A stretch of 64,000 bases of DNA from assembly GCF_030769565.1 (NCBI RefSeq), contig NZ_JAVCAP010000020.1, forward strand, positions 62,001-126,000, given 5' to 3'. Numbering within the stretch: position 1 is the first letter of the stretch; each line of letters opens with the position of its first letter. The position numbers were made by a program, and so were the translations under genes. Below, in pieces: positions 1 to 64,000 of this stretch. A model generated the notes under the pieces. It saw only the letters and a program-made list of their open reading frames with translations. It did not search any database and was not told the origin of the DNA. Origin of the DNA: Methylophilus aquaticus. Lineage in GTDB: Bacteria; Pseudomonadota; Gammaproteobacteria; Burkholderiales; Methylophilaceae.

Positions 1-678
1 ACCAGTTACACCAACTCCACCGCGATTACCGTGTATGACAACCTTGGTAACTCACATAACGTACAAAACTACTATGTGAAAACTGCCGCGAACACCTGGA
101 ATGTCTATACCACCGTCGATGGTACGGATGTGACCCCTGCTACGACGCCAACCATGGTATTTAATGCAGGCGGCTATGATGCGACCAACTCCAGTGTGAC
201 GGCGGTGAGCTTCACACCGACGACGGGTGGCGCGACCATGAATATCAGTTTTGACTATTCTGCCAGCACCCAGTACGGCTCTTCCTTTAGTGTCAACAAG
301 CTGAGCCAGGATGGTTACTCTTCTGGCCGGATTGCCAGCTTTACGATCGGCGATGATGGCATCATTCAAGGCCGCTACACCAACGGTCAATCCAAAGACC
401 TGGGACGCGTGATCCTGGCCAACTTTGTAAACCCGAATGGTCTGCAATCGCTCGGCGGTAACCAGTGGATGGCCACCTACGAATCCGGGGATGAACTGAT
501 AGGCGCACCTGGCAGCAGCACGCTGGGCGTCCTGCAATCTTCTGCAGTAGAAGATTCAAACGTGGATTTGACGGCTGAACTGGTGAACATGATCACTGCA
601 CAACGTATCTACCAAGCCAATGCCCAAACCATCAAAACGCAAGATCAGGTCATGCAGACACTGGTCAACCTGAGATAG
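1..678 (+). CDS. flgE: Flagellar hook protein FlgE (C-terminal part, cut by window start)
   Basis: The reading frame is open from base 1 and ends at 678, so this is the C-terminal ~225 residues of the hook protein, which polymerises into the flexible joint between rod and filament. The visible part has the hook-domain pattern (TAITVYDNLGNSH near the start) and the conserved C-terminal coiled-coil segment with NVDLTAELVNMITAQRIYQANAQT. It is followed 42 bp later by flgF, as expected for the flgBCDEFGHIJ order. The start lies outside the window. The identification is secure from the C-terminal signature and gene order. Confidence 0.95.
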   Translation, partial: TSYTNSTAITVYDNLGNSHNVQNYYVKTAANTWNVYTTVDGTDVTPATTPTMVFNAGGYDATNSSVTAVSFTPTTGGATMNISFDYSASTQYGSSFSVNKLSQDGYSSGRIASFTIGDDGIIQGRYTNGQSKDLGRVILANFVNPNGLQSLGGNQWMATYESGDELIGAPGSSTLGVLQSSAVEDSNVDLTAELVNMITAQRIYQANAQTIKTQDQVMQTLVNLR

Positions 679-720
679 TGAAGCTGCATCCCGGTAATCA
701 AGCATGATGAAGGAAGCCTT

Positions 721-1464
721 ATGGATCGCCTGATTTATACCGCCATGAGTGGCGCCAAACATATCCTGGAACAGCAGGCCACGACGGCCCATAACCTGGC
801 CAATGCATCAACGACGGGCTTTAAAGCGCAAATTGACAGCTTTAGAGCCGTTCCAGTACTGGGTAATGGCTTGCCCACCCGGGCATTTGTGGTAGATGCC
901 ACGGTAGGCACGGATTACAGATCAGGCAGCATAGAGCAAACCGGGCGTGATCTGGATGTTGCCATACAGGGAGATGGCTGGATTGCCGTGCAACGCGCCG
1001 ACGGCTCTGAGGGCTATACTCGTAACGGCGCACTGCAAATCAACCAGAATGGGCAATTGCAAACTGCCACTGGCCTGAATGTGATGGGCGATGGTGGACC
1101 GATCAGCATTCCGCCGGATGTTACCATCACCATTGCCAAAGACGGCACAATTTCCAGCGTCAACAACCTGACTGCACCCGGTGCGACCACGATTATCGGC
1201 CGACTCAAACTGACCAATCCGCCAGCATCCAGCTTGAAACGTGCGGATGATGGCCTGTTTGTCACCACCAACGGCCAGCCTGCCCCACTCGACCCGGCTG
1301 TCAGTGTCATTGGTGGCGCGCTCGAAAGCAGTAATGTGAACGTGGTGGAAACCATGGTCAACATGATCAGTCTGGCGCGCGGTTTTGAGATGCAAATGAA
1401 GATGCTGGAAAATGCGCAAAACAACGCAGGAAAAGCCGATCAACTCTTCAGTATGAATGGTTAA
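721..1464 (+). CDS. flgF: Flagellar proximal-rod protein FlgF
   Basis: This 247-residue protein of the flagellar rod/hook family is a component of the proximal rod that crosses the periplasm. It has the N-terminal rod signature (MDRLIYTAMSGAKHILEQQ followed by THNLANASTTGFKA-type sequence) and the C-terminal motif SSNVNVVETMVNMISLARGFEMQ shared by rod and hook proteins. A purine-rich GAAGGAAG stretch lies just before the ATG. It is shorter than FlgG and sits directly before it, which supports FlgF over another rod paralogue. Confidence 0.95.
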   Translation: MDRLIYTAMSGAKHILEQQATTAHNLANASTTGFKAQIDSFRAVPVLGNGLPTRAFVVDATVGTDYRSGSIEQTGRDLDVAIQGDGWIAVQRADGSEGYTRNGALQINQNGQLQTATGLNVMGDGGPISIPPDVTITIAKDGTISSVNNLTAPGATTIIGRLKLTNPPASSLKRADDGLFVTTNGQPAPLDPAVSVIGGALESSNVNVVETMVNMISLARGFEMQMKMLENAQNNAGKADQLFSMNG

Positions 1465-1517
1465 ACGCTGGACTATTATTTAGCTATACACATGGGTGAA
1501 TACCCAAGGAGTGAACG

Positions 1518-2300
1518 ATGATACGCTCATTATGGATTTCAAAAACAGGCCTGGATGCGCAACAAACGCAAATGGACGTGATTTCTAACAACCTGGCCAA
1601 CGTCAGCACCAGTGGTTTTAAAAAGTCACGTGCTGTGTTTGAAGACCTGCTCTACCAGAATATCCGCCAGGTCGGCGCGCAAACATCGCAGCAAAGCCAG
1701 TCACCCAGCGGCTTGCAACTGGGCACCGGTGTCAAGCCTGTGGCCACTGAACGCATTTTCACCCAAGGCAACCTGCAGCAAACCAGCAACGACAAAGATG
1801 TGGCCATTCAAGGCCAGGGCTTTTTCCAGATTTTATTACCGGACGGCACGACTGCGTACACGCGTGACGGCTCTTTCCAGATTGATAACCAGGGGCAGCT
1901 GGTCACCGCCAGCGGCTTTCCGGTACAACCGGCGATTACCGTGCCTGCCAATGCGCAAAGCCTGACCGTTGGCCGTGATGGCGTGGTATCCATCACAACG
2001 CCCAACTCAACAGCCACCACACAGATTGGCCAAATCCAGCTGGCCACCTTTATCAATCCGGCTGGCTTGCAAGGCAAAGGTGAAAACCTCTATGTTGAAA
2101 CTACGGCGTCTGGCAACCCCAACACCAACACACCGGGGACCAACGGTGCTGGCCTGCTGTCACAAGGCTACGTGGAAACTTCCAACGTGAATGTGGTGGA
2201 AGAACTGGTCAGCATGATTCAAACGCAGCGCGCTTACGAGATTAACAGCAAGGCCATTACGACTTCAGACCAGATGCTGCAAAAACTGACACAGATGTAA
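1518..2300 (+). CDS. flgG: Flagellar distal-rod protein FlgG
   Basis: This is a 260-residue distal rod protein, the usual FlgG length. The N-terminus ([20 protein letters not shown], then [20 protein letters not shown]) and C-terminus ([28 protein letters not shown]) are highly typical. FlgG forms the rigid drive shaft inside the P and L rings encoded just downstream. An AAGGAG ribosome-binding site precedes the ATG. It lies in the flgF-G-H-I-J series on the same strand. Confidence 0.97.
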
Positions 2301-2315
2301 TGGGTTAAAGCGATC

Positions 2316-2984
2316 ATGAATATACACAAAGCAATGATGCGTTTTTTAATGTGCATGGCCATTGCCTTGGCGGTGAACGGCTGCTCGGTCACCCCGAGTA
2401 CGATAGTACAGCAGCCCATCTCGGCCAAACCGATTTCCCGCACAGATACACGCACTGAAGGCGCCATTTTCAATCAGGCTGCTTACCGCCCTCTGTTTGA
2501 AGACCGCAGGCCGCGCTACATAGGCGACATTGTCACGGTACGTATTGCCGAAAATACGACTGCCAACAAGGCTTCGGATAATGAAAAAACCAAGGATGGT
2601 TCAACGGCTGCTGCCGTGACCGGACTGTTTGGTCACAATGTGCCGAAAGCGGCATTTAATGCAGATTCCAGCCTGTCATTTAAAGACTCAGCCACTGCGG
2701 ATGCCAGCAATACCTTTACTGGCTCTGTGACAGCCACTGTCGTCGACGTCTTGCCTAATGGTTACCTGCTGATCAGCGGCGAAAAACAGATAGGCTTGGA
2801 TAAAGGCACCGAATACGTCAGGTTTTCCGGGGTGGTTAATCCGGACATGATTACGCTGGGTAACGAAGTACTTTCCACCAAAGTGGCAGATGCCCGCGTG
2901 GAATACCGTTCCAGCAGCAAAATTGACGCGGCTGAAGCCTTCTCGATCTTTGCACGCTTTTTTCTCAGCATGATTCCGTTATAG
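2316..2984 (+). CDS. flgH: Flagellar L-ring lipoprotein FlgH
   Basis: This 222-residue outer-membrane L-ring subunit acts as a bushing for the rod. Its N-terminus is a lipoprotein signal peptide ending in a lipobox (LAVNGC) with the lipidated cysteine at residue 23. The mature part carries the FlgH signature region DRRPRYIGDIVTVRIAENT and a C-terminal TLGNEVLSTKVADARVEY segment. It starts 15 bp after flgG and ends 10 bp before flgI. The presence of FlgH and FlgI shows a Gram-negative envelope. Confidence 0.96.
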   Translation: MNIHKAMMRFLMCMAIALAVNGCSVTPSTIVQQPISAKPISRTDTRTEGAIFNQAAYRPLFEDRRPRYIGDIVTVRIAENTTANKASDNEKTKDGSTAAAVTGLFGHNVPKAAFNADSSLSFKDSATADASNTFTGSVTATVVDVLPNGYLLISGEKQIGLDKGTEYVRFSGVVNPDMITLGNEVLSTKVADARVEYRSSSKIDAAEAFSIFARFFLSMIPL

Positions 2985-2994
2985 GAGAACCATC

Positions 2995-4161
2995 ATGCCC
3001 TACGTTTTATATGCATTATTTTCAGAGCAAGGTCACCGATACTTGCAACGGCTGACACCGCTCAGGCATGTGCTGCTCTATTTAGTGGTGGTGATGAGTG
3101 CCAGCTGGATTCTGCCGGTACAGGCCGAACGGATTAAAGATATCAGCAATATTCAGGGTGTACGCGCCAACCAGTTGATCGGCTACGGCCTGGTCGTTGG
3201 CCTGGATGGCACCGGTGACCAGACCACACAAACGCCGTTTACCGTGCAAAGCATTATCAGCATGATGAACCAGTTGGGCATCACCATTCCGCCCGGCACT
3301 AGCCTGCAACTTAAAAACGTGGCTGCCGTCATGATTACCAGCGCCCTGCCTGCTTTTGCACAACCGGGACAAACGCTGGATGTGACAGTTTCCTCAATGG
3401 GTAACGCCAAAAGCCTGCGCGGGGGCACCTTGCTGATGACCCCACTCAAAGGCGCGGATGGCCAGATCTATGCGATGGCACAAGGCAACCTGGTGGTAGG
3501 TGGCGTAGGCGCTTCAGCCAATGGCAGCCAAGCCCAAATCAACCACCTGAGTGTAGGCCGTATTTCCGAAGGGGCGACTGTGGAACGTGCACTGCCCAAT
3601 ACGCTGCTCAGTCAGGAAGTGGTCAGGCTAGAACTGAAAGAAAGCGATTTTTCAACCGCCAACAATGTGGTGGAAGCGATTAACAAAAAATTTGGCCCGC
3701 AAACAGCACAGGCTGAAAGTGGTCGTGTGATTCAGGTACGCCCACCGGAAAACATGGGGCGGGTATCGTTCCTGGCCAATCTGGAAACGATCAATGTGGC
3801 GCTTGCCGCCACTCCGGCCAAAATCATACTGAATGCACGTACCGGCTCTGTCGTGATGAACAAGGCAGTCACGCTGGATAGTTGCGCAGTGTCTCACGGC
3901 AATCTGTCAGTCGTGATCAACACTTCGCCAGTGATCAGCCAGCCTGGCCCATTTTCCAATGGCCAGACGGTGTCTACCGCAGTGTCTGAAATCAATATCA
4001 ACAAAGAACCTGGCAAAGTGCTAAAACTGAATAATGGCGCGAATCTCGCCGATGTGGTCAAAGCGCTGAATGCGATCGGCACCACACCGCAAGACTTGCT
4101 GGCCATCCTGCAGGCCATGAAGGCAGCCGGTGCACTCAATGCCGAGCTGGAAGTGATCTAG
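2995..4161 (+). CDS. flgI: Flagellar P-ring protein FlgI
   Basis: This 388-residue periplasmic P-ring subunit has a long N-terminal stretch and then a Sec signal peptide ending around VQA at residue 44. The mature protein begins ERIKDISNIQGVRANQLIGY, which is diagnostic. GYGLVVGLDGTGDQT and the C-terminal LNAIGTTPQDLLAILQAMKAAG are also family hallmarks. The AGGAG ribosome-binding site overlaps the end of flgH (TAGGAG), supporting the upstream start, although an internal start nearer the hydrophobic segment is possible. Confidence 0.96.
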   Translation: MPYVLYALFSEQGHRYLQRLTPLRHVLLYLVVVMSASWILPVQAERIKDISNIQGVRANQLIGYGLVVGLDGTGDQTTQTPFTVQSIISMMNQLGITIPPGTSLQLKNVAAVMITSALPAFAQPGQTLDVTVSSMGNAKSLRGGTLLMTPLKGADGQIYAMAQGNLVVGGVGASANGSQAQINHLSVGRISEGATVERALPNTLLSQEVVRLELKESDFSTANNVVEAINKKFGPQTAQAESGRVIQVRPPENMGRVSFLANLETINVALAATPAKIILNARTGSVVMNKAVTLDSCAVSHGNLSVVINTSPVISQPGPFSNGQTVSTAVSEININKEPGKVLKLNNGANLADVVKALNAIGTTPQDLLAILQAMKAAGALNAELEVI

Positions 4162-4172
4162 GGCGGACTGTC

Positions 4173-5228
4173 ATGCAGCCACGTGTCGACCCCAATAGCC
4201 TGGCCATAGACAGCAATGCGCTGAACGGCCTCAAGCGGTCTGCGCAAAATGACTCGCCGGAGTCTATCCGCGCAGCCGCCAAGCAGTTTGAAGCAGTATT
4301 GATGAACATGATGCTCAAAAGCATGCGCGATACCGTGCCGCAAGACGGCATGACGGATAGCGAGCAAAGCAAAATGTTTATGGGCATGCTGGACCAGCAG
4401 TTAAGCACACACCTCAGCCAGAAAGGCATGGGGCTGGCAGATGTGCTGACCAGGCAACTGACCAAAATTTCGCCGGCGGCCATGCAGCCTGAGAAAAATA
4501 CCGGGACGCAAAAATCCGGCAAGGCAGACCTGTCAGCTAGCCTGACCGCCCTGCCCTCGAACGCAGGTAAACCTGTCCTGGCACAAGCCATACAGAAAAT
4601 CCGTGAAGCCTATCAACAATGGGAGGCCAGTGACCCCACGAGCGCTGACGACAAGAGCACTCGTGTGCTCGAGATTCCTGAGCTCCCCACTTTACTGGAT
4701 GAAGCGGAGGCCAATGTACCAAGCTTTACCCTACCACAGGCGCCATTGGCCGGTGCTTTACGCGAAGTCGCAGGAAAAACACAACAGTTCATCCAGAGCA
4801 TGCTGCCCCATGCGCAAGCCGCCAGCAATGCTTCAGGCATTCCGGCCAAGTTCATGATAGGTCAGGCAGCGCTTGAAAGTGGCTGGGGCAAGCATGAGAT
4901 CCGCTCAGTGGACGGACGCAACAGTCACAACCTGTTTGGCATCAAAGCCGATGCCAGCTGGAAAGGCAAAGTGGTCAATAGCGTGACGACAGAATACGTG
5001 GACGGGGCGAAACAAAGCCGCGTAGAGAAATTCCGCGCCTATGACAGCTACGGTGATGCATTCAAGGATTATGCAAAGCTGATTTCACAGAATCCACGCT
5101 ACGAACAAGCCATGCATAACACGCATGATGCGAGTGCCTATGCGCATGCATTGCAGCGAGCAGGCTATGCCACCGACCCGCAATATGGCAAAAAATTAAC
5201 ACAAGTCATCAAAAATTTACAAGGGTAA
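4173..5228 (+). CDS. flgJ: FlgJ: rod-assembly cap with C-terminal peptidoglycan hydrolase
   Basis: This 351-residue two-domain FlgJ has an N-terminal rod-binding domain (about 10-105, AAKQFEAVLMNMMLKSMRDT) that caps the growing rod. The C-terminal glucosaminidase domain (about 205-350) carries the GQAALESGWGK active-site region, with the predicted catalytic Glu near residue 235, and opens the peptidoglycan for the rod. A linker rich in Ala, Pro and Gln joins them. It begins 12 bp after flgI and is the last gene before the sigma-28 promoter of flgKL. Confidence 0.95.
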   Translation: MQPRVDPNSLAIDSNALNGLKRSAQNDSPESIRAAAKQFEAVLMNMMLKSMRDTVPQDGMTDSEQSKMFMGMLDQQLSTHLSQKGMGLADVLTRQLTKISPAAMQPEKNTGTQKSGKADLSASLTALPSNAGKPVLAQAIQKIREAYQQWEASDPTSADDKSTRVLEIPELPTLLDEAEANVPSFTLPQAPLAGALREVAGKTQQFIQSMLPHAQAASNASGIPAKFMIGQAALESGWGKHEIRSVDGRNSHNLFGIKADASWKGKVVNSVTTEYVDGAKQSRVEKFRAYDSYGDAFKDYAKLISQNPRYEQAMHNTHDASAYAHALQRAGYATDPQYGKKLTQVIKNLQG

Positions 5229-5241
5229 TACATCATCGGCC

Positions 5242-5268
5242 TAAAGAAACTCAAAAAAAGGCCGATAG
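5242..5268 (+). promoter_or_regulatory. Sigma-28 (FliA) promoter for flgK-flgL
   Basis: TAAAGAAA at 5242-5249, an 11-bp spacer, then GCCGATAG at 5261-5268 match the FliA consensus (TAAAGTTT-N11-GCCGATAA) with correct spacing. It sits about 67 bp before flgK. An 8-bp inverted repeat (ATCGGCCT / AGGCCGAT) overlaps it but has no U-tract, so I do not call it a terminator. This fits late-class expression of the hook-filament junction genes. Confidence 0.85.
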
Positions 5269-5334
5269 CTATTTTAACTGTCACTTTAAATCCTGTCTGA
5301 CCCTCTGCAGGGGGTAGGCACATGAGGGAATAAC

Positions 5335-6987
5335 ATGTCAAACGCACTTAGCATTGGTAAGAGCGCACTCAATGCAGCGCAGATAGGCATTGCCACCGTC
5401 GGACACAACATTGCCAACGCATCCACCCCCGGTTATAACCGTCAGGTGATGGTGCAAGCGGCTGCTCAGGCACAAAACTTTGGCTATGGCTACGTCGGGC
5501 AAGGCACCAATGTCGTCGGCATTCAGCGCGTGTTCAATGAGACATTGTCCAAACAAGTAATTAATGCAACAGCGACCAGTAATGCCAGCAATGCTTATTA
5601 CAGCAATATCAGTCAGGTCAACGGTCTGCTCTCCGACAGCACCGCCGGTTTAAACCCGGTGATTACCAGCTTTTTCAGTGCCGTCAGTGCCGCAGCAGCC
5701 AATCCGAGTGACACTGCCACGCGGCAGACACTTATTTCTTCCGCACAATCCATGGTTAACCGGTTTAATGCCGTCAATACCCAGCTCGACCAGATGCGGG
5801 AGAGTATCAATACGCAGATCACTTCCAGTGTGGATGCCATTAACAGCTATTCTGCGCAAATTGCTACGTTAAATGACACCATCACTAAAGCGGTCAACTC
5901 AACAGGTAACATGCCGAATGACTTAATGGACCAGCGTGACCAGCTGGTGGCCAAACTGAGTGAGCAAATCAAGACCACTGTCATTAAACAGGATGATGGT
6001 TCGTATAATGTGTTTGCGGGTACCGGCATGCCATTAGTAGTTGGTACGCAACAATACTCACTGTATACACGTGCCAGCGATACCGACCCTACGCGGGTAG
6101 AAGTGGCTTATGGCAACGCGGCCAGCCCCAAGATTTTGAGTACAGATACCATTTCTGGCGGTACGCTGGGGGGTGTTTTGCAGTTCAGAAGCGAGACACT
6201 GGATGCGGTACAAAACCAGGTCGGTCAGTTGGCAATTACCTTGGCCACTCAGTTTAATGCCCAGCAAACCCAGGGCTATGATTTAAACAGCGTAGTCGGC
6301 ACCGATTTTTTCAGTGTTGGCAGCCCGACGGCAATCAGCAGTGCCTACAACACTGATCCGACCAAAACGGCTTCTGCCTCTATCGTGGATGCCAGCCTGC
6401 TGACCAGCAGTGACTATACGGTCAAATATAACAGTGGCCAATATACGATCACGCGCCTCAATGACAAATCCATCATGTGGCAAGGTACGTCATTACCTGC
6501 CACGGTTGACGGCATGCAAATTGATGTCAATACCAGTACGCCAGCGGAAGGTGACTCTTATTTGATCAAGCCTACCCAGTATGCTGCGGGCAAGCTGGCA
6601 CTGGCATTTACCAATGTCGATCAACTGGCGCTGGCAGGTTCTGCCACAACTGGCCCGAGTGATAACGAAAATGGCCTGAAACTGGCCGCGCTGCAAAACG
6701 GGGCCAATGTGCGCGTGGCAGGCAGCAGCACCAACAGAACCTATGCACAGGCATTCGCGCAGATGGTCAGTGCCGTGGGCACCAAAACCAATGAACTCAG
6801 CATCACCAGCAAAGCAGATGCGACCGCGCTGGAAAATGCAACCAGCGCCATGCAGTCTGAATCAGGTGTGAATCTTGACGAGGAAGCAACTGACCTGTTG
6901 CGCTATCAGCAAGCCTATCAGGCCGCGGGGAAAATGATGCAAATTGCCAGCCAGTTGTTTGAAGTCTTGCTGCAACTCGGTCAATAA
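5335..6987 (+). CDS. flgK: Flagellar hook-associated protein 1 FlgK
   Basis: This 550-residue HAP1 forms the first hook-filament junction ring. The N-terminal helix with VGHNIANASTPGYNRQVM and the C-terminal LDEEATDLLRYQQAYQAAGKMMQIASQLFE are diagnostic for FlgK. The central domain is long and low in cysteine, as in axial proteins secreted by the flagellar export system. A GAGGGA ribosome-binding site precedes the ATG. It is followed 21 bp later by flgL and is driven by the sigma-28 promoter upstream. Confidence 0.97.
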   Translation: MSNALSIGKSALNAAQIGIATVGHNIANASTPGYNRQVMVQAAAQAQNFGYGYVGQGTNVVGIQRVFNETLSKQVINATATSNASNAYYSNISQVNGLLSDSTAGLNPVITSFFSAVSAAAANPSDTATRQTLISSAQSMVNRFNAVNTQLDQMRESINTQITSSVDAINSYSAQIATLNDTITKAVNSTGNMPNDLMDQRDQLVAKLSEQIKTTVIKQDDGSYNVFAGTGMPLVVGTQQYSLYTRASDTDPTRVEVAYGNAASPKILSTDTISGGTLGGVLQFRSETLDAVQNQVGQLAITLATQFNAQQTQGYDLNSVVGTDFFSVGSPTAISSAYNTDPTKTASASIVDASLLTSSDYTVKYNSGQYTITRLNDKSIMWQGTSLPATVDGMQIDVNTSTPAEGDSYLIKPTQYAAGKLALAFTNVDQLALAGSATTGPSDNENGLKLAALQNGANVRVAGSSTNRTYAQAFAQMVSAVGTKTNELSITSKADATALENATSAMQSESGVNLDEEATDLLRYQQAYQAAGKMMQIASQLFEVLLQLGQ

Positions 6988-7008
6988 GTATTTGAGGGAT
7001 AAGTCATC

Positions 7009-7914
7009 ATGAGAATCAGCACCAATACCATTTATCAATCTGGCACCAACCAGTTAATGAATCTGCAGTCAGACCTGAACAAGCTGAGCATTCAAACTGC
7101 GACTGGCAAGCGCGTAAACTCGCCGGCGGATGATCCGGTCGCTGCAGCCAGGATACTTGAACTCAACACAGCCAAGGACCAGAACGCCAACTACACCAAT
7201 GCCAGAAAAACGGCAGAAACGCTGTTGGAGACCTATGAGGGTAACCTGACCAGCGTCACGGATACCATCCTGTCAATACAGTCCACCCTGATTGCAGCGG
7301 GTAATGGCTCTTATACAGATGCCGAACGTGCCAAGCTGGCCAATGAGTTACAAGGCAATCTGGATACCCTGAAGGGGCTGGCGAACAGCAAAGATTCGCA
7401 AGGTAACTACATGTATGCGGGCTATGCGACAACCACGGTGCCCTTTGATGGTAGCAACAACTTTGTTGCCAACACGACGCGCACCAAGTTGCAAATTGAT
7501 GTGCAAAGTCAGTTATCTGTGACGTTCACAGGTGACCAGGTGTTTGGAGCCAATGGCAACAACGTGTTCACCAACCTGCAAAGTGCGATTACGCTGCTCA
7601 ACACCCCCATTACAGACAGCACCACCCAGGCCGCATTTAATACGGGTCTGGGAGACAGCATTGAAAAAATGCAGGGCTCATTGAATATGGTGTTGAATAC
7701 ACGTTCAGAAATTGGCAGCAGCCTCAATTTGCTGGACACCCTGAATACCACGGGTGACAGCCTGGACCTGCAATACGATGCGTCTATTTCAAACTTGCAA
7801 GATCTGGATTATGCCCAGGCACTGTCTGACATTTCCAAGAAAACCACCATTTTGCAGGCAGCCCAGAAGGCGTTTGTCGCCACGTCGAACATCTCATTAT
7901 TCAGTTTGATCTGA
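7009..7914 (+). CDS. flgL: Flagellar hook-associated protein 3 FlgL
   Basis: This 301-residue HAP3 is the second junction protein. The N-terminus MRISTNTIYQSGTNQLMNLQ, the segment QTATGKRVNSPADDPVAAARI and the flagellin-like C-terminal helix (LDYAQALSDISKKTTILQAAQ) identify it. It forms a two-gene unit with flgK. It ends 18 bp from the convergent fliR stop, with no obvious hairpin between the two. Confidence 0.96.
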   Translation: MRISTNTIYQSGTNQLMNLQSDLNKLSIQTATGKRVNSPADDPVAAARILELNTAKDQNANYTNARKTAETLLETYEGNLTSVTDTILSIQSTLIAAGNGSYTDAERAKLANELQGNLDTLKGLANSKDSQGNYMYAGYATTTVPFDGSNNFVANTTRTKLQIDVQSQLSVTFTGDQVFGANGNNVFTNLQSAITLLNTPITDSTTQAAFNTGLGDSIEKMQGSLNMVLNTRSEIGSSLNLLDTLNTTGDSLDLQYDASISNLQDLDYAQALSDISKKTTILQAAQKAFVATSNISLFSLI

Positions 7915-7932
7915 TGACCCATTGACCATCGC

Positions 7933-8700
7933 TTAGCGCATCACTTGTAACATCAGTTGCTGTGCATCTACCAGCCAGCGACTGACCGGACCTACCAATC
8001 CTGGCAAACTGAGCATGGTCATGACCATGCCCACCGAAATGGTAATCGGGAAGCCAATGCCGAAAATATTCAACTGGGGAGCGGCTTTGGTCAAAATACC
8101 CAGGGCCATATTTGTGATCAGCAGACTGGCAATCACTGGCAACGCCAGCAACAGCCCCTGGCTGAAAATATGCCCCCCCAGGGCGGCAATCGCCTGACTA
8201 TTGAGTTGCCAGTGCTCGGTTGCGATCGGCATGGTTTCAAAGCTCTGCGCCAATACGGCGATCATGATTAAATGGCCATCCAGACTCATAAATAGCAATA
8301 ATGCCAGCATGGTCAGAAACTGGCCGATAGCGATTGTCTGGCCATGCGCCTGCGGATCATAAAAGCTGGCAAAACCAAGCCCCATGCTCATGCCCATCAT
8401 AAACCCGGCCATTTCTACCGCGCTAAACAGAAGACGCATGACAAAGCCCATGCTGATACCAATCAGTACCTGACCTAACAGTGAGAACAGGCCTCCCCAG
8501 GAAAGCACTTCTATGGTTGGCACTTGTATGGTAGGCACAATCGCCAGTGTGACCATAATGCCAATCCCGAGTTTAATCCGGTTAGGCACTGCCGGGTGAC
8601 TGAAAATCGGAGCAACGGCGATACAGCCGAGGATACGTGTGAGCGGCCAGAGTAACTGGACGATCCATTGCTGCAAATCTGAAGCATGCAAGGTCAGCAT
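7933..8700 (-). CDS. fliR: Flagellar export-gate membrane protein FliR
   Basis: This approximately 255-residue inner-membrane protein of the type III export gate works with FliP and FliQ. It has six or so hydrophobic segments and the family motif GFASFYDPQAHGQ. I chose the ATG at 8700 (MLTLHASDLQQW); an in-frame TTG at 8712 gives four more residues. It follows fliQ by about 18 bp and is the last gene of the fliLMNOPQR run. Confidence 0.95.
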   Translation of the reverse strand: MLTLHASDLQQWIVQLLWPLTRILGCIAVAPIFSHPAVPNRIKLGIGIMVTLAIVPTIQVPTIEVLSWGGLFSLLGQVLIGISMGFVMRLLFSAVEMAGFMMGMSMGLGFASFYDPQAHGQTIAIGQFLTMLALLLFMSLDGHLIMIAVLAQSFETMPIATEHWQLNSQAIAALGGHIFSQGLLLALPVIASLLITNMALGILTKAAPQLNIFGIGFPITISVGMVMTMLSLPGLVGPVSRWLVDAQQLMLQVMR

Positions 8701-8718
8701 GGGATGCCGCAATCGTGC

Positions 8719-8988
8719 TTAATTAACCATTTGCGGAATCATGGTAAACACCCGGTGCATATAATCCACCAAAGTGACCAGCATCCAGTGTCCGGCCAGC
8801 AATAGCATGGCCATCACACCGACCAGCTTGGGAATAAATGACAAGGTTTGTTCGTTGATTTGCGTAGCTGCCTGAAAAATACTGACCAGCAGGCCAATCA
8901 CCAGCGCAACACCGAGAATAGGGGCGGCCACCATCAAGGTGGTTTGCATGGCCTCACTGCCAATGGTTAATACTTGTTCCGGACTCAT
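8719..8988 (-). CDS. fliQ: Flagellar export-gate membrane protein FliQ
   Basis: This 89-residue protein with two transmembrane helices has the usual FliQ size. The sequence MSPEQVLTIGSEAMQTTLMV followed by LVSIFQAATQINEQTLSFIPK is the conserved family core. It assembles with FliP and FliR as the helical export gate of the basal body. A purine-rich AAGGAAGAAAA stretch precedes the ATG. Confidence 0.96.
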   Translation of the reverse strand: MSPEQVLTIGSEAMQTTLMVAAPILGVALVIGLLVSIFQAATQINEQTLSFIPKLVGVMAMLLLAGHWMLVTLVDYMHRVFTMIPQMVN

Positions 8989-9020
8989 GGTTTTCTTCCT
9001 TAATCGGTGACGACTGATCG

Positions 9021-9779
9021 CTACATCACAAAGCTTTGTGCGAGCGACCCCAAAATCAGTTGCCAGCCATCGACCAGCACAAACAGCATCAGCTTGAAGG
9101 GCAACGATACAATCGCTGGCGACACCATCATCATCCCCATCGCCATTAAAATACTGGCTACCACCATATCGATAATTAAAAATGGAATGTAAATGGCAAA
9201 GCCGATCTGGAACGCGGTTTTCAGTTCACTGGTCATGAATGCGGGCACCAGAATACGCAAAGGCACATCCTCCGGCGTATGCATGGCTTCGGTATGGGCC
9301 ATATTGGCAAACATCGCCAGATCATTCTCGCGGGTCTGCTTGAGCATAAAGGCCTTGAGGGGCAATGCACCTCTGGTCAGCGCTTCTTGCATGGTGATTT
9401 TGCTCTCGGACAGAGGCTGATAGGCATCCACATAAATTTTGTCGAATACCGGGCCCATGACAAAGAAAGTGATGAACAATGACAATCCGATCAAGACCTG
9501 ATTTGAAGGGGCAGACTGGGTACCTAAGGCCTGCCGCAGCAGGGACAGCACAATGGCAATCCGGGTAAACCCGGTCATCATCAAAATCGCCGCAGGGATA
9601 AACGTAAGTGAGGTCAGCAGAATCAATGTCTGCAAACTGAGCGTATAGTCCTGACCACCTCCTGCACCAGGCGTGACCGAACCGATAGACAAGCCGTCGG
9701 CGGCCCATGCCAAACTTGGCATGAAACAGAAACCGAGACACAATCCGATCAGAAATTTCAGTACAGTGGGTAATCGCAT
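9021..9779 (-). CDS. fliP: Flagellar export-gate membrane protein FliP
   Basis: This approximately 252-residue core protein of the export gate has a cleavable signal peptide ([20 protein letters not shown]...LAWA), a known feature of FliP. Conserved membrane segments follow, with [18 protein letters not shown] and [22 protein letters not shown] chose the ATG at 9779; an upstream in-frame TTG would add five residues. It lies between fliO and fliQ. Confidence 0.96.
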
Positions 9780-9905
9780 AGGGGAGCTATCCAAAACTGA
9801 GGCCGCGTTGCAACAGAAATGGCTTCTGACACAACGCTGACCAACTCAAACATAATGCATAGTCTACGCCGTGCTCCGCAGTTTCAAATGCGGGAAATGA
9901 ACACC

Positions 9906-10382
9906 TCAAGGCTTGTTTTTAAGGCTTTTGACCGTTTGTTGCATGGCTTGCTGCAAACGCGTGGCGAATGAGTCTTGCGGATTGATCACAGAGGCGTCTA
10001 AGGTAGATGAAGTTTCAGCAGAGAGCGGCGCTGGCGTTGACTGTATGGCAGGCACCTCGCCCAAGGCAGTCATTTGTCCAGGGCTGACCCCGACCACCAG
10101 CCAGCGACCAGCAACTTCCAGCACCACTACGCGCTCTCTGGGCCCGAGATGCACGCCCCCCACTTGCTTAATCACGCCAGCCTGCGTCATGCCCTGCCCT
10201 GGCAACACCCTACGAGCCACCCAAGCCATGCCGCCGATTACCAGCAAAACAATCACAGTACCCAGCACCATGCGACCTAATCCATCACCAACGCTGGAAA
10301 CCATGGCTTCAGCAGCTTCCGCGCTGTGTGCCAGCAGCACCAGCAGCAGCCATGGCATCGTTTTTAAGTATTTCATGGGCAT
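9906..10382 (-). CDS. fliO: Flagellar biosynthesis protein FliO
   Basis: This approximately 158-residue protein has an N-terminal hydrophobic segment, a second membrane helix (RMVLGTVIVLLVIGGMAWVA) and a cytoplasmic domain with LGPRERVVVLEVAGRWLVVGV, the FliO signature. It helps FliP assemble into the export gate. The start is uncertain: GAGGGG lies four bases before the ATG at 10382, while an ATG at 10376 and a GTG at 10394 are also in frame. The gap to fliP is about 125 bp, longer than elsewhere in the operon. Confidence 0.88.
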   Translation of the reverse strand: MPMKYLKTMPWLLLVLLAHSAEAAEAMVSSVGDGLGRMVLGTVIVLLVIGGMAWVARRVLPGQGMTQAGVIKQVGGVHLGPRERVVVLEVAGRWLVVGVSPGQMTALGEVPAIQSTPAPLSAETSSTLDASVINPQDSFATRLQQAMQQTVKSLKNKP

Positions 10383-10395
10383 TGAACCCCTCACA

Positions 10396-10884
10396 TTAAC
10401 GGTTCAATTTGCGGATACGTTCAGCAGGCGTAATAATATCTGTCAAGCGGATACCAAACTTATCGTTGACCACCACGACTTCACCTTGCGCAATCAGGCA
10501 ACCGTTCACCAGCACATCCATGGGCTCCCCGGCCATACCATCCAGCTCAACCACAGAGCCCTGCGCCAATTGCAACAGGTTTTTGATTGATATCTTGGTA
10601 CGACCGAGCTCTACGGTCAGCTGCACTGGAATATCGAGAATAAAATCGATATCGTTCTGAGTGCCTTCCATCTTGTTGCTGGCACTGAATTCATTAAACA
10701 CCGCCGCTTTTCCGGCAGGTTCCTGAATCGCTGCCGACTCAGCCTGCGTCTGCTCAGCCATAGCTGCGCCCCAGTCATCTTCGGCAATCGTCTGCACATC
10801 ATTCGTCTCAGGCGCGCCCATGGCTGCCATTGCCGCATTTAAATCATCATCATCGTTCGTTTCGATTGCGGGTTCCATCGCCAT
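10396..10884 (-). CDS. fliN: Flagellar motor switch protein FliN
   Basis: This 162-residue C-ring protein has an acidic, Ala/Glu-rich N-terminal half and a C-terminal SpoA domain (IPVQLTVELGRTKISIKNLL ... GMAGEPMDVLVNGCLIAQGEVVVVNDKFGIRLTDI). FliN helps switch rotation and docks the export ATPase complex through FliH. Its ATG overlaps the fliM stop by one base (TAATG), which indicates translational coupling. Confidence 0.95.
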   Translation of the reverse strand: MAMEPAIETNDDDDLNAAMAAMGAPETNDVQTIAEDDWGAAMAEQTQAESAAIQEPAGKAAVFNEFSASNKMEGTQNDIDFILDIPVQLTVELGRTKISIKNLLQLAQGSVVELDGMAGEPMDVLVNGCLIAQGEVVVVNDKFGIRLTDIITPAERIRKLNR

Positions 10885-11885
10885 TATGACTCTCCTTGCA
10901 ATTGCTCTTGGCTACCATTGGCTTTAACCAATTTATCCACTTTGAGGGCGTACTGCCCATTAAATACACCGTAACGACATTCCATTACCGGAATATTGTC
11001 TATCTGACCTTCAATGGTGTCGCTGATATTAATGGGTATCACGTCTCCTGCTTTTAACTCCAGCAGATCGGATACCGTCATCTTGCGGGAAGCCAGATTG
11101 GCCACAATTTCCACTTCTGCCGACTGGATTTGTTGCGTCATCATCTTGACCCAGCGTTTATCGCCACCCAGATTCTCCCCTTGTAGCGGAGAGGTCAAAA
11201 TATCCTTGATCGGCTCAACCATGGAATAAGGCACACAAAAGTGCATTTCCCCGCCATTCGGCCCCAGTTCGATATTGAAGGTAATCGCCACCACGACTTC
11301 ATTTGGCGTCGCAATATTGGCAAACTGCGTATTCATTTCCGAGCGTAAATATTCAAACTTGATCGGATACACCGGCGCCCATGAGCGCTCGTAGGCGTCA
11401 AACATGATATTGAGGATGCGCTGGATAATCCGCTGCTCGGTGGCCGTAAAGTCACGGCCTTCCACCCGGGTATGAAAGCGGCCATCGCCGCCAAACATAT
11501 TATCCACCACCAGAAATACCAAGGTGGGATCCATCACCATCATGCCGGTTCCGCGCAGCGGACTGATGTGAATCAGGTTAAGGTTGGTGGGCACCACCAG
11601 ATTACGAATAAAGTCGGTATATTTGATAATCCGCACAGGGCCCACTGATACTTCAACCGTGCGCCGCAGAAAGTTGAACAGATCCACGCGCAAAAAACGC
11701 GCAAAGCGTTCATTGATAATTTCCAGCGTGGCCATGCGGCCACGCACAATACGTTCCTGGGTTGCCAGATTGTAGTTGCGGACACCAGCCTCGTCCTTAG
11801 TTGACGTGTCCGTATCCTCGTCGCCCTCAACGCCTTTCAGCAGAGCATCAATTTCATCTTGTGATAAAAACTTGTCAGCAGACAT
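10884..11885 (-). CDS. fliM: Flagellar motor switch protein FliM
   Basis: This 333-residue C-ring protein has the N-terminal CheY-P binding peptide (FLSQDEIDALLKG), the central domain with the GTGMMVMDPTLVFLVVDNMFGG region, and a C-terminal SpoA domain that pairs with FliN. It receives the chemotaxis signal and sets rotation direction together with FliG. It lies between fliL and fliN in the usual order. Confidence 0.97.
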   Translation of the reverse strand: MSADKFLSQDEIDALLKGVEGDEDTDTSTKDEAGVRNYNLATQERIVRGRMATLEIINERFARFLRVDLFNFLRRTVEVSVGPVRIIKYTDFIRNLVVPTNLNLIHISPLRGTGMMVMDPTLVFLVVDNMFGGDGRFHTRVEGRDFTATEQRIIQRILNIMFDAYERSWAPVYPIKFEYLRSEMNTQFANIATPNEVVVAITFNIELGPNGGEMHFCVPYSMVEPIKDILTSPLQGENLGGDKRWVKMMTQQIQSAEVEIVANLASRKMTVSDLLELKAGDVIPINISDTIEGQIDNIPVMECRYGVFNGQYALKVDKLVKANGSQEQLQGES

Positions 11886-11903
11886 GGCAACTCACACTCG
11901 CAA

Positions 11904-12497
11904 TTACTGAATCACAAAAGAAGTAAACAATACCTGAGTCACCTTAAGCGGCTTGCCACCTTTGCTCAACGGTTTTTTCAACTCGGCCAGCAACTCTTCA
12001 CTGAGTTGCGTTTTACCTTCCGGTGTAGAAATATCAGAGGCTTTCTTACTGGTTAACAGCAGCAATACGCGGTTACGCAAAGCGGGCATCTGCACCTTCA
12101 GCTTCTCGGCCAGTTCAGCGCCTTTCACTTCTACCGTCAAATCCAGTTGCAAGAACTTGTCATCCGGGTCAGGCAGCAGGTTCACGGTAAAGGTTTCAAA
12201 CGGCACAAACGTCAGGGCTGTTTTGGGGTCGGCATGGCCTTCCGCTTCTGGCTCCTCTGCGGCCTCTTCTTCAGCAGCAGCCTCTTCACCATGGCCTTCG
12301 CCATCCTCTGCCTTGGCTTCGTGCTCACCGGCCTTCGCTTTAGCCTGATGGGCATCCGGTTTCTTTTGCATCAAAAAATACGCCGCAGCACCGCCTCCAA
12401 TGGCCAATACCAGCACAGCCACAAGGATAATAATCAGTTTCTTTTTGGGTTTGGGTGCTGCCTCAGCATCTTCTGCTTTAGCGGGTTCTTGAGCCAT
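11904..12497 (-). CDS. fliL: Flagellar basal-body-associated protein FliL
   Basis: This 197-residue protein has one transmembrane helix (about 24-46), a Glu/Ala-rich periplasmic linker and a C-terminal FliL domain (VPFETFTVNLLPDPDDKFLQ). FliL surrounds the stator units and supports torque generation. It begins a cluster after a 247-bp gap that follows fliK, so fliL-R may have its own promoter. The highly acidic linker (EEAAAEEEAAEEPEAEG) is long but not unusual for the family. Confidence 0.93.
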   Translation of the reverse strand: MAQEPAKAEDAEAAPKPKKKLIIILVAVLVLAIGGGAAAYFLMQKKPDAHQAKAKAGEHEAKAEDGEGHGEEAAAEEEAAEEPEAEGHADPKTALTFVPFETFTVNLLPDPDDKFLQLDLTVEVKGAELAEKLKVQMPALRNRVLLLLTSKKASDISTPEGKTQLSEELLAELKKPLSKGGKPLKVTQVLFTSFVIQ

Positions 12498-12528
12498 CGC
12501 ACAGACCTTTCATTTCAAATTCAAACAT

Positions 12529-12553
12529 ATAACAACGGTGTATACGTTGTTAT
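12529..12553. promoter_or_regulatory. Inverted repeat upstream of fliL
   Basis: ATAACAACG at 12529-12537 and CGTTGTTAT at 12545-12553 are perfect 9-bp arms around a 7-bp centre. The repeat sits 32-56 bp before the fliL start in the only sizeable gap of the fli cluster. It could be an operator or a transcript hairpin. No sigma-54 element with the strict GG-N10-GC spacing was found here. Confidence 0.4.
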
Positions 12554-12744
12554 TATGCGCATGGGCAGTCAATCAGGATTGACAGATAAAAGGGGGAAAT
12601 CACGGTTTAATCAAACTTTGCGGGGTGGAGATGGTCAGCGGGATGGGTATGGATGCAAAAGCGGTCAGGCAATAATGATCAATGCAGGCAGGCAGCCAGA
12701 CATTTAGCCCATCCTGTTGAAGCTGTAACTATGCCAGATATAGG

Positions 12745-14187
12745 CTAGACAAAGGTATCGACCATACCCAGCTTGACCGTTCTGACCGGGGTTGAGACTG
12801 GCTGCGTGGCCGCGTCTGCTTCCAGTTCGCCGCTTCTTCGTATCTGAGCGGAAGACTGTTGACCTTGCGTTTCAAAATGTTGCTGTGCCTGTCGGCCATC
12901 CCCGACAAAGGTTTGGCCCAACTGTAATCCCTGTGATTGCATGCGGTCCTTCAAATCCTGCATGCCATCCTCCAGTGCCTGACGCACCAGCGGGTTATCG
13001 GTAATAAAACTGGTGTTGACTGACTGGTTATCCACCTTAAGGACCACCTGGATCGGGCCGAGATCCGGGGGGGACAATGTCAGGCTGGCCACCTCATCCC
13101 CGCTACCCACCATCTTCATCACATGCTGGTTCATCGCCGCCTGCCAGCGCTCATTGCCAAACGGCGTGGCTATTTGCGTGGTGACCACATTGCTTGTTTG
13201 CGTGAGTCCGGCCGCATTAAGCCAGGGCGTGTTTGGCATCGCCTGTGATGCAGGTAACATATCAATGGATGGTGCCTCCGCCGTGAACGGCTGGCCTTTG
13301 TCCTGGCCGGCTTTGCCTGTCATGGCAGCTTCAATCGAGGCATCCATCACTGACCTGGCGAGATCAGTCGTTTCCGAAAGGCCGCTCAAGTCCACCGCGC
13401 TGGCTGACTCGGACGATGCGGTATTCAATACTTCATTAAATGACGCTGACGGAGGGGTCTCAGTCGGGGTGTCCAGTGGCCGGGCAGGCACACCAGTTGC
13501 CACCGGTGCTTGCAAAGCCTCTTCCGCAGTCATGGCTTCGGAGGCCTCACCGCTGACGGCTACCGGCAAATCGATAGCCGACTGCCCAGATTTTCCGGCT
13601 GATGGCGCCCCTTTTTCAGCAGCACTCGTACTGGCAGGACGCATGGCAATCATAGTCTGCATCCATGGCGAAACGCCACTGTCAGTGATATCTTGCGCAT
13701 TCAACTCACTCAGCATGCGTTTTTTGCGCTCTGCCGGAGTTTCCTCGACTTGTGGCTCGGTATTGACCACTTTGCCTGCCTGACCGTCCTCTTGCTGCAC
13801 GACTTCTTTTGTGGTCGCATGGTCAGTGTCTTGCTGCGCGGCTTCATTTTGCGTAGCTGCATTCTGGGCTGGTTGATCAGCAGCTTGTTTTGCTTTGGAC
13901 TGGCTCTCGGCATTAGCTACTGGCGCATCATTCTCCCGACTACGGGCGTTTTGCTTTGCTGTGTCGGCTGCCTTGTTCGTAGCAGATTGGGCCACGGGAG
14001 AAGACACGGGAGCTTTTTGCAGAGACTGTTGCAGCTGTTTGCGCAAAGTTTGTGCAAACTCTATTGAAGGTTTGCTCTCACCATCTTGGACGGGGTTGCT
14101 GTTCTGGGCCGTTTTAACCGGCTCTGCGCCCATATTGAGCGGGTTGACTGCATTCAAAAATGCCATACTATTCTCCATGCCTGTCAT
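12745..14187 (-). CDS. fliK: Flagellar hook-length control protein FliK
   Basis: This 480-residue molecular ruler is exported during hook growth and switches secretion specificity at FlhB. The first ~330 residues are low-complexity (Ala, Gln, Thr, Ser, Glu). The C-terminal Flg_hook domain has the core DEVASLTLSPPDLGPIQVVLKV and a Gln/Gly-rich tail. Its ATG overlaps the fliJ stop (ATGA), showing coupling and fixing the start. A second FliK-like gene lies at 20578-21681. Confidence 0.9.
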   Translation of the reverse strand: MTGMENSMAFLNAVNPLNMGAEPVKTAQNSNPVQDGESKPSIEFAQTLRKQLQQSLQKAPVSSPVAQSATNKAADTAKQNARSRENDAPVANAESQSKAKQAADQPAQNAATQNEAAQQDTDHATTKEVVQQEDGQAGKVVNTEPQVEETPAERKKRMLSELNAQDITDSGVSPWMQTMIAMRPASTSAAEKGAPSAGKSGQSAIDLPVAVSGEASEAMTAEEALQAPVATGVPARPLDTPTETPPSASFNEVLNTASSESASAVDLSGLSETTDLARSVMDASIEAAMTGKAGQDKGQPFTAEAPSIDMLPASQAMPNTPWLNAAGLTQTSNVVTTQIATPFGNERWQAAMNQHVMKMVGSGDEVASLTLSPPDLGPIQVVLKVDNQSVNTSFITDNPLVRQALEDGMQDLKDRMQSQGLQLGQTFVGDGRQAQQHFETQGQQSSAQIRRSGELEADAATQPVSTPVRTVKLGMVDTFV

Positions 14188-14633
14188 GTCAAACCGGACC
14201 GCTTGGCACGACTGGCGAATTCATCCATCATTTTCTGGTCCCGCTTGCGCTCAACTTTCTGCTGTGCGTGTTCTGCGCGGGCAATCAATACCTCATAAGA
14301 CTTTTGCTTGCGCTGCTTTTCTTGCAATTCAAGCTGTTTCTGCTGTACAACTGACTGCCAATGCGCGATTTGAACATTTTGTCCCTGTACCGCCAATTCC
14401 AATTGCGAGAAAAAACCCTGAAAATTGCGGTATAAATCGGCTTTAAGCCCTTTTTGCGCAGCAAGCTGCCATTGTTGCTGATATTCCTGCTGGTATTGTC
14501 CCAACATGGCTTGCTGGGTGTGTGCCTGCTCCAATTGCTGCATGGCCAGCGCCAGCGCCTGCATGGCCGCGTCTACTTCCTCAGTTGCCAGTCCCTGTAA
14601 AAACACCAGTGTTTGGGTAGATTGATTAGCCAT
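14184..14633 (-). CDS. fliJ: Flagellar export chaperone FliJ
   Basis: This approximately 149-residue, Gln-rich, fully helical protein is predicted to form a coiled coil. FliJ is the stalk of the export ATPase and escorts chaperones to the gate. The ATG at 14633 (MANQSTQTLVF) is preceded by AAAGGG and preferred over an in-frame TTG nine bases upstream. It sits between fliI and fliK as in most proteobacteria. Sequence conservation in FliJ is weak, so the call rests on size, composition and position. Confidence 0.88.
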   Translation of the reverse strand: MANQSTQTLVFLQGLATEEVDAAMQALALAMQQLEQAHTQQAMLGQYQQEYQQQWQLAAQKGLKADLYRNFQGFFSQLELAVQGQNVQIAHWQSVVQQKQLELQEKQRKQKSYEVLIARAEHAQQKVERKRDQKMMDEFASRAKRSGLT

Positions 14634-14651
14634 GAAACACAATCCCTTTCA

Positions 14652-16163
14652 TCAGGAAACCACGTTGGCCAATAAATCAAGGCTGGCCTGCATATCCGCA
14701 CACTCGTGGATATCTTGCTGCAAGAACTGATTAATCGCATCACGCTTTTGAATGGCGAGATCCAGCATCGGGTCTGACCCCGCCTGATAGGCACCTACAG
14801 CAATCAGGTCCTGACTGCGCAAAAATCTTGAATACAGTTGTTTGAGCAGACGCGCCTGTTGCTGATGCTGACTGCTGGTGATGTTATGCATGGCGCGGCT
14901 GATCGACTGTTCAATATCAATGGCAGGATAATGTCCGCTTTCGGCCAGTGTACGATTCAGCACGATATGGCCGTCGAGAATGGCGCGTGCGGAATCAGCA
15001 ATCGGGTCCTGCTGGTCATCGCCTTCCGTCAGCACGGTATAAAACGCTGTAATCGAGCCTTCGCCACGCGCGCCGTTACCCGTACGCTCTACCAGTGCCG
15101 GCAATTTTGCAAACACCGAGGGCGGATAGCCTTTGGTCGCTGGCGGCTCACCAATCGCCAGTGCAATTTCACGCTGGGCCATGGCATAACGGGTGAGTGA
15201 ATCCATAATCAGCAGCACATTTTTGCCTTGCTGGCGGAATTTTTCGGCAATCGCCGTGGCATAACTGGCACCTTGCAAACGCATCAAGGCAGACACGTCT
15301 GCCGGGGCAGCAACGACGACCGAACGCGCCAGGCCTTCAGGCCCTAAAATCTGTTCGATAAACTCCTGTACTTCGCGACCACGTTCTCCAATCAGGCCCA
15401 CCACAATCACATCGGCTGTGGTGTAACGCGCCATCATGCCTAGCAGTACGCTTTTACCGACGCCTGAGCCGGCAAACAGACCAAGACGCTGACCGCGCCC
15501 CACCGTCAGCATGGCGTTAATGGCGCGCACCCCCACATCCAGGGTCGTTTCAATCGGCGCCCGCATCAGTGGATTAATCACACGCCCACCCAGCGGCGCC
15601 GTCACTTCTGTGGAAATCGGCCCCAGACCATCGAGCGGATTACCGGCCGCATCGACGACACGGCCTAGCAAATGGTCACCGACCGGAAAATGGCGGGCAC
15701 GGTCTTGCGCACGTCGCCGTGGCGGACGGCCAAATTGCGGTTTAGGCAGGGTTTCGGCAATTTCCAGACTGAATACTTTGGCTCCGGGGACCACGCCTTC
15801 TACCGCAGACTGCGGCATCAGCAGCAGGTTTTCGCCATCAAAGCCAACAACTTCGGCCTCGACGCGCCCGCCGTCTTGTAAGGGGATATAACAGGCACTG
15901 CCAATCGGCAGCTTGATGCCAGTGGCCACCATCACCAGGCCAGTCACTTTGATAATACGGCCAGCCACTTCCAGCTGCTCCACCAGATTCACCAGTTCGC
16001 GGCAATCCTTGAGGTAACTCTGCCAGCGTTGGCTATGGATATTGTCTGTTAATGGCGCAGCAGCAGTGGTTGCAGCCGAATCAGCGGTTTCTGTATCCGG
16101 AACAATCACGTCTGCAGCAGGGGCAGCAGGATCAAGCGCTGCGGAAATAGTTTCATCAGTCAT
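14652..16163 (-). CDS. fliI: Flagellum-specific export ATPase FliI
   Basis: This 503-residue F1-beta-like ATPase energises flagellar protein export. It has the Walker A motif AGSGVGKS near residue 230, a Walker B region ([19 protein letters not shown]) and the FliI segment [20 protein letters not shown]. It is about 45 residues longer than typical FliI because of an Ala/Thr/Asp-rich N-terminal extension before [14 protein letters not shown]. It sits between fliH (its regulator) and fliJ. Confidence 0.97.
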
Positions 16164-16192
16164 ACGGGATATGCGCTTCTGGCTTGCCTGTT

Positions 16193-16870
16193 TTATGCGG
16201 TGTGTTCTGTGGAGAAAGCAGGCGTGTGCCAGTCATCCACGCGCGACAAGCCTTGCGTCATCCGCTTCCAGCGAATTTCGTTGGTGGCGTCAATCTGGTT
16301 ATCAGCGGTTTCCACCATACAGCCACCTCGTTCGACACTACTGTCTTCCACCACCTGCCAGCCCTGCTCCTTGAGTTCATCGCCCAAATGCGTACGAATC
16401 ACCTTGGCATCTTCATGGTGCACAATCAGTCGGGCTGGTTGTTTTACTTGTGGCAGATAATGCATGGCATCAAGCACTACAGGAATCACTGCTTGCGGGT
16501 CTGCCTGCATTTTCGTTTTCATCATGGCTTTAGCCAGTTCCAGCGCAAGGGTCAATACCGATTCGGCAACCGCAATATCCTGCATGGAAAGTGCCTGCTG
16601 AAAACTGTCTGCCAGCTTCACCAAGTGTTCACGCTCGTCTGCCAGCTGCGCAGTTGCCTGTTGCAGGCCATCACCATAGCCGATTTTAAAGCCATCTTCG
16701 TAAGCCTCTTGCCGAACCTGCTTGAGAATATTGCTGACCGTACGTGCATTCTCTTCTGCCTGTGCATGATCACGTCTGGCCTGCTCGGTCGGCGTCACAT
16801 CGTCAAAACTCGCCATCTCCCAGCGCTGATAAGCCGACATTTTCTCTTTGGGGATTGCTGAAGCTACCAT
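16193..16870 (-). CDS. fliH: Flagellar assembly protein FliH
   Basis: This 225-residue regulator of the FliI ATPase has a helical N-terminal part and a C-terminal V-ATPase E-subunit-like domain ([23 protein letters not shown] is the conserved FliH block). FliH dimers bind FliI and tether it to FliN at the C ring. It lies between fliG and fliI on the same strand. Confidence 0.93.
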
Positions 16871-16894
16871 ACCAATTCCTTACACATGCGATAT

Positions 16895-17893
16895 TTAAAC
16901 GTATTGTTCACCGTCGCCTTTAGCGGCCAGCATGATTTGTCCTTCATCGGACAAGCGTCTGACCACTTGCAGAATCTGTTTCTGCTGGGCTTCAACTTCA
17001 GACAACTTGACCGGTCCGCGCGACTCCATATCCTCACGCATCATGTCGGCTGCACGTGATGACATATTCCGCAGAAACTTCTCTTTCATTTCATCAGAAG
17101 TCCCTTTCAGTGCCACAATCAGCATATCGGACTGCACTTCGCGCAGCAGCACCTGAATGCCCTTGTCATCGACTTCCATGATGTTGTCGAAGACAAACAT
17201 CTGATCCATGATTTGCTGGGCCATGTTATCGTCGTAGCTTTTCAAGCCATCCATCAACTTGGCTTCGTTCTCGCCACTCAGGTAGTTCATGATTTCGGCA
17301 GCAGTTTTCACGCCACCAATCGATTGCCGTTTCAGGTTTTCATTACCGGCCAGCATTTTCAGCATGCCTTCATTCAGTTCTTTGAGTGCAGCCGGTTTCA
17401 CGCTGTCCAGCGTGGCAATTCGCAGCATCACATCCTGACGCAACCGGTCGGTAAAATGGCTTAAAACTTCGGCGGCCTGATCAGACTCGAGATGGGCCAG
17501 AATGGTGGCAATAATCTGCGGATGTTCGTTTTTGATAAAATCGGCCACACTGAATGCATCCATCCATTTCAGGCTTTCAATACCGGCAGCATCCTGTGAC
17601 TGCGGGATACGGTTGAGCAGATTCGACGCTTTGTCGTCCCCAAAAGCTTTAATCAATACTGAACGGATGTAGCTGTCAGAATCCAGTCCAAAATCACTGC
17701 TGCTGGCAAAATCAACCAAAAATTTTTCCAGCACTGATTCAACTTCCTCGCGCGGCACTGGCTTCATGGAGGCCATCACAATGCCCAAGCGCTGTACTTC
17801 TTTGGGCGTTAAGTGCTTCATGACCTCGGCGGCTTCATCCTCGCCAAGTGCCAGCATTAAAATCGCACTATTATTTAAGCCTTCGTCACTCAT
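16895..17893 (-). CDS. fliG: Flagellar motor switch protein FliG
   Basis: This 332-residue rotor protein contacts the MotA stator. It contains the EHPQIIATILAHLESDQAAEVL ARM-like middle block, and the C-terminal domain with FDNIMEVDDKGIQVLLREVQ and the charged torque helix. Its ATG follows directly on the fliF stop (TAAATG), so it is translationally coupled to fliF. Confidence 0.97.
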   Translation of the reverse strand: MSDEGLNNSAILMLALGEDEAAEVMKHLTPKEVQRLGIVMASMKPVPREEVESVLEKFLVDFASSSDFGLDSDSYIRSVLIKAFGDDKASNLLNRIPQSQDAAGIESLKWMDAFSVADFIKNEHPQIIATILAHLESDQAAEVLSHFTDRLRQDVMLRIATLDSVKPAALKELNEGMLKMLAGNENLKRQSIGGVKTAAEIMNYLSGENEAKLMDGLKSYDDNMAQQIMDQMFVFDNIMEVDDKGIQVLLREVQSDMLIVALKGTSDEMKEKFLRNMSSRAADMMREDMESRGPVKLSEVEAQQKQILQVVRRLSDEGQIMLAAKGDGEQYV

Positions 17894-19645
17894 TTATTTC
17901 TCCGTTGACGTCCACCCGGACACTACATTTGCAACCATACGCGGATTCTCAATCGCCAGTTGCTTGGCTGCACTCAGGGTCTGATTCAGGCCCCCTCCAG
18001 CATTGGCGAGTGCGGGCGCATCGCCACTGAGCGTGACCAGCGCGTCATCCGCACCGGCTTCACCTCCAGCGGACACCATGCCGCCGGCCTCGGCGCTGCC
18101 AGGCAGCAATTGCGCCTGTGCTGCCGCCAGTTCGGCTTGTTTTTTATCTGTTCCGGTCAACCTGCCAGCCATCGGCTTGAGCAGTTTTTTATAAATCAGC
18201 ATCAACACCACAATCCCGGCAATAAAACGCAGCGCGTCTTTTCCATACTCGATGGCAAGCGGATCTTTCCACAACGGTGGCTCGGCCAGTTTTTCCTGTG
18301 CCTCGGCAACAAACGGCGTATTGACTACCGAAATCGTATCGCCACGCTCACGGTTAAACCCCATGGCCTGCATGGCCAAGTCACTGACTTGCTGTTTCTC
18401 GGCGGCGTTCAAGGCACGATAAGTGGTTTTACCAGTGCTATCCACCACAGGAATATGGTTAACCACTACAGCCACATGCAAACGCTTGACGCCGCCTTTG
18501 GGCTGTTGCATGTAGCTGACTGTTTTGTCAATTTCATAGTTGGTGGTCGAGTCTTTTTGTGTGCTCAGGTTCGCCGGCGTGGCAGGTGCAGCCGGTGCAC
18601 CCTCGCCATTGGCCCCCGCCGCTTGCGGTGCATTGATCGGTGCGGTGGATTCTGGCGGTGGCTGATTGGAAAGTGCACCTGGCACAGCACCGTTATCCTG
18701 ATTACTATTTTGCGACTCATGGGTTTGTGCACTGCGCACGGCCATGGCGTCAGGTTTGGTATTGGGCTTATAAGATTCTGCTGCCTGCTCGGTCACTGAA
18801 AAATCAATTTCGGCGCTGGCTTCAGCATGTACATTCTTTGCACCCACAATAGGCGTAATAATTGACTCGACACGGCGGGCAATACTGCTTTGCATGTTTT
18901 CGACGTAAGCCATTTGCTCCGGGTCTAGTCCGTTTTGTTTAAATCGATTGGTATTGTCAGAGATCAGATTACCGTTCTGGTCCACCACGGTCACATGGTC
19001 AGCAGACAGATTAGGCACACTGCTAGCCACCAGGTGCACCACTGCAGCCACTTGCTGTGCATCCAGACGGCGACCATTATGCAGATTCAATAATACGGAA
19101 GCAGTTGGATACTGTTGCTCACGTACAAATACGCTGGGCTTGGGAATTGCCAGGTGAATACGTGCAGCCTGTACTGCAGAAATGGACTGGATGCTACGCT
19201 CCAGTTCACCTTCGAGGCCACGCTGAAAGTTCACTTGCTCAACAAATTGGGAAACACCAAACTTCTGGTTCTCAAGCAGCTCAAAACCAATGTTACCGCC
19301 TTTGGGCAATCCTTGGGCGGCCAGTTTCAAACGCACCTGATGCACCTGATCTGCGGGCACCAGTATCGCGCCCCCGCCCTCGGCAAACTGGTAAGGAATA
19401 TTCAGTTTTTCCAGCTCGGAAACAATGGCACCACCATCTTTATCTGCAAAGTTGGAAAACAGCACGCGATAATCCGGTTTTTGGCTCCACAACCAAAACA
19501 CGACCATCACAGCCACCACAGCAGCAATCCCTGCCACCAGCAGTAGTTTCTGACCCAACTGCCCGAACGCCGATGCGCCCGGTAGATTGTTTGACTCAAG
19601 TGCGGCAGCGTCAGCAGCCATTGGAACCTCCATGATTACATCCAT
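17894..19645 (-). CDS. fliF: Flagellar MS-ring protein FliF
   Basis: This 583-residue base-plate protein has two transmembrane helices, near residues 34-54 and 470-490, flanking a large periplasmic region. The ring-building motif (YRVLFSNFADKDGGAIVSELEKLNIPY) and GFELLENQKFGVSQF segment are diagnostic. The short C-terminal cytoplasmic tail binds FliG. A low-complexity periplasmic insert rich in Ala, Pro, Asn and Gly lies around residues 310-370. It heads the fliFGHIJK run and is divergent from fliE. Confidence 0.97.
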   Translation of the reverse strand: MDVIMEVPMAADAAALESNNLPGASAFGQLGQKLLLVAGIAAVVAVMVVFWLWSQKPDYRVLFSNFADKDGGAIVSELEKLNIPYQFAEGGGAILVPADQVHQVRLKLAAQGLPKGGNIGFELLENQKFGVSQFVEQVNFQRGLEGELERSIQSISAVQAARIHLAIPKPSVFVREQQYPTASVLLNLHNGRRLDAQQVAAVVHLVASSVPNLSADHVTVVDQNGNLISDNTNRFKQNGLDPEQMAYVENMQSSIARRVESIITPIVGAKNVHAEASAEIDFSVTEQAAESYKPNTKPDAMAVRSAQTHESQNSNQDNGAVPGALSNQPPPESTAPINAPQAAGANGEGAPAAPATPANLSTQKDSTTNYEIDKTVSYMQQPKGGVKRLHVAVVVNHIPVVDSTGKTTYRALNAAEKQQVSDLAMQAMGFNRERGDTISVVNTPFVAEAQEKLAEPPLWKDPLAIEYGKDALRFIAGIVVLMLIYKKLLKPMAGRLTGTDKKQAELAAAQAQLLPGSAEAGGMVSAGGEAGADDALVTLSGDAPALANAGGGLNQTLSAAKQLAIENPRMVANVVSGWTSTEK

Positions 19646-19884
19646 TACAACGTGCGAGGCAGGTCATTAGAACACCCTGCACATCACTTTTAACGCTTTA
19701 CAACTTACCCTTTACGGGAGTTGCTGATGAGACACATTATGCGCTTGCAGTGATGATTCAAATCCGTAAATAAGATGGATTAATGTCGCCTATTTTGCAG
19801 AGCGGTGTATGGATAGCAATGATAAAGTGGTCACCATGAGATTTCGTGGGCAATGATGCCCGCTTTGAACAAAAGGAGACCACC

Positions 19885-20250
19885 ATGAACGCAGGCGGTA
19901 TTGATGCTCAGCGCATCTCGTCCATGCTGGCACAATTGCGCGCTGCCGCTCAAAAACCGGAAGGCTTTGGTGCGGCTAATGCTGTCAGCCCGGTACAAAA
20001 AACAGTCCAGAGCAGCCCGACCAGCCAGGTCAGCTTCAGCGATGCCTTGAAGGCTTCACTGGATCAGGTCAATAACATGCAGGTGCAAGCCGAAAATGTG
20101 GGTAAAGACTTTGCCATGGGCAACGACAATGTCAGCCTGTCAGATGTCATGATTTCTGGTCAGAAAGCCAATATTGCGTTCCAGGCCACCGTGCAGGTAC
20201 GCAATAAGCTGGTGACCGCCTATCAAGACATGATGAATATGCAAATCTAG
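19885..20250 (+). CDS. fliE: Flagellar MS-ring/rod junction protein FliE
   Basis: This 121-residue FliE links the MS ring to the rod. The C-terminal half (SLSDVMISGQKANIAFQATVQVRNKLVTAYQDMMNMQI) is the family signature. I chose the ATG at 19885 because AAAAGGAG precedes it; an upstream in-frame ATG at 19846 has no such site. It is divergent from fliF across a 239-bp region that should hold both promoters. Confidence 0.95.
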   Translation: MNAGGIDAQRISSMLAQLRAAAQKPEGFGAANAVSPVQKTVQSSPTSQVSFSDALKASLDQVNNMQVQAENVGKDFAMGNDNVSLSDVMISGQKANIAFQATVQVRNKLVTAYQDMMNMQI

Positions 20251-20300
20251 CCAGCCTGCACACACGCAAGCCCGCGTCGCAATGCTGTGTGGTCACTTTC

Positions 20301-20600
20301 CTAGACGGCTGGCGGTTCCCGTTGCTCGCCCTGTTCCAACTGATACAACCAAGCCAGAATCTCTGCGATTGCCTGATAAAGTTCTGGTGGAATATGCGTA
20401 TCCAGCTCTACCTGCATCAGCAACCCTAACAATGCCTGCGACTCATGCACAAAGACTTTGTGTTCTTTGGCCAGCGCAATAATACGTTCGGCAAGCAGCC
20501 CTTTACCTTTAGCCACTACGCGTGGCGCCAAATCACCCGCTTCATAAGCTAATGCAACAGCCGATTGAGTATAAGTCTTAGCCGGACGCATAAGACGCAT
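20301..20600 (-). CDS. FlhB C-terminal-domain-like protein (FlhB2)
   Basis: This protein of about 99 residues (96 if the ATG at 20591 is used) resembles only the cytoplasmic C-terminal domain of the export switch protein FlhB/YscU: SAVALAYEAGDLAPRVVAKGKGLLAERIIALA and the VFVHESQALLGLLMQVELDTHIPPELYQAIAEILAWLY core. The self-cleavage NPTH motif is absent; TYTQ stands in its place. There are no membrane helices. The start overlaps the end of the FliK-like gene upstream. Such stand-alone homologues are known in other proteobacteria; a role in substrate switching is inferred. Confidence 0.8.
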   Translation of the reverse strand: MRLMRPAKTYTQSAVALAYEAGDLAPRVVAKGKGLLAERIIALAKEHKVFVHESQALLGLLMQVELDTHIPPELYQAIAEILAWLYQLEQGEQREPPAV

Positions 20601-21681
20601 CCATGCTGATTTGCAAAGTGTCCAGAGGCAGTCCTGCCGCTTGCATGCTGCCAGCCAAGCGCTTACGCGCTGACTGCATTTGGCGGACGCTGTCAGAGGC
20701 CTCGGCTTTGATCTGTACATTGAACCGGCCATTGACCATGACAATACGCACGGCCACCTCACCCATCTGTGGTAATTGCAGTTTCAAATCACTCTGCATA
20801 GTGTTCAGCGCTGGCGCTTCTGACGGGTGTGGCGAAGCATCACGCTCTGCCACCTCCCAATGCATGTCTTGCCCTGGCCACACCTCACCGTGCCACACTA
20901 CCCGCTGTTGTTCTAGTACCTGCAACTGCTGCGCGACCATTTCAGGTGGCATAAACTGCGGTTTATTTTGTGGTTCTTGCAATAATTGGTGCCATGACCG
21001 ACTACCCAACGTCGCCTCTTTCAGATGCGACTCATAAAACAGCCCCGAACTGTCCAGCGCATGTTTGAGATCTTGCGCAAGTACCTGCGGCTTTTGAGGG
21101 GTGTGTGTGACAACGGCTTTTGCCTGCAAGGCGGCTGAATGCTCATTAAACAATGGAGAGTTAATCCAGCGGTGCAAGTACTTTGCCGGGCTACTGAGCT
21201 CAACCAGACTAGCCTGCCCCAAACCCGCTTGCGATGCCTGTAACAGTTCAGCATCAGAGGTAGAAGACTGCGCCATCTCATGCTGTAAACCTGCCGCTGA
21301 AGAGGCCACTGCCGAACGTGTTGCCGGCAACAGCCCCCAACGCACTTGCACATCATCCTTGGCAGGATGGGGTTGACCCATATATTGCATCTGGATGGAT
21401 TGCTGCTGTGCCAGTTGTGCAGGCAATTGCATAAGGACAACCGCAGGCGGCTGGTTTGGCAGGTTAAGCTGCACTTTAAAAGTGGCCAGAGAAGAAGCTT
21501 CAGTGGCTGGTTTTTCCTTGCCCAGAATCACGCCTGTAAACTGTGTACCTTGACGCAGACGGCTCCACAAAGGAGGTTCGGACTGTGCGCCCTCGACTGG
21601 CAAAATAGACGAAACAGCAGACAGACTCTCGGCCTCGAGTGGAACAAAACGGGCACTTAGCGTCTGCGGAATCGGGATCAT
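20578..21681 (-). CDS. Second FliK-like (Flg_hook domain) protein
   Basis: This 367-residue protein has a Gln/Ala/Pro-rich N-terminal region and a C-terminal segment (about 290-365) resembling the FliK Flg_hook domain: LQLPQMGEVAVRIVMVNGRF, then QSARKRLAGSMQAAGLPLDTLQISMD. It is distinct from the fliK gene at 12745-14187 and sits between a fliT-like gene and a short FlhB-like gene. I infer a role in flagellar export control. The start abuts the upstream stop (TAAATG). Confidence 0.72.
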   Translation of the reverse strand: MIPIPQTLSARFVPLEAESLSAVSSILPVEGAQSEPPLWSRLRQGTQFTGVILGKEKPATEASSLATFKVQLNLPNQPPAVVLMQLPAQLAQQQSIQMQYMGQPHPAKDDVQVRWGLLPATRSAVASSAAGLQHEMAQSSTSDAELLQASQAGLGQASLVELSSPAKYLHRWINSPLFNEHSAALQAKAVVTHTPQKPQVLAQDLKHALDSSGLFYESHLKEATLGSRSWHQLLQEPQNKPQFMPPEMVAQQLQVLEQQRVVWHGEVWPGQDMHWEVAERDASPHPSEAPALNTMQSDLKLQLPQMGEVAVRIVMVNGRFNVQIKAEASDSVRQMQSARKRLAGSMQAAGLPLDTLQISMDASYASG

Positions 21682-22014
21682 TTACAAAATATCCGGGGGC
21701 ATGCGCGCATGCAGCTGCGCATCAAAAATCATGTCCGTAATCCGGTGCATCACCGGATAAAGCAACTGTCGAATCTCGCCATCATCGGCCAGAATTTTCT
21801 GCACCAGTACCTGCTTGCGGGCATTCTGGTCTGTCGTCAACACCACTGACTGCATCCTGAGTGACTGCTCCAGTGACTTGATGACTTCGATTTTGAGCAT
21901 ATAGGACTGCTCAAGCTCGGTGACTTTCTCCCAGGCATCCTGTCTGGCTGCAAGCAGCATCTGCGCCATCATCTTGGCAGCAGATTCATAGGTATTAATC
22001 AGTGCTTGTGACAT
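21682..22014 (-). CDS. fliT: FliT-like flagellar chaperone
   Basis: This approximately 110-residue helical protein begins MSQALINTYESAAKMMAQML. FliT proteins bind the FliD cap before export and in some species regulate FlhDC. The identity rests on size, helical composition and position directly after fliS in a fliD-fliS-fliT order; sequence conservation in this family is low. The ATG at 22014 lies one base after the fliS stop. A longer in-frame extension into fliS is unlikely. Confidence 0.72.
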   Translation of the reverse strand: MSQALINTYESAAKMMAQMLLAARQDAWEKVTELEQSYMLKIEVIKSLEQSLRMQSVVLTTDQNARKQVLVQKILADDGEIRQLLYPVMHRITDMIFDAQLHARMPPDIL

Positions 22015-22015
22015 C

Positions 22016-22516
22016 TTAAGCTCCGGCAGTGGCGAAACGCTGTTGGCCCATGTGCTGTACTTCATGTGTTTTCTGGGCAACCATCTGACCCAAAGACATT
22101 TCAGCTTGTGCCGGACGGGTCACAGCCGCCTTTTCCAGTGTTTCCCAAGCGGACTTCAACGCCATCAGCAGTTGCTGAATTTCTTGCACTTTTCTGACAT
22201 CCTGACGCACACTGGCTTCCATCAGGCTACGTGTCATATATTGATAAAGCTGGTCCAGATTTTGTGCAATCTCACCACCGACACGCTTATCAAGGCAAGC
22301 ACGCAAACCACTGTCGACAATGGTCACCGCTTGCGTCAGGTACTCTCCTTTTTTGGCAATATCATGCTGCGCCATCGCTTGCTGTGCATGTATGCATGCA
22401 GAAATGGCACCGTCATACAGCATCACAATTAACTTTAACGGGCTGGCATCCACCACGCCGGTTTCAAGCCCTACGCTTGCATAAGCATTCACACCTGATT
22501 TTTTCATTCCGAACAT
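22016..22516 (-). CDS. fliS: Flagellin export chaperone FliS
   Basis: This 166-residue chaperone binds flagellin and prevents early polymerisation. It has the FliS signature NAYASVGLETGVVDASPLKLIVMLYDGAI and the second block DQLYQYMTRSLMEASVRQD. It is about 30 residues longer than typical FliS because of a C-terminal tail. It lies between fliD and fliT. An AGGAG site lies before the ATG. Confidence 0.95.
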   Translation of the reverse strand: MFGMKKSGVNAYASVGLETGVVDASPLKLIVMLYDGAISACIHAQQAMAQHDIAKKGEYLTQAVTIVDSGLRACLDKRVGGEIAQNLDQLYQYMTRSLMEASVRQDVRKVQEIQQLLMALKSAWETLEKAAVTRPAQAEMSLGQMVAQKTHEVQHMGQQRFATAGA

Positions 22517-22597
22517 TTTTTACTCCTGAATTCTGCTTAAAAGCGTATGGTTAGCGATAGTTTGCCAGGCACCCTCTGCAGACTGCTACCACTTAAA

Positions 22598-24265
22598 CTA
22601 ACTGTTATTACTGATAGCTTCCAATTGTGAGGTCAGGTTACTGCTGGTACTTTGCATGCTGCTGAGCAAGGCATCCAGTTTCGCATACTGCGCACGATAA
22701 CGTGCTTCAATAGAAGGCAACTTGGCATTAATATCATCGGCTTTTTTGTTCAAATCTTTAATCGAAGATGAAATACCGTCTGTTTTTGTGGTCAAGGCAC
22801 CATCGGTATCCAGCCAGCCATCCAGCAAGCTGCTGAGCTCCCCTGCCAGGCCTTTGCTAAAGGTCACGGTACCACGACTGCCAGTCGCAGTCCCGGTGAC
22901 GCTCAGTTGCAGCCCATAGCTGCCATTGCCGGTCACACCCGTGAGCACAGAACCCGTGGTATTGGCCGTCACGCCGTTAATCGTACCAATCGCATTGACA
23001 CCGTTACCGCCCAGTTGCGTAATATTCACCGCATAGGTGCCAGAAGCCGTTTCATCCTTGCTACTGATAAATGTCACCTGCGAATCGGTAGAGGTCGCCG
23101 ACGGCGAGAACAACTTGGCCACATCATTGACGTTGTTGGTAATGGCTTTTTGTAATTTCGTGCTATCCAGCGATAACGACCCATCCGATCCCATGCTGAC
23201 CCCAATATCGCTCAGGGTTTTATAGGTGGTGGCTGTTGGCGAAGAAGCCGATAACATCGACTTTAACTTGACCATGATGTTGCGCGCCGTTGAATCTCCT
23301 AGTAAGGCACCATTCGAGGTCGACCCCGCCGACACAAACTTGGTCAGGTTGCGCATACTGGTATTCAGGGCGTTATATGCATCCACAAAGCTTTGTACAG
23401 AGCTTTGGATGGTATCCGTGTCCGTGCCCACACTCAGCGTATTACTGGCCGAGGTGACCGACTTCAGCGTCAAGGTGACGCCTTGAATGACATCAGAGAC
23501 TGTATTGCTCGCTTTACTGATACTCATGCCATCTACATTGAGCAAGGCATTTTTCGCCGCGGTCATTTGCGTCATGTTATTACTACTGGCCAGCGGATCA
23601 TAGGCGAGTGCAGACAATCCGCCAGTGTCGGTGTTATTACCATCATCATCGGCCACCGATATTTTGAGGCTATTCACCTCCCCGGTGTCTTTAGAAGTAA
23701 TCACCAGGCGATTGCCAGTACCATCATTGACAATAGACGCCGACACAGACGCGTTTTGCGCATTGATCGCATCACGGATGCCTGACAGCGTATTGTTGCT
23801 GCTGGTAATGTCTATGGTGAGATCCGTCTTGTCGGCATTCGCGGTAAATGAGGCAGGTGCAGTCCCGGTCGTGCCGAAGGAGATGGTGAGTTTGCCGGTG
23901 CCCACAATATCGGTCGCGCTGCTATAAGCAGGCGATGCCAGTTTTTGTGAGGTCGCCAGTTGCGTGACTGACACACTATAGTTACCAAGCACGGCAGTCC
24001 CGTTTGCAGTAGCACTGATGCTGGTACTGTCACTGGCAGTCACCGATTGCGCATTGAACTTGGCCGCAGTGGCCAATTTGTCGACCGCAGTCTGAAAGGT
24101 ACTTAATCCACTTTTGAGCGTGCTATAGGCGGACAACTTGGTATTGTAGGATGATATCTTGGTTTGAATATCGGTGAGAGGTTGCTGTTCTGCCTGCATC
24201 TGTGCACTGACAAGACTGTCAATAGGCAAGCCTGACGCCCCAGTAGAGGATACAATCGCTGTCAT
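22598..24265 (-). CDS. fliD: Flagellar filament cap protein FliD
   Basis: This 555-residue HAP2 caps the filament tip and folds arriving flagellin. The N-terminus has GLPIDSLVSAQMQAEQQPLTDIQTKISSYNTKLSAY, and the C-terminus has the coiled-coil IEARYRAQYAKLDALLSSMQST typical of FliD. The middle is Ser/Thr/Asn/Gly-rich, as in other caps. It follows flaG by 33 bp. Confidence 0.96.
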   Translation of the reverse strand: MTAIVSSTGASGLPIDSLVSAQMQAEQQPLTDIQTKISSYNTKLSAYSTLKSGLSTFQTAVDKLATAAKFNAQSVTASDSTSISATANGTAVLGNYSVSVTQLATSQKLASPAYSSATDIVGTGKLTISFGTTGTAPASFTANADKTDLTIDITSSNNTLSGIRDAINAQNASVSASIVNDGTGNRLVITSKDTGEVNSLKISVADDDGNNTDTGGLSALAYDPLASSNNMTQMTAAKNALLNVDGMSISKASNTVSDVIQGVTLTLKSVTSASNTLSVGTDTDTIQSSVQSFVDAYNALNTSMRNLTKFVSAGSTSNGALLGDSTARNIMVKLKSMLSASSPTATTYKTLSDIGVSMGSDGSLSLDSTKLQKAITNNVNDVAKLFSPSATSTDSQVTFISSKDETASGTYAVNITQLGGNGVNAIGTINGVTANTTGSVLTGVTGNGSYGLQLSVTGTATGSRGTVTFSKGLAGELSSLLDGWLDTDGALTTKTDGISSSIKDLNKKADDINAKLPSIEARYRAQYAKLDALLSSMQSTSSNLTSQLEAISNNS

Positions 24266-24298
24266 TTTTAATCTCCCAACCGTTATTTAAACGCAATA

Positions 24299-24643
24299 TC
24301 AGGCTGTCTGTCGTATCACCAGCCCACGTAATTTATCCAGCGTTTTACTGATGGCCAGCACCTCTTCATTGGGAATCTGGCGGAGTACCTTTTGCGTTTC
24401 AGTATCCACCACTTTCACAATGATACGGTCGGTATCATCATCGATAGAAAACTCTATCGTTTGTAGCGCTGGCGCTACATACTCATTTAACTTTTTGACT
24501 GCGCCGCTTAACGCAACTTTGTCATTCACATCAACTGTAGTTTTATCAGAAGATGCCTCGGCATATTTCACCAGCTTCAAACTGCTGGCTGCCTGTATAC
24601 CCTGCAAACTACCACCTACACCAGTTACAGATGAGTCACTCAT
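24299..24643 (-). CDS. flaG: FlaG family protein
   Basis: This 114-residue FlaG has the conserved C-terminal half LQTIEFSIDDDTDRIIVKVVD, followed by QKVLRQIPNEEVLAISKTLD. FlaG proteins influence filament length in several species; the mechanism is poorly defined. The gene follows fliC across a strong hairpin and is preceded by an AAAGGAG ribosome-binding site. Confidence 0.93.
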   Translation of the reverse strand: MSDSSVTGVGGSLQGIQAASSLKLVKYAEASSDKTTVDVNDKVALSGAVKKLNEYVAPALQTIEFSIDDDTDRIIVKVVDTETQKVLRQIPNEEVLAISKTLDKLRGLVIRQTA

Positions 24644-24664
24644 GATGTTGCTCCTTTTACCTAG

Positions 24665-24698
24665 GCCAAATCCACAGGCCTAGACCTGTGGATTTGGC
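24665..24698 (-). terminator. Strong fliC-flaG intercistronic hairpin
   Basis: GCCAAATCCACAGG and CCTGTGGATTTGGC form a perfect 14-bp stem with a 6-nt loop just after the fliC stop. There is no U-tract; the flaG ribosome-binding site follows instead. It is more likely a partial terminator or an mRNA-stabilising structure that raises flagellin over flaG than a full terminator. A competing stem (CTAGGCC 24661-24667 with GGCCTAG 24677-24683) overlaps it. Confidence 0.7.
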
Positions 24699-24714
24699 GT
24701 TACCGTGTGATGGA

Positions 24715-25512
24715 TTAACCTCTCAGTAATGTCATCACTTGGTTAGGCAACTGGTTCGCTTGAGCCAGCATCGCAGTACCCGCTTGTTGCAGAATCTGTG
24801 CACGTGTCATCTTGGCAGTTTCTGAAGCGAAGTCTGCATCAGTGATGCGTGACTTGGCAGCAGACATGTTCTCGGAAGCTACGCCCAGGTTGGTGACCAC
24901 TGAAGCAAAACGGTTTTGGTAAGCACCCAATGTCGCACGGTTGGTGTTCACTGTCGTCAATTGTGCATCAATCGCAGTAATCGCATCTGATGCCGCATCA
25001 GCGGTAGACAAGGAACCACTCAATGAAGCCGCTGCCACTGAAGAAACACTGATCGTGTCGCCGCTGTCAGCACCGACCTGGAAGTTATAACCTGAACCGA
25101 AGGCAGCCTGACCGTTAAATTTGGTGGCTGTACTCAAACGAGTCAGCTCATCTTTCAATTGTGTAAATTCTGTATCCAGGTTTGCACGGTCACCAGAGCT
25201 GTAGGAGCCGTTGGCTGCTTGTACAGCCAGTTCACGCATACGTTGTAATGCATCAGTTGCGCTGCTCAAGCCACCTTCTGCAGTTTGCAGGAAAGAGATC
25301 GCGTCGTTTGCGTTACGTGTTGCAACATCCATACCACGCACTTGTGAATCCATACGTGTTGAAATCGCCATACCAGCCGCATCATCTTTGGCGCTGTTGA
25401 TACGCAGACCAGAAGACAAGCGTTGAATCGAAGTATTCAGGCTGCTTTGTGAAGCAGTTAAGTTACGTTGTGCATTCAGGGATGCCAAGTTTGTGTTAAT
25501 TACTGAAGCCAT
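24715..25512 (-). CDS. fliC: Flagellin FliC (short form)
   Basis: This 265-residue filament protein has the conserved D0/D1 ends: N-terminal SLNAQRNLTASQSSLNTSIQ and RLSSGLRINSAKDDAAGMAI, C-terminal ASENMSAAKSRITDADFASE and ATLGAYQNRFASVV. Only about 60-80 residues separate them, so D2/D3 domains are absent. The central stretch is rich in Ser, Ala and Thr (VSSVAAASLSGSLSTADAAS), which could accept O-linked glycans. A sigma-28 promoter lies upstream. It is next to the phosphonate/glycosyltransferase locus. Confidence 0.97.
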   Translation of the reverse strand: MASVINTNLASLNAQRNLTASQSSLNTSIQRLSSGLRINSAKDDAAGMAISTRMDSQVRGMDVATRNANDAISFLQTAEGGLSSATDALQRMRELAVQAANGSYSSGDRANLDTEFTQLKDELTRLSTATKFNGQAAFGSGYNFQVGADSGDTISVSSVAAASLSGSLSTADAASDAITAIDAQLTTVNTNRATLGAYQNRFASVVTNLGVASENMSAAKSRITDADFASETAKMTRAQILQQAGTAMLAQANQLPNQVMTLLRG

Positions 25513-25622
25513 GTTAAGTCTCCTTTAAGAGTCGTGTATCACGTTAAGTGTCAAATTGTCATGTTACTTTCAACGTTGATCGCTTGTTACTTACTGTTAG
25601 CTATTCAGCGTTGTTAGTGTTG

Positions 25623-25649
25623 TTATCGACCGCTTTGAAAATTTCTTTA
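25623..25649 (-). promoter_or_regulatory. Sigma-28 (FliA) promoter for fliC
   Basis: Read on the - strand, TAAAGAAA (25649-25642), 11 bp, then GTCGATAA (25630-25623) match the FliA consensus with exact spacing. The -35 octamer is identical to that of the flgK promoter. The untranslated leader would be roughly 100 nt. Confidence 0.88.
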
Positions 25650-25918
25650 ATGTTTCGCTTTATTTTCTTTTCGTTCGATCATGCCCTTGAAACTATTTAC
25701 GACCCCTCCACAAAAATCTTTAGCCTTTAATTAAAAATTGCACACAACTGTTTATAGCAATCAATTTTATAAAAAGAAGTGCCCTCACCATTAACCGAGC
25801 TAAACACATATTCAGTCTTAATTCTGCTTTTCAAGGTGCCTGTTTGAGCACATGCCTATCGCACAAGATATAAGGCTGGTTTTCAGCGTTTATCTGCAAA
25901 TCATTTCCGCGCAAAGCC

Positions 25919-25926
25919 ACCGATAA
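25919..25926 (+). promoter_or_regulatory. Possible sigma-28-like -10 element before aepX
   Basis: ACCGATAA matches 7 of 8 positions of the FliA -10 octamer (GCCGATAA) and points towards aepX. The -35 is poor: AATCATTT at 25899-25906 with a 12-bp spacer matches 4 of 8. It is recorded only as a candidate for co-expression with flagellin. Confidence 0.25.
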
Positions 25927-25944
25927 TCAGGCTAACCATTTCGC

Positions 25945-25962
25945 ATACCTTATATAAGGTAT
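25945..25962. promoter_or_regulatory. Perfect 18-bp palindrome before aepX (operator candidate)
   Basis: ATACCTTATATAAGGTAT is a perfect 18-bp palindrome lying 24 bp before the aepX start, just upstream of the GAAGGAG ribosome-binding site. Its size and symmetry fit a dimeric repressor site. No regulator gene is adjacent. Confidence 0.55.
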
Positions 25963-25986
25963 CAAAAGACTACGAAGGAGTTATGC

Positions 25987-27285
25987 ATGGCATCAGTTTA
26001 TGTAGGGATGACAGTAGACATTCTGCATCACGGCCACATCAACATTATTGAGCAGGCCAGAAAGTATGGTGATGTCACGATAGGCCTGTTATCAGACGCG
26101 GCGGTGGCAGACCACAAGCGCCTGCCCTACCTGACCTATGAACAGCGCAAACACATCGTTGAAAACATTCGCGGCGTGGTTAATGTGGTGACGCAGGAAG
26201 AATGGGACTACGCGCCTAACCTGCTCAAATACAAACCTGACATCATGGTGCATGGTGATGACTGGCTCGAAGGTCCTTTAGTGCCTTACCGTGAGCGCGC
26301 GCGTGCCGCTCTGGCAGAGTATGGCGGCCACCTGATTGAAATCCCCTACACCCGTGGCGTGTCGTCCAACGAAATGCTGGAACAAATCCAGGCGTTGGGC
26401 ACCACGCCGGATATTCGCCGCCGGACGTTGAAACGATTACTGGCAGTCAAACCGATTTCCCGCTTTATTGAAGCGCACAATCCGATCTCGGCCTTGATTG
26501 CCGAACATGTCACGGCCCAGCGCAATGGCAAGACCTGCCAGTTTGATGGCTTCTGGTCGAGCTCACTCACCGACTCTACCGCCCGCGGCAAGCCGGATAT
26601 CGAAGCTGTGGAAATCAACAGCCGCCTGTCGAATATCAATGACATTTTTGATGTCACCACCAAACCTTTAATTATGGATGCCGATACCGGCGGCAAACTG
26701 GAGCATTTTGAACTCAATGTGCGCAGCATGGAGCGCCTGGGCATTTCGGCCACCATCATTGAAGACAAGATCGGCCTGAAAAAGAACTCTTTATTTGGCA
26801 ATGATGTCCCGCAACTGCAAGATGAGATCGAGCCGTTTTGCGAAAAAATCATGGCGGGGCGTGCTGCCCGCGTCAGTGATGACTTTATGGTCATTGCGCG
26901 GATTGAAAGCCTGATCCTGGAAAAAGGCATTGCCGACGCGGTCAAACGCGCACAAGCCTATGTGGGTGCAGGTGTGGACGGCATCATGATCCACAGCCGC
27001 CAGAAAGCACCGGACGAAGTATTTGAGTTTGCCAGGATTTTTAAATCGGAATTTCCAACCACACCGTTAGTCTGCGTACCCACCAGCTATAACAAAGTGA
27101 CTGAAGAAGAACTGGCTGCGCATGGCTTTAACCTGGTTATTTATGCCAACCACATGATGCGTGCCGCTTACCCGGCCATGCAGAATGCAGCGATGGAAAT
27201 CCTGAAAAATGGCCGAACAGCTGAAATCGAATCCAGTTTGATGTCGATTAACGATGTGCTGGAACTGATCCCAGGCACTAAATAA
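25987..27285 (+). CDS. aepX: Phosphoenolpyruvate mutase with N-terminal nucleotidyltransferase domain
   Basis: This 432-residue bifunctional protein has a CTP-transferase-like domain at residues 1-135, with the HHGH nucleotide-binding motif near residue 15 and GVSSNEM near 118. The C-terminal part (about 150-430) is a PEP mutase/isocitrate-lyase fold carrying the diagnostic EDKIGLKKNS motif and the metal-site region MDADTGG. PEP mutase converts phosphoenolpyruvate to phosphonopyruvate, the committed step to C-P compounds. Such fusions are known. A GAAGGAG site sits six bases before the ATG. It is the first gene of a six-gene operon and is divergent from fliC. Confidence 0.93.
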   Translation: MASVYVGMTVDILHHGHINIIEQARKYGDVTIGLLSDAAVADHKRLPYLTYEQRKHIVENIRGVVNVVTQEEWDYAPNLLKYKPDIMVHGDDWLEGPLVPYRERARAALAEYGGHLIEIPYTRGVSSNEMLEQIQALGTTPDIRRRTLKRLLAVKPISRFIEAHNPISALIAEHVTAQRNGKTCQFDGFWSSSLTDSTARGKPDIEAVEINSRLSNINDIFDVTTKPLIMDADTGGKLEHFELNVRSMERLGISATIIEDKIGLKKNSLFGNDVPQLQDEIEPFCEKIMAGRAARVSDDFMVIARIESLILEKGIADAVKRAQAYVGAGVDGIMIHSRQKAPDEVFEFARIFKSEFPTTPLVCVPTSYNKVTEEELAAHGFNLVIYANHMMRAAYPAMQNAAMEILKNGRTAEIESSLMSINDVLELIPGTK

Positions 27286-27298
27286 GCGGAGCGTGAAA

Positions 27299-28474
27299 AT
27301 GATACATGCCGAGGATTTTTTAAACGCATTGCAAACTGAACAGGTACAGTTTTTTGCCGGAGTACCTGATTCATTGTTAAAAGAGCTGTGCGCATGCTTT
27401 TCAGACAAACTGGCCGCAGGCCAGCATGTGATCGCCGCCAATGAAGGCGGCGCCATCGGTCTGGCGATTGGCCATTACCTGGCCACACACCACCCTGCCC
27501 TGGTGTATATGCAGAATTCTGGCATCGGCAATGTCGTCAACCCGATTGCGTCACTGGCGGATCCGCAGGTGTATGGTATTCCGATGTTATTGGTGATCGG
27601 CTGGCGTGGTGAAGTCGCTGAAAATGGCGAACAGATCCATGATGAGCCGCAGCATGTCAAACAAGGTCAGGTGACTTTATCTCAGCTCGATGTGCTGGAT
27701 ATCCCTTATCGAATCCTGGCTGATGACATTCAAACCGCACATGCACAAATTCAAGCATTATTAACCCAGGCAACTGAGCGACAAGGTCCGGTTGCCCTGG
27801 TGGTACGCAAGCAGCGCTTTGCACCCTACAAAAAAGCCGAAACCAAGCCTGAACCCTTAGCTACACTGGCAGAAAAATTGCCAACGCTGGAAAGCCGCGA
27901 GCATATGATCCAGCATATCGTCAGCGCATTACCCGCAGAAACTGCAGTAGTTGCAACCACCGGCATGGCTTCCCGCGAATTATTTGAATATCGTAAAGCC
28001 CAACAAGCCGGGCATGGCCGAGATTTTCTGACGGTCGGTGGCATGGGACATGCCTCACAGATTGCCTGCGGCATTGCCCTCGCCCAGCGTGACAGACAAG
28101 TCGTATGTATTGACGGCGACGGTGCCATGCTGATGCATATGGGCAGCCTGACCATCAGTGCCCAGCAAACCAACCTGCTACATATTGTATTGAATAACGG
28201 CGCCCATGACTCGGTCGGTGGCCAACCGACCGTAGCGGCACAACTGACATTGTCCGAGATTGCCAGTGCTGCCGGTTATGCGCAGGTCTACAGTGTTTCC
28301 GGCCCTGAACAATTGGGTCGCGTATTGCAAAATGTGCTGAACAGCGGCAAAAGCAGTTTTATTGAAGTCCTGTGCCGCAAAGGCGCGCGCGCAGACCTGG
28401 GTCGTCCGACACGAACGCCGGCCCAGAACAAACAAGACTTCATGCAGTTTTTGACCGAGGTGGAATATGCCTGA
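27299..28474 (+). CDS. aepY: Phosphonopyruvate decarboxylase
   Basis: This approximately 391-residue thiamine-diphosphate enzyme pulls the PEP mutase reaction forward by decarboxylating phosphonopyruvate to phosphonoacetaldehyde. It has the N-terminal FFAGVPDSLLKELC motif, the MQNSGIGNVVNPIASL loop, and the ThDP/Mg motif GDGAMLMHMGSL through LNNGAHDSVGGQ typical of this family. I prefer the ATG at 27299, which has GGAG at 27288-27291; an in-frame GTG at 27293 is too close to that site. It overlaps aepZ by 8 bp. Confidence 0.94.
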   Translation: MIHAEDFLNALQTEQVQFFAGVPDSLLKELCACFSDKLAAGQHVIAANEGGAIGLAIGHYLATHHPALVYMQNSGIGNVVNPIASLADPQVYGIPMLLVIGWRGEVAENGEQIHDEPQHVKQGQVTLSQLDVLDIPYRILADDIQTAHAQIQALLTQATERQGPVALVVRKQRFAPYKKAETKPEPLATLAEKLPTLESREHMIQHIVSALPAETAVVATTGMASRELFEYRKAQQAGHGRDFLTVGGMGHASQIACGIALAQRDRQVVCIDGDGAMLMHMGSLTISAQQTNLLHIVLNNGAHDSVGGQPTVAAQLTLSEIASAAGYAQVYSVSGPEQLGRVLQNVLNSGKSSFIEVLCRKGARADLGRPTRTPAQNKQDFMQFLTEVEYA

Positions 28475-29456
28475 GATCAGCGTGCACACCCATGTCGCGT
28501 CGCAAAATGCGCGCAAAGTGCTGTTTACTGCTGGCCCGGCCAGTCTGCTGGATGAAAACTTGCTTGGCCTGCGGCCCTGTTTTGGTCGGGGTGACCAGGA
28601 TTACAGCCAGGTTGAAGAGGCTGTCCTGACTACCTTGAAAGCCATGACGGGACACGCCCATATTGCGCGACTGCAAGGCTCGGCCAGTCTGGCGCTGGAA
28701 ATCGCCAGCCTGAACTTTTTAAACGGCAAGGTGCTGGTGATAGACAGCGGCTACTATGCCCAGCGACTGAGCAGCTTTGCACAAATGGCACAACGCACTG
28801 CGGGCGAAGTGTCATCAGTCGCCGTCTGCGACTGGCAACAACTGGCGAGCGTGCAAGAGCCTTATGACTGGGTGGTGGCCTGCTATACCGAAACCAGTGC
28901 TGGCCTGTTGTTACCAGTGGCTGAATTACGCGCACTGGCTGACCGTGTCGGCGCCCAGTTGATGCTGGATGCCACCGCTTCGATCGGCCTCGAAATCGAT
29001 CATGGCCTGGCGGATGTGATTGCCTACAGTTCCTGCAAAGGCCTGTTTGGCCTGACAGGTGCCTCTTTTATTGCTTTTCACCAGCCGCCCAAACATGAAG
29101 TGGATTCATTTTACCTGAACCTGGCCACGCACCTTGAGCGCCGTATGACCGGCCCTTATCACGCCATTGCTTCTTTGTATGAAGTCTTGCCCAAGCACGC
29201 TGACTTGCGCGAAGCCGTGTTTATCAACAAAGCCCGCATGCTGAAAAAGATTGCGGGCTATGCCACCCATCCGGCGCATTACCAACCCGCTTTATGCACC
29301 TGGGTAGACGCCCAAGTGACCAGCCAGGACGCACGTGCTGTGCTGTATCAACCGCGCGGCATCAGCCGTGGCAGCGTTGTGTGCCATTTGGGCGAAGCAC
29401 ATTTGGGCAGCCAGGCCCGCGGTGATATTCTTGATTTACTGGAGCTACAGCCATGA
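28467..29456 (+). CDS. aepZ: 2-Aminoethylphosphonate aminotransferase
   Basis: This 329-residue class V aminotransferase has LFTAGPASL at the N-terminus, DATASIGLEID (the PLP-ring Asp) and SSCKGLFGLTG with the likely Schiff-base Lys. Together with AepX and AepY it should form 2-aminoethylphosphonate from phosphonoacetaldehyde. It is a little shorter than PhnW-type enzymes (about 360-370). It overlaps aepY by 8 bp and the next gene by 4 bp (ATGA), so translation is coupled. A different amino acceptor is possible. Confidence 0.88.
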   Translation: MPEISVHTHVASQNARKVLFTAGPASLLDENLLGLRPCFGRGDQDYSQVEEAVLTTLKAMTGHAHIARLQGSASLALEIASLNFLNGKVLVIDSGYYAQRLSSFAQMAQRTAGEVSSVAVCDWQQLASVQEPYDWVVACYTETSAGLLLPVAELRALADRVGAQLMLDATASIGLEIDHGLADVIAYSSCKGLFGLTGASFIAFHQPPKHEVDSFYLNLATHLERRMTGPYHAIASLYEVLPKHADLREAVFINKARMLKKIAGYATHPAHYQPALCTWVDAQVTSQDARAVLYQPRGISRGSVVCHLGEAHLGSQARGDILDLLELQP

Positions 29457-29866
29457 CGCACTCCCAAAAACGGATTATGGTCGATATGTCAGCCACGCTG
29501 ATCCACCACGGTCATGTACGCCTGTTAAAGGCAGCCAAACAACTGGGCCATGTCGTGGTCGCCCTGACCACTGATGCAGAAATCCGCGCCAAGAAAGGCT
29601 ATGAGCCGGAGCTGGACTATGCCGCCCGTGCCGAAGTGTTACTGGCCATGCGCGATGTTGATGAAGTGGTGCCCAGCCCCTGGCTGCTTGACGAAGCCTT
29701 TTTACAACAACACAAGATCGATGTGCTGGTCCACGGCCATGACAACAGCAACCCGATTGCTGCAGATAAACTACATCTCCTGCCGCGCACGGAAGGCATC
29801 AGCAGCACGATGCTGCGCGCCCGTGTACTCAAGGCAGTCAGTCAAAAAATGGAAGCGAACACATGA
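29453..29866 (+). CDS. HxGH nucleotidyltransferase (predicted phosphonate CTP transferase)
   Basis: This 137-residue single-domain CTP-transferase-like protein has HHGH at about residues 18-21 and the C-terminal EGISSTMLR motif, similar in layout to glycerol-3-phosphate cytidylyltransferase. It is a second nucleotidyltransferase in an operon that already has one fused to AepX, but the two sequences differ clearly. I infer that one activates 2-aminoethylphosphonate as a CMP ester; which one, and what the other does, cannot be told from sequence. Overlaps of 4 bp occur on both sides. Confidence 0.82.
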   Translation: MTHSQKRIMVDMSATLIHHGHVRLLKAAKQLGHVVVALTTDAEIRAKKGYEPELDYAARAEVLLAMRDVDEVVPSPWLLDEAFLQQHKIDVLVHGHDNSNPIAADKLHLLPRTEGISSTMLRARVLKAVSQKMEANT

Positions 29867-30561
29867 GTAATATTTGGCAACAGATTTGGGAAAAACGCAG
29901 TCTGCAACCGCAACATCCCATAACCCTGGAAACATTGATTGCACTGGATGGTTTTGACAGTGGCGCGGGCAAAATCAACCCGGCAGACTGGCAGGAATAT
30001 ACCCGCCGCATCAGTGACAAGCTTGCGCTGAAGTCAGGACACTCAGTATTTGAGGTTGGCTGTGGCGCAGGCGCATTTTTATATGCCTTGCGACAGCAGC
30101 ATACCCTCACCGTGGGCGGGCTGGATTATGCTGCCGGACTGATTGAAGCCGCGCAACAGGCCATGCCGGATGGAGACTTTAAAGCACAGCCTGCGCAATC
30201 CATGGCCACCGATACCCGATATGATTTTGTCATCGCCAACAGCGTGTTTCATTATTTTGATGAAGCCATGGCCACCCAGGTGTTCCAGGCCATGTGGCAA
30301 AAAGCCAACATTGGCGTGGCCATTCTGGATATTCCGCACGCAGCCACCAAAGAAGCCTGCGAACGCGCCCGGCGCGAGGCGCTGAGTGAGGCTGAGTATG
30401 AAGAAAAATACCGTGGCCTGCACCACACCTATTACACTCCTGAGTGGTTCAGCCAGCAACTGCCGGACAAACCGCATCAGGCATTTGAAAGCTGCGTGCC
30501 CAATTATGCACAAAGCCAATATCGCTTCAGTGTCATTTTTTCCAAACGCTTGCATGGATAG
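29863..30561 (+). CDS. SAM-dependent methyltransferase (possible phosphonate or glycan methylase)
   Basis: This 232-residue class I methyltransferase has motif I as FEVGCGAGAFLYAL (about 64-77), followed by GLDYAAGLIEAA and YDFVIANSVFHYFD. It starts within the stop of the nucleotidyltransferase gene (ATGA), so it belongs to the same operon. The substrate is unknown; N-methylation of 2-aminoethylphosphonate or methylation of a linked sugar would suit the context. Confidence 0.8.
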   Translation: MSNIWQQIWEKRSLQPQHPITLETLIALDGFDSGAGKINPADWQEYTRRISDKLALKSGHSVFEVGCGAGAFLYALRQQHTLTVGGLDYAAGLIEAAQQAMPDGDFKAQPAQSMATDTRYDFVIANSVFHYFDEAMATQVFQAMWQKANIGVAILDIPHAATKEACERARREALSEAEYEEKYRGLHHTYYTPEWFSQQLPDKPHQAFESCVPNYAQSQYRFSVIFSKRLHG

Positions 30562-30567
30562 ACCATC

Positions 30568-31959
30568 ATGACGACAACTACATCACACCAGCCTGTGTTC
30601 ACTTTTTTTTATACCGACAACTGCGAACGCCAGGCACTGGCACCGGTTGCCGATGAAATTGCCAGCAGAGGCTACCCGATTCAATGGAGCACTGACTCCA
30701 GACAATATGCTGAAGTCGGCGTGTACTGCGAGCATGCTTGCAAACCCAATGCCGGATTTTCAGTGATTCTGCTGCACGATCTGGCGCAGCGCCATGATAT
30801 CTGGCCGCACTTCTGGCATCATGAACCTTGGAGCGCGTTTGATATGGGCATTGTGCCCGGCCCGGCCTGGGTAGAGCGCTGGCAAACACAAGCCAATTTC
30901 AAACAGGCACAGCCCAAACTCGGCATGTTTGACCTGGGTTGGCCCAAGGCTGACCTGGTCTACCGCAACCAGGAAACCTTTAAACAGGAAGCACAAAAGC
31001 TGCGCGAGCAACTGGGGTTGAAGTATGAACACTCGATTTTGTATGCGCCATCGTGGGAAAACCATGGCAAGCAGGATGAATTTGTACAGAGCCTGAAAGA
31101 CTTGCCAGTCAATTTACTGTTAAAGCAGGCCCCGTGGTCAGATAAATATCGCTGGGTACTGAATAATATCGACGAAATGGATGCCCTGCACAGAAACTGC
31201 GCAGACAATGTCTATGTGGTTGATCGCGAAATCAGCATCATGTATTGCCTGGGCCTGGCCGATGTCATGGTGTCGGATGAATCCAGCGTCCTGACCGAGG
31301 CCTTGTTGCTGGATGTGCCTGGCATTGCGGTGACCGACTGGCTGATCCCGGATACCAATCCACCACGCCCGGCCAGCGTGCCTTATGACTATGTGATCAA
31401 AACAGTCAAAGCGGATTTACGCCGGACCGTAGAAGATGTATTGAAAAACGCGGCCGTTTATCAGCAACAGATCACGCAAAACAAGCAGCACCAGTTTGCC
31501 CATCTGGGGCAAAGTGCCACCTTGATTACGGATAATATTCTCGCCGCCCTGGCGGGTGAAACCGCCTTGCCCACACCCGCGATCAAATCCCAGGTTGAGA
31601 TTGACCGCAATACCTATCACTATGCCGAAAAACTGGCCGCCGAAGGCGATATGAAATTGTCTACCCAGGTCATGCTGGAGCTGATTAAAAAAGAAAGTTG
31701 CTGCTGGGAGCCCTACAACGACCTTGGCACTTTACTGGTGAGCCAGGGCCAGTTTGAAGATGCCGAACTGCTGCTGGAAAAAGCGGTGCTGCTAGCACAG
31801 GAGAATCCGGCGATCCCGCTCAGCAACCTGACAGAAGTGTATTGTCTGCAACAAAAGGCCGACAAAGCTCTGCTCACATTGGCCAAACTCAGCAAGTACA
31901 CGCCCAACCCTGGCGGCTCGATTCCGCATATACGCCGTTGCATGGAAACCATGTTTTAA
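30568..31959 (+). CDS. CDP-glycerol glycerophosphotransferase-like transferase with C-terminal TPR
   Basis: This 463-residue protein resembles the TagB/TagF/CDP-alcohol phosphotransferase fold: residues 1-335 include SILYAPSWENHGK and SDESSVLTEALLLDVPGIAV, which matches the conserved SDYSS-type block. Residues ~350-463 form TPR-like helices (DLGTLLVSQGQFEDAELLLE). Enzymes of this fold transfer alcohol-phosphate from CDP or CMP donors to acceptors. Here I infer transfer of the CMP-activated phosphonate to a glycan, the TPR tail perhaps docking the protein acceptor or the giant glycosyltransferase. It is the last operon gene, followed by strong hairpins. Confidence 0.8.
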   Translation: MTTTTSHQPVFTFFYTDNCERQALAPVADEIASRGYPIQWSTDSRQYAEVGVYCEHACKPNAGFSVILLHDLAQRHDIWPHFWHHEPWSAFDMGIVPGPAWVERWQTQANFKQAQPKLGMFDLGWPKADLVYRNQETFKQEAQKLREQLGLKYEHSILYAPSWENHGKQDEFVQSLKDLPVNLLLKQAPWSDKYRWVLNNIDEMDALHRNCADNVYVVDREISIMYCLGLADVMVSDESSVLTEALLLDVPGIAVTDWLIPDTNPPRPASVPYDYVIKTVKADLRRTVEDVLKNAAVYQQQITQNKQHQFAHLGQSATLITDNILAALAGETALPTPAIKSQVEIDRNTYHYAEKLAAEGDMKLSTQVMLELIKKESCCWEPYNDLGTLLVSQGQFEDAELLLEKAVLLAQENPAIPLSNLTEVYCLQQKADKALLTLAKLSKYTPNPGGSIPHIRRCMETMF

Positions 31960-31979
31960 CAGCGTCTAGATCAGTGATA

Positions 31980-32013
31980 AAAAAACCGGCCACTTGAGTG
32001 TCGCCGGTTTTTT
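31980..32013. terminator. Bidirectional terminator 1 (phosphonate operon end)
   Basis: AAAAAACCGGC (31980-31990) pairs with GCCGGTTTTTT (32003-32013); CACT/AGTG extends the stem inside. The U-tract on the + strand fits termination of the phosphonate operon; the A-tract gives the same on the other strand. Confidence 0.88.
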
Positions 32014-32041
32014 ACTGCCTGTTCTTTGAGGCAGTAAAAAA
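32008..32041. terminator. Overlapping hairpin 2
   Basis: TTTTTTACTGCCT (32008-32020) pairs with AGGCAGTAAAAAA (32029-32041). It shares its left arm with the tail of hairpin 1 and its right tail with hairpin 3, so the three structures compete. Confidence 0.6.
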
Positions 32042-32067
32042 GCATGTGCATCGCTGCACATGCTTTT
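32036..32067. terminator. Bidirectional terminator 3 (giant glycosyltransferase end)
   Basis: AAAAGCATGTGCA, loop TCGC (32051-32054) and TGCACATGCTTTT (32055-32067) form a perfect stem. On the - strand the A-tract at 32036-32041 becomes a U-tract, suiting termination of the giant gene that stops at 32087. Confidence 0.85.
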
Positions 32068-32086
32068 GTGAGGTGACTGCCAGCGT

Positions 32087-35000
32087 TTAGGTAAACAGTT
32101 GGCGCACAGGCAGCACCGCCCGCGTAAACTCGGCTGTCAGGCTGTTCACCACATGTTCAGGTGCACCCTGCGTCATATTCTGCAAACGGTTAAACACGCT
32201 GATAAAGGCCTGCAACTGATCGTCCCGGTAATAATAGCCATTGAGTTCAAGTGCAGCCAGGGTCAGGCTGCCAATATTGGCAGGCGTGCTGGCATGCGGT
32301 TTGCCGCAACTGCGTACGCGATGCAGCGTGAGGAATAAACCTCGCAAGGCGACAAAGGCCACTGGCAAAGGGATGGCAAAGTCCCACTCCAGATCAAAGA
32401 AATGTCCCTGCCCGGCCTTGTCCATCACAAAGTTGGTCGGAGTGGCATCAAAATACTGGGAAGGCAACAAGGCAGAATAGCCAGCAAATTCCGGCAAGGT
32501 TTTGCCGCCGGTTTGTGCCGCAGCTTCCAGGCCCTGTAACCACGGGGCTGCCCAAGCTGCCAGTTCTTCCACACGCCAGCCAGGGCGATTCATCAGCTGG
32601 GTCAGCTTATCCATCCATAGCTGGCCGCCATGATAAGGCGCATGCTCCCAGTCGGCTTGCAACAGTTGTGCGGTTTCGCCGGTATTGCGTGTACGCGTCA
32701 CCAGGCCTTCCGCCGCGTTGATAAACTGGGTTTCCTTACTGAACACGGCCTGGCGCTGACAACCATAATGCGCTGCCAATACATCCGGATGCAATTTGCC
32801 TGATTGACGCTGTGGATAAGCCACAAACATAAACGAATTAGCAACATCTTCGACCAGATTATTGCGCGCAATCACCTGCCAGGCGTTTTCCAGTGAAAAG
32901 GTTGGGTGACGTGGCGATTGCCTGTCGTGTACCACAGAGCCAGCCGCTATTGCACCGACATCCCAGCCAGCCGCACGATGCGCCTGATTAAAGCCTTCAG
33001 GGTAAATCACGCTGACCGGGGTTTTGTAGTCTGGCAATGGCACATAGAGTTCTGTTGTTTCAAAGCCCACACTACGGATCAATGCATCCAGTTCAACACG
33101 GCCAAAGGTAATCGGGCTGCTGTTGCTGTAAGAGTCATTGATGCCATACATGGCTTGTCCCATATGATCTTCAGGCGCGCCGCAGAAATATTTAAGTCCC
33201 AGCTGATTCTCAATCGCGACAATCAGCATGCCATCTTCCTTGAGAAAAGACTTGGCCACTTGCAGCAAATAGCGCAGAGGATCAGCTTCTTTGACATAGA
33301 CCTGCGCGTATTCAAGCACACCGATCAGGGTCACCACATCAAATTTTTCGTCAGTTTCAAACGCCTGGATCAGGTCAGAATAAATCGTCACATTCTTGAG
33401 ATCAGCACAACGCTGGCCAATCACGCGCGCACGGTTCGGGCTGCCTTCGAGCGCCACCACTTCACCGCCCAATTCACCCAGAAAGCGGGTAATGGCACCA
33501 CAACCCGCGCCCAGTTCGAGCACTTTGCCTGCGGCGATTTTATCGGCAAACGGACGCAGCAGATTGGCGCGTTGCGAGGTCAAGTGATAATAACTTGGCC
33601 AGTCAGTGGCTTTGGCGGCCAGCTCACTCGAAAACACACTCTTGTCGCGTGACTGGCGAATCATGTCGTACAAACGCTGTTCGGCATTGCCTACATCCTG
33701 ATACCCAAACGCCTCGCTCTGGGCACGCTGGTAAAAGTTGTCTTCAGCGCGATAAATATAAGCACCCTTGGTGACGACCGCAGCGCTTGCGCCAGACACA
33801 ACTGCTGCTGGCTGGCCATATTGCTGTTGCAATGCATCTGCCTCCGCGGCAGCCAGGCCATTTTGGCGGGCAAAGGTAATCACATCCAGCACTTCGCTGT
33901 GCGGGGCTGTCAGCGCCAACACCTGAATATAAGCTTGCCAGTAGGCGGCTTGCTTGGGTGACAGAATCACTGCCTGTTCCAGGAGCGGCAGGACTTCTTC
34001 GGTTTTGCCTGCTTGTTGTGCCAGCAGGCCCAACTGGAAATAAGTCGCTGCATGCTTGGCATCAATTCGCAAAATTTCCTGATAAAACTGCATGGCCTGG
34101 ACAAAGTCGCCTTTTTCCTGCATTTTTAGCGCGAGCTGAAATACTTCGGCAATCGAGTCTTGCAGTGCGTTCGCCGGTGCAGCTTGGGGGTTAAGTGTTG
34201 TGTTCATAGAGATACCTTTATCAGTGGGTTCAGTCACGACGGCCGCAACAGAAGGTGCTTGCAGGGTTAAAGAAGGAATAGCAAAGCTGGTTGCAGTTTG
34301 GCCCTGACACCAGCGCTGCCACATCTGGCGCATCGCTTGTGATAAGGCCTGTGCCAGTGGGCTTGCTTGTACCAGCGGGGATTGGGCAAAACGTGTGCGT
34401 AAACTGGCACGTAATTCGGCCAGCCCTTGCAGATCAGCCAAGGCGAGCTGCGCCTGTTGTTCATATTGCTGTGGATTGACAGCGATAAATGCATCTAAAC
34501 CGAGATGCTGCATGAGCGCCATGGCACCACGGCTGGCCAGGCGATCACCCGCGACACATAGCGTGGGGACGCCCATCCACAAGGCGTGCGCCGTGGTGGT
34601 CACGCCGTTAGACGGGAAGGTATCCAGGCACACATCGACCAGGTGATATTGCTGCAAATAGCCCAGCATATCGGTGCGTGCATAAAACGATAAGCGGTCT
34701 GTGCTCACGCCTGCTTCGGCAAACCATTGTTGCAAATGCGCATTGCCTGCTGTTTCAGCCATGCCGCCCAGTACCATGCGGCTGCCGGGGTTGGCCTGCA
34801 TCACAGCCGCCCATTGCTGCACGGTTGCCTGCGTAATTTTATTGGGCCGGTTAAAGCAGCCAAAAGTAAGATAGCCATTCGTCAGCGCGGGTAAAGCATT
34901 GACCTCGGGGGCCTGCGGGTGGGCCACAAACGGCGCATTCACCGGCAACTGCACAATCTGCTCGGTAAACTGTTGATCAAACCGGCCCGGCGGCAGCAAA

Positions 35001-38000
35001 GCGCTGTCAGCCAGGTAATAGTCGATCGCGCGCAAGCCGGTGGTATTCAGATACCCTAACCAGCTGGCCTGTACCGGTGCCGGTTTTCTGGCAAAAGTCA
35101 GCAAGCGATTCCCTGACGTATGGCCAGATAAATCAATCAGAATATCAATCTCATCCTGTCTGATCGTCCCAGCCAGCGCGTCGTCAGACATGCTTGAAAC
35201 CACACGCCATTGTTTGAAATACTGGCGCATCTCGGCAGTGACTTCGTCTTCCAGAGTGTAATTGGCATAAGCGAACAGGACCAGTGATGCATCTTGCGCC
35301 AGCGCAGGCAGCAAAGGCAGCAGGAAATGCGCTACCGAGTGTGCGCGCAGGTCAGCAGACACAAAGCCGACACGGAGCGGACGCTGTGCGTCGCGTGTAT
35401 TGCTGTGTGACTGCCACTGCTCTTTTAACGGGGCTTCATACAGCGCTGCATACGCAGTGTGAGCTTCAAACAGGGCATGATGATCAATATGTTCGGCATG
35501 CGTCATGCAAAACAGCAAATTGCTAAAACAATCGGCATACTGCGGCTGTAATAACAAGGCCTGCTTAAACTGCTTGATTGCTTCGTCCACCGCACCCAGG
35601 TCTTTGAGCACAATACCCAGATTGTTATAGGCCGCTGCATAGTCAGGCTTAAGCTGGATGGCATTTCTGAAAGCTTCAGCCGCTGCGACCAGATCACTCT
35701 GGGCCTTGAGTGCCAGACCGTAATAGCAATGCTCTTCAGCACTGAGCTGATTCAGTGCCAGTGCTTTGCTGGCCGCTGCGCGCGCATCCTTTTTTTGTAT
35801 CATCAATACGTCAGACAGCATTTTCCAGCCACTCAACCAGGCTGGATATTGCTGCAATAGCGTGTGCAATTCGCTTTCCATTTGCGCATATTGCTGCGCT
35901 TCAAATAACGCCAGCAAGGCCTGCTGTATTGCATCAGACGGCTGTACAGCGGTCGTTTGCACTGGTAACTGCCAGTCCTGCATCAACGTTTGCAAGGCCT
36001 GTGTATGCTGGCCGCCATTCATCGCCTGCGCCAATACTTGCTCCAGTTCGGCTGTGGCACCACTGTTTTTGAGTGCCGTCAGATAGCTGCTTAACAACTG
36101 CCACTGACTTGGGGCCAGCGCATACGCCGCTGCCAGCAAGCGCAAGGCCTCTGTTGGCTGTTGGCTGTGCCAGTAAATCAAGCCCAGATTATGCGTGGCA
36201 AGGGCATGCTGGGCATCCACCGCCAGAATCTCTTGGTAAAGCTGTGTCGCCGTCGCAAAGTCACCTTGCTGCTGCGCACGTGAGGCCAGGTCAAATACTT
36301 CGGCCATGGCTGCCTGCATCGCAGGAGACGTAGACTGTTGTACTGGCGTTGCCTCCCATTTTTGGTGGTAGTGCAGATAAGTTTCACGCCAGCGGGCACT
36401 GCCAAAAGCGCCACCACTTTGATGCGTCATCCGTACTGGCCATACGCCTAGTTTCAACCCGGCACGCGTCGCCGTACGGCAAAAATCCAGGTCATAAAAA
36501 TGGAACTCAAACTGTGGGTCAAAACGCACACTGCTTTGCAGCAGGGTCTGCTTGTGTGCCGCCAGAAACACGCCATCCATGAGCTGGCATTCGCCTGACA
36601 CATCGCCATAACTGGAAGCGGGCCCAAACGCATGTTGACCATGGCTGACTGCACCTCTCAGGTATTTGGCATCATCCCAGGTAAATTGCAGGTCAACAAA
36701 GCACCAGCCGGGCTGACCAGCTTGCAGCCGGGCATTTCCCGCAATGCCGATCACATCATAGTGCGTCAATCCATTCTCTAGGGTGTGTACAAAGGTATTC
36801 TCATCCAGCCACACGTCATCATGAATCATGACGAGCAAAGCATCGTCCGGGGCAGCGGCAATAGCCTCGTTAAACACCTCAGACAGGCCGCGTGTATTCT
36901 CATACGCCACCACGGGGCGCAGGCGTGCATCCTGCTGCATGTGACGCTTGAGTGAACGCCCCAGGGCAGATTCGCGCCAGAAAGCTTCTTCTGTCATGCG
37001 TGTGGCGCTCACCACCCACACTGGCTGTGCTCCGGTAAAAGCAGCTTGTACCGGAACCTGTGCCAATAACTGCTCAGCCTGCAAACAGGCGAGTTTTTGT
37101 TGCCACAACTGAAACAGTAATTGCTCAAAACCTTGTGCAAACAGCTCGGCGTTCATTAATGGTGATGCCAGCACTTGTGGCCGCAATTGGGCACGCAATG
37201 CTGCCAGCGCCTCCAAATCACTGCTCAGCGCAATCGCCTTGCTTACATACGCGTCACGCGAAGTGGCCACCCAATCCTGCAAGCCTACACAATGCAAAAA
37301 GCTGGCCCCCTGGCGGGCAATCAGTGACTCGCCCAGTAAGGTGACTGTCGGCACACCCATCCAGAGCGCCTCGCAAGTCGTCGTGCCACCGGTAAACGGG
37401 AATGTATCCAGAATCACATCAATCTGGTGATGGTTACGCAAGTATTGTTCGCGCGGGGCCATGCCAGTCAATGTGCATCTGGCAGCCGAGATGCCGTATT
37501 GCGCTAATCTGGCCAATGCCTGTTCACGCATGCGTCCGTCATTAAATGCCTTGGTTTGCCAGAATAACCTGGCTGTTGGTAACCCTTGCAAAACCTCGCC
37601 CCAGCAGGACAACACATCATCGCTGACCTTGCTGTAGTTCTGGAAACAACCAAAGGTAATGGCCCCTGTGTGCAAGGCAGGTAATGCATTGACAGCCACA
37701 TCATTCGACGGCGCCGTGAAACACATGCGTGTATGCGGCAGGTGCACCACCTGCTCAGTAAATTGCGTTGCGCCCTGCGCATCAATGCTCACCGGGTCTG
37801 CAATCACGTAATCCATCACCGGTAAACCGGTGGTGCCCCAATAGCCTAACCAGGTGGCTTGCACCGGCGCGGGTTTGTGCGCAAAAATGGGTAACCGTGT
37901 GCCTCCAGACAAGCCAGACAAATCCAGCAGAATGTGGATACCATCTTCGCGAATCTGCTTGGCTGCCTGTGCATCGGTCAACCCGGCCAGTGAACGCCAC

Positions 38001-39592
38001 TGGTTGCATAAGTCTTTCAGTTCGTGCGAAAACGCGTCTTCGCGACCATCGGTCGAGTAGCCATACACTTCCAGACGGCTGGCATCAAAGGCTTGTAACC
38101 ATTGATGCAGGAAATACGCCACCGGGTGTGTACGCAAATCGGCAGAGACCAGACCAATGCGGAGTCGTTGTTCTTGTGCATGCACCTGCCAGCTATCATA
38201 GGGCGTCACGCCAGCCATCATGGCTGCACCCAAGCGATGGGCATAAGTCAGGCTTTCACTGACTGGCAAGGTATTGCTGTAGCTATTGGCAAACAGCAGG
38301 TTTCTGAGCGCCATCATGTGTGTGGGCTCAATTTCCAACGCTTTTTTCAAGGTGTCAATTGCCGTGCTCACCTGCCCCATATCCAGATATACATTGGCAA
38401 GATTGATATAGCCAGCCATAAAGTCAGGCTTGATCTGCAAGGCCTTTTCCAAGCAGGCAATTGATTCACTAAAGCGACCCAGCATGCGTAAGCTGATACT
38501 GTAATTGCTCAAGACACTTTCAGAATCCGGCAACTGCTGCAAAGCCGTTTCGAAACGCTGGCAGGCTTTGTCATAGCTATTTCTGGCATTTTCAACCAGC
38601 CCCAGATTTGCTTGTATATAAGGGTTATCGGGGTCTGCTTCCAGCGCTTTCAGGCAATAGCTTTCCGCCTCGCCATACAACTGCTGGTTAAGCATTTCGG
38701 TAGCCAGGTTATTCAGTGCTTCGGGGCTAAAATCCTGCACCTGCATGATCTGATCTAAACACGCTTGATAGTCTCTGGTACGATGCGTCACTCGATAGAG
38801 CCGGGCCAGGTTTTTCAGCAGTGACAGCTCGGCCGGACTCAACGCCATCCCAGCCAACAGCCATTGTTCTGCTTCTTCCACATCGCCGTGCTGTAGATAC
38901 AAGCCACCCAGATGGCTGTATGCCTCAACGTAGTCCTTTTGAAGCGTAATCACCTGTTCATAAGTCGCTATTGCTTCCGAGGTATTGCCCAGTTGCTCCA
39001 GCGCCACGGCCATATTAAAAAAGATCACAGCGTTTGCAGGTTCAATCGCCACCGCTTCACGGTAATATTGCATGGCTTCTAAAGGTTTATCTGCCTCATG
39101 CAACAAGGTCGCCAGTTCAAAATTGACACGACCATCCTGCTGGTGAATATTCAAGCCACGTCGCAATAACTTCTCGGCTTCTTTTAACTGGCCGGTTTGC
39201 TTGAGCACGCTGGCCCAGTTGGCATAGGTCAGGCTAAATGCAGGATTTAACTTCAGTGTCTGACGGTAATATTTAATGGCCTGGGGATATTCCTGCAATT
39301 GCGCATGGACATTGGCCAGGTTATACAGCACCTCGGCATCTTTTTTCAGCGCTTTGCTTGCCTGCAAAAACGCCTCGGCAGCTTCTACCAGACGCTCCTG
39401 CTGCTGATAAAGGCTGCCCAATAACTTCCAGGCCAGGCCCTCTTCAGGAAACGTACGCGTGATCTTTTGCGCCCATTCAAGACAGGCTGGCCATTCACCA
39501 GCCTGCCAGTGCGCGATCAATTGCTGCATCCACTGCTGGCATTCAGTGTCATGAGCAGTCTTGCGATGAGCGCGCGCGGCAGAATGTTGCAT
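32087..39592 (-). CDS. Giant TPR / double SPINDLY-type (GT41) glycosyltransferase with GT2-like and methyltransferase modules
   Basis: This is a 2501-residue protein. In order: TPR repeats (~25-450); first OGT/SPINDLY-type GT41 module (~475-830) with DLRTHPVAYFL, PAPVQATWLGY and DTFPFTGGTTTCEALWMGVPT; a GT2-like module (~845-1075) with MIHDDVWLDENTF and FYDLDFCRTATRAG; more TPRs (~1090-1390); second GT41 module (~1405-1765) with DLRAHSVAHFL, PAPVQASWLGY and DTFPSNGVTTTAHALWMGVPT; TPRs (~1795-1900); a SAM-methyltransferase module (~2015-2150) with VLELGAGCGAITRFLG; and an uncharacterised C-terminal region. GT41 enzymes glycosylate Ser/Thr of proteins. Its place beside fliC and the phosphonate operon suggests flagellin or surface-protein modification. 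No signal peptide is seen, so it should be cytoplasmic. Confidence 0.9.
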   Translation of the reverse strand: MQHSAARAHRKTAHDTECQQWMQQLIAHWQAGEWPACLEWAQKITRTFPEEGLAWKLLGSLYQQQERLVEAAEAFLQASKALKKDAEVLYNLANVHAQLQEYPQAIKYYRQTLKLNPAFSLTYANWASVLKQTGQLKEAEKLLRRGLNIHQQDGRVNFELATLLHEADKPLEAMQYYREAVAIEPANAVIFFNMAVALEQLGNTSEAIATYEQVITLQKDYVEAYSHLGGLYLQHGDVEEAEQWLLAGMALSPAELSLLKNLARLYRVTHRTRDYQACLDQIMQVQDFSPEALNNLATEMLNQQLYGEAESYCLKALEADPDNPYIQANLGLVENARNSYDKACQRFETALQQLPDSESVLSNYSISLRMLGRFSESIACLEKALQIKPDFMAGYINLANVYLDMGQVSTAIDTLKKALEIEPTHMMALRNLLFANSYSNTLPVSESLTYAHRLGAAMMAGVTPYDSWQVHAQEQRLRIGLVSADLRTHPVAYFLHQWLQAFDASRLEVYGYSTDGREDAFSHELKDLCNQWRSLAGLTDAQAAKQIREDGIHILLDLSGLSGGTRLPIFAHKPAPVQATWLGYWGTTGLPVMDYVIADPVSIDAQGATQFTEQVVHLPHTRMCFTAPSNDVAVNALPALHTGAITFGCFQNYSKVSDDVLSCWGEVLQGLPTARLFWQTKAFNDGRMREQALARLAQYGISAARCTLTGMAPREQYLRNHHQIDVILDTFPFTGGTTTCEALWMGVPTVTLLGESLIARQGASFLHCVGLQDWVATSRDAYVSKAIALSSDLEALAALRAQLRPQVLASPLMNAELFAQGFEQLLFQLWQQKLACLQAEQLLAQVPVQAAFTGAQPVWVVSATRMTEEAFWRESALGRSLKRHMQQDARLRPVVAYENTRGLSEVFNEAIAAAPDDALLVMIHDDVWLDENTFVHTLENGLTHYDVIGIAGNARLQAGQPGWCFVDLQFTWDDAKYLRGAVSHGQHAFGPASSYGDVSGECQLMDGVFLAAHKQTLLQSSVRFDPQFEFHFYDLDFCRTATRAGLKLGVWPVRMTHQSGGAFGSARWRETYLHYHQKWEATPVQQSTSPAMQAAMAEVFDLASRAQQQGDFATATQLYQEILAVDAQHALATHNLGLIYWHSQQPTEALRLLAAAYALAPSQWQLLSSYLTALKNSGATAELEQVLAQAMNGGQHTQALQTLMQDWQLPVQTTAVQPSDAIQQALLALFEAQQYAQMESELHTLLQQYPAWLSGWKMLSDVLMIQKKDARAAASKALALNQLSAEEHCYYGLALKAQSDLVAAAEAFRNAIQLKPDYAAAYNNLGIVLKDLGAVDEAIKQFKQALLLQPQYADCFSNLLFCMTHAEHIDHHALFEAHTAYAALYEAPLKEQWQSHSNTRDAQRPLRVGFVSADLRAHSVAHFLLPLLPALAQDASLVLFAYANYTLEDEVTAEMRQYFKQWRVVSSMSDDALAGTIRQDEIDILIDLSGHTSGNRLLTFARKPAPVQASWLGYLNTTGLRAIDYYLADSALLPPGRFDQQFTEQIVQLPVNAPFVAHPQAPEVNALPALTNGYLTFGCFNRPNKITQATVQQWAAVMQANPGSRMVLGGMAETAGNAHLQQWFAEAGVSTDRLSFYARTDMLGYLQQYHLVDVCLDTFPSNGVTTTAHALWMGVPTLCVAGDRLASRGAMALMQHLGLDAFIAVNPQQYEQQAQLALADLQGLAELRASLRTRFAQSPLVQASPLAQALSQAMRQMWQRWCQGQTATSFAIPSLTLQAPSVAAVVTEPTDKGISMNTTLNPQAAPANALQDSIAEVFQLALKMQEKGDFVQAMQFYQEILRIDAKHAATYFQLGLLAQQAGKTEEVLPLLEQAVILSPKQAAYWQAYIQVLALTAPHSEVLDVITFARQNGLAAAEADALQQQYGQPAAVVSGASAAVVTKGAYIYRAEDNFYQRAQSEAFGYQDVGNAEQRLYDMIRQSRDKSVFSSELAAKATDWPSYYHLTSQRANLLRPFADKIAAGKVLELGAGCGAITRFLGELGGEVVALEGSPNRARVIGQRCADLKNVTIYSDLIQAFETDEKFDVVTLIGVLEYAQVYVKEADPLRYLLQVAKSFLKEDGMLIVAIENQLGLKYFCGAPEDHMGQAMYGINDSYSNSSPITFGRVELDALIRSVGFETTELYVPLPDYKTPVSVIYPEGFNQAHRAAGWDVGAIAAGSVVHDRQSPRHPTFSLENAWQVIARNNLVEDVANSFMFVAYPQRQSGKLHPDVLAAHYGCQRQAVFSKETQFINAAEGLVTRTRNTGETAQLLQADWEHAPYHGGQLWMDKLTQLMNRPGWRVEELAAWAAPWLQGLEAAAQTGGKTLPEFAGYSALLPSQYFDATPTNFVMDKAGQGHFFDLEWDFAIPLPVAFVALRGLFLTLHRVRSCGKPHASTPANIGSLTLAALELNGYYYRDDQLQAFISVFNRLQNMTQGAPEHVVNSLTAEFTRAVLPVRQLFT

Positions 39593-39881
39593 AAAAGAAA
39601 TTCCAAAAAATTTCTCTTATTATTGAAAAAAAACCGGGCAATCTATTGCGCAAAAAAAAGGGGAAAAGCCATTCAACTTGGCTGCTGATCATGGCATGCG
39701 CATACAAAATATGGCGCGTGATGGCGCTTGAATACTGGGTTTAGCAGCATCAGGCAGAAAATCCGCAGACCATGCGCGGCCAACTGCATGATTAAAGAAA
39801 ACTGCAGATCTGCCGTAAAAATGCCGAATCAACCGCAGGAAAGAAGATGGCCGGGCTATTTTTTAAGCCTGAAGCCGCCGA
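39593..39881. other. Gene-poor stretch upstream of the giant gene
   Basis: Apart from the leader repeat, this AT-rich stretch shows A-tracts (39621-39660) and no convincing coding frame. It should contain the giant gene's promoter, but I see no clear -35/-10 pair. A GCCGCC/GGCGGC stem near 39870-39890 overlaps the end of the XRE gene and may help end its transcript. Confidence 0.4.
39596..39615 (-). promoter_or_regulatory. Leader inverted repeat before the giant gene
   Basis: AGAAATT (39596-39602) and AATTTCT (39609-39615) flank a 6-base loop a few bases upstream of the ATG. The stem covers the position where a ribosome-binding site would lie, and no strong site is visible. It may limit translation. 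Confidence 0.35.
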
Positions 39882-40142
39882 TCAGGCGGCATTTTCACAA
39901 CGGGTGGGCGTGTCTGGCTCCCACCGCAGCAGCTCGCACAGATCGCATTCCAAATACGCACACAACTTGTTCAAATGGTCCGTACTGGCATTATAGGTAT
40001 GGTCTTTTAACATGCGATGCAGAGTCATGCGGCTAATGCCGCTTGCATCCGCAATTTCGGTCACGGTGATGGTTCTGCCCCACTCGACCTGTTTTTTAAA
40101 AATGACCTGTTTCAATTCAACGTAAATCACAATCTGTTCCAA
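39882..40142 (-). CDS. Small XRE-family (Cro/C1) transcriptional regulator
   Basis: This 86-residue protein has one helix-turn-helix: TVTEIADASGISRMTLHRML, followed by STDHLNKLCAYLECDLCELL, the pattern of single-domain Cro/C1-like regulators. It begins MEQIVIYVELKQVIF. It stands alone between the giant gene and a degraded stretch, so its target is unknown. A 7-bp inverted repeat (ATGCCAG 40160-40166, CTGGCAT 40181-40187) upstream could be its own operator. Confidence 0.8.
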   Translation of the reverse strand: MEQIVIYVELKQVIFKKQVEWGRTITVTEIADASGISRMTLHRMLKDHTYNASTDHLNKLCAYLECDLCELLRWEPDTPTRCENAA

Positions 40143-40363
40143 TACACACGACTTGTCTCATGCCAGCCATCCAGCATTGACTGGCATGGTTGACCACCGC
40201 ACTCAGCATAACGTTCCATTATTTGCGGTGTGTTGACCCGCATCAAGCAAACGCTTAAAGAATTGCAGTGCAACAAAAACAGACATTATACATTTTTATA
40301 TAATATCTGTTTTCACCAAAGGCAGTCATCGAAGAAAAGAAAGAGCATCTTGAGATGCGCGGC

Positions 40364-40802
40364 TTATTTCAGGTGCGGGTTCACTTTTTGGGTGCGTGCC
40401 TTTTTTGCAACCACATGGTCATGCCTCAGGACGTTTTCCCCATTTTCTATCAATGCATTGGCGAGCTCCGCGGGCGTATCCCTGCTTTTACGAGAGCCAA
40501 AAATATGAGAATACGCCCAGGTAAATTCAGCGCCCATGAGAAAAATTTGCGCAGAGTAATAAATCCAGATCAGCAACGCAAGAATCGCCCCTGCGGGGCC
40601 ATAGCCACTTGAAAACGCGCTGCGGCCTATATAAAAACCAATCAGCCATTTACCCACCGTAAACAGGGCAGCAGTGATGGCCGCACCTATCCACACTTCG
40701 CCAGCGGATGCTGACGCGCGGCATGACCTTGTAAATCATGGCGAACATGCCGGTGGTGAATAAAAAGCCAAAGACCACATTAAAACACGTCGCAACCAGC
40801 AC
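40364..40802 (-). pseudogene. YihY/BrkB-family membrane protein remnant (frameshifted, N-terminally truncated)
   Basis: Two reading frames together recreate the C-terminal third of a YihY/BrkB-type membrane protein. The upstream frame gives VLVATCFNVVFGFLFTTGMF and IYKVMPRVSIRWR. It then shifts near 40697-40702 into VWIGAAITAALFTVGKWLIG and GYGPAGAILALLIWIYYSAQ. A TGA lies directly before the first frame and the N-terminal two thirds are missing. No start or ribosome-binding site is evident, so I regard it as a decayed fragment. Confidence 0.78.
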
Positions 40803-40828
40803 TCATATGTCTCGCATAGACACCTTGG

Positions 40829-40902
40829 CTTTACTCACTGGGGCTTTACTCACTGGGGCTTTACTCACTGGGACTTTACTCACTGGGACTTTGCTCCCTG
40901 AC
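40829..40902. repeat. 15-bp tandem repeat (about five copies)
   Basis: Four near-identical copies of CTTTACTCACTGGGR at 40829-40888 and a degenerate fifth follow each other without gaps. The unit is a multiple of three and reads as LLTGA/LLTGT in one frame, but no credible gene contains it. The rest of 40803-41105 shows no coding signal; a shorter direct repeat of AATRGCAGTGTTAG lies near 41068-41096. Confidence 0.85.
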
Positions 40903-41105
40903 AATCTCATGACACCTCAAGCTGGAAAAAATGTAAGAAAAGGGCCACACAAACCCTAGCGTGTCTAATCCTAACGGTTGGAAAGTGCTACGCAGGTCGG
41001 GTCATGGCTTATTTGGCTGTCAGCGCATGCTGAAGTCACTGCATGCGTATGGTGTTATGTGACTTAGAATAGCAGTGTTAGGAATGGCAGTGTTAGAATC
41101 GCAAC

Positions 41106-41285
41106 ATGCTGATTATTGGTATTGTCATTTCACTGCTCGCCTACTACTTTTCTTTAAAGTGGGGCGATCAGCTGCTGCAAAACAACGACATTGAGCTACC
41201 TCGATTTACACGCTGGCTAGTGCTGAACACCTTCGCATTTATCATCTCCAGCATTGTCGCCCTGCCCTTCCCCTCTATTTTGTGA
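41106..41285 (+). CDS. Small two-helix membrane protein, unknown function
   Basis: A 59-residue ORF begins MLIIGIVISLLAYYFSLKWG, has a polar centre (DQLLQNNDIELPRF), then a second hydrophobic helix (LNTFAFIISSIVALPF). The two-helix hairpin design is plausible for a real small membrane protein, but the ribosome-binding site is weak and no relative is recognised. It is flanked by a degraded region and a PilZ-like gene. Confidence 0.45.
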   Translation: MLIIGIVISLLAYYFSLKWGDQLLQNNDIELPRFTRWLVLNTFAFIISSIVALPFPSIL

Positions 41286-41318
41286 AGTAAATCACGCGAG
41301 GGATACAAGCCATCACCC

Positions 41319-41660
41319 TCACCTCGCCATCAGCGACTGAATCAGGCTTTTATTTTCTAAAGGAACGTCCAGAAACTCCAGATTGGTTCTAAAACCGCGC
41401 ATGCCGCACAGCGATGAAAACGTCACACGACAATTGAATCGGTAATGCTTGAGCCTTGAACCCACATATACCGGGACATCAATATTGCATACCTGCCCGG
41501 GCGCGTATTGCTTATCCGCGAACAGGCTGATCCCCGTCAACGAAATATCGTGAGTGAATACAATATATTTGGATCCCGTACTATCTACCAACTGAGATTT
41601 TTTATGCCAGGAACGACGGTTTTTATCTATTGAAGTATTAAGCAAACTACTGGAGGACAA
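41319..41660 (-). CDS. PilZ-like domain protein
   Basis: This 113-residue protein has the layout of a single PilZ domain: a basic N-terminal stretch (KNRRSWHKK), then HDISLTGISLFAD matching the DxSxxG part of the cyclic-di-GMP site, and a closing strand FRTNLEFLDV. The usual RxxxR motif is not clean, so ligand binding is uncertain. It is a lone gene 190 bp beyond the end of hsdR. Confidence 0.6.
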   Translation of the reverse strand: MSSSSLLNTSIDKNRRSWHKKSQLVDSTGSKYIVFTHDISLTGISLFADKQYAPGQVCNIDVPVYVGSRLKHYRFNCRVTFSSLCGMRGFRTNLEFLDVPLENKSLIQSLMAR

Positions 41661-41852
41661 GGATTAAACAAGGGATATTACTGCGCGTTATTATATGACG
41701 AATAACGCCTGGCATTGCTGATATAACCTCATCCCCCACACAATTCACTCAGCTTAACAATGGTGGCGCCAACCTGCGCGCAAGCTCAGATCAATGCCCT
41801 GCATGCGCGCGAGTGAGCGGCCATCTATATCAGTCAGAATGGCAAGATCAGA

Positions 41853-44198
41853 TCAAAGATTGGCCTCGCCAGTTGGCTGGTAAAGATATTTTTGAAAACC
41901 TACAAAGAGTTGCCTGATTTCAGCCGCATTGCCTAGCTCGGCAGTGGCATCGTGAATGGACTGGTATCGCAGACTGATTAAGTCTTTCAGTTTTTCCTGA
42001 TTCAACTCATCAACACCCTGTTGCACATATTGCCCAAGGATAAATTCAATAAAGGCTGACTGCTTATCCGCAAAGTGCTGATGGATGTTCTGCTTAGCCA
42101 GGTCTGCACGGCGTGTGCGCGAAAGCGGCGCCAAAGCAAATGCAACATTTGCCAATACATCAAACAGATCACTGTTTTCTGCATCAATAATCCGCTGCAT
42201 TTCTATCAATACCTCTTTGTGAAAGCCTTTCTCTGCCAAGCCTTCCAATAGTTTTTTGCGGGTTTCGGGGTCGCTCCACAAATCGCGCAACGCATCCTCA
42301 TCCTTGAAAAACTCGGGCAATACACCAAACAAACTTTCCAAAAACTGGGCAGACGACATCGGTTTGCCATCTGCGCCCCAAAAACTGGTCGCCATCATGT
42401 GTTGAATCTGACGTGTTTTGCCATCATTGAGCTTGATGAGAATTTTTTCTCGCTTGGGTTCCGTCGGCTCATAAGGCTTTTGCGTTTGTTCTGCAGGCTT
42501 GGAGGTACTCACCGCAGTGCCAGGCGTGATGTACTCCACTGGTTCAGGCTCACCATCCCATTCCGGGTCACTAAAGTGATGATGCGCCTTCACAAAATCA
42601 TACAAGGTAAAATAGTCCTTGCCGTCATACAAGCGGGTGCCACGGCCTATGATCTGCTTAAACTCGATCATGCTGTTCACTTCGCGCATGAGCACAATAT
42701 TACGTACATTGCGCGCATCCACCCCTGTTGAAAGTTTTTGCGAGGTGGTCAATATGGTGGGGATCGCATTTTCATTGTCCTGAAACGCTCTCAGGTACTC
42801 ATCACCACGCGCGCCATCAGCCGCCGTGACACGCACACAGTAATCAGGGTCGCTACTGGTTTTAATCTGGTTAATATAGTCACGCACCTCCAGCGCATGT
42901 TCCTGATTGGCGCAAAACACCAGGGTTTTCTCACGCGGGTTAATCAACTCCATAAACAATTTCACGCGATATTGCTCGCGTGCCGGGATTTTTATCACCC
43001 GGTTAAAATCACCCTCTTGATACAGTTTGCCCGGCACAACCTCGCCTTGCACCACAACACCATCGCCCGGAGTGTAAATATACTCGTCCAGCGTGGTCGC
43101 AATCTGCTTGACTTTAAAGGGTGTCAAAAAGCCATCATTAATCCCCTCTTTGAGCGAGTACACATACACCGGCTCACCGAAATAAGCATAGGTGTCCGCA
43201 TTGTCTTTGCGCTTGGGGGTCGCCGTTAGGCCTAATTGCACGGCGGGGGAAAAATATTCCAGAATCCCGCGCCAGCTCCCTTCATCATTGGCACCGCCAC
43301 GGTGGCATTCGTCGATGATAATAAAATCAAAAAAGTCTGGTGGATATTCGCCAAAGTTTGGTGCTGGATTGCCTTCAGCATCCGACCCACTCATAAAGGT
43401 CTGAAAAATGGTAAAAAAGAGATTACCGTTTTTAGGTACACGGCCGTTTTTGCTAATTTCATCGGGCGCAATGCGCACGAGCGCATCTTCAGCAAAAGCA
43501 GAGAACGCGTTATACGCCTGATCGGCCAGCCCATTGCGGTCGGCCAAAAACAAAATGCGCGGCCTACGTGGTTTGTTGGCATCCAGTTCGCGGCTTAAAT
43601 TCCAGCGGCTGTAAAACAACTTCCAAGCCAACTGAAACGCAATAAAGGTTTTGCCAGTGCCAGTCGCCAGCGTCAGTAAAATACGGTCTTGATTATTTGC
43701 AATCGCCTCAAGCACCGCCTCAACCGCATTGTGTTGATAATAGCGCGCACCAAAACTACCGCCTTTATCCTCAAATGGAATCTCTGCAAAGGCATCACGC
43801 CAAGCGTTTTGCTCTGCAAAAGTTAAGCGCCACAGCGTATCGGGGCTAGGATAGCTTGCGACATCCGCCTCTTTACCCGTGAGCATATCAATGCCATAAA
43901 TGCGCTGGCCATTGGTCGCATAGGCAAAACGGCTATTCAGCTTTTTGGCATAGGTTTTCGCTTGCGCCACGCCTTCGGTATAAGGCTTATCCCACGCCTT
44001 GGCCTCAATGACGGCTAACTTATGGTTTTTATACACCAACACATAATCGGCAATTTCCTGTTTGCCGCGTTTACCACCACCCTGCAAACGCCCTAGCGTA
44101 ATATGCTCGCGCCGAATATAACTGCCATCCACCACGCCCCAACCAGCGGCCTTCAGGGCTGGGTCGATATGTTCTGCGCGGGTTTCGGCTTCATTCAT
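41853..44198 (-). CDS. hsdR: Type I restriction enzyme R subunit (HsdR)
   Basis: This 781-residue motor/nuclease subunit has an N-terminal PD-(D/E)xK nuclease region ([20 protein letters not shown]), then a superfamily 2 helicase with Walker A LATGTGKT near residue 180, motif II DECHRGG near 296, and motif [16 protein letters not shown]. It cleaves unmodified DNA after translocation when bound to HsdM2S. It overlaps fic by 4 bp and lies downstream of hsdM-hsdS, separated from them by three accessory genes. The length is at the short end of the family. Confidence 0.93.
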
Positions 44199-45319
44199 AT
44201 ATAAGCTTTAAATTCGTTACTATCTTGAGAGAGTAATTGCATTAACTTGGGGTGAACAAATAATTTCTCTTTTGACACCGCCACCTCAACTAGCACGCCT
44301 ATCTCAACAAGGTGTTTTAAATAAACCGATGCCGACTGTCGCTTTGCAATTCCCGCATCCACTACACTGCTAATCCGACAATAAGGCAGTTCAAAAATTA
44401 AACTGACCAACTCATGGCTATACACTTTAGGTAGTTTTTGTCGTACAAACTCTACAGTATGCTCATTCAGCGCTTTCATGGCAGCAATTTTAGCGGTTGT
44501 CCAAATGGCTGTTTCTTCAACGCCTTTTAAAATGTAGAGAATCCAATCTTCCCAAGCTTGCTCTTTGGTCACTTGAAGCAATAGTCTGTAGTAATCACTT
44601 TTATTCTTGATAATATAGCGGCTTAAATACAAGATCGGCAACGTTAGCAAACCTTCCTGTATTAAAAACAGGCTATTTACAATACGCCCAGTTCTCCCGT
44701 TACCATCAGTAAAAGGGTGGATAGCTTCAAACTGGTAGTGCGTCACTGCCATCCGAATCAAGGGGTCAACCTCAATCTCGTTATGTAAAAACTGCTCCCA
44801 ATTAGCGAGCATCGTCCGCAATACATCCTCACCCACGGGTGGCGTATAAATCACTTCTCCCGTTTTATGGCTACTTAATGCTGTGCCAGACACCTTGCGC
44901 ACATTCATCTGCACACCCTTAATTTGCGTACAAATTTCCTCAATGGTGCGAGTGTTTAATGGATGCTGATTGAGTGCCTGAAAACCCTCAAATAGGGCGC
45001 GGCTGTAGCGCAGCGCTTCTTTGGTGGCGGGGTCTGCTTGGTCTTCATTGCGTAAATGCTGAAACAGCTTATCAGTAGTGGTGACGATATTTTCAATCTC
45101 AGAACTTGCGCCTGCCTCCAATAAAGGCAGCGTGTTAATCAACACCGCTTGATTGGGTATTAACTCTGCGGCTTGCTTTAGCTCAGCCAAAGCTGCACGC
45201 GCAGTAATACACTGTTTTAAAATTGCCTTAGTTTCAATATCCACCTTGGGTGGCAGGGTAGGTAAAGACAAATAAGGCTGATCAGCTTGCCAAGGTTGCG
45301 CGTTCATATCGTTGCCCAT
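44195..45319 (-). CDS. Fic-domain protein with C-terminal winged-helix-like region
   Basis: This 374-residue protein has the Fic active-site motif [12 protein letters not shown] at 201-212, including the catalytic His. The inhibitory motif SSEIEN at 72-77 fits the class II (S/T)xxxE(G/N) pattern, so AMPylation should be self-restrained. Residues ~303-355 ([20 protein letters not shown] then [16 protein letters not shown]) look like a winged helix, suggesting DNA binding. It is coupled to hsdR by an ATGA overlap. The start could also be the ATG at 45307. A repeated motif array lies directly upstream. Target unknown. Confidence 0.88.
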
Positions 45320-45330
45320 ATGTTCGAAAT

Positions 45331-45490
45331 TTTCAGTTTTATCGACACATCTTTATCATATGTCGATGCTATCGACACGTCAACCACTTGTGTCGATATT
45401 TTTCAGTTTTATCGACACATCTTTGGTGTATGTCGATGCTAACGACACATCAGCGACTTGTGTCGATAAAATTCACTATCATCGACATAA
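45331..45490. repeat. 70-bp tandem repeats carrying alternating TCGACA/TGTCGA motifs
   Basis: Two 70-bp units (45331-45400 and 45401-45470) and the start of a third (45471-45490) follow directly. Each unit holds TCGACA and TGTCGA in alternation: TCGACA at 45342, 45372, 45412 and 45482; TGTCGA at 45361, 45391, 45431 and 45461; one degenerate copy at 45442. Spacings run 19, 11, 19, 21, near helical periodicity. The array lies just upstream of fic and looks like a multi-site operator. Confidence 0.85.
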
Positions 45491-45513
45491 GCATTTAAAC
45501 TAAAAAGTCACCA

Positions 45514-45591
45514 CAACGTGTATAAAAAAACGCATTCTCTTATCACGTTGCGCTGGATATGTTCAAAAAAACGTGTTTTTGATACACGTTG
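45514..45591. promoter_or_regulatory. Second inverted motif set (CAACGTG / CACGTTG)
   Basis: CAACGTG at 45514-45520, CACGTTG at 45544-45550 and CACGTTG at 45585-45591, with AACGTGTAT and ATACACGTT as the outermost longer arms. They lie between the end of the nucleotidyltransferase gene and the 70-bp array. They may be a hairpin that ends the upstream transcript or further regulator sites. Confidence 0.4.
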
Positions 45592-45607
45592 CTACTACAC
45601 CGCGCAA

Positions 45608-46309
45608 TCAAACCAAATTTGCCAACGCGTTTAACTTGCGCTCAAGCAAAGGCAAACGGCTTTGGCTGGCAGAGTCGCCTGGTAAATAGCCTTGCAGCGC
45701 AGAAAGAAAATCCTCGTTCTGTAACAGGGCACTAAATTTTTCAGCAATATATTTTTGCAACACTGTTGGTGCTAACTGCATTTCTGCAATAAGTGAAGGC
45801 CTGCCATCAATCACGGTCACAATATCTTCCATATCGTGGCTGAGCAATAAGTCTGACTTCCCCCTATCTTCAAACGCCTCTAGCTTGGTGGCAATAAAAA
45901 ATGGTGCTGCTATCAGCCTAATCGTATTTTCTGCATCTAATACAAAGTCATTTGCATATTCAATGGCAAGTGGGTACCAACGATTCGCAAAGCCTAAAAT
46001 GCTTTTATCCGTTGGCATCACATCAACGGCAACACCACGATAGCTCCACCTACAAATAGGCGCTTTAGCACTCATATCTTGCACAAAGCCTTTGCTGCGC
46101 AATTGCGCTTCTAGCTGATGATAACCCGCGGTATTAGCTACTTGCGCCACAATATCTACATCATCGGTTGGGCGTATCACCTGCGCACGCTGCACAGTCA
46201 CCAGCAAGCCCGTGGCGCAGCCACCCACAAAAATTACCTTTTCGCGCAAATCACCAAGCGCGTTGGCAATCAGCAACAATATCGCCCGGTTGGGGTCGTT
46301 GATATTCAT
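45608..46309 (-). CDS. AbiEii-like nucleotidyltransferase
   Basis: This 233-residue protein has the nucleotidyltransferase core: VIFVGGCATGLLV (Gly-Gly at about 29-30) and RPTDDVDIV, whose Asp residues at 50 and 52 would bind metal. The middle fits the AbiEii toxin / MNT family (VAVDVMPTDKSILGFANRWY, APFFIATKLEAFEDRGKSD). It overlaps the winged-helix gene upstream by 4 bp (ATGA). The pair looks like a type IV-like toxin-antitoxin or abortive-infection module inside a restriction-modification locus. Toxicity is inferred from the family only. Confidence 0.8.
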   Translation of the reverse strand: MNINDPNRAILLLIANALGDLREKVIFVGGCATGLLVTVQRAQVIRPTDDVDIVAQVANTAGYHQLEAQLRSKGFVQDMSAKAPICRWSYRGVAVDVMPTDKSILGFANRWYPLAIEYANDFVLDAENTIRLIAAPFFIATKLEAFEDRGKSDLLLSHDMEDIVTVIDGRPSLIAEMQLAPTVLQKYIAEKFSALLQNEDFLSALQGYLPGDSASQSRLPLLERKLNALANLV

Positions 46310-46878
46310 TGCAAGCGTTCGTTTAACAGCTGCATGGCTATCTCGCGCTCACGCGCCTGCCCCATGCGCAAAGCATCAAATAACGCCAGCAACGCATAAA
46401 GCGGTGGAAAAGCCTTGGCGGCTAACGGTAAGTTTTCATATAAAGGCATCAAGGCAAACCCACGTTGATCACCTTCTGGGTGCGGCCAAACGGGCGGCAT
46501 TTCTTGCGAGAACAACACCTTTTCGCTTAAAGGCGGCACACCATAAGCAGTTGCAAAACCAATGGTGGCCTCACCACGAATAGCGGGGTAGCAATAGCTT
46601 GCGCCAAACAACACATATTGGCGCACAGCTTCCATCACAGGGCGAAAATATTCCCCTGCATCCACCAGCAATTTAGCTGCAATCAAGCGCTGTACCGATG
46701 CATGCACCTCAAACTGAGAAAGCAGCATTAATTTTGCCAGTGCCGCGTAAGTGTATTTAGGCTCTCTGCGAATAATGACCAGCATGAGCAATACCGCCAA
46801 ATCTAAGGGCTTTAAGCCCCATTGGCGATTGCCTGCGCGACGCATAGACGCCGATTGTTGATTGTTTGCCTTTGCCAT
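46306..46878 (-). CDS. Winged-helix protein paired with the nucleotidyltransferase (predicted antitoxin/regulator)
   Basis: This 190-residue protein has an N-terminal winged helix-turn-helix (about 22-72: KPLDLAVLLMLVIIRREPKY, TYAALAKLMLLSQFEVHASV, QRLIAAKLL) and a C-terminal part of unknown fold containing FGASYCYPAIRGEATIGFAT. Gene order and coupling with an AbiEii-like gene suggest the antitoxin/autoregulator. One TGCTAT-N6 inverted site lies 15 bp before its start and another 136 bp upstream, which supports autoregulation. Confidence 0.7.
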   Translation of the reverse strand: MAKANNQQSASMRRAGNRQWGLKPLDLAVLLMLVIIRREPKYTYAALAKLMLLSQFEVHASVQRLIAAKLLVDAGEYFRPVMEAVRQYVLFGASYCYPAIRGEATIGFATAYGVPPLSEKVLFSQEMPPVWPHPEGDQRGFALMPLYENLPLAAKAFPPLYALLALFDALRMGQAREREIAMQLLNERLQ

Positions 46879-46892
46879 AAAACCACCTTATA

Positions 46893-46910
46893 TGCTATAT
46901 GCAAACAGCA
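46893..46910. promoter_or_regulatory. Operator candidate 1 (TGCTAT-N6-ACAGCA)
   Basis: TGCTAT ATGCAA ACAGCA lies immediately upstream of the winged-helix gene. The same 18 bp with one difference recurs at 47014-47031, and the surrounding TATATGCTATATGCAAA is shared, so the match is longer than the palindrome. Confidence 0.65.
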
Positions 46911-47013
46911 TATATCAATTAAAATTAACCTGTCAACTCAATTAAAACAATGGTTTAATGTTTAATTTTTTTGATTTATTCGCTGTTCGAGAATAGCGAA
47001 TATACACCCTATA

Positions 47014-47031
47014 TGCTATATGCAAATAGCA
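47014..47031. promoter_or_regulatory. Operator candidate 2 (TGCTAT-N6-ATAGCA)
   Basis: TGCTAT ATGCAA ATAGCA is a perfect 6-bp inverted repeat lying 17 bp beyond the hsdS stop. It is a near copy of the site at 46893-46910. Between them lies a further stem (ATTCGCT/AGCGAAT near 46978-47001) that may end hsdMS transcripts. Confidence 0.65.
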
Positions 47032-47047
47032 TACGGACGGTGTGAGG

Positions 47048-48196
47048 CTATAACTCGCCAGCAAACGCCTGATGGAGCAGCGATTTTTTGAGGGCATCCA
47101 AGGCGTTAAGTTTGCGTTGGTAGAGGGATTCTAGGCGTTGGGTTTCAGATAGGACTTTTTGTAAATTAGAGACAACCGTTTGCTGCTCTACTAAGTCAGG
47201 TAAAGGAATCGAAATATCTTTTATCTTGCCAAGGCTAAGGTTCTTTTGACGGACACCACGCCTTTCAAGAAGCAATGCTGGTTTTTTTGAATTGATAGCA
47301 TGCAGAATGTATTTAACGTCAATCATTTCGTTTGGTTTTATACCTGCAATTGCTTGATTGAATGTGGCATCACGGTCAAGAATGGACATTTTCAAAGCCG
47401 CCGTATCATACATACCAACAAGTAAGGAGCCCTTTGGGAAAAGCTTGGCATTAGAGTTATCCAAACCCAATAAAGTAATCTTTTTTTCAGATTCAGTTGT
47501 GTAAGTATTATTTAACTCACCTGACGAATACCATGGAATGTCTCCATTCCAATATTGTTTTTGCGGTACTGATGGCGTGCCTCCACTTTGAACTTCAGCA
47601 ATATCGCCAAGCCTTCTCTCTTTCCACCCATCACCGCGCTGGGTAAAGACGTTTTGCAAATGGCTTTCAAACAAGGCGCGGGCGTTTTGCAGGTTTTTTT
47701 CGGTGTTGGCGCGGGCAATAGCAATCTGCTCAAACGCTTTATCAAGAATCGCAACGATGCGTTGTTGTTCTTGAATTGGTGGGAGTAAAAACTCAAAACT
47801 TAACACTGCGTTCATGTCAGCGCGTGGCATACGTGCACCAGTGCAAGTTGCATTTATTAGATCAACAGTTTGCTCTCTAATAAACCAGTACAATAAATAA
47901 TCTCGTAAAAGACACGACTTTGGTTTTATTGGGAATATTTCTGTTGAACAGTGCCCATCAAACTCTGGTGCAAGAACCTTATTTAAATAAGGGCGCAATC
48001 TTCCGTATAAGATATGAGAGTTATTGAATTTAAATGTGGCACTTTTAACCGATTGTGACTCCAAGCTCCCAAGAAACGACGCTGTATTGGATTCAATGTC
48101 TTCCAGACCTACATAAGGTAGGTTTTTATGAATGGCTTGTAATTTGTCATACTCACAAACATCACCAAGCGTTTTTACTTCCCATCCAGCCTTCAT
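47048..48196 (-). CDS. hsdS: Type I restriction-modification specificity subunit (HsdS)
   Basis: This 382-residue protein has two target-recognition domains, each followed by a conserved helical spacer: LLPPIQEQQRIVAILDKAFE near 136-156 and PLPDLVEQQTVVSNLQKVLS near the C-terminus. The second domain contains LGDIAEVQSGGTPSVPQKQYWNGDIPWYSSGEL, a classic HsdS start. It sets the bipartite DNA sequence recognised by the methylase and restriction complex. Its ATG overlaps the hsdM stop (ATGA). Confidence 0.94.
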   Translation of the reverse strand: MKAGWEVKTLGDVCEYDKLQAIHKNLPYVGLEDIESNTASFLGSLESQSVKSATFKFNNSHILYGRLRPYLNKVLAPEFDGHCSTEIFPIKPKSCLLRDYLLYWFIREQTVDLINATCTGARMPRADMNAVLSFEFLLPPIQEQQRIVAILDKAFEQIAIARANTEKNLQNARALFESHLQNVFTQRGDGWKERRLGDIAEVQSGGTPSVPQKQYWNGDIPWYSSGELNNTYTTESEKKITLLGLDNSNAKLFPKGSLLVGMYDTAALKMSILDRDATFNQAIAGIKPNEMIDVKYILHAINSKKPALLLERRGVRQKNLSLGKIKDISIPLPDLVEQQTVVSNLQKVLSETQRLESLYQRKLNALDALKKSLLHQAFAGEL

Positions 48197-49647
48197 AGCA
48201 ACGCCCTGATACTCACCAGCACTTCCGCGCTCTCAGCATCAAGTGCAGCAATTTCTTGCATGATGTCTTGCGGGCTACGGTGCGCGACTTCTTGCACGTT
48301 GTTGGGGTTTTTTACCGATAAATCAAAGGTAGTTTGGTCTATGTCACTGGCGTTTATTGACCAGCTTTTGGGTGAATCGGCAAAGGTGGTTTGTAAACGC
48401 ACAAACTCTGCCAAATCGTCATCATTCAGCGGGTTGGTTTTGCCCATGTTGCGGCCTGGGTCTAGCTGGTAAAACCATGTGTTTCTAGTTGGCGCGCCTT
48501 TTTCAAAAAACAGCACCACGGTTTTAACGCCTGCGCCTAAAAAAGTGCCTCCTGGGCAATCGAGCACGGTGTGTAGGTTGCAGCTTTCTAGCAGCAGTTT
48601 GCGCAGGCTGACTGAGGCGTTATCGGTGTTGCTTAAAAAGGTGTTTTTAATCACCACCGCGGCGCGGCCACCGGCTTTGAGGCTTTTAATAAAGTGCTGC
48701 ATAAACAAAAACGCGGTTTCGCCGGTTTTAATGGGGAAGTTTTGCTGCACTTCGGCGCGCTCTTTGCCACCAAACGGCGGGTTGGCGAGAATAATATCGT
48801 AGCGGTCTTTTTCTTGAATGTCGCTAATGTTCTCGGCCAGCGTATTGGTATGAATAATATTGGGCGCTTCGATGCCATGCAGAATCATGTTCATGATGGC
48901 AATCACGTAGGCGAGACTTTTTTTCTCTTTGCCGTAAAAGGTGCTGGTTTGCAGGGTGGTTAAATCGCTGGTGCTCAGGTTTGGTTGGTTACGCAAATAA
49001 TCAAATGCTTCGCACAAAAAGCCTGCGCTACCCACAGCGCCGTCATAAATGGTCTCGCCAATTTTGGGGTTTAGCACTTTAATCATGGCGCGAATCAGGG
49101 GGCGCGGGGTGTAATACTCACCGCCGTTGCGACCTGCGTTGCCCATATTTTTAATTTTGGCCTCGTAGAGGTGCGAAAGCTCGTGCTTTTCAGCCTGGGT
49201 GTTAAAGCGTAGCTCATCAATGCGCTCTATCACCTCACGCAGGTTGTAGCCACTCTGAATTTTGTTGTTGATCTCGCCAAAAATCTCGCCGATTTTATAT
49301 TCGATGGTGTTGGGGCCTGTGGCGCGTTGCTTAAAGCCTTTGAGGTAAGGGAAAAGCTTGGTGTTTACAAACTCTTTGAGGTCATCGCCGGTTAAGGCGT
49401 TGTTGTGGTCAAACTTGCCATCCGCCGTTTTGGGTGCTGCCCAGGCTGGCCAGCGGTAATCGGCATCGATAATAAATGCGTAGGGTTTGCCTTCTAAATC
49501 TGCCTCTAAAGCTTTGGTTTGCTCAAGCGCATCGAGATACTTTAAAAACAATATCCAGGAGGTTTGTTCGGTGTAATCCAGCTCGCTGGTGGCGCCTGCA
49601 TCTTTGTGCAGAATATCGTCGATATTTTTAAAGGTTTGCTCAAACAT
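48193..49647 (-). CDS. hsdM: Type I restriction-modification DNA methyltransferase (HsdM)
   Basis: This 484-residue adenine-N6 methyltransferase has an N-terminal helical HsdM_N domain (EQTSWILFLKYLDALEQ), the SAM-binding loop DGAVGSAGFLCEAFD near residue 203 and catalytic NPPF near 286 (IILANPPFGGKERAE). It protects host sites and forms the M2S core with HsdS. It is the first gene of the locus, about 240 bp from the tRNA cluster. The ribosome-binding site is weak. Confidence 0.95.
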   Translation of the reverse strand: MFEQTFKNIDDILHKDAGATSELDYTEQTSWILFLKYLDALEQTKALEADLEGKPYAFIIDADYRWPAWAAPKTADGKFDHNNALTGDDLKEFVNTKLFPYLKGFKQRATGPNTIEYKIGEIFGEINNKIQSGYNLREVIERIDELRFNTQAEKHELSHLYEAKIKNMGNAGRNGGEYYTPRPLIRAMIKVLNPKIGETIYDGAVGSAGFLCEAFDYLRNQPNLSTSDLTTLQTSTFYGKEKKSLAYVIAIMNMILHGIEAPNIIHTNTLAENISDIQEKDRYDIILANPPFGGKERAEVQQNFPIKTGETAFLFMQHFIKSLKAGGRAAVVIKNTFLSNTDNASVSLRKLLLESCNLHTVLDCPGGTFLGAGVKTVVLFFEKGAPTRNTWFYQLDPGRNMGKTNPLNDDDLAEFVRLQTTFADSPKSWSINASDIDQTTFDLSVKNPNNVQEVAHRSPQDIMQEIAALDAESAEVLVSIRALL

Positions 49648-49889
49648 GGTGATGTTTTCTGGTTAAAAATCTGATTAAACATAATCGATTGCAACTGACA
49701 TCACTTTAACGGCTGGCGCGCTCAAAAACCAGCTTTTCAGGCAGAGACCATAACTGCCACTTTTATTAAATACAGATGCAGTGCGGAGGTTTGCCACTGA
49801 TGAATCAAAACGAATAAAAAGTGGTGTGCTCACTTTTTGCAAATTTGATGTGTGGTCAATAGAAAAATGCTGGAACGGTATAAGAAGTG

Positions 49890-49976
49890 TGGTGCCCGGA
49901 GCCGGAATCGAACCGGCACAGCCGTTAAGCCGAGGGATTTTAAGTCCCTTGTGTCTACCAGTTTCACCATCCGGGC
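49890..49976 (-). tRNA. tRNA-Leu (TAA anticodon)
   Basis: An 87-nt gene on the - strand including an encoded CCA end. The acceptor stem GCCCGG/CCGGGC, a long variable arm (typical of tRNA-Leu), the T-arm GGTTCGATTCC and anticodon loop CTTAAAA between GGGA and TCCC give anticodon TAA. It is the last of four tRNAs and borders the restriction locus. Confidence 0.95.
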
Positions 49977-50055
49977 GGTAGGTCTGACAAGCTGCGTATT
50001 TTAACACCCTGACGGGCTTTGCCTAGTCTTTCTGGCGACGTGCTTGTGAGAAATT

Positions 50056-50131
50056 TGGAGCGGGAAACGAGTCTCGAACTCGCGACCTCAACCTTGGCAA
50101 GGTTGCGCTCTACCAACTGAGCTATTCCCGC
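50056..50131 (-). tRNA. tRNA-Gly (GCC anticodon), copy 2
   Basis: A 76-nt gene with CCA encoded: acceptor stem GCGGGAA/TTCCCGC, D-arm AGCTCAGTTGGTAGAGC, anticodon loop TTGCCAA, T-arm AGTTCGAGACT. The sequence is identical to the copy at 50285-50360. Confidence 0.96.
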
Positions 50132-50149
50132 ATAATTACTACATGAGAC

Positions 50150-50223
50150 TGGAGGCGCGAGCCGGAGTCGAACCGGCCTAAACGGCTTTGCAGGCCGCGG
50201 CATAACCGCTTTGCTATCGCGCC
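50150..50223 (-). tRNA. tRNA-Cys (GCA anticodon)
   Basis: A 74-nt gene with CCA encoded: acceptor GGCGCGA/TCGCGCC, anticodon loop CTGCAAA, T-arm GGTTCGACTCC. It lies between the two tRNA-Gly copies in the Gly-Cys-Gly-Leu order of transcription. Confidence 0.96.
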
Positions 50224-50284
50224 AGAACCAACAACATAAAAACTTCTTATGTTAAAAAGGGAAAGCTGCGCTTTCCCCGAAATT

Positions 50285-50360
50285 TGGAGCGGGAAACGAG
50301 TCTCGAACTCGCGACCTCAACCTTGGCAAGGTTGCGCTCTACCAACTGAGCTATTCCCGC
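50285..50360 (-). tRNA. tRNA-Gly (GCC anticodon), copy 1
   Basis: A 76-nt gene identical to 50056-50131, including a short stretch of 3' flank (AAATT). It is the first tRNA of the cluster, following pgsA after a terminator. Confidence 0.96.
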
Positions 50361-50435
50361 GTATTTCCTTGCGTCATGCGTCGTAAGGAAGCTGGCATTT
50401 TAATGATTTTTGCCCCGGTGTCAAGGAAGATTTTG

Positions 50436-50468
50436 AAAAAAGCATTCTTATTGCAGGAATGCTTTTTT
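50436..50468 (-). terminator. Terminator of uvrC-pgsA
   Basis: AAAAAAGCATTC (50436-50447) and GAATGCTTTTTT (50457-50468) form a perfect 12-bp stem that begins at the pgsA stop codon. On the - strand it ends in a U-tract. It separates pgsA from the tRNA genes. Confidence 0.88.
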
Positions 50469-51075
50469 AGATGGTTTCCCGAATCGCGGGCCAGGCGGCT
50501 TTGAGGTAATAGCCCATGGAAATGAGGGTCAGCAGTGCGGCAATCACGATCAGCCACTCGCCTATCCATTGAATGTTGATGCCAAACAGCGGGTCGTACC
50601 AGAGCAGCAGGATAATGGCGATCATTTGCGCGGCGGTTTTGAATTTTCCGACCATGGCGACGGCGACATTGCTACTTTTGCCGATGCTGGCCATCCATTC
50701 ACGCAGTGCACTGATGGCGATTTCGCGCCCAATAATAATGAGTGCGACCACAGCGCCGACGCGGTTGAGTTCCACCAGCACAATCAGCGCAGCGGCCACC
50801 ATCAGTTTATCGGCGACCGGGTCGAGAAAGGCGCCGAACTTGGACATTTGATGGTATTTACGCGCCCAGTAGCCATCGAGCCAGTCGGTCAGCGCGGCCA
50901 GAATAAACACTGAGGAGGCCGTAAGATTCACCCAGTGGGCAGGCAGGCCTTCTGCTGTGACTGCATTGGCAGGCAGAAAGAACATGCCGACGAATACCGG
51001 AATCATGGCAATGCGTAACAGGGTCAGAATATTGGGAATGGTCCACATAACTTGTTGTTTTGCGCTTTTATTCAA
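50467..51075 (-). CDS. pgsA: CDP-diacylglycerol-glycerol-3-phosphate 3-phosphatidyltransferase
   Basis: This 202-residue membrane enzyme makes phosphatidylglycerol phosphate, the first step to phosphatidylglycerol and cardiolipin. The CDP-alcohol phosphatidyltransferase motif (DG-x2-AR-x8-G-x3-D-x3-D) is complete at about 67-89: DGYWARKYHQ then KFGAFLDPVADK. About four to five membrane helices follow. It lies 10 bp after uvrC, forming an operon as seen in many proteobacteria. Confidence 0.95.
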   Translation of the reverse strand: MNKSAKQQVMWTIPNILTLLRIAMIPVFVGMFFLPANAVTAEGLPAHWVNLTASSVFILAALTDWLDGYWARKYHQMSKFGAFLDPVADKLMVAAALIVLVELNRVGAVVALIIIGREIAISALREWMASIGKSSNVAVAMVGKFKTAAQMIAIILLLWYDPLFGINIQWIGEWLIVIAALLTLISMGYYLKAAWPAIRETI

Positions 51076-51085
51076 GCACGCTGCA

Positions 51086-52885
51086 TCAGTGCAAGCGCTC
51101 GTAAATGGTTTGTGCCAATGCAGGGCTGATGCCTTCGACCTGCGCGATTTCGTCTATGCTAGCATTTTTTATGCCGTCCAGGCCACCAAATCGGGTTAAC
51201 AACGCTTTGCGACGCTTGGCGCCCACGCCTTCAATATCTTCAAGGCTGGAGGTAATGCGGGCTTTGGCGCGCTTGGCGCGGTGGCCGGTGATGGCAAAAC
51301 GGTGTGCTTCGTCACGAATTTGCTGCAACAGGTGCAGGCCAATATTGTCCGTAGGCAGGTTGAGCATTTCACCGGTATCCGAGAAGATCATGGTTTCGAG
51401 GCCGGGCTTGCGCTCCTCACCTTTGGCAATACCGACCAACAGAATATCTTCCAGGCCGACTTCCTGCATGACTTCAATCGCCACGCCCAACTGGCCCTTG
51501 CCACCATCGATAAAGACCAGATCGGGCCTTTTGCCCTCGCCTGCCGCCACTTTTTTGTAGCGACGCGTAAGCACATCGCGCATGGCGGCGTAATCGTCGC
51601 CAGGCGTAATGCCGGTGATGTTGTACCGGCGGTACTCACTGTTTTGCATATCGCCGCGGTCAAACACCACACAACTGCCTACCGTGGCCTCGCCCATGGT
51701 GTGGCTGATGTCAAAGCACTCGATGCGTTCGGTGTTCTCGGCCAGATTGAGTGCCTCACGCAAGGCCAGTAGCCGTGCCTGCTGATTGGCTGAAGTGGCC
51801 AGGCGTTGCTGCAAAGCCAGCTCGGCATTGGTCTGCGCCATTTTCAGCCACACTTTTTTATCACCAATGGCATTGGTCAGCACACGGATTTTACGTTCTG
51901 ACTGCTCGCTCAGGGCGGTTTCAAAGGCCTCTTTATCCACCTCGGCACCGCACACCAGCAAAGGCGGCGTGTTCTGCGCGACATAATGTTGGGTCATAAA
52001 GGCTTCAACGGTTTCCACAAGGTCGGCATCCTGACTATTTTTGGGGAAAAAGCTTTTATCACCCAGATGGCGCCCACCCCGGATCATGACCAGATTGATG
52101 CAGTGCTGCCCTTGTGCCTCGGCACAGGCAATCACATCGGCGTCGCTGACACTGAAATCGCTGACAAACTGTTTGGCCTGCACTTGCCGCAAGGCCTGCA
52201 TGCGGTCACGCAACACGGCCGCCATTTCATACTCCAATGCCTCGGCGGCCTGATTCATTTCCGCCTCGATGGCTTGCATGACTTCAGATGTTTTACCCAG
52301 CAAAAACAGGGCAGCATGCCGCACATCATGCGCATAATCTTCGGTAGAAATCAGATTGACACACGGCGCAGTGCAACGCGCGATCTGGTATTGCAAACAC
52401 GGACGTGACCGATTGGCAAACACGGTGTTTTCACAGGTACGCAGCTTGAACACCTTTTGCAATAGCTGAATACTCTCGCGCACCGCAGGCGAACTGGGGA
52501 AAGGTCCAAAATACTGGCTACCCTTGCGCTGTGTGCCGCGATGAAACGCCAGCCGGGGATAGCCATCGCCAGTCAGGGCAATATATGGATATGACTTATC
52601 ATCGCGGAACAACACGTTATACCGCGGCATAATGCTTTTAATCAGGTTGTTTTCGAGCAGCAAGGCTTCTGCCTCGGTGCGGGTGACGGTCGTCTCGATA
52701 TTGGCAATCTGCGATACCATCATTTTGGTGCGCGGACTGGCGAGGTTTTTATTAAAGTAGCTGGAAACCCGTTTTTTCAGGTCTTTGGCTTTACCGACGT
52801 AAATCACGGTGTTTTCCGCATTGAGCATGCGGTAAACACCAGGCAGATTGGGCAGGTTTTTGAGGATGGGTTTGGGGTCGAACAT
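51086..52885 (-). CDS. uvrC: UvrABC excinuclease subunit C
   Basis: This 599-residue repair nuclease makes both incisions around bulky lesions. It has the N-terminal GIY-YIG domain (PGVYRMLNAENTVIYVGKAKDLKKR), a UvrB-binding segment near 200-235, the C-terminal RNase H-like nuclease (IECFDISHTMGEATVGSCVVF; PDLVFIDGGKGQLGVA) and terminal helix-hairpin-helix repeats (IEGVGAKRRKALLTRFGG). Full length. Confidence 0.98.
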   Translation of the reverse strand: MFDPKPILKNLPNLPGVYRMLNAENTVIYVGKAKDLKKRVSSYFNKNLASPRTKMMVSQIANIETTVTRTEAEALLLENNLIKSIMPRYNVLFRDDKSYPYIALTGDGYPRLAFHRGTQRKGSQYFGPFPSSPAVRESIQLLQKVFKLRTCENTVFANRSRPCLQYQIARCTAPCVNLISTEDYAHDVRHAALFLLGKTSEVMQAIEAEMNQAAEALEYEMAAVLRDRMQALRQVQAKQFVSDFSVSDADVIACAEAQGQHCINLVMIRGGRHLGDKSFFPKNSQDADLVETVEAFMTQHYVAQNTPPLLVCGAEVDKEAFETALSEQSERKIRVLTNAIGDKKVWLKMAQTNAELALQQRLATSANQQARLLALREALNLAENTERIECFDISHTMGEATVGSCVVFDRGDMQNSEYRRYNITGITPGDDYAAMRDVLTRRYKKVAAGEGKRPDLVFIDGGKGQLGVAIEVMQEVGLEDILLVGIAKGEERKPGLETMIFSDTGEMLNLPTDNIGLHLLQQIRDEAHRFAITGHRAKRAKARITSSLEDIEGVGAKRRKALLTRFGGLDGIKNASIDEIAQVEGISPALAQTIYERLH

Positions 52886-52919
52886 GCGCGTATTTTACAC
52901 GCATGTTAACCTGCAGGGG

Positions 52920-53099
52920 CTACCCTAGCAACTCCCCACCGATCGCCCAATCTTCATACGCAACTTCTTCAAACACAATGTAAGTGTAGTTTGCTGGTTT
53001 GTGCGCGTGTTTTTGCAGGGTTTCAGTAATTTCCTTGGCAATCTGTTTTTTCTGCTCTTTAGTCACAGAGCCGGCAAGCTTTACATTGACATATGGCAT
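52920..53099 (-). CDS. 4-Oxalocrotonate tautomerase-family protein
   Basis: This 59-residue protein begins MPYVNVKLAGSVTKEQKKQI, leaving the catalytic Pro at position 1 after Met removal. The second half (KPANYTYIVFEEVAYEDWAI) matches the strand and loop pattern of small tautomerases. AAGGAG precedes the ATG. The physiological substrate is unknown; members act on small keto-enol acids. It stands between uvrC and the metal transporter on the same strand. Confidence 0.88.
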   Translation of the reverse strand: MPYVNVKLAGSVTKEQKKQIAKEITETLQKHAHKPANYTYIVFEEVAYEDWAIGGELLG

Positions 53100-53138
53100 T
53101 TGAACACTCCTTACGTTGTGAATGAAACCGTCTTTAAG

Positions 53139-53876
53139 TTAGTGATGATGGCCTGCGCCACCGCGGACGATATCGCGGATGAGATTAAGCGTAACCACCA
53201 GTAGCAACACTGAAATCAGGATAGACAAGATGGGGTCTATGCTCATCCAGCCGGTAAAGTAGATGACTACCCCTGCGACCACGGCAGCAACCGAGCCGAG
53301 CAAGTCACCCAGCACATGCAAGAATGCGGCGCGATGGTTTAAACTTTCATCGCCACCGTGATGGTGGTGTTGGTGGTGCATGTGTTTGGCAACCACCAGG
53401 TTAACCAGCAAGCCGACCAGGGCAATGATGCTGACATAGCCGCCTGCGACTGGCCGCGGATTTTGCAGGCGCTCGATGGCTTCGTACACAATCCAGCCAG
53501 TGACCAGCAGCATGGAGACGGCGTTGATCATGGAGACACGGCGTTCAGTTTGCTTGGAAGCTGGATGCCCGGTTTGCGCCTGGTGGGCAGCCCACATGGC
53601 CAGGCCGAGTGCCAGGACATCAAACAGCATGTGCCAGGCGTCGCTGAGCAAGGCCAGCGATTGCGTCCACCAGCCGCCGACAAACTCGACCACCGTAAAG
53701 ATAGAAATAGCTAGAAATGGCAGCGAGAAAGGATTGCCATGGTCGTGCGCGTTGACATGTTCCTTTGGGCGATGTCCTTGCGTGCCATGGTGATGGCCAT
53801 CATGCACATCATGACTGTGCCCTGCATGTGAGCAACAGCCGGGTTGGCCAGGTGAATGGTGGTTGGATTCAGACAT
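53139..53876 (-). CDS. Cation diffusion facilitator (zinc/cobalt-type efflux), lacking the C-terminal domain
   Basis: This 245-residue CDF transporter exchanges divalent metal for protons across the inner membrane. Its cytoplasmic N-terminus is His-rich (SHDVHDGHHHG), metal-site motifs lie in helix 2 (SDAWHMLFD) and helix 5 (HVLGDLLGS), and a His-rich loop (HMHHQHHHHGG) lies between helices 4 and 5. It ends soon after helix 6 with GAGHHH, so the usual cytoplasmic dimerisation domain (~80 residues) is missing. The terminal His residues may replace part of its metal sensing. Confidence 0.9.
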   Translation of the reverse strand: MSESNHHSPGQPGCCSHAGHSHDVHDGHHHGTQGHRPKEHVNAHDHGNPFSLPFLAISIFTVVEFVGGWWTQSLALLSDAWHMLFDVLALGLAMWAAHQAQTGHPASKQTERRVSMINAVSMLLVTGWIVYEAIERLQNPRPVAGGYVSIIALVGLLVNLVVAKHMHHQHHHHGGDESLNHRAAFLHVLGDLLGSVAAVVAGVVIYFTGWMSIDPILSILISVLLLVVTLNLIRDIVRGGAGHHH

Positions 53877-53940
53877 ATATTTCTATTTCATCTCGATCAA
53901 AAATAATCAGCGCCACGCATACTCAGTACGATGACAATAT

Positions 53941-54246
53941 TCAAGGCGATGGTGGATGAGCGGCCCGCAACGATTGCAATTGAGACTTCAATCGTTCTAT
54001 GGCCAGCTGCCGCTCCTCTGCATCGACAAAACCATCATGATTGGTGTCCAAGTGTTCAAACTGTTGCTCAATCAGACGTACGCGGGCTGCTTTAAATTCC
54101 TCAAAACTCAGTTTACCATCACCGTCCGCATCCGCTTTGAGTGTCGCCGTATCCACCGACTGCGGAAGTCCGTCAGGATCAACGGGCGCTTCAGCGTGTA
54201 ATCCTGAACTGGCCATCATGAGTCCTATCCATAATAACAAGCGCAT
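53941..54246 (-). CDS. Exported EF-hand calcium-binding protein
   Basis: This approximately 101-residue protein has a signal peptide (MRLLLWIGLMMASSGLHA) and two EF-hand loops: DADGDGKLSFEE and DTNHDGFVDAEE, both with the expected Asp at positions 1, 3 and 5 and Glu at 12. It should be periplasmic. The start at 54246 has GGGGGA just upstream; a longer in-frame start at 54264 is less likely. Function unknown. A single-EF-hand relative lies at 62770-63102. Confidence 0.85.
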   Translation of the reverse strand: MRLLLWIGLMMASSGLHAEAPVDPDGLPQSVDTATLKADADGDGKLSFEEFKAARVRLIEQQFEHLDTNHDGFVDAEERQLAIERLKSQLQSLRAAHPPSP

Positions 54247-54367
54247 GCATTCCCCCATCCCCATAAATACTGCGTCATGGCTACTAACCTGCTATCCAGA
54301 GCTATCGCCAACAGGCCTGAGCTTTTATAATTCAAGATAATACACAGATTGTGATAAAAAAACCGCT

Positions 54368-55210
54368 ATGCTCAGTTACCGACACGCCTTTCACGCCGGC
54401 AATCATGCCGACGTTCTCAAACACTGGATTTACAGCCTGGTACTCGACTACTTTAACCAGAAAGACAAACCTTACTGGGTCATGGACACCCATGCAGGCG
54501 CAGGTGTTTACCAGCTGGAATCCGCCATGGCGCACAAAACGGCAGAGTATCGTGAAGGCATCGCCAGACTGCAACAAGCCACAGACAGACCGCAGACGTT
54601 TGCTATTTACATGCAGGCAGTGCAGGCGTTACATCATAAGATTTCACCTCAGGTATACCCTGGCTCGCCTGCGATTGCCATGCATTTTTTACGTGACTCG
54701 GACAAGCTGCGTTTATTTGAACTGCATCCTGCCGACCACGCCCTGCTCACAGAATATGTCGCCCCCTTTAAAAGACAGGTGCAGGTCGCGATGAAAGACG
54801 GTTTTGAAGGCATTAAAGCTTGCCTGCCGCCGCCAACCAAACGCGGTGTGGTGCTGATAGATCCGCCTTATGAATTGAAAGAAGATTACCAGCGGGTAGT
54901 CGATTGCATTAAAGAGAGCCTGAAGCGCTTTGCCACCGGCACTTATCTGGTGTGGTACCCGCTATTGCAACGCCCGGAGCCTGCGCTGATGATAGAAAAA
55001 TTGCAGGCACTCAACACCGATTATGTACATGTGACGTTGCACGTCAGCCAGCCCGGCGCAGATGGATTTGGCATGTTTGGCAGCGGCATGCTGATCCTGA
55101 ATCCACCCTGGACGCTGGCAAACCAGATTGAACCCTGTTTGCCATGGCTGGCCAGCACACTGGCGCAAGATGCATCCGCCAACGCGCAAATGCAAGTACG
55201 CATCCGCTAA
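54368..55210 (+). CDS. rlmJ: 23S rRNA (adenine-2030-N6) methyltransferase
   Basis: This 280-residue RlmJ begins MLSYRHAFHAGNHADVLKHW, the hallmark of the family. It contains DTHAGAGVYQL (SAM motif I) and the catalytic DPPY (VVLIDPPYELKEDYQR). It methylates A2030 of 23S rRNA. It is transcribed towards the DUF2914-like gene, whose stop lies 4 bp away with no hairpin between. Confidence 0.96.
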   Translation: MLSYRHAFHAGNHADVLKHWIYSLVLDYFNQKDKPYWVMDTHAGAGVYQLESAMAHKTAEYREGIARLQQATDRPQTFAIYMQAVQALHHKISPQVYPGSPAIAMHFLRDSDKLRLFELHPADHALLTEYVAPFKRQVQVAMKDGFEGIKACLPPPTKRGVVLIDPPYELKEDYQRVVDCIKESLKRFATGTYLVWYPLLQRPEPALMIEKLQALNTDYVHVTLHVSQPGADGFGMFGSGMLILNPPWTLANQIEPCLPWLASTLAQDASANAQMQVRIR

Positions 55211-55213
55211 GCC

Positions 55214-56347
55214 TCAGTAACGCACCCGCACTTGCCTGTCTGTAGCCGCAGGCTGCGGGTTGATAGTCACCGTAAACTGGTTAATCGCAATGGTTTGGCC
55301 AGTTTCATTCTGGATACGTACCCGCCATTTGCCACTGGAAAGATTGCTTTTATACGTGTAACCGCGATAGCCGCCGTCGCGCCCGCCCGCCAGCTGGAAA
55401 CCCGGCGCACCATAACTGACCCAGTGCTTGCCCTCGAACTTCTCCCAATTGTGCAATAAGCGGGTATGTAATCCTTTAGGCGCAAACACGGCTGAAAAGC
55501 AGACCAGCCGTTCACCAGGCACGAGCACCAGCTGATCACTGTCAATGCGCCAGAAACGCCACCATGGTGACTTTTCCAATGTGAGCCAATACCCTTGAGG
55601 TGTTTTTTCCACCGCATAAGCGACCACCACCGCCTGCTTCACCAGCGGCACCGGCGGAATCATATCAAACCTGTAAGCAAGCATCAGTAAGGCACCAATA
55701 AGCCAGACCGGCCAGATACTGCCACTATGCCTGGGCGCATGCCTATACAAGGCATAGCTTGCCAGCACGCCTACGGTAGTACTCAGGTAAAACCATACGG
55801 CATGCACACTGCCCAGCAAATAAGGAAAAGCAAAGTTAAAAAACAGGATACTGCACAAGCCAAACATGCTCCAGCACAATGTCAGCCTGCGATATTCACT
55901 TTCCAGAAACTCGTTGGCAATCAACATAATGCCCAATACAAGTGTGATTAACCATGCCATGCCATCACTGGAACTTTTGAAATAGAGGATAAACAGCGCA
56001 CTCAGCAAACTGCCAAACAAAAACTGCAATATCCAATAGGGCCAATCGTGGATGGGCCATCCAGCCATTTTTTGATCTAGCCAGCGCCAGCGCCCCAGCG
56101 CCAATCGGCAACGCAAGCACCATTCGGCCGGCGTGGCGAGCTGGTGCATGATCCAGCCAGCCACAGTCACATAGACCGCAAAAATAGCGATATCACTCAT
56201 ATTGACCTGATGGCCAATCGTGATCGCATCCCACACAAAGCCACCGATAAAAAACAGGATTGGTAGTGAGAGTTTGGCGCGTTTTACTAACCATTTTAAA
56301 AATGCCTGAACGCCGGTGAATACTGAAAATTGTAATTCGTCTGTCAT
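55214..56347 (-). CDS. Membrane protein with C-terminal DUF2914-like domain
   Basis: This approximately 377-residue protein has about eight hydrophobic segments in the first ~240 residues. The C-terminal soluble domain resembles DUF2914 (KHWVSYGAPGFQLAGGRDGG, YRGYTYKSNLSSGKWRVRIQ, ETGQTIAINQFTV). Function is unknown. I chose the ATG at 56347 (MTDELQFSVF) because the ~50 residues before it lack the character of coding sequence, although the frame stays open to 56500. It is divergent from the hybrid kinase gene. Confidence 0.75.
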   Translation of the reverse strand: MTDELQFSVFTGVQAFLKWLVKRAKLSLPILFFIGGFVWDAITIGHQVNMSDIAIFAVYVTVAGWIMHQLATPAEWCLRCRLALGRWRWLDQKMAGWPIHDWPYWILQFLFGSLLSALFILYFKSSSDGMAWLITLVLGIMLIANEFLESEYRRLTLCWSMFGLCSILFFNFAFPYLLGSVHAVWFYLSTTVGVLASYALYRHAPRHSGSIWPVWLIGALLMLAYRFDMIPPVPLVKQAVVVAYAVEKTPQGYWLTLEKSPWWRFWRIDSDQLVLVPGERLVCFSAVFAPKGLHTRLLHNWEKFEGKHWVSYGAPGFQLAGGRDGGYRGYTYKSNLSSGKWRVRIQNETGQTIAINQFTVTINPQPAATDRQVRVRY

Positions 56348-56553
56348 AACTGTTGAAAAGGCCTTTCGTACAGGATTGGCATTTTTATCATACTCGCCAC
56401 AAGCTGTGTATATTTGCTGCAATTGAGCCCAAAACTTCCTTTGATTATCCCCCCCCTGCCTGCTACACTGAAAAATTATGATAGGTAAGCCATCATACAA
56501 TTATGGTTTTCCACCAATCTTTAAAAATCACCTAAAAAAATGCCAGAACAACC

Positions 56554-58752
56554 ATGTTACGTGAATCGCTGGAACGTATAAAACGTAAAATTTCGGACAT
56601 CAAGTCTGTCAGTAACGAGACTGAACAAGCACTGTTTCGGGTGACTTTTGTCAGCTTTATCACTGTTTACCTGTTGCTCAATCATAGTAATTTCGAGCCG
56701 GTAGCGCTCTGTTTGTTGTATCTATGTTGTGGTTTTATCATGTTGAGCAACATTTTGCGCAACCCAGAAAAGAATGAAAAAAGACAATGGATTGCACTGG
56801 TGATGGACCTCACGGCAACATCGCTTGAGCAGATGATTAGCGGCACGATGGCAGGGATTTTTATCGGAATTTATCTGTGGCTGATTATGGGCTATGGCTT
56901 GCGTTATGGCACAAAATTTTTCAAAGGCTCCTACCTGTTGAGTTTAGCCGGCTTTGCCGCCACTCTCTACTTCAACCCGTACTGGAATAATCACCAGCAT
57001 CTGGCCTATGGCTTTTTACTGACACTGATCCTGATTCCGCTGCATACCATGCGTTTGCAAATAAATCTGGAACAAGCCACCAAGCGTGCCGATTTGGCGA
57101 ACGAAGCCAAAACCAACTTTTTATCCAATATTAGCCATGAAATGCGTACGCCGCTCAATGGCATTATAGGTGCGAGCGAGCTGCTCACACACACCAGACT
57201 GGATAAAAAACAGGAGGAATTGCTGAGCATGTCTGTAGCCTCGGCCAGCAGCCTGAAAAAACTCATCAATGATGTGCTAGATATCAGCAAGATTGAAAAA
57301 GGCAAAATTGATCTGGAGATTGCACCCTTTTACATGCCGGAGTTGTTACAGCACCTGCAACTTCTGTTTCAGCTGGAGGTTGAACGTAAACGCCTGTGGT
57401 TGCGTTTTCATGTTGAAAAAGAAGTCGAAAAGTACTATTTAGGTAGCGTACAACATATTGAGCAGGTCCTGATGAACCTGCTGGCCAATGCCATTAAGTT
57501 TACACAACACGGTGGTGTAGATGTCTATGTCAGCGCCAATCAGCATTTTGCCAATATGAGTATGCTTAACTTTCGCATTCGCGACACGGGCATAGGTATC
57601 AAGGCAGATGCGCTGCCACATATTTTTGACAGTTTTACTCAAGCTGACAGCAGCATCTCTAAACGGTATGGTGGAACAGGCCTCGGCACAACGATTGCCA
57701 AAGAGCTGATCGAGTTGATGGGCGGACATATCCAGGTCTATAGCGAGGAAGAGTCTGGCACAACCTTTGAGGTGACTCTGCCGCTCAGCCATAGCTTACA
57801 ACCGGCACAGGTTACTGAAAAAACTGCGGATGTTTCTACGCCTTCCGGCAATGTTGTTTCGCTGAGCAGCCATAATAAGTTTCGTAAAAAAACACGTGTG
57901 CTCATTGCCGATGACAATGTGGTCAACCGGTTAATTCTGGCGGAAACTTTACAAAGGCAGCACTGCATCGTCAAAGCAGTTGAAAGCGGGGATGCCGCAC
58001 TCGACATTCTGGAACACAACAGATTCGACTTGATGATTCTGGATTACAACATGCCGGAAATGAGTGGACTGGAGGTCTTCAATATTTATCATGCATTGCC
58101 TGGCAGCCAGCCTTTGCGGACCGTCATTCTGACGGCAGATGCCACCAAAGCGACTCAAGAACGCTGCTTGCGCGCGGGTGTATTTGAAGTACTCACTAAA
58201 CCAGTCATTTCCAGACAGATTCAAACCTTGCTTGAGAAGGTCACAAAAGACATAGAGGCGGCACAAACTCATCCGGTGCCTACGCATGGCAAGCGTATGC
58301 AAAAGCGGCCAGATAAAATTGATACGACGCATTCTCCGGCCGAGACTAAACCAGACGCGGCCAGACTGAACATTGCACCAATCAACGAACCGTTACTCGA
58401 CATGGATCGCCTGGAGCATCTGTTGAAACTGGGTGGCGGCGAGCCTTTTGTTTACCGACTGATTTCCGAATTCATTGAAACAACCGATGACTTGATTCGC
58501 GTACTTGGCACCCAATGCATAGACCTCAATTTTGATGAAGTGCACCAACTGGCGCATACACTGGCTGGTGAGTCAGCCAATATGGGATTGATGCCACTCA
58601 GTAAGCGCAGTCGGCAATTAATGGGGTTAAAAATGGATGATGCCCAGATTATCTCAAGTCTTTACCAAGCCGTTGCTGAGGCCTATGAAGAAACACGTAC
58701 GCAATTACAACAATATCGTAGCAAGCTGTCTGCAAAACGTGCTAACAAGTAA
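56554..58752 (+). CDS. rpfC: RpfC-like hybrid sensor histidine kinase
   Basis: This 732-residue protein has an N-terminal sensor with about five membrane helices (~30-170), a HisKA domain with NISHEMRTPLNGIIGASELL (phospho-His near 195), and a HATPase with NLLANAIKFTQHGG and YGGTGLGTTIAKELI. A receiver follows (~450-570) with ADDN and LMILDYNMPEMSG (phospho-Asp near 497), then an Hpt domain with HQLAHTLAGESANMG (His near 668). This is the RpfC order for sensing diffusible signal factor. It is convergent with an RpfF-like gene. The usual partner RpfG is not in the window. Confidence 0.9.
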   Translation: MLRESLERIKRKISDIKSVSNETEQALFRVTFVSFITVYLLLNHSNFEPVALCLLYLCCGFIMLSNILRNPEKNEKRQWIALVMDLTATSLEQMISGTMAGIFIGIYLWLIMGYGLRYGTKFFKGSYLLSLAGFAATLYFNPYWNNHQHLAYGFLLTLILIPLHTMRLQINLEQATKRADLANEAKTNFLSNISHEMRTPLNGIIGASELLTHTRLDKKQEELLSMSVASASSLKKLINDVLDISKIEKGKIDLEIAPFYMPELLQHLQLLFQLEVERKRLWLRFHVEKEVEKYYLGSVQHIEQVLMNLLANAIKFTQHGGVDVYVSANQHFANMSMLNFRIRDTGIGIKADALPHIFDSFTQADSSISKRYGGTGLGTTIAKELIELMGGHIQVYSEEESGTTFEVTLPLSHSLQPAQVTEKTADVSTPSGNVVSLSSHNKFRKKTRVLIADDNVVNRLILAETLQRQHCIVKAVESGDAALDILEHNRFDLMILDYNMPEMSGLEVFNIYHALPGSQPLRTVILTADATKATQERCLRAGVFEVLTKPVISRQIQTLLEKVTKDIEAAQTHPVPTHGKRMQKRPDKIDTTHSPAETKPDAARLNIAPINEPLLDMDRLEHLLKLGGGEPFVYRLISEFIETTDDLIRVLGTQCIDLNFDEVHQLAHTLAGESANMGLMPLSKRSRQLMGLKMDDAQIISSLYQAVAEAYEETRTQLQQYRSKLSAKRANK

Positions 58753-58787
58753 TCTGGTGCATATCCACCCTCGACATCACATATCGG

Positions 58788-59753
58788 TCACAGATTCACC
58801 GCCTGATGCGAGACAGTCATGGTATCAGCACTCTGCTCAGCCAGCGATTGCTGCGCCGAAGCATCTGCTGCAAACAGTCTAGCTTGCGCACGATAGAAGC
58901 GATCCATCACCTTCAGATCACGCGGATTCAGGCTTAACGCATTTTCCACCCAAATCGCCACGATGGACGCCAGCTCATCATAAGTCAGAGGATACACATG
59001 GGCTTTCGCACGCTGTGCGGCGAGAAAGCCTTCCGCCCGCTTGCTGTTTTTATGGATATATTCATCGACAGCCGCTTCGCCTTCGCCTTCATCAACCACA
59101 ATATCAATGATCCCAAGCGCCTGACACTCTTCCGCCGTATACCGTTCGCATCCCATAATCATTTTGTCCGCTACCGCCATGCCCGCCTTGCGGGCAATCA
59201 GACTGTATGCACCCATCCCTGGAATCATGTTAAAAAACATTTCCGGAAAACAAAACACGGCCTGACGCTCGGCAATCAGCACATCACTCGTCAGTGCAGC
59301 CTCTATACCCGCGCCCAGTGTTTCGCCTTGTAACAGGCTGATTTTGGTCACGTGATCCAGGTTAAAGCGAAACGCGCGCTGTGCAACCACATCGATACTT
59401 AGCTTGGCATAAGCCTCGAGTTCAGCACGGTCTCTGCGCCGGATCGCAGCCACCATTTTCTGCAAGTCGCCACCCATATTGAAATAACCGGGGGTTGCGG
59501 ATGCAAAGACAGAGTAGCGGATAGGCATTGCCTGGCGATTGACCTGCACATAGCCACCGCTGCGGGTAATATCTTCGTGGTGTGCATAAAGTTGCGCCAA
59601 CAAAGCGTGGTTAATACAAGGAATACGTTCCGGCTGATAGAGCCTGGTCCATAAGGCCTGCTGGTCTGGATTGAACTGACACAACACTTGACCATAATCC
59701 TTACTGGCTAATGACTGTTGGTGATGAATAAGTGATTGTTCAAACGGCTTCAT
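58788..59753 (-). CDS. rpfF: RpfF-like diffusible-signal-factor synthase
   Basis: This 321-residue crotonase-family enzyme makes cis-2-unsaturated fatty-acid signals from acyl-ACP. The two catalytic Glu residues that define RpfF fit: Glu151 in GAGIEAAL and Glu171 in FPEMFFNMIPGMGAYSLIAR, twenty residues apart as in Xanthomonas RpfF. The N-terminal block FASATPGYFNMGGDLQ also matches. It faces the RpfC-like kinase with a 35-bp gap, giving a synthase/sensor pair. An ordinary enoyl-CoA hydratase is less likely given the context. Confidence 0.92.
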   Translation of the reverse strand: MKPFEQSLIHHQQSLASKDYGQVLCQFNPDQQALWTRLYQPERIPCINHALLAQLYAHHEDITRSGGYVQVNRQAMPIRYSVFASATPGYFNMGGDLQKMVAAIRRRDRAELEAYAKLSIDVVAQRAFRFNLDHVTKISLLQGETLGAGIEAALTSDVLIAERQAVFCFPEMFFNMIPGMGAYSLIARKAGMAVADKMIMGCERYTAEECQALGIIDIVVDEGEGEAAVDEYIHKNSKRAEGFLAAQRAKAHVYPLTYDELASIVAIWVENALSLNPRDLKVMDRFYRAQARLFAADASAQQSLAEQSADTMTVSHQAVNL

Positions 59754-59948
59754 GGGCTTCTCCTTAAACGAGTGAGTAATAACGTCAATTAGAAGGCCTG
59801 CTTGCAGACCTTAGAGCTTGAGACATATACATGCATTACTGCCAATATGCATATGCTCACTGACTCATCATAAACAAAAGCCTGTGACAGGGTCAGCATC
59901 CATGGACAGGTTTTACATTCCTGTTGGCGGGGCTGCCACAAAAACAAC

Positions 59949-59970
59949 AAAGGGGGCAAATGCCCCCTTT
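59949..59970 (-). terminator. Terminator of acnB
   Basis: AAAGGGGGCA (59949-59958) and TGCCCCCTTT (59961-59970) form a 10-bp stem with a 2-base centre, 36 bp beyond the acnB stop. On the - strand it is followed by a U-rich stretch. The remaining sequence to rpfF shows no gene. Confidence 0.85.
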
Positions 59971-60005
59971 GATTGACGCTGATATCTAATCAGAAATTAA
60001 CGCAT

Positions 60006-62585
60006 TCAGACAGTTTCCGTGATCGGAATCACTTTCTTCACATTATCCAGTGAGCCTGCATATTGCGTCATCTGGTTAAAGTTCAGGTATTTATAGATCT
60101 CGGCACTGTTAGTGAGCTTGGTGCCTAATGTATCGAGATATTCCTGCATGGTCGGGATGCGGCCAAGTTTTGCACACACTGCAGCCAATTCGGCTGAGCC
60201 GAGATATACGCGTGCATCTTTACCCATACGGTTATCAAAGTTACGGGTCGAAGTCGAAAACACAGTGGCCTTGTCCGCCACACGCGCCTGGTTACCCATA
60301 CACAAGGAACACCCAGGGATTTCGGTACGTGCACCAGCCACACCAAACGTCGAATACACGCCTTCGGCACGCAGTTGCGCCTCATCCATCCGTGTCGGCG
60401 GGGCAATCCACAATCGGGCAGGAATACCACCCGCGCCTTCCAGTATCTTGCCTGCGGCACGATAATGGCCGATATTGGTCATGCAACTGCCAATAAACAC
60501 CTCGTCAATCTTGTCACCCACCACAGCGGACAAGGGCTTGATGTCATCCGGATCGTTGGGGCAAGCCACCAAGGGTTCTTTAATCTCGGCCAGATCAATT
60601 TCAATGACATGCGCATATTCAGCATCAGTGTCAGGTTGCAACAACTCTGGTTTCTCCAGCCAGGCTTTCATGCTGGCAATGCGACGCGCCAGCGTGCGCG
60701 CATCCGCGTAGCCGTTTTCAATCATGTTTTGCATGAGTACGATATTGGAATTAAGGAACTCAATGACCGGCTCTTTATTCAATAACACGGTACACCCATT
60801 GGCAGAGCGTTCGGCAGAGGCATCAGCCAGTTCAAAGGCCTGCTCCACTTTCAAATCTGGCAGGCCTTCAATTTCCAGTACACGGCCATTGAATACATTT
60901 TTCTTGCCTTGCTTGCCAACCGTCAACGTGCCCTCTTGAATGGCTGCATAGGGAATGGCGTTGACCAGATCGCGCAGGGTAATGCCCGGTTGCATTTCAC
61001 CTTTAAAGCGCACCAGTACCGATTCCGGCATATCCAGCGGCATCGCACCGGTGGCTGCGGCAAAAGCGACCAGACCGGAACCGGCAGGGAAGCTGATACC
61101 AATCGGGAAACGGGTATGCGAGTCACCACCGGTGCCGACGGTATCCGGCAAAATCATGCGGTTAAGCCAGGAGTGAATCACACCATCCCCGGCACGCAGA
61201 CTGACACCCCCACGACTGGACATAAACTCGGGCAAATCGTGTTGCAGCTTGATATCGACCGGTTTTGGATAGGCAGCGGTATGGCAGAAACTTTGCATCA
61301 CCAGATCGGCACTAAAGCCCAGGCAGGCCAGCTCTTTCAGTTCATCACGCGTCATGCCGCCGGTGGTGTCTTGCGAGCCGACAGTGGTCGCTTTGGGTTC
61401 ACAGTAGGTGCCAGGACGCACGCCCATGCCTTCAGGCAAGCCACAGGCGCGTCCCACCATTTTTTGTGCCAGTGTAAACCCCTTGCCGGAATCTTTGACA
61501 GGAATGGCTTTGATAAACACATCTGGCTCGGGCAAGCCCAGCGCCTTGCTGGCATTGGTGGTCAGGCCTCGGCCAATAATCAGGGGAATACGGCCCCCGG
61601 CGCGGACTTCATCCGCCAGAGTCACCGGATTCATTTCAAAGGTAGCCAAGATCTCGCCCGACTCTGACAAGACTTTGCCTGCAAACGGCTGGATGACGAT
61701 GACATCCCCGGTATTGAGCCCGGAGACGTCACACTGAATCGGCAAAGCACCAGAGTCTTCCGCCGTGTTAAAGAAAATAGGCGCAATTTTACTGCCAATC
61801 ACCACACCGCCCGTCCGCTTGTTAGGGATAAACGGAATATCATCGCCCATCCACCATTGCACGGAGTTAATCGCGGATTTGCGTGAAGAACCCGTACCCA
61901 CCACATCCCCCACATACGCCAGCGGCAAGCCTTTGGCCTTGAGCATTTCAATGGTTTTCAGGCCATCAGTCATGCGGTTAACCAGCATGGCTTTGGCATG
62001 CAACGGAATATCAGGACGGCTCCAGGCATCCTGTGCAGGACTCAGGTCATCGGTATTGGTTTCGCCGTCCAGCTTGAAAACGACCACCTTGATTTCGTCC
62101 TTGAGCGCTGGCTTGCTGGTGAACCATTCTGCCCTGGCCCAAGATTCCATCAATGCTTTGGCATGGGTATTCCCAGCTTTCATTTTGGCATCGACGTCGT
62201 GAAAAGCATCGAACATCAAAATTGTGGTGGACAAGGCTTTAACCGCATGCGCGGCCATTGGCGTATCGAGCAGCGCTACTAGGGCTTGTACGTTATATCC
62301 GCCCAACATGGTACCAAGTAATTCAACGGCTTTTTCAGCATTTATCAGGGGTGAACTGGCTTTGCCATTGGCGACATCCGCCAAAAAGGCAGCTTTGACA
62401 TAAGCGGCCTGATCAACGCCGGCTGGAATGCGGTTTTGCAGCAAGTCCAGCAACAGCGCTTCTTGTCCGGCCGGGGGCGATTTTAACAGTTCAACCAATG
62501 CGGCCACCTGTTCGGCATTCAGTGGCAAGGGTGGCAGGGTTTGCGCAGCGCGCTCTTTTACGTGGGTGTCGTATGCTTGTAACAT
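60006..62585 (-). CDS. acnB: Aconitate hydratase B
   Basis: This 859-residue AcnB has nearly the same length as the E. coli enzyme. It isomerises citrate to isocitrate in the TCA cycle. The N-terminal HEAT-like domain ([20 protein letters not shown]) and swivel domain precede the [4Fe-4S] core, whose Cys ligands lie in [14 protein letters not shown] and [11 protein letters not shown]. The class I fumarase at the window end is a further TCA enzyme close by. Confidence 0.98.
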
Positions 62586-62662
62586 GATGTAGGCTCTACC
62601 AATAAAACAAAGTCGGGATGAGGGCCAGACCAGTGATCTGACCGTGAGGTGTCTTTTAATTA

Positions 62663-62694
62663 ATTATAATGCAGTCCAATTGTGAGAGTGTTAA
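62663..62694 (-). promoter_or_regulatory. Possible acnB promoter
   Basis: On the - strand TATAAT (62668-62663) is a perfect -10 about 78 bp before acnB. The nearest -35-like hexamer, TTAACA (62694-62689), is 20 bp away, longer than ideal, so the pair is uncertain. Confidence 0.35.
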
Positions 62695-62769
62695 CTGCTT
62701 GTAACAATCTCGTTTTTGTTAAAAATCAGCAGCGCTGGCAGCATCAAAACAACACTCATGCTGATCCAG

Positions 62770-63102
62770 TTAGCGCACGCTGTCTCCATATAACTGCTTG
62801 GCAAACGGCGTGCTGCAGCTTTTTCCGCTGGCAGACGACTCCCATTTATCCAGTAATTCTTTCTCATATCCTTTGCCATGCTGCTTCTCGAGATAAGTAC
62901 GCACCTCAAACACATCGGCAAAGCCGTTATGATCGGTATCCATCATGGCTACCTGATCTTCCAGCGTGGGCCCGGCGTATTTGCCACTGCTGTCCGTAAA
63001 GTAATCCAGTGCCGATTCGGCCAAGGCGGACGTTGCAGCACACAACAGCCCTGCTGCCACAACCCAAAACCTAAACCAAGACATATACTTTTCTTTTATC
63101 AT
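62770..63102 (-). CDS. Exported single-EF-hand protein
   Basis: This approximately 110-residue protein has a signal peptide (SWFRFWVVAAGLLCAATSALA) and one clear EF-hand loop (DTDHNGFADVFE), followed by a helical tail with one Cys (GKSCSTPF). It is probably periplasmic. The start could be the ATG at 63102 (MIKEKYMSW) or 63084. Function unknown. It lies between fumarase and acnB on the same strand but not tightly enough to be clearly an operon. Confidence 0.75.
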   Translation of the reverse strand: MIKEKYMSWFRFWVVAAGLLCAATSALAESALDYFTDSSGKYAGPTLEDQVAMMDTDHNGFADVFEVRTYLEKQHGKGYEKELLDKWESSASGKSCSTPFAKQLYGDSVR

Positions 63103-63193
63103 ACCCAACCCCATTCTGACTCTAAGTAGTATGACGTAGTTTTAAGCAATTGGTGCGCAAACTCTGTGATATCACTCACACAAACGCCGCCAT

Positions 63194-64000
63194 TCACACC
63201 GCATGCAAGGCAATCTGCTTTTTCCAGTGTGCAGGGCCGCTGATATGCGCCGACTCTCCATCGGCACTCACCGCCACCGTGACCGGCATATCCACCACGT
63301 CAAACTCATAGATGGCTTCCATGCCCAGATCTTCAAAGGCGAGCACCCGTGATTTTTTAATGGCTTTGCTGACCAGATAGGCTGCACCGCCCACCGCCAT
63401 CAGATAGACCGATTTGTGTCTGGCGATCTCGGCCAGCGCGGCCTCGCCCCGCTCGGCCTTGCCGATGGATCCCAACAAGCCGGTATTCAGCATCATGTCG
63501 GTGTAGCTGTCCATCCGTGTTGCGGTGGTGGGGCCAGCCGGACCCACGGCTTCATCACGTACAGCATCCACCGGGCCCACGTAATAAATAAACTTGTTAC
63601 TAAAATCGACCGGCAATGGCTCACCTTTGGACAGCATGGTTTGAATCCGTTTATGGGCAGCATCGCGTCCGGTCAGAATTTTGCCAGTGAGCAGCAAGGT
63701 ATCGCCGGTTTTCCAAGTCTGTGTTTCTTCCCGCGTAATGGTATCGAGATTCACGCGCTTGGCCTGCGGGCTGGGCGCCCAATGCACGTCCGGGTAGACA
63801 TCGGGGCTGGGCGGTGTTAGCACCGCCACTCCGCTGCCATCCAGTGTGAAATGCACATGGCGTGTCGCTGCACAGTTAGGGATAATCGCCACCGGCAAAC
63901 TGGCTGCATGGGTGGGGTAATCGAGAATTTTGACATCCAGCACCGTGGTCAGTCCGCCCAGTCCTTGTGCGCCTATGCCCAGACGATTGACCTTGTCATA
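63194..64000 (-). CDS. Class I fumarate hydratase (C-terminal part, cut by window end)
   Basis: The frame is open to the last base, giving the C-terminal ~268 residues of an iron-sulfur fumarase. IGAQGLGGLTTVLDVKIL, the FSNKFIYYVGPVDAVRDEAVGPAGPTTATRMD block and YLMAVGGAAYLVSKAIKKSR are typical of the beta domain of class I fumarases. It hydrates fumarate to malate. The Fe-S domain and start lie outside the window, so a tartrate dehydratase cannot be fully excluded. Confidence 0.92.
   Translation of the reverse strand, partial: YDKVNRLGIGAQGLGGLTTVLDVKILDYPTHAASLPVAIIPNCAATRHVHFTLDGSGVAVLTPPSPDVYPDVHWAPSPQAKRVNLDTITREETQTWKTGDTLLLTGKILTGRDAAHKRIQTMLSKGEPLPVDFSNKFIYYVGPVDAVRDEAVGPAGPTTATRMDSYTDMMLNTGLLGSIGKAERGEAALAEIARHKSVYLMAVGGAAYLVSKAIKKSRVLAFEDLGMEAIYEFDVVDMPVTVAVSADGESAHISGPAHWKKQIALHAV

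What the first reader, a model, noticed from the sequence alone, without database searches (positions are those of the whole stretch)
25987..31959. Complete phosphonate synthesis-activation-transfer operon directly behind flagellin
Six tightly coupled genes (overlaps of 4-8 bp between most) encode PEP mutase, phosphonopyruvate decarboxylase, AEP transaminase, two HxGH nucleotidyltransferases, a methyltransferase and a TagF-like transferase. The first three give 2-aminoethylphosphonate by established chemistry. The rest fit CMP activation, methylation and transfer to an acceptor. The divergent neighbour is fliC and the convergent neighbour is a giant protein O-glycosyltransferase, so the likely product is a phosphonate-decorated flagellar (or other surface) glycan. 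I am not aware of a described phosphonate-modified flagellin.
Basis: partly seen in the sequence, partly recalled or inferred. Interest (0 to 1): 0.88.

Follow-up and report, generated by a model that had tools for sequence, protein, structure and literature searches.

The report
Phosphonate-decorating cassette beside flagellin genes
Next to the flagellin gene of a methanol-using bacterium sits a gene set for making an unusual carbon-phosphorus compound and, most likely, attaching it to the flagellum; relatives carry rearranged versions near flagellin genes, which makes a rarely seen flagellum modification genetically testable.

Summary
The six-gene operon is real (25987-31959, +, a Methylophilus genome): NTase-PEP mutase fusion, phosphonopyruvate decarboxylase, divergent class V aminotransferase, second HxGH nucleotidyltransferase, methyltransferase, TagF-like transferase. 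Evidence goes beyond adjacency. All 11 of 22 sampled Methylophilus genomes that have the fusion carry it 474-511 bp from fliC. Three Methylotenera and one Dechloromonas genome have the cassette in other gene orders on the fliC contig. A Burkholderiales genome of another family (G1182) keeps homologous methyltransferase, TagF-like protein and C-module beside fliC but has different front enzymes; its free nucleotidyltransferase matches the proven AEP cytidylyltransferase PntC. Three cassette-free Methylophilus genomes carry other tailoring genes and a GT41 giant beside fliC. Best reading: CMP-activated, probably N-methylated 2-aminoethylphosphonate is transferred to flagellin glycan. Acceptor and chemistry are inferred. 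New is a candidate dedicated genetic system. Main counter-evidence: the TagF-like/C-module pair also sits in a polysaccharide-type cluster of a genome without detected flagellin.

The parts
25987..27285 (+). Fusion protein, 432 aa: N-terminal HxGH nucleotidyltransferase domain (about residues 1-137) and C-terminal PEP mutase (148-432)
   Evidence: PF01467 and PF13714/TIGR02320 above cut-off; EDKIGLKKNS and HHGH motifs
27293..28474 (+). Phosphonopyruvate decarboxylase (Ppd), 393 aa
   Evidence: TIGR03297 475.7 bits, cut-off 312.5
28467..29456 (+). Divergent class V aminotransferase, probable AEP-forming transaminase, 329 aa
   Evidence: PF00266 just above cut-off; TIGR03301 77.4 bits, below cut-off 360.8; best PDB match 7e7g, AEP transaminase, E 7e-14; SSCKG stretch read by eye as the PLP lysine
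29453..29866 (+). Stand-alone HxGH nucleotidyltransferase (NT2), 137 aa, probable CTP:AEP-type cytidylyltransferase
   Evidence: PF01467; HHGH and RTEGISST kept; same position as a PntC-like enzyme in G1182
29863..30561 (+). SAM methyltransferase, 232 aa, probably N-methylates AEP or CMP-AEP (inferred)
   Evidence: PF13649; homologues in flagellar and non-flagellar cassettes
30568..31959 (+). TagF-like transferase with C-terminal TPR, 463 aa, candidate phosphonate transferase
   Evidence: PF04464 29.9 bits over cut-off 22.1; profile aligns to TagF-like polymerase Cps3D 8qoy, 1.9e-10
33764..39592 (-). Giant protein residues 1-1943: TPR and GT41 regions with a GT2-like domain; candidate flagellin O-glycosyltransferase
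   Evidence: PF13844, E 8e-105, 4 stretches; PF13712 in residues 850-1100; largely retained in cassette-free G014 and G011
32087..33763 (-). Giant protein residues 1944-2501, here called the C-module: SAM methyltransferase plus a domain without Pfam match
   Evidence: Separate protein in Methylotenera; start of a larger protein in Dechloromonas; fused behind TagF-like domain in G1182; beside TagF-like gene in G172; in 13 of 22 Methylophilus genomes
24715..25512 (-). fliC flagellin, 265 aa, divergent neighbour, proposed acceptor
   Evidence: Flagellin_N and Flagellin_C
25623..25649 (-). FliA (sigma-28)-like promoter of fliC
   Evidence: 12 of 16 match to a recalled consensus; CGATAA and TTAAAGAAATTT parts unchanged in 8 aligned Methylophilus intergenic regions
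24299..24643 (-). flaG of the flagellar cluster
   Evidence: PF03646 78.9 bits
22598..24265 (-). fliD of the flagellar cluster
   Evidence: PF07195 180.9 and PF02465 90.4 bits

Best explanation
The operon is the tailoring cassette of a flagellin-modification island. Proposed route: PEP mutase makes phosphonopyruvate; Ppd decarboxylates it to phosphonoacetaldehyde; the aminotransferase makes 2-aminoethylphosphonate (AEP); an HxGH nucleotidyltransferase, most likely the stand-alone one, activates it as CMP-AEP; the small methyltransferase N-methylates AEP or CMP-AEP; the TagF-like enzyme, of a family that elsewhere moves phosphate-linked units from CDP donors, transfers the phosphonate to a sugar that the GT41 giant has put on flagellin before export; the giant's C-module adds a further methyl group and perhaps a phosphate. 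Shown here: gene content, conservation, linkage and co-occurrence. From established enzymology of families whose cut-offs are passed: the first two steps. Inferred: AEP as product, CMP activation, N-methylation, transfer and the flagellin acceptor.
For: PEP mutase and Ppd pass curated cut-offs; PEP mutase signature present. 11 of 11 fusion-positive Methylophilus genomes have fliC next door. Different gene order in Methylotenera L040 and L041 (GT41 protein, cassette, C-module, fliC, flaG, fliD on one strand) and Dechloromonas (cassette, 1754-aa C-module-glycosyltransferase protein, fliC 160 bp on). G1182: PepM-MobA fusion, Ppd, aminotransferase, MobA-type NTase, methyltransferase, TagF-C-module fusion, fliC; its NTase matches 6pd1 (Tde1415, an AEP-preferring PntC, PMC6697681) at 3.9e-44. 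Outside Methylophilus, 2 of 9 pepM- and flagellin-positive genomes from a 399-genome order sample have pepM within 12 kb of a flagellin gene; rough post hoc chance estimate P = 0.005. TagF-like profile: 3 of 399, two of them Methylophilus, all pepM-positive and fliC-linked. C-module in 13 of 22 Methylophilus genomes: the 11 fusion-positive plus G007 and G018, 0 of 9 others. Cassette-free G014, G021 and G011 have other genes and a GT41 giant beside fliC.
Against: No chemical data. G172 pairs the TagF-like gene and C-module with flippase and GDP-mannose-type genes, has two pepM genes cut by contig ends and no detected flagellin. Pelagibacter L050 and L051 have 29-30% identical TagF relatives and no flagellin. 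Close front cassettes L044, L045, L078 and L080 are in genomes without detected flagellin; L078 and L080 continue with a CDP-alcohol phosphatidyltransferase. The aminotransferase misses the AEP-transaminase cut-off. In L084 the cassette has decayed while GT41 protein and C-module remain. In L042 fliC is about 22 kb from the end of the C-module gene. No conserved FliA promoter before the operon. Most pepM genomes of the order sample with flagellin, 7 of 9, are not fliC-linked; Rhodobacteraceae L049 has flagellin but none in its flanks.
Confidence: 0.68

Rival explanations
1. The same chemistry decorates another surface glycan (O-antigen, capsule, exopolysaccharide); the place beside fliC is a general glycan island.
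For: G172: TagF-like and C-module genes next to a flippase and GDP-mannose-type genes, PepM present, no flagellin detected. AEP-modified capsule of B. fragilis is mentioned in PMC8861647.
Against: Of 18 window proteins searched (operon, giant, fliC; ten neighbours) none is a flippase, polymerase or lipid-carrier enzyme; the rest of the window was not searched. The adjacent giant is of the GT41 family, and rearranged versions stay near fliC.
Confidence: 0.18
2. The phosphonate ends as a phosphonolipid, or as a free or secreted small molecule.
For: L078 and L080 have close front cassettes followed by a CDP-alcohol phosphatidyltransferase, so such donors may feed lipids.
Against: No CDP-alcohol phosphatidyltransferase, exporter or resistance gene among the six operon genes; the operon ends in a TagF-like transferase.
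Confidence: 0.07
3. The TagF-like enzyme transfers an ordinary CDP-linked group such as glycerol phosphate, made by the TagD-like NT2; the phosphonate genes serve something else.
For: NT2's best NCBIfam match is glycerol-3-phosphate cytidylyltransferase, 61.2 bits; TagF family name.
Against: NT2 is far below that family's cut-off of 165.4. In G1182 its place is taken by a PntC/LicC-type NTase. All 3 TagF-profile genomes of 399 also carry pepM.
Confidence: 0.05
4. The cassette is a decaying passenger without present function.
For: In-frame TAG in the fusion gene of M. rhizosphaerae (L038, G017); internal loss in Methylotenera L084.
Against: The ten other Methylophilus copies are open at 92-100% identity; motifs are kept in the seven of them shown.
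Confidence: 0.02

Closest known systems
Clostridioides difficile type A flagellin modification (cd0240-cd0244), including its 2-AEP variant
   Same: Same logic: sugar put on flagellin by a glycosyltransferase, then a phosphorus-linked amino compound, a methyltransferase, cluster at the flagellar locus; 2-AEP, in small amount, was seen on the GlcNAc (PMC8861647).
   Different: Main group there is phospho-N-methylthreonine; that paper reports no pepM in C. difficile and an unknown AEP source. No HAD-type gene in the operon here. C. difficile sequences were not at hand, so homology to CD0242-CD0244 was not tested.
Pnt phosphonyl-tailoring pathways with CMP-AEP (Treponema denticola, Atopobium rimae, Olsenella uli; PMC6697681)
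   Same: PepM, often fused to a nucleotidyltransferase, then AEP production, cytidylyltransferase and surface-glycan genes (passages).
   Different: The two characterised PntCs are PF12804; the window has two PF01467 domains. 'flagell' does not occur in its text.
Proposed marine phosphonylated glycoproteins of Prochlorococcus and SAR11 (PMC8931226)
   Same: Phosphonate proposed on protein-linked glycan; two Pelagibacterales loci fetched here (L050, L051) have distant TagF-like relatives.
   Different: Transfer there is proposed through lipid carrier and O-oligosaccharyltransferase (passages); no bacterial flagella in the passages.
Enterobacterial flagellin glycosylation islands with GT41/SPINDLY enzymes (PMC4875605)
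   Same: Variable tailoring genes with GT41 enzymes in flagellin islands (passage).
   Different: 'phosphon' does not occur in that paper's text.
Fom1, fused cytidylyltransferase-PEP mutase of fosfomycin biosynthesis (described in PMC6697681)
   Same: Fusion of a PF01467 domain to PEP mutase.
   Different: Acts on hydroxyethylphosphonate for an antibiotic; resembles G1191's Fe-ADH version more than the window.

Membership tests
PEP mutase | EDKXXXXXNS motif and curated score cut-off | tested here: met
   EDKIGLKKNS; TIGR02320 412.7 over 319.55
Phosphonopyruvate decarboxylase | curated score cut-off TIGR03297 | tested here: met
   475.7 over 312.5
2-aminoethylphosphonate transaminase (PhnW/AepZ) | curated score cut-off TIGR03301 | tested here: not met
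   77.4 under 360.8; still the best NCBIfam match, and best PDB match is an AEP transaminase. Called AEP-forming by context only.
PntC, CTP:AEP cytidylyltransferase | PF12804 fold family | tested here: not met
   Both window NTases are PF01467; the G1182 counterpart is PF12804 and matches 6pd1. The window enzyme may work like PntC without being one.
PntC, CTP:AEP cytidylyltransferase | AEP cytidylylation activity | not testable with these tools
   needs assay
TagF-type glycerophosphotransferase family (PF04464) | Pfam gathering score | tested here: met
   29.9 over 22.1, matched stretch residues 119-254 of 463; donor and acceptor untested
C. difficile type A flagellin modification | glycosyltransferase and tailoring genes at fliC | tested here: met
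C. difficile type A flagellin modification | HAD-type phosphatase gene (CD0241; the HAD label is recalled) | tested here: not met
   none of the six operon genes matches a HAD family
C. difficile type A flagellin modification | homology to CD0242, CD0243, CD0244 | not tested
Flagellin glycosylation island | glycosyltransferase genes beside fliC, variable between strains | tested here: met
   GT41 giant; other contents in cassette-free strains
WbdD-like methyltransferase-kinase (considered for the C-module; architecture recalled) | sequence match to solved WbdD or a kinase family | tested here: not met
   no such match in PDB searches, no Pfam match of the C-terminal part at E 5; kinase-like pattern is by eye

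The most novel reading that the evidence does not exclude
Flagellin phosphonylation is a recurrent, modular trait of Burkholderiales: a TagF-like enzyme family works as flagellin phosphonyltransferase, fed by interchangeable front ends (HxGH-type AEP, PntC-type AEP, or hydroxyethylphosphonate sets), and the phosphonate cassette is one of several exchangeable tailoring options beside fliC, perhaps against phages, grazers or glycosidases.
Probability: 0.45. Interest if true: 0.82.

Novelty: new variant of a known kind. Interest (0 to 1): 0.7.

Why it matters
In 2022 2-AEP was found on C. difficile flagellin with no known origin (PMC8861647), and the abstract of PMC6697681 calls the phosphonyl-tailoring steps after C-P bond formation enigmatic. 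Methylophilus methylotrophus DSM 46235 (L036), to my knowledge a harmless methanol utiliser, has the whole set in one operon beside fliC, so synthesis, activation, transfer and effect on motility could be tested by single deletions. If true it links phosphonate metabolism to flagella and offers a candidate phosphonate transferase.

Tried and rejected
Chance adjacency: rejected through 11 of 11 conservation and other gene orders. Mobile cassette on plasmids: no TagF-like match in 72,556 plasmid records at E 1e-5. FliA promoter for the operon: a weak candidate at about 25899 (11 of 16) is not conserved in the aligned intergenic regions, so co-regulation is unproven. FliC signature of modified strains: an alignment of 11 flagellins shows no clear Ser/Thr difference by eye and none has a long central domain. 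WbdD membership of the C-module: no sequence support. C. difficile homology test: attempted through a 391-genome sample of the class of L052 (a Tissierellia bacterium); only weak TagF-profile matches, some in the TPR part; the nine stretches then fetched were not analysed further. L085 Anaerovibrio has LicD, methyltransferase, HAD and MobA-type NTase genes close together, resembling type A parts; flagellin genes were found in its genome but whether one lies near L085 was not worked out. Literature on Methylophilus with phosphonate or flagellin: 5 and 9 papers listed, none on this subject by title and start of abstract.

Four of the nine remaining belong to one family (f212) and two to another (f5), so they are not independent; one of the nine (G1043) is below the PEP mutase cut-off.

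Of the 9 Methylophilus genomes without cassette genes or C-module, several are incomplete (G001 88%, G006 88%, G019 82%), G006's fliC region was not fetched, and G015 showed only a 145-aa weak GT41 match.


Full report
WHAT IS THERE. The window comes from a Methylophilus genome (G000, 2.96 Mb; its nearest named relatives are Methylophilus spp.). Six ORFs lie head to tail on + from 25987 to 31959, with 3 of 5 junctions overlapping by 4 to 8 nt and two gaps of 6 and 7 nt. Pfam and NCBIfam give an NTase-PEP mutase fusion, Ppd, a class V aminotransferase, an HxGH NTase, a SAM methyltransferase and a PF04464 transferase with TPR. The flagellin gene is divergent, followed by flaG, fliD and fliS, and a 2501-aa TPR/GT41 protein is convergent. 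PEP mutase and Ppd pass curated cut-offs; the aminotransferase does not pass the AEP transaminase cut-off (77.4 vs 360.8) and is called by context and by its best solved relative, an AEP transaminase.

DISTRIBUTION. The fusion protein at 92-100% identity is in 11 of 22 Methylophilus genomes and in 0 of 39 other genomes sampled from the family and order (best there 73.7 bits). In all 11, fliC lies 474-511 bp away (from positions). A scan of named genomes gave 53 loci; a FliC match lay within the fetched flanks (up to 10 kb, shorter at contig ends) in 9 of 53. Eleven of 53 carry the close TagF-like gene (over 500 bits): seven Methylophilus, three Methylotenera, one Dechloromonas. Nine of these 11 are the nine with FliC in the flank; the other two have a flagellin gene on the same contig: L042 about 22 kb from the end of its C-module gene, L043 about 5.5 kb from the end of its TagF-like gene.

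GENE ORDER DIFFERS, CONTENT STAYS. Methylophilus: fliC divergent, giant convergent. Methylotenera L040 and L041: 1223-1274-aa GT41 protein, cassette, 559-aa C-module protein, fliC, flaG, fliD on one strand (L040 with one further gene, without Pfam match, before fliC). Dechloromonas: cassette, 1754-aa protein of C-module plus GT2-type domains, fliC, flaG, fliD. These arrangements argue that linkage is kept by function and not only by shared descent.

THE C-MODULE. Residues 1944-2501 of the giant are a methyltransferase plus a domain without Pfam match. They are a separate protein in Methylotenera (57-58% identity), the start of the 1754-aa protein in Dechloromonas (33-35%), fused behind the TagF-like domain in G1182 (37%) and the neighbour of a TagF-like gene in G172 (28-30%). 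Within Methylophilus it is in 13 of 22 genomes: the 11 with the fusion plus G007 and G018, fragmented assemblies with an NT2-like match. In G007 the contig starts inside the aminotransferase gene and runs NT2, methyltransferase, TagF-like, C-module; G018's order was not checked. None of the other 9 has it, some of them incomplete genomes. In G014 the giant's residues 19-1927 are kept at 54% identity with a different end; G011 keeps 19-1765 at 46%. In 7 of 7 compared modules the second domain shows D-x4-N followed by D-x-E, the second D 13 residues after the N in the window and 12 in L043 (spacing counted by eye). This recalls protein-kinase catalytic loops, a lead only, since PDB and Pfam searches gave no kinase match.

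AN INDEPENDENT VERSION WITH A PROVEN ENZYME TYPE. In a 399-genome sample of the order, 14 have PEP mutase by TIGR02320 at E 1e-60, 13 of them over cut-off. I examined the 12 outside Methylophilus for flagellin: 9 have it, and 2 of those 9 have pepM within 12 kb of a flagellin gene, G1182 and G1191; 7 do not. In G1182 the order is PepM-MobA NTase fusion, Ppd, aminotransferase, free MobA-type NTase, methyltransferase (49% identical to the window's), TagF-C-module fusion that continues into glycosyltransferase domains (58% in the TagF part), fliC, flaG, fliD, fliS. The free NTase matches 6pd1 with E 3.9e-44; 6PD1/6PD2 are Tde1415 of Treponema denticola, active with AEP and hardly with phosphocholine, 6PD2 with CMP-AEP bound (PMC6697681, passages). 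The window's TagD-like NT2 stands in the same place. This replacement of one NTase kind by another is the best evidence that the donor is CMP-AEP. G1191 has NTase-PepM, Ppd, an iron-dependent alcohol dehydrogenase, a TagF-type protein (PF04464, 162 bits) and GT2 proteins between two flagellin genes; by analogy with fosfomycin-type pathways its product would be hydroxyethylphosphonate (inference).

IS THE LINK MORE THAN CHANCE? A rough calculation gives P = 0.005 for 2 or more of 9 outside the genus, and 0.0002 for 3 or more of 10 when Methylophilus is counted once (limit chosen after seeing the data, see Tried and rejected). The TagF-like profile matched 3 of 399 order genomes, all pepM-positive and fliC-linked, two of them Methylophilus, and 2 of 369 class genomes: the window's own and G172.

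A SWAP SLOT. In cassette-free G014 and G021 the fliC side carries three flagellin genes with DegT aminotransferase, FdtA and 2OG-oxygenase genes; G014 also a formyltransferase-ankyrin protein, G021 acetyltransferase, methyltransferase, aldo-keto reductase and PhyH genes; then a GT41 protein. G011 has a GT41 giant and a TOD1/MUCI70-type glycosyltransferase-like protein beside fliC. G012, G016, G019 and G001 have no GT41 match in the fetched stretch, G015 only a weak one, G006 was not fetched. So the phosphonate cassette looks like one choice among several flagellin tailoring sets.

AGAINST. G172, same class, has a TagF-like gene (50% identity) and C-module next to a flippase, GDP-mannose dehydratase and mannose-1-phosphate guanylyltransferase-type genes, two PepM genes cut by contig ends (below cut-off, probably for that reason; EDK motif present), and no flagellin found. 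This pair therefore can serve a polysaccharide. Front cassettes of L044, L045, L078 and L080 are in genomes without detected flagellin; L045 and L078 have the methyltransferase; L078 and L080 continue with a CDP-alcohol phosphatidyltransferase. From this I infer that the small methyltransferase acts on the shared small molecule and that the last transferase sets the target. In Methylotenera L084 the cassette is reduced to fragments while C-module and GT41 genes are open, and its genome has no PepM over cut-off, so the C-module may have a role without phosphonate. M. rhizosphaerae L038 has an in-frame TAG between the two domains of the fusion gene.

MECHANISM. See best explanation. Open: which of the two NTases activates AEP. 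The fused domain keeps HxGH but has YT where NT2 has RT in the later signature, in all 18 HxGH fusions printed; NT2 keeps RTEGISST.

LITERATURE. Six searches bear on phosphonate with flagella or flagellin or on Methylophilus; listings seen. PMC8861647 (abstract, passages, discussion) reports 2-AEP, in small amount, on the GlcNAc of C. difficile type A flagellin and leaves the source open. PMC4441256 (passages) describes cd0241-cd0244 and says orthologues of three of them were clustered at a flagellar locus only in P. aeruginosa PAO1. PMC8931226 (passages) proposes phosphonylated surface glycoproteins in marine bacteria. PMC4875605 (term search) has no 'phosphon'. PMC12645811 (passages) mentions phosphonate moieties on flagellin glycans. 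I found no paper on a pepM cassette at a flagellin locus in these searches; most subscription journals are not held.

VERDICT. Observation confirmed; interpretation partly supported and strengthened; novelty reduced by the 2022 report, but a dedicated, recurrent genetic system would be new. Interest 0.7.

Noticed in passing
L160 / L161 (G1191:C1:3047000-3072000): PEP mutase, Ppd, iron-dependent alcohol dehydrogenase and a TagF-type protein lie between two flagellin genes, suggesting a hydroxyethylphosphonate version of flagellin tailoring.
   Followed up: partly
L084:10001-12571 (Methylotenera D1-2020): Remnant of the cassette: a match to the first 41 residues of the fusion protein, a 100-aa NTase-like ORF and a 131-aa TagF-like ORF between open GT41 and C-module genes.
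   Followed up: partly
L038:9947-11299 (Methylophilus rhizosphaerae): In-frame TAG between NTase and PEP mutase domains of the fusion gene; it could separate the two domains into two proteins or mark decay.
   Followed up: no
L085:4920-11266 (Anaerovibrio lipolyticus): TibC-like glycosyltransferase, LicD, methyltransferase, HAD hydrolase, MobA-type NTase and HxGH NTase genes close together, reminiscent of C. difficile type A genes but with LicD.
   Followed up: no
L114:8455-11285 (G172): TagF-like and C-module pair in a polysaccharide-type cluster of a genome without detected flagellin; two further contigs end inside PEP mutase genes (L169, L170).
   Followed up: partly
window 41853-49647 (-): Type I restriction-modification locus (HsdR-like, HsdS, HsdM by Pfam) with a Fic-domain protein (44195-45319) and two proteins without Pfam match (45608-46878) between its genes.
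   Followed up: partly
window 32384-32455 (giant residues about 2380-2403): Kinase-like pattern D-x4-N then D-x-E in the unknown domain of the C-module, present in 7 of 7 compared modules.
   Followed up: partly
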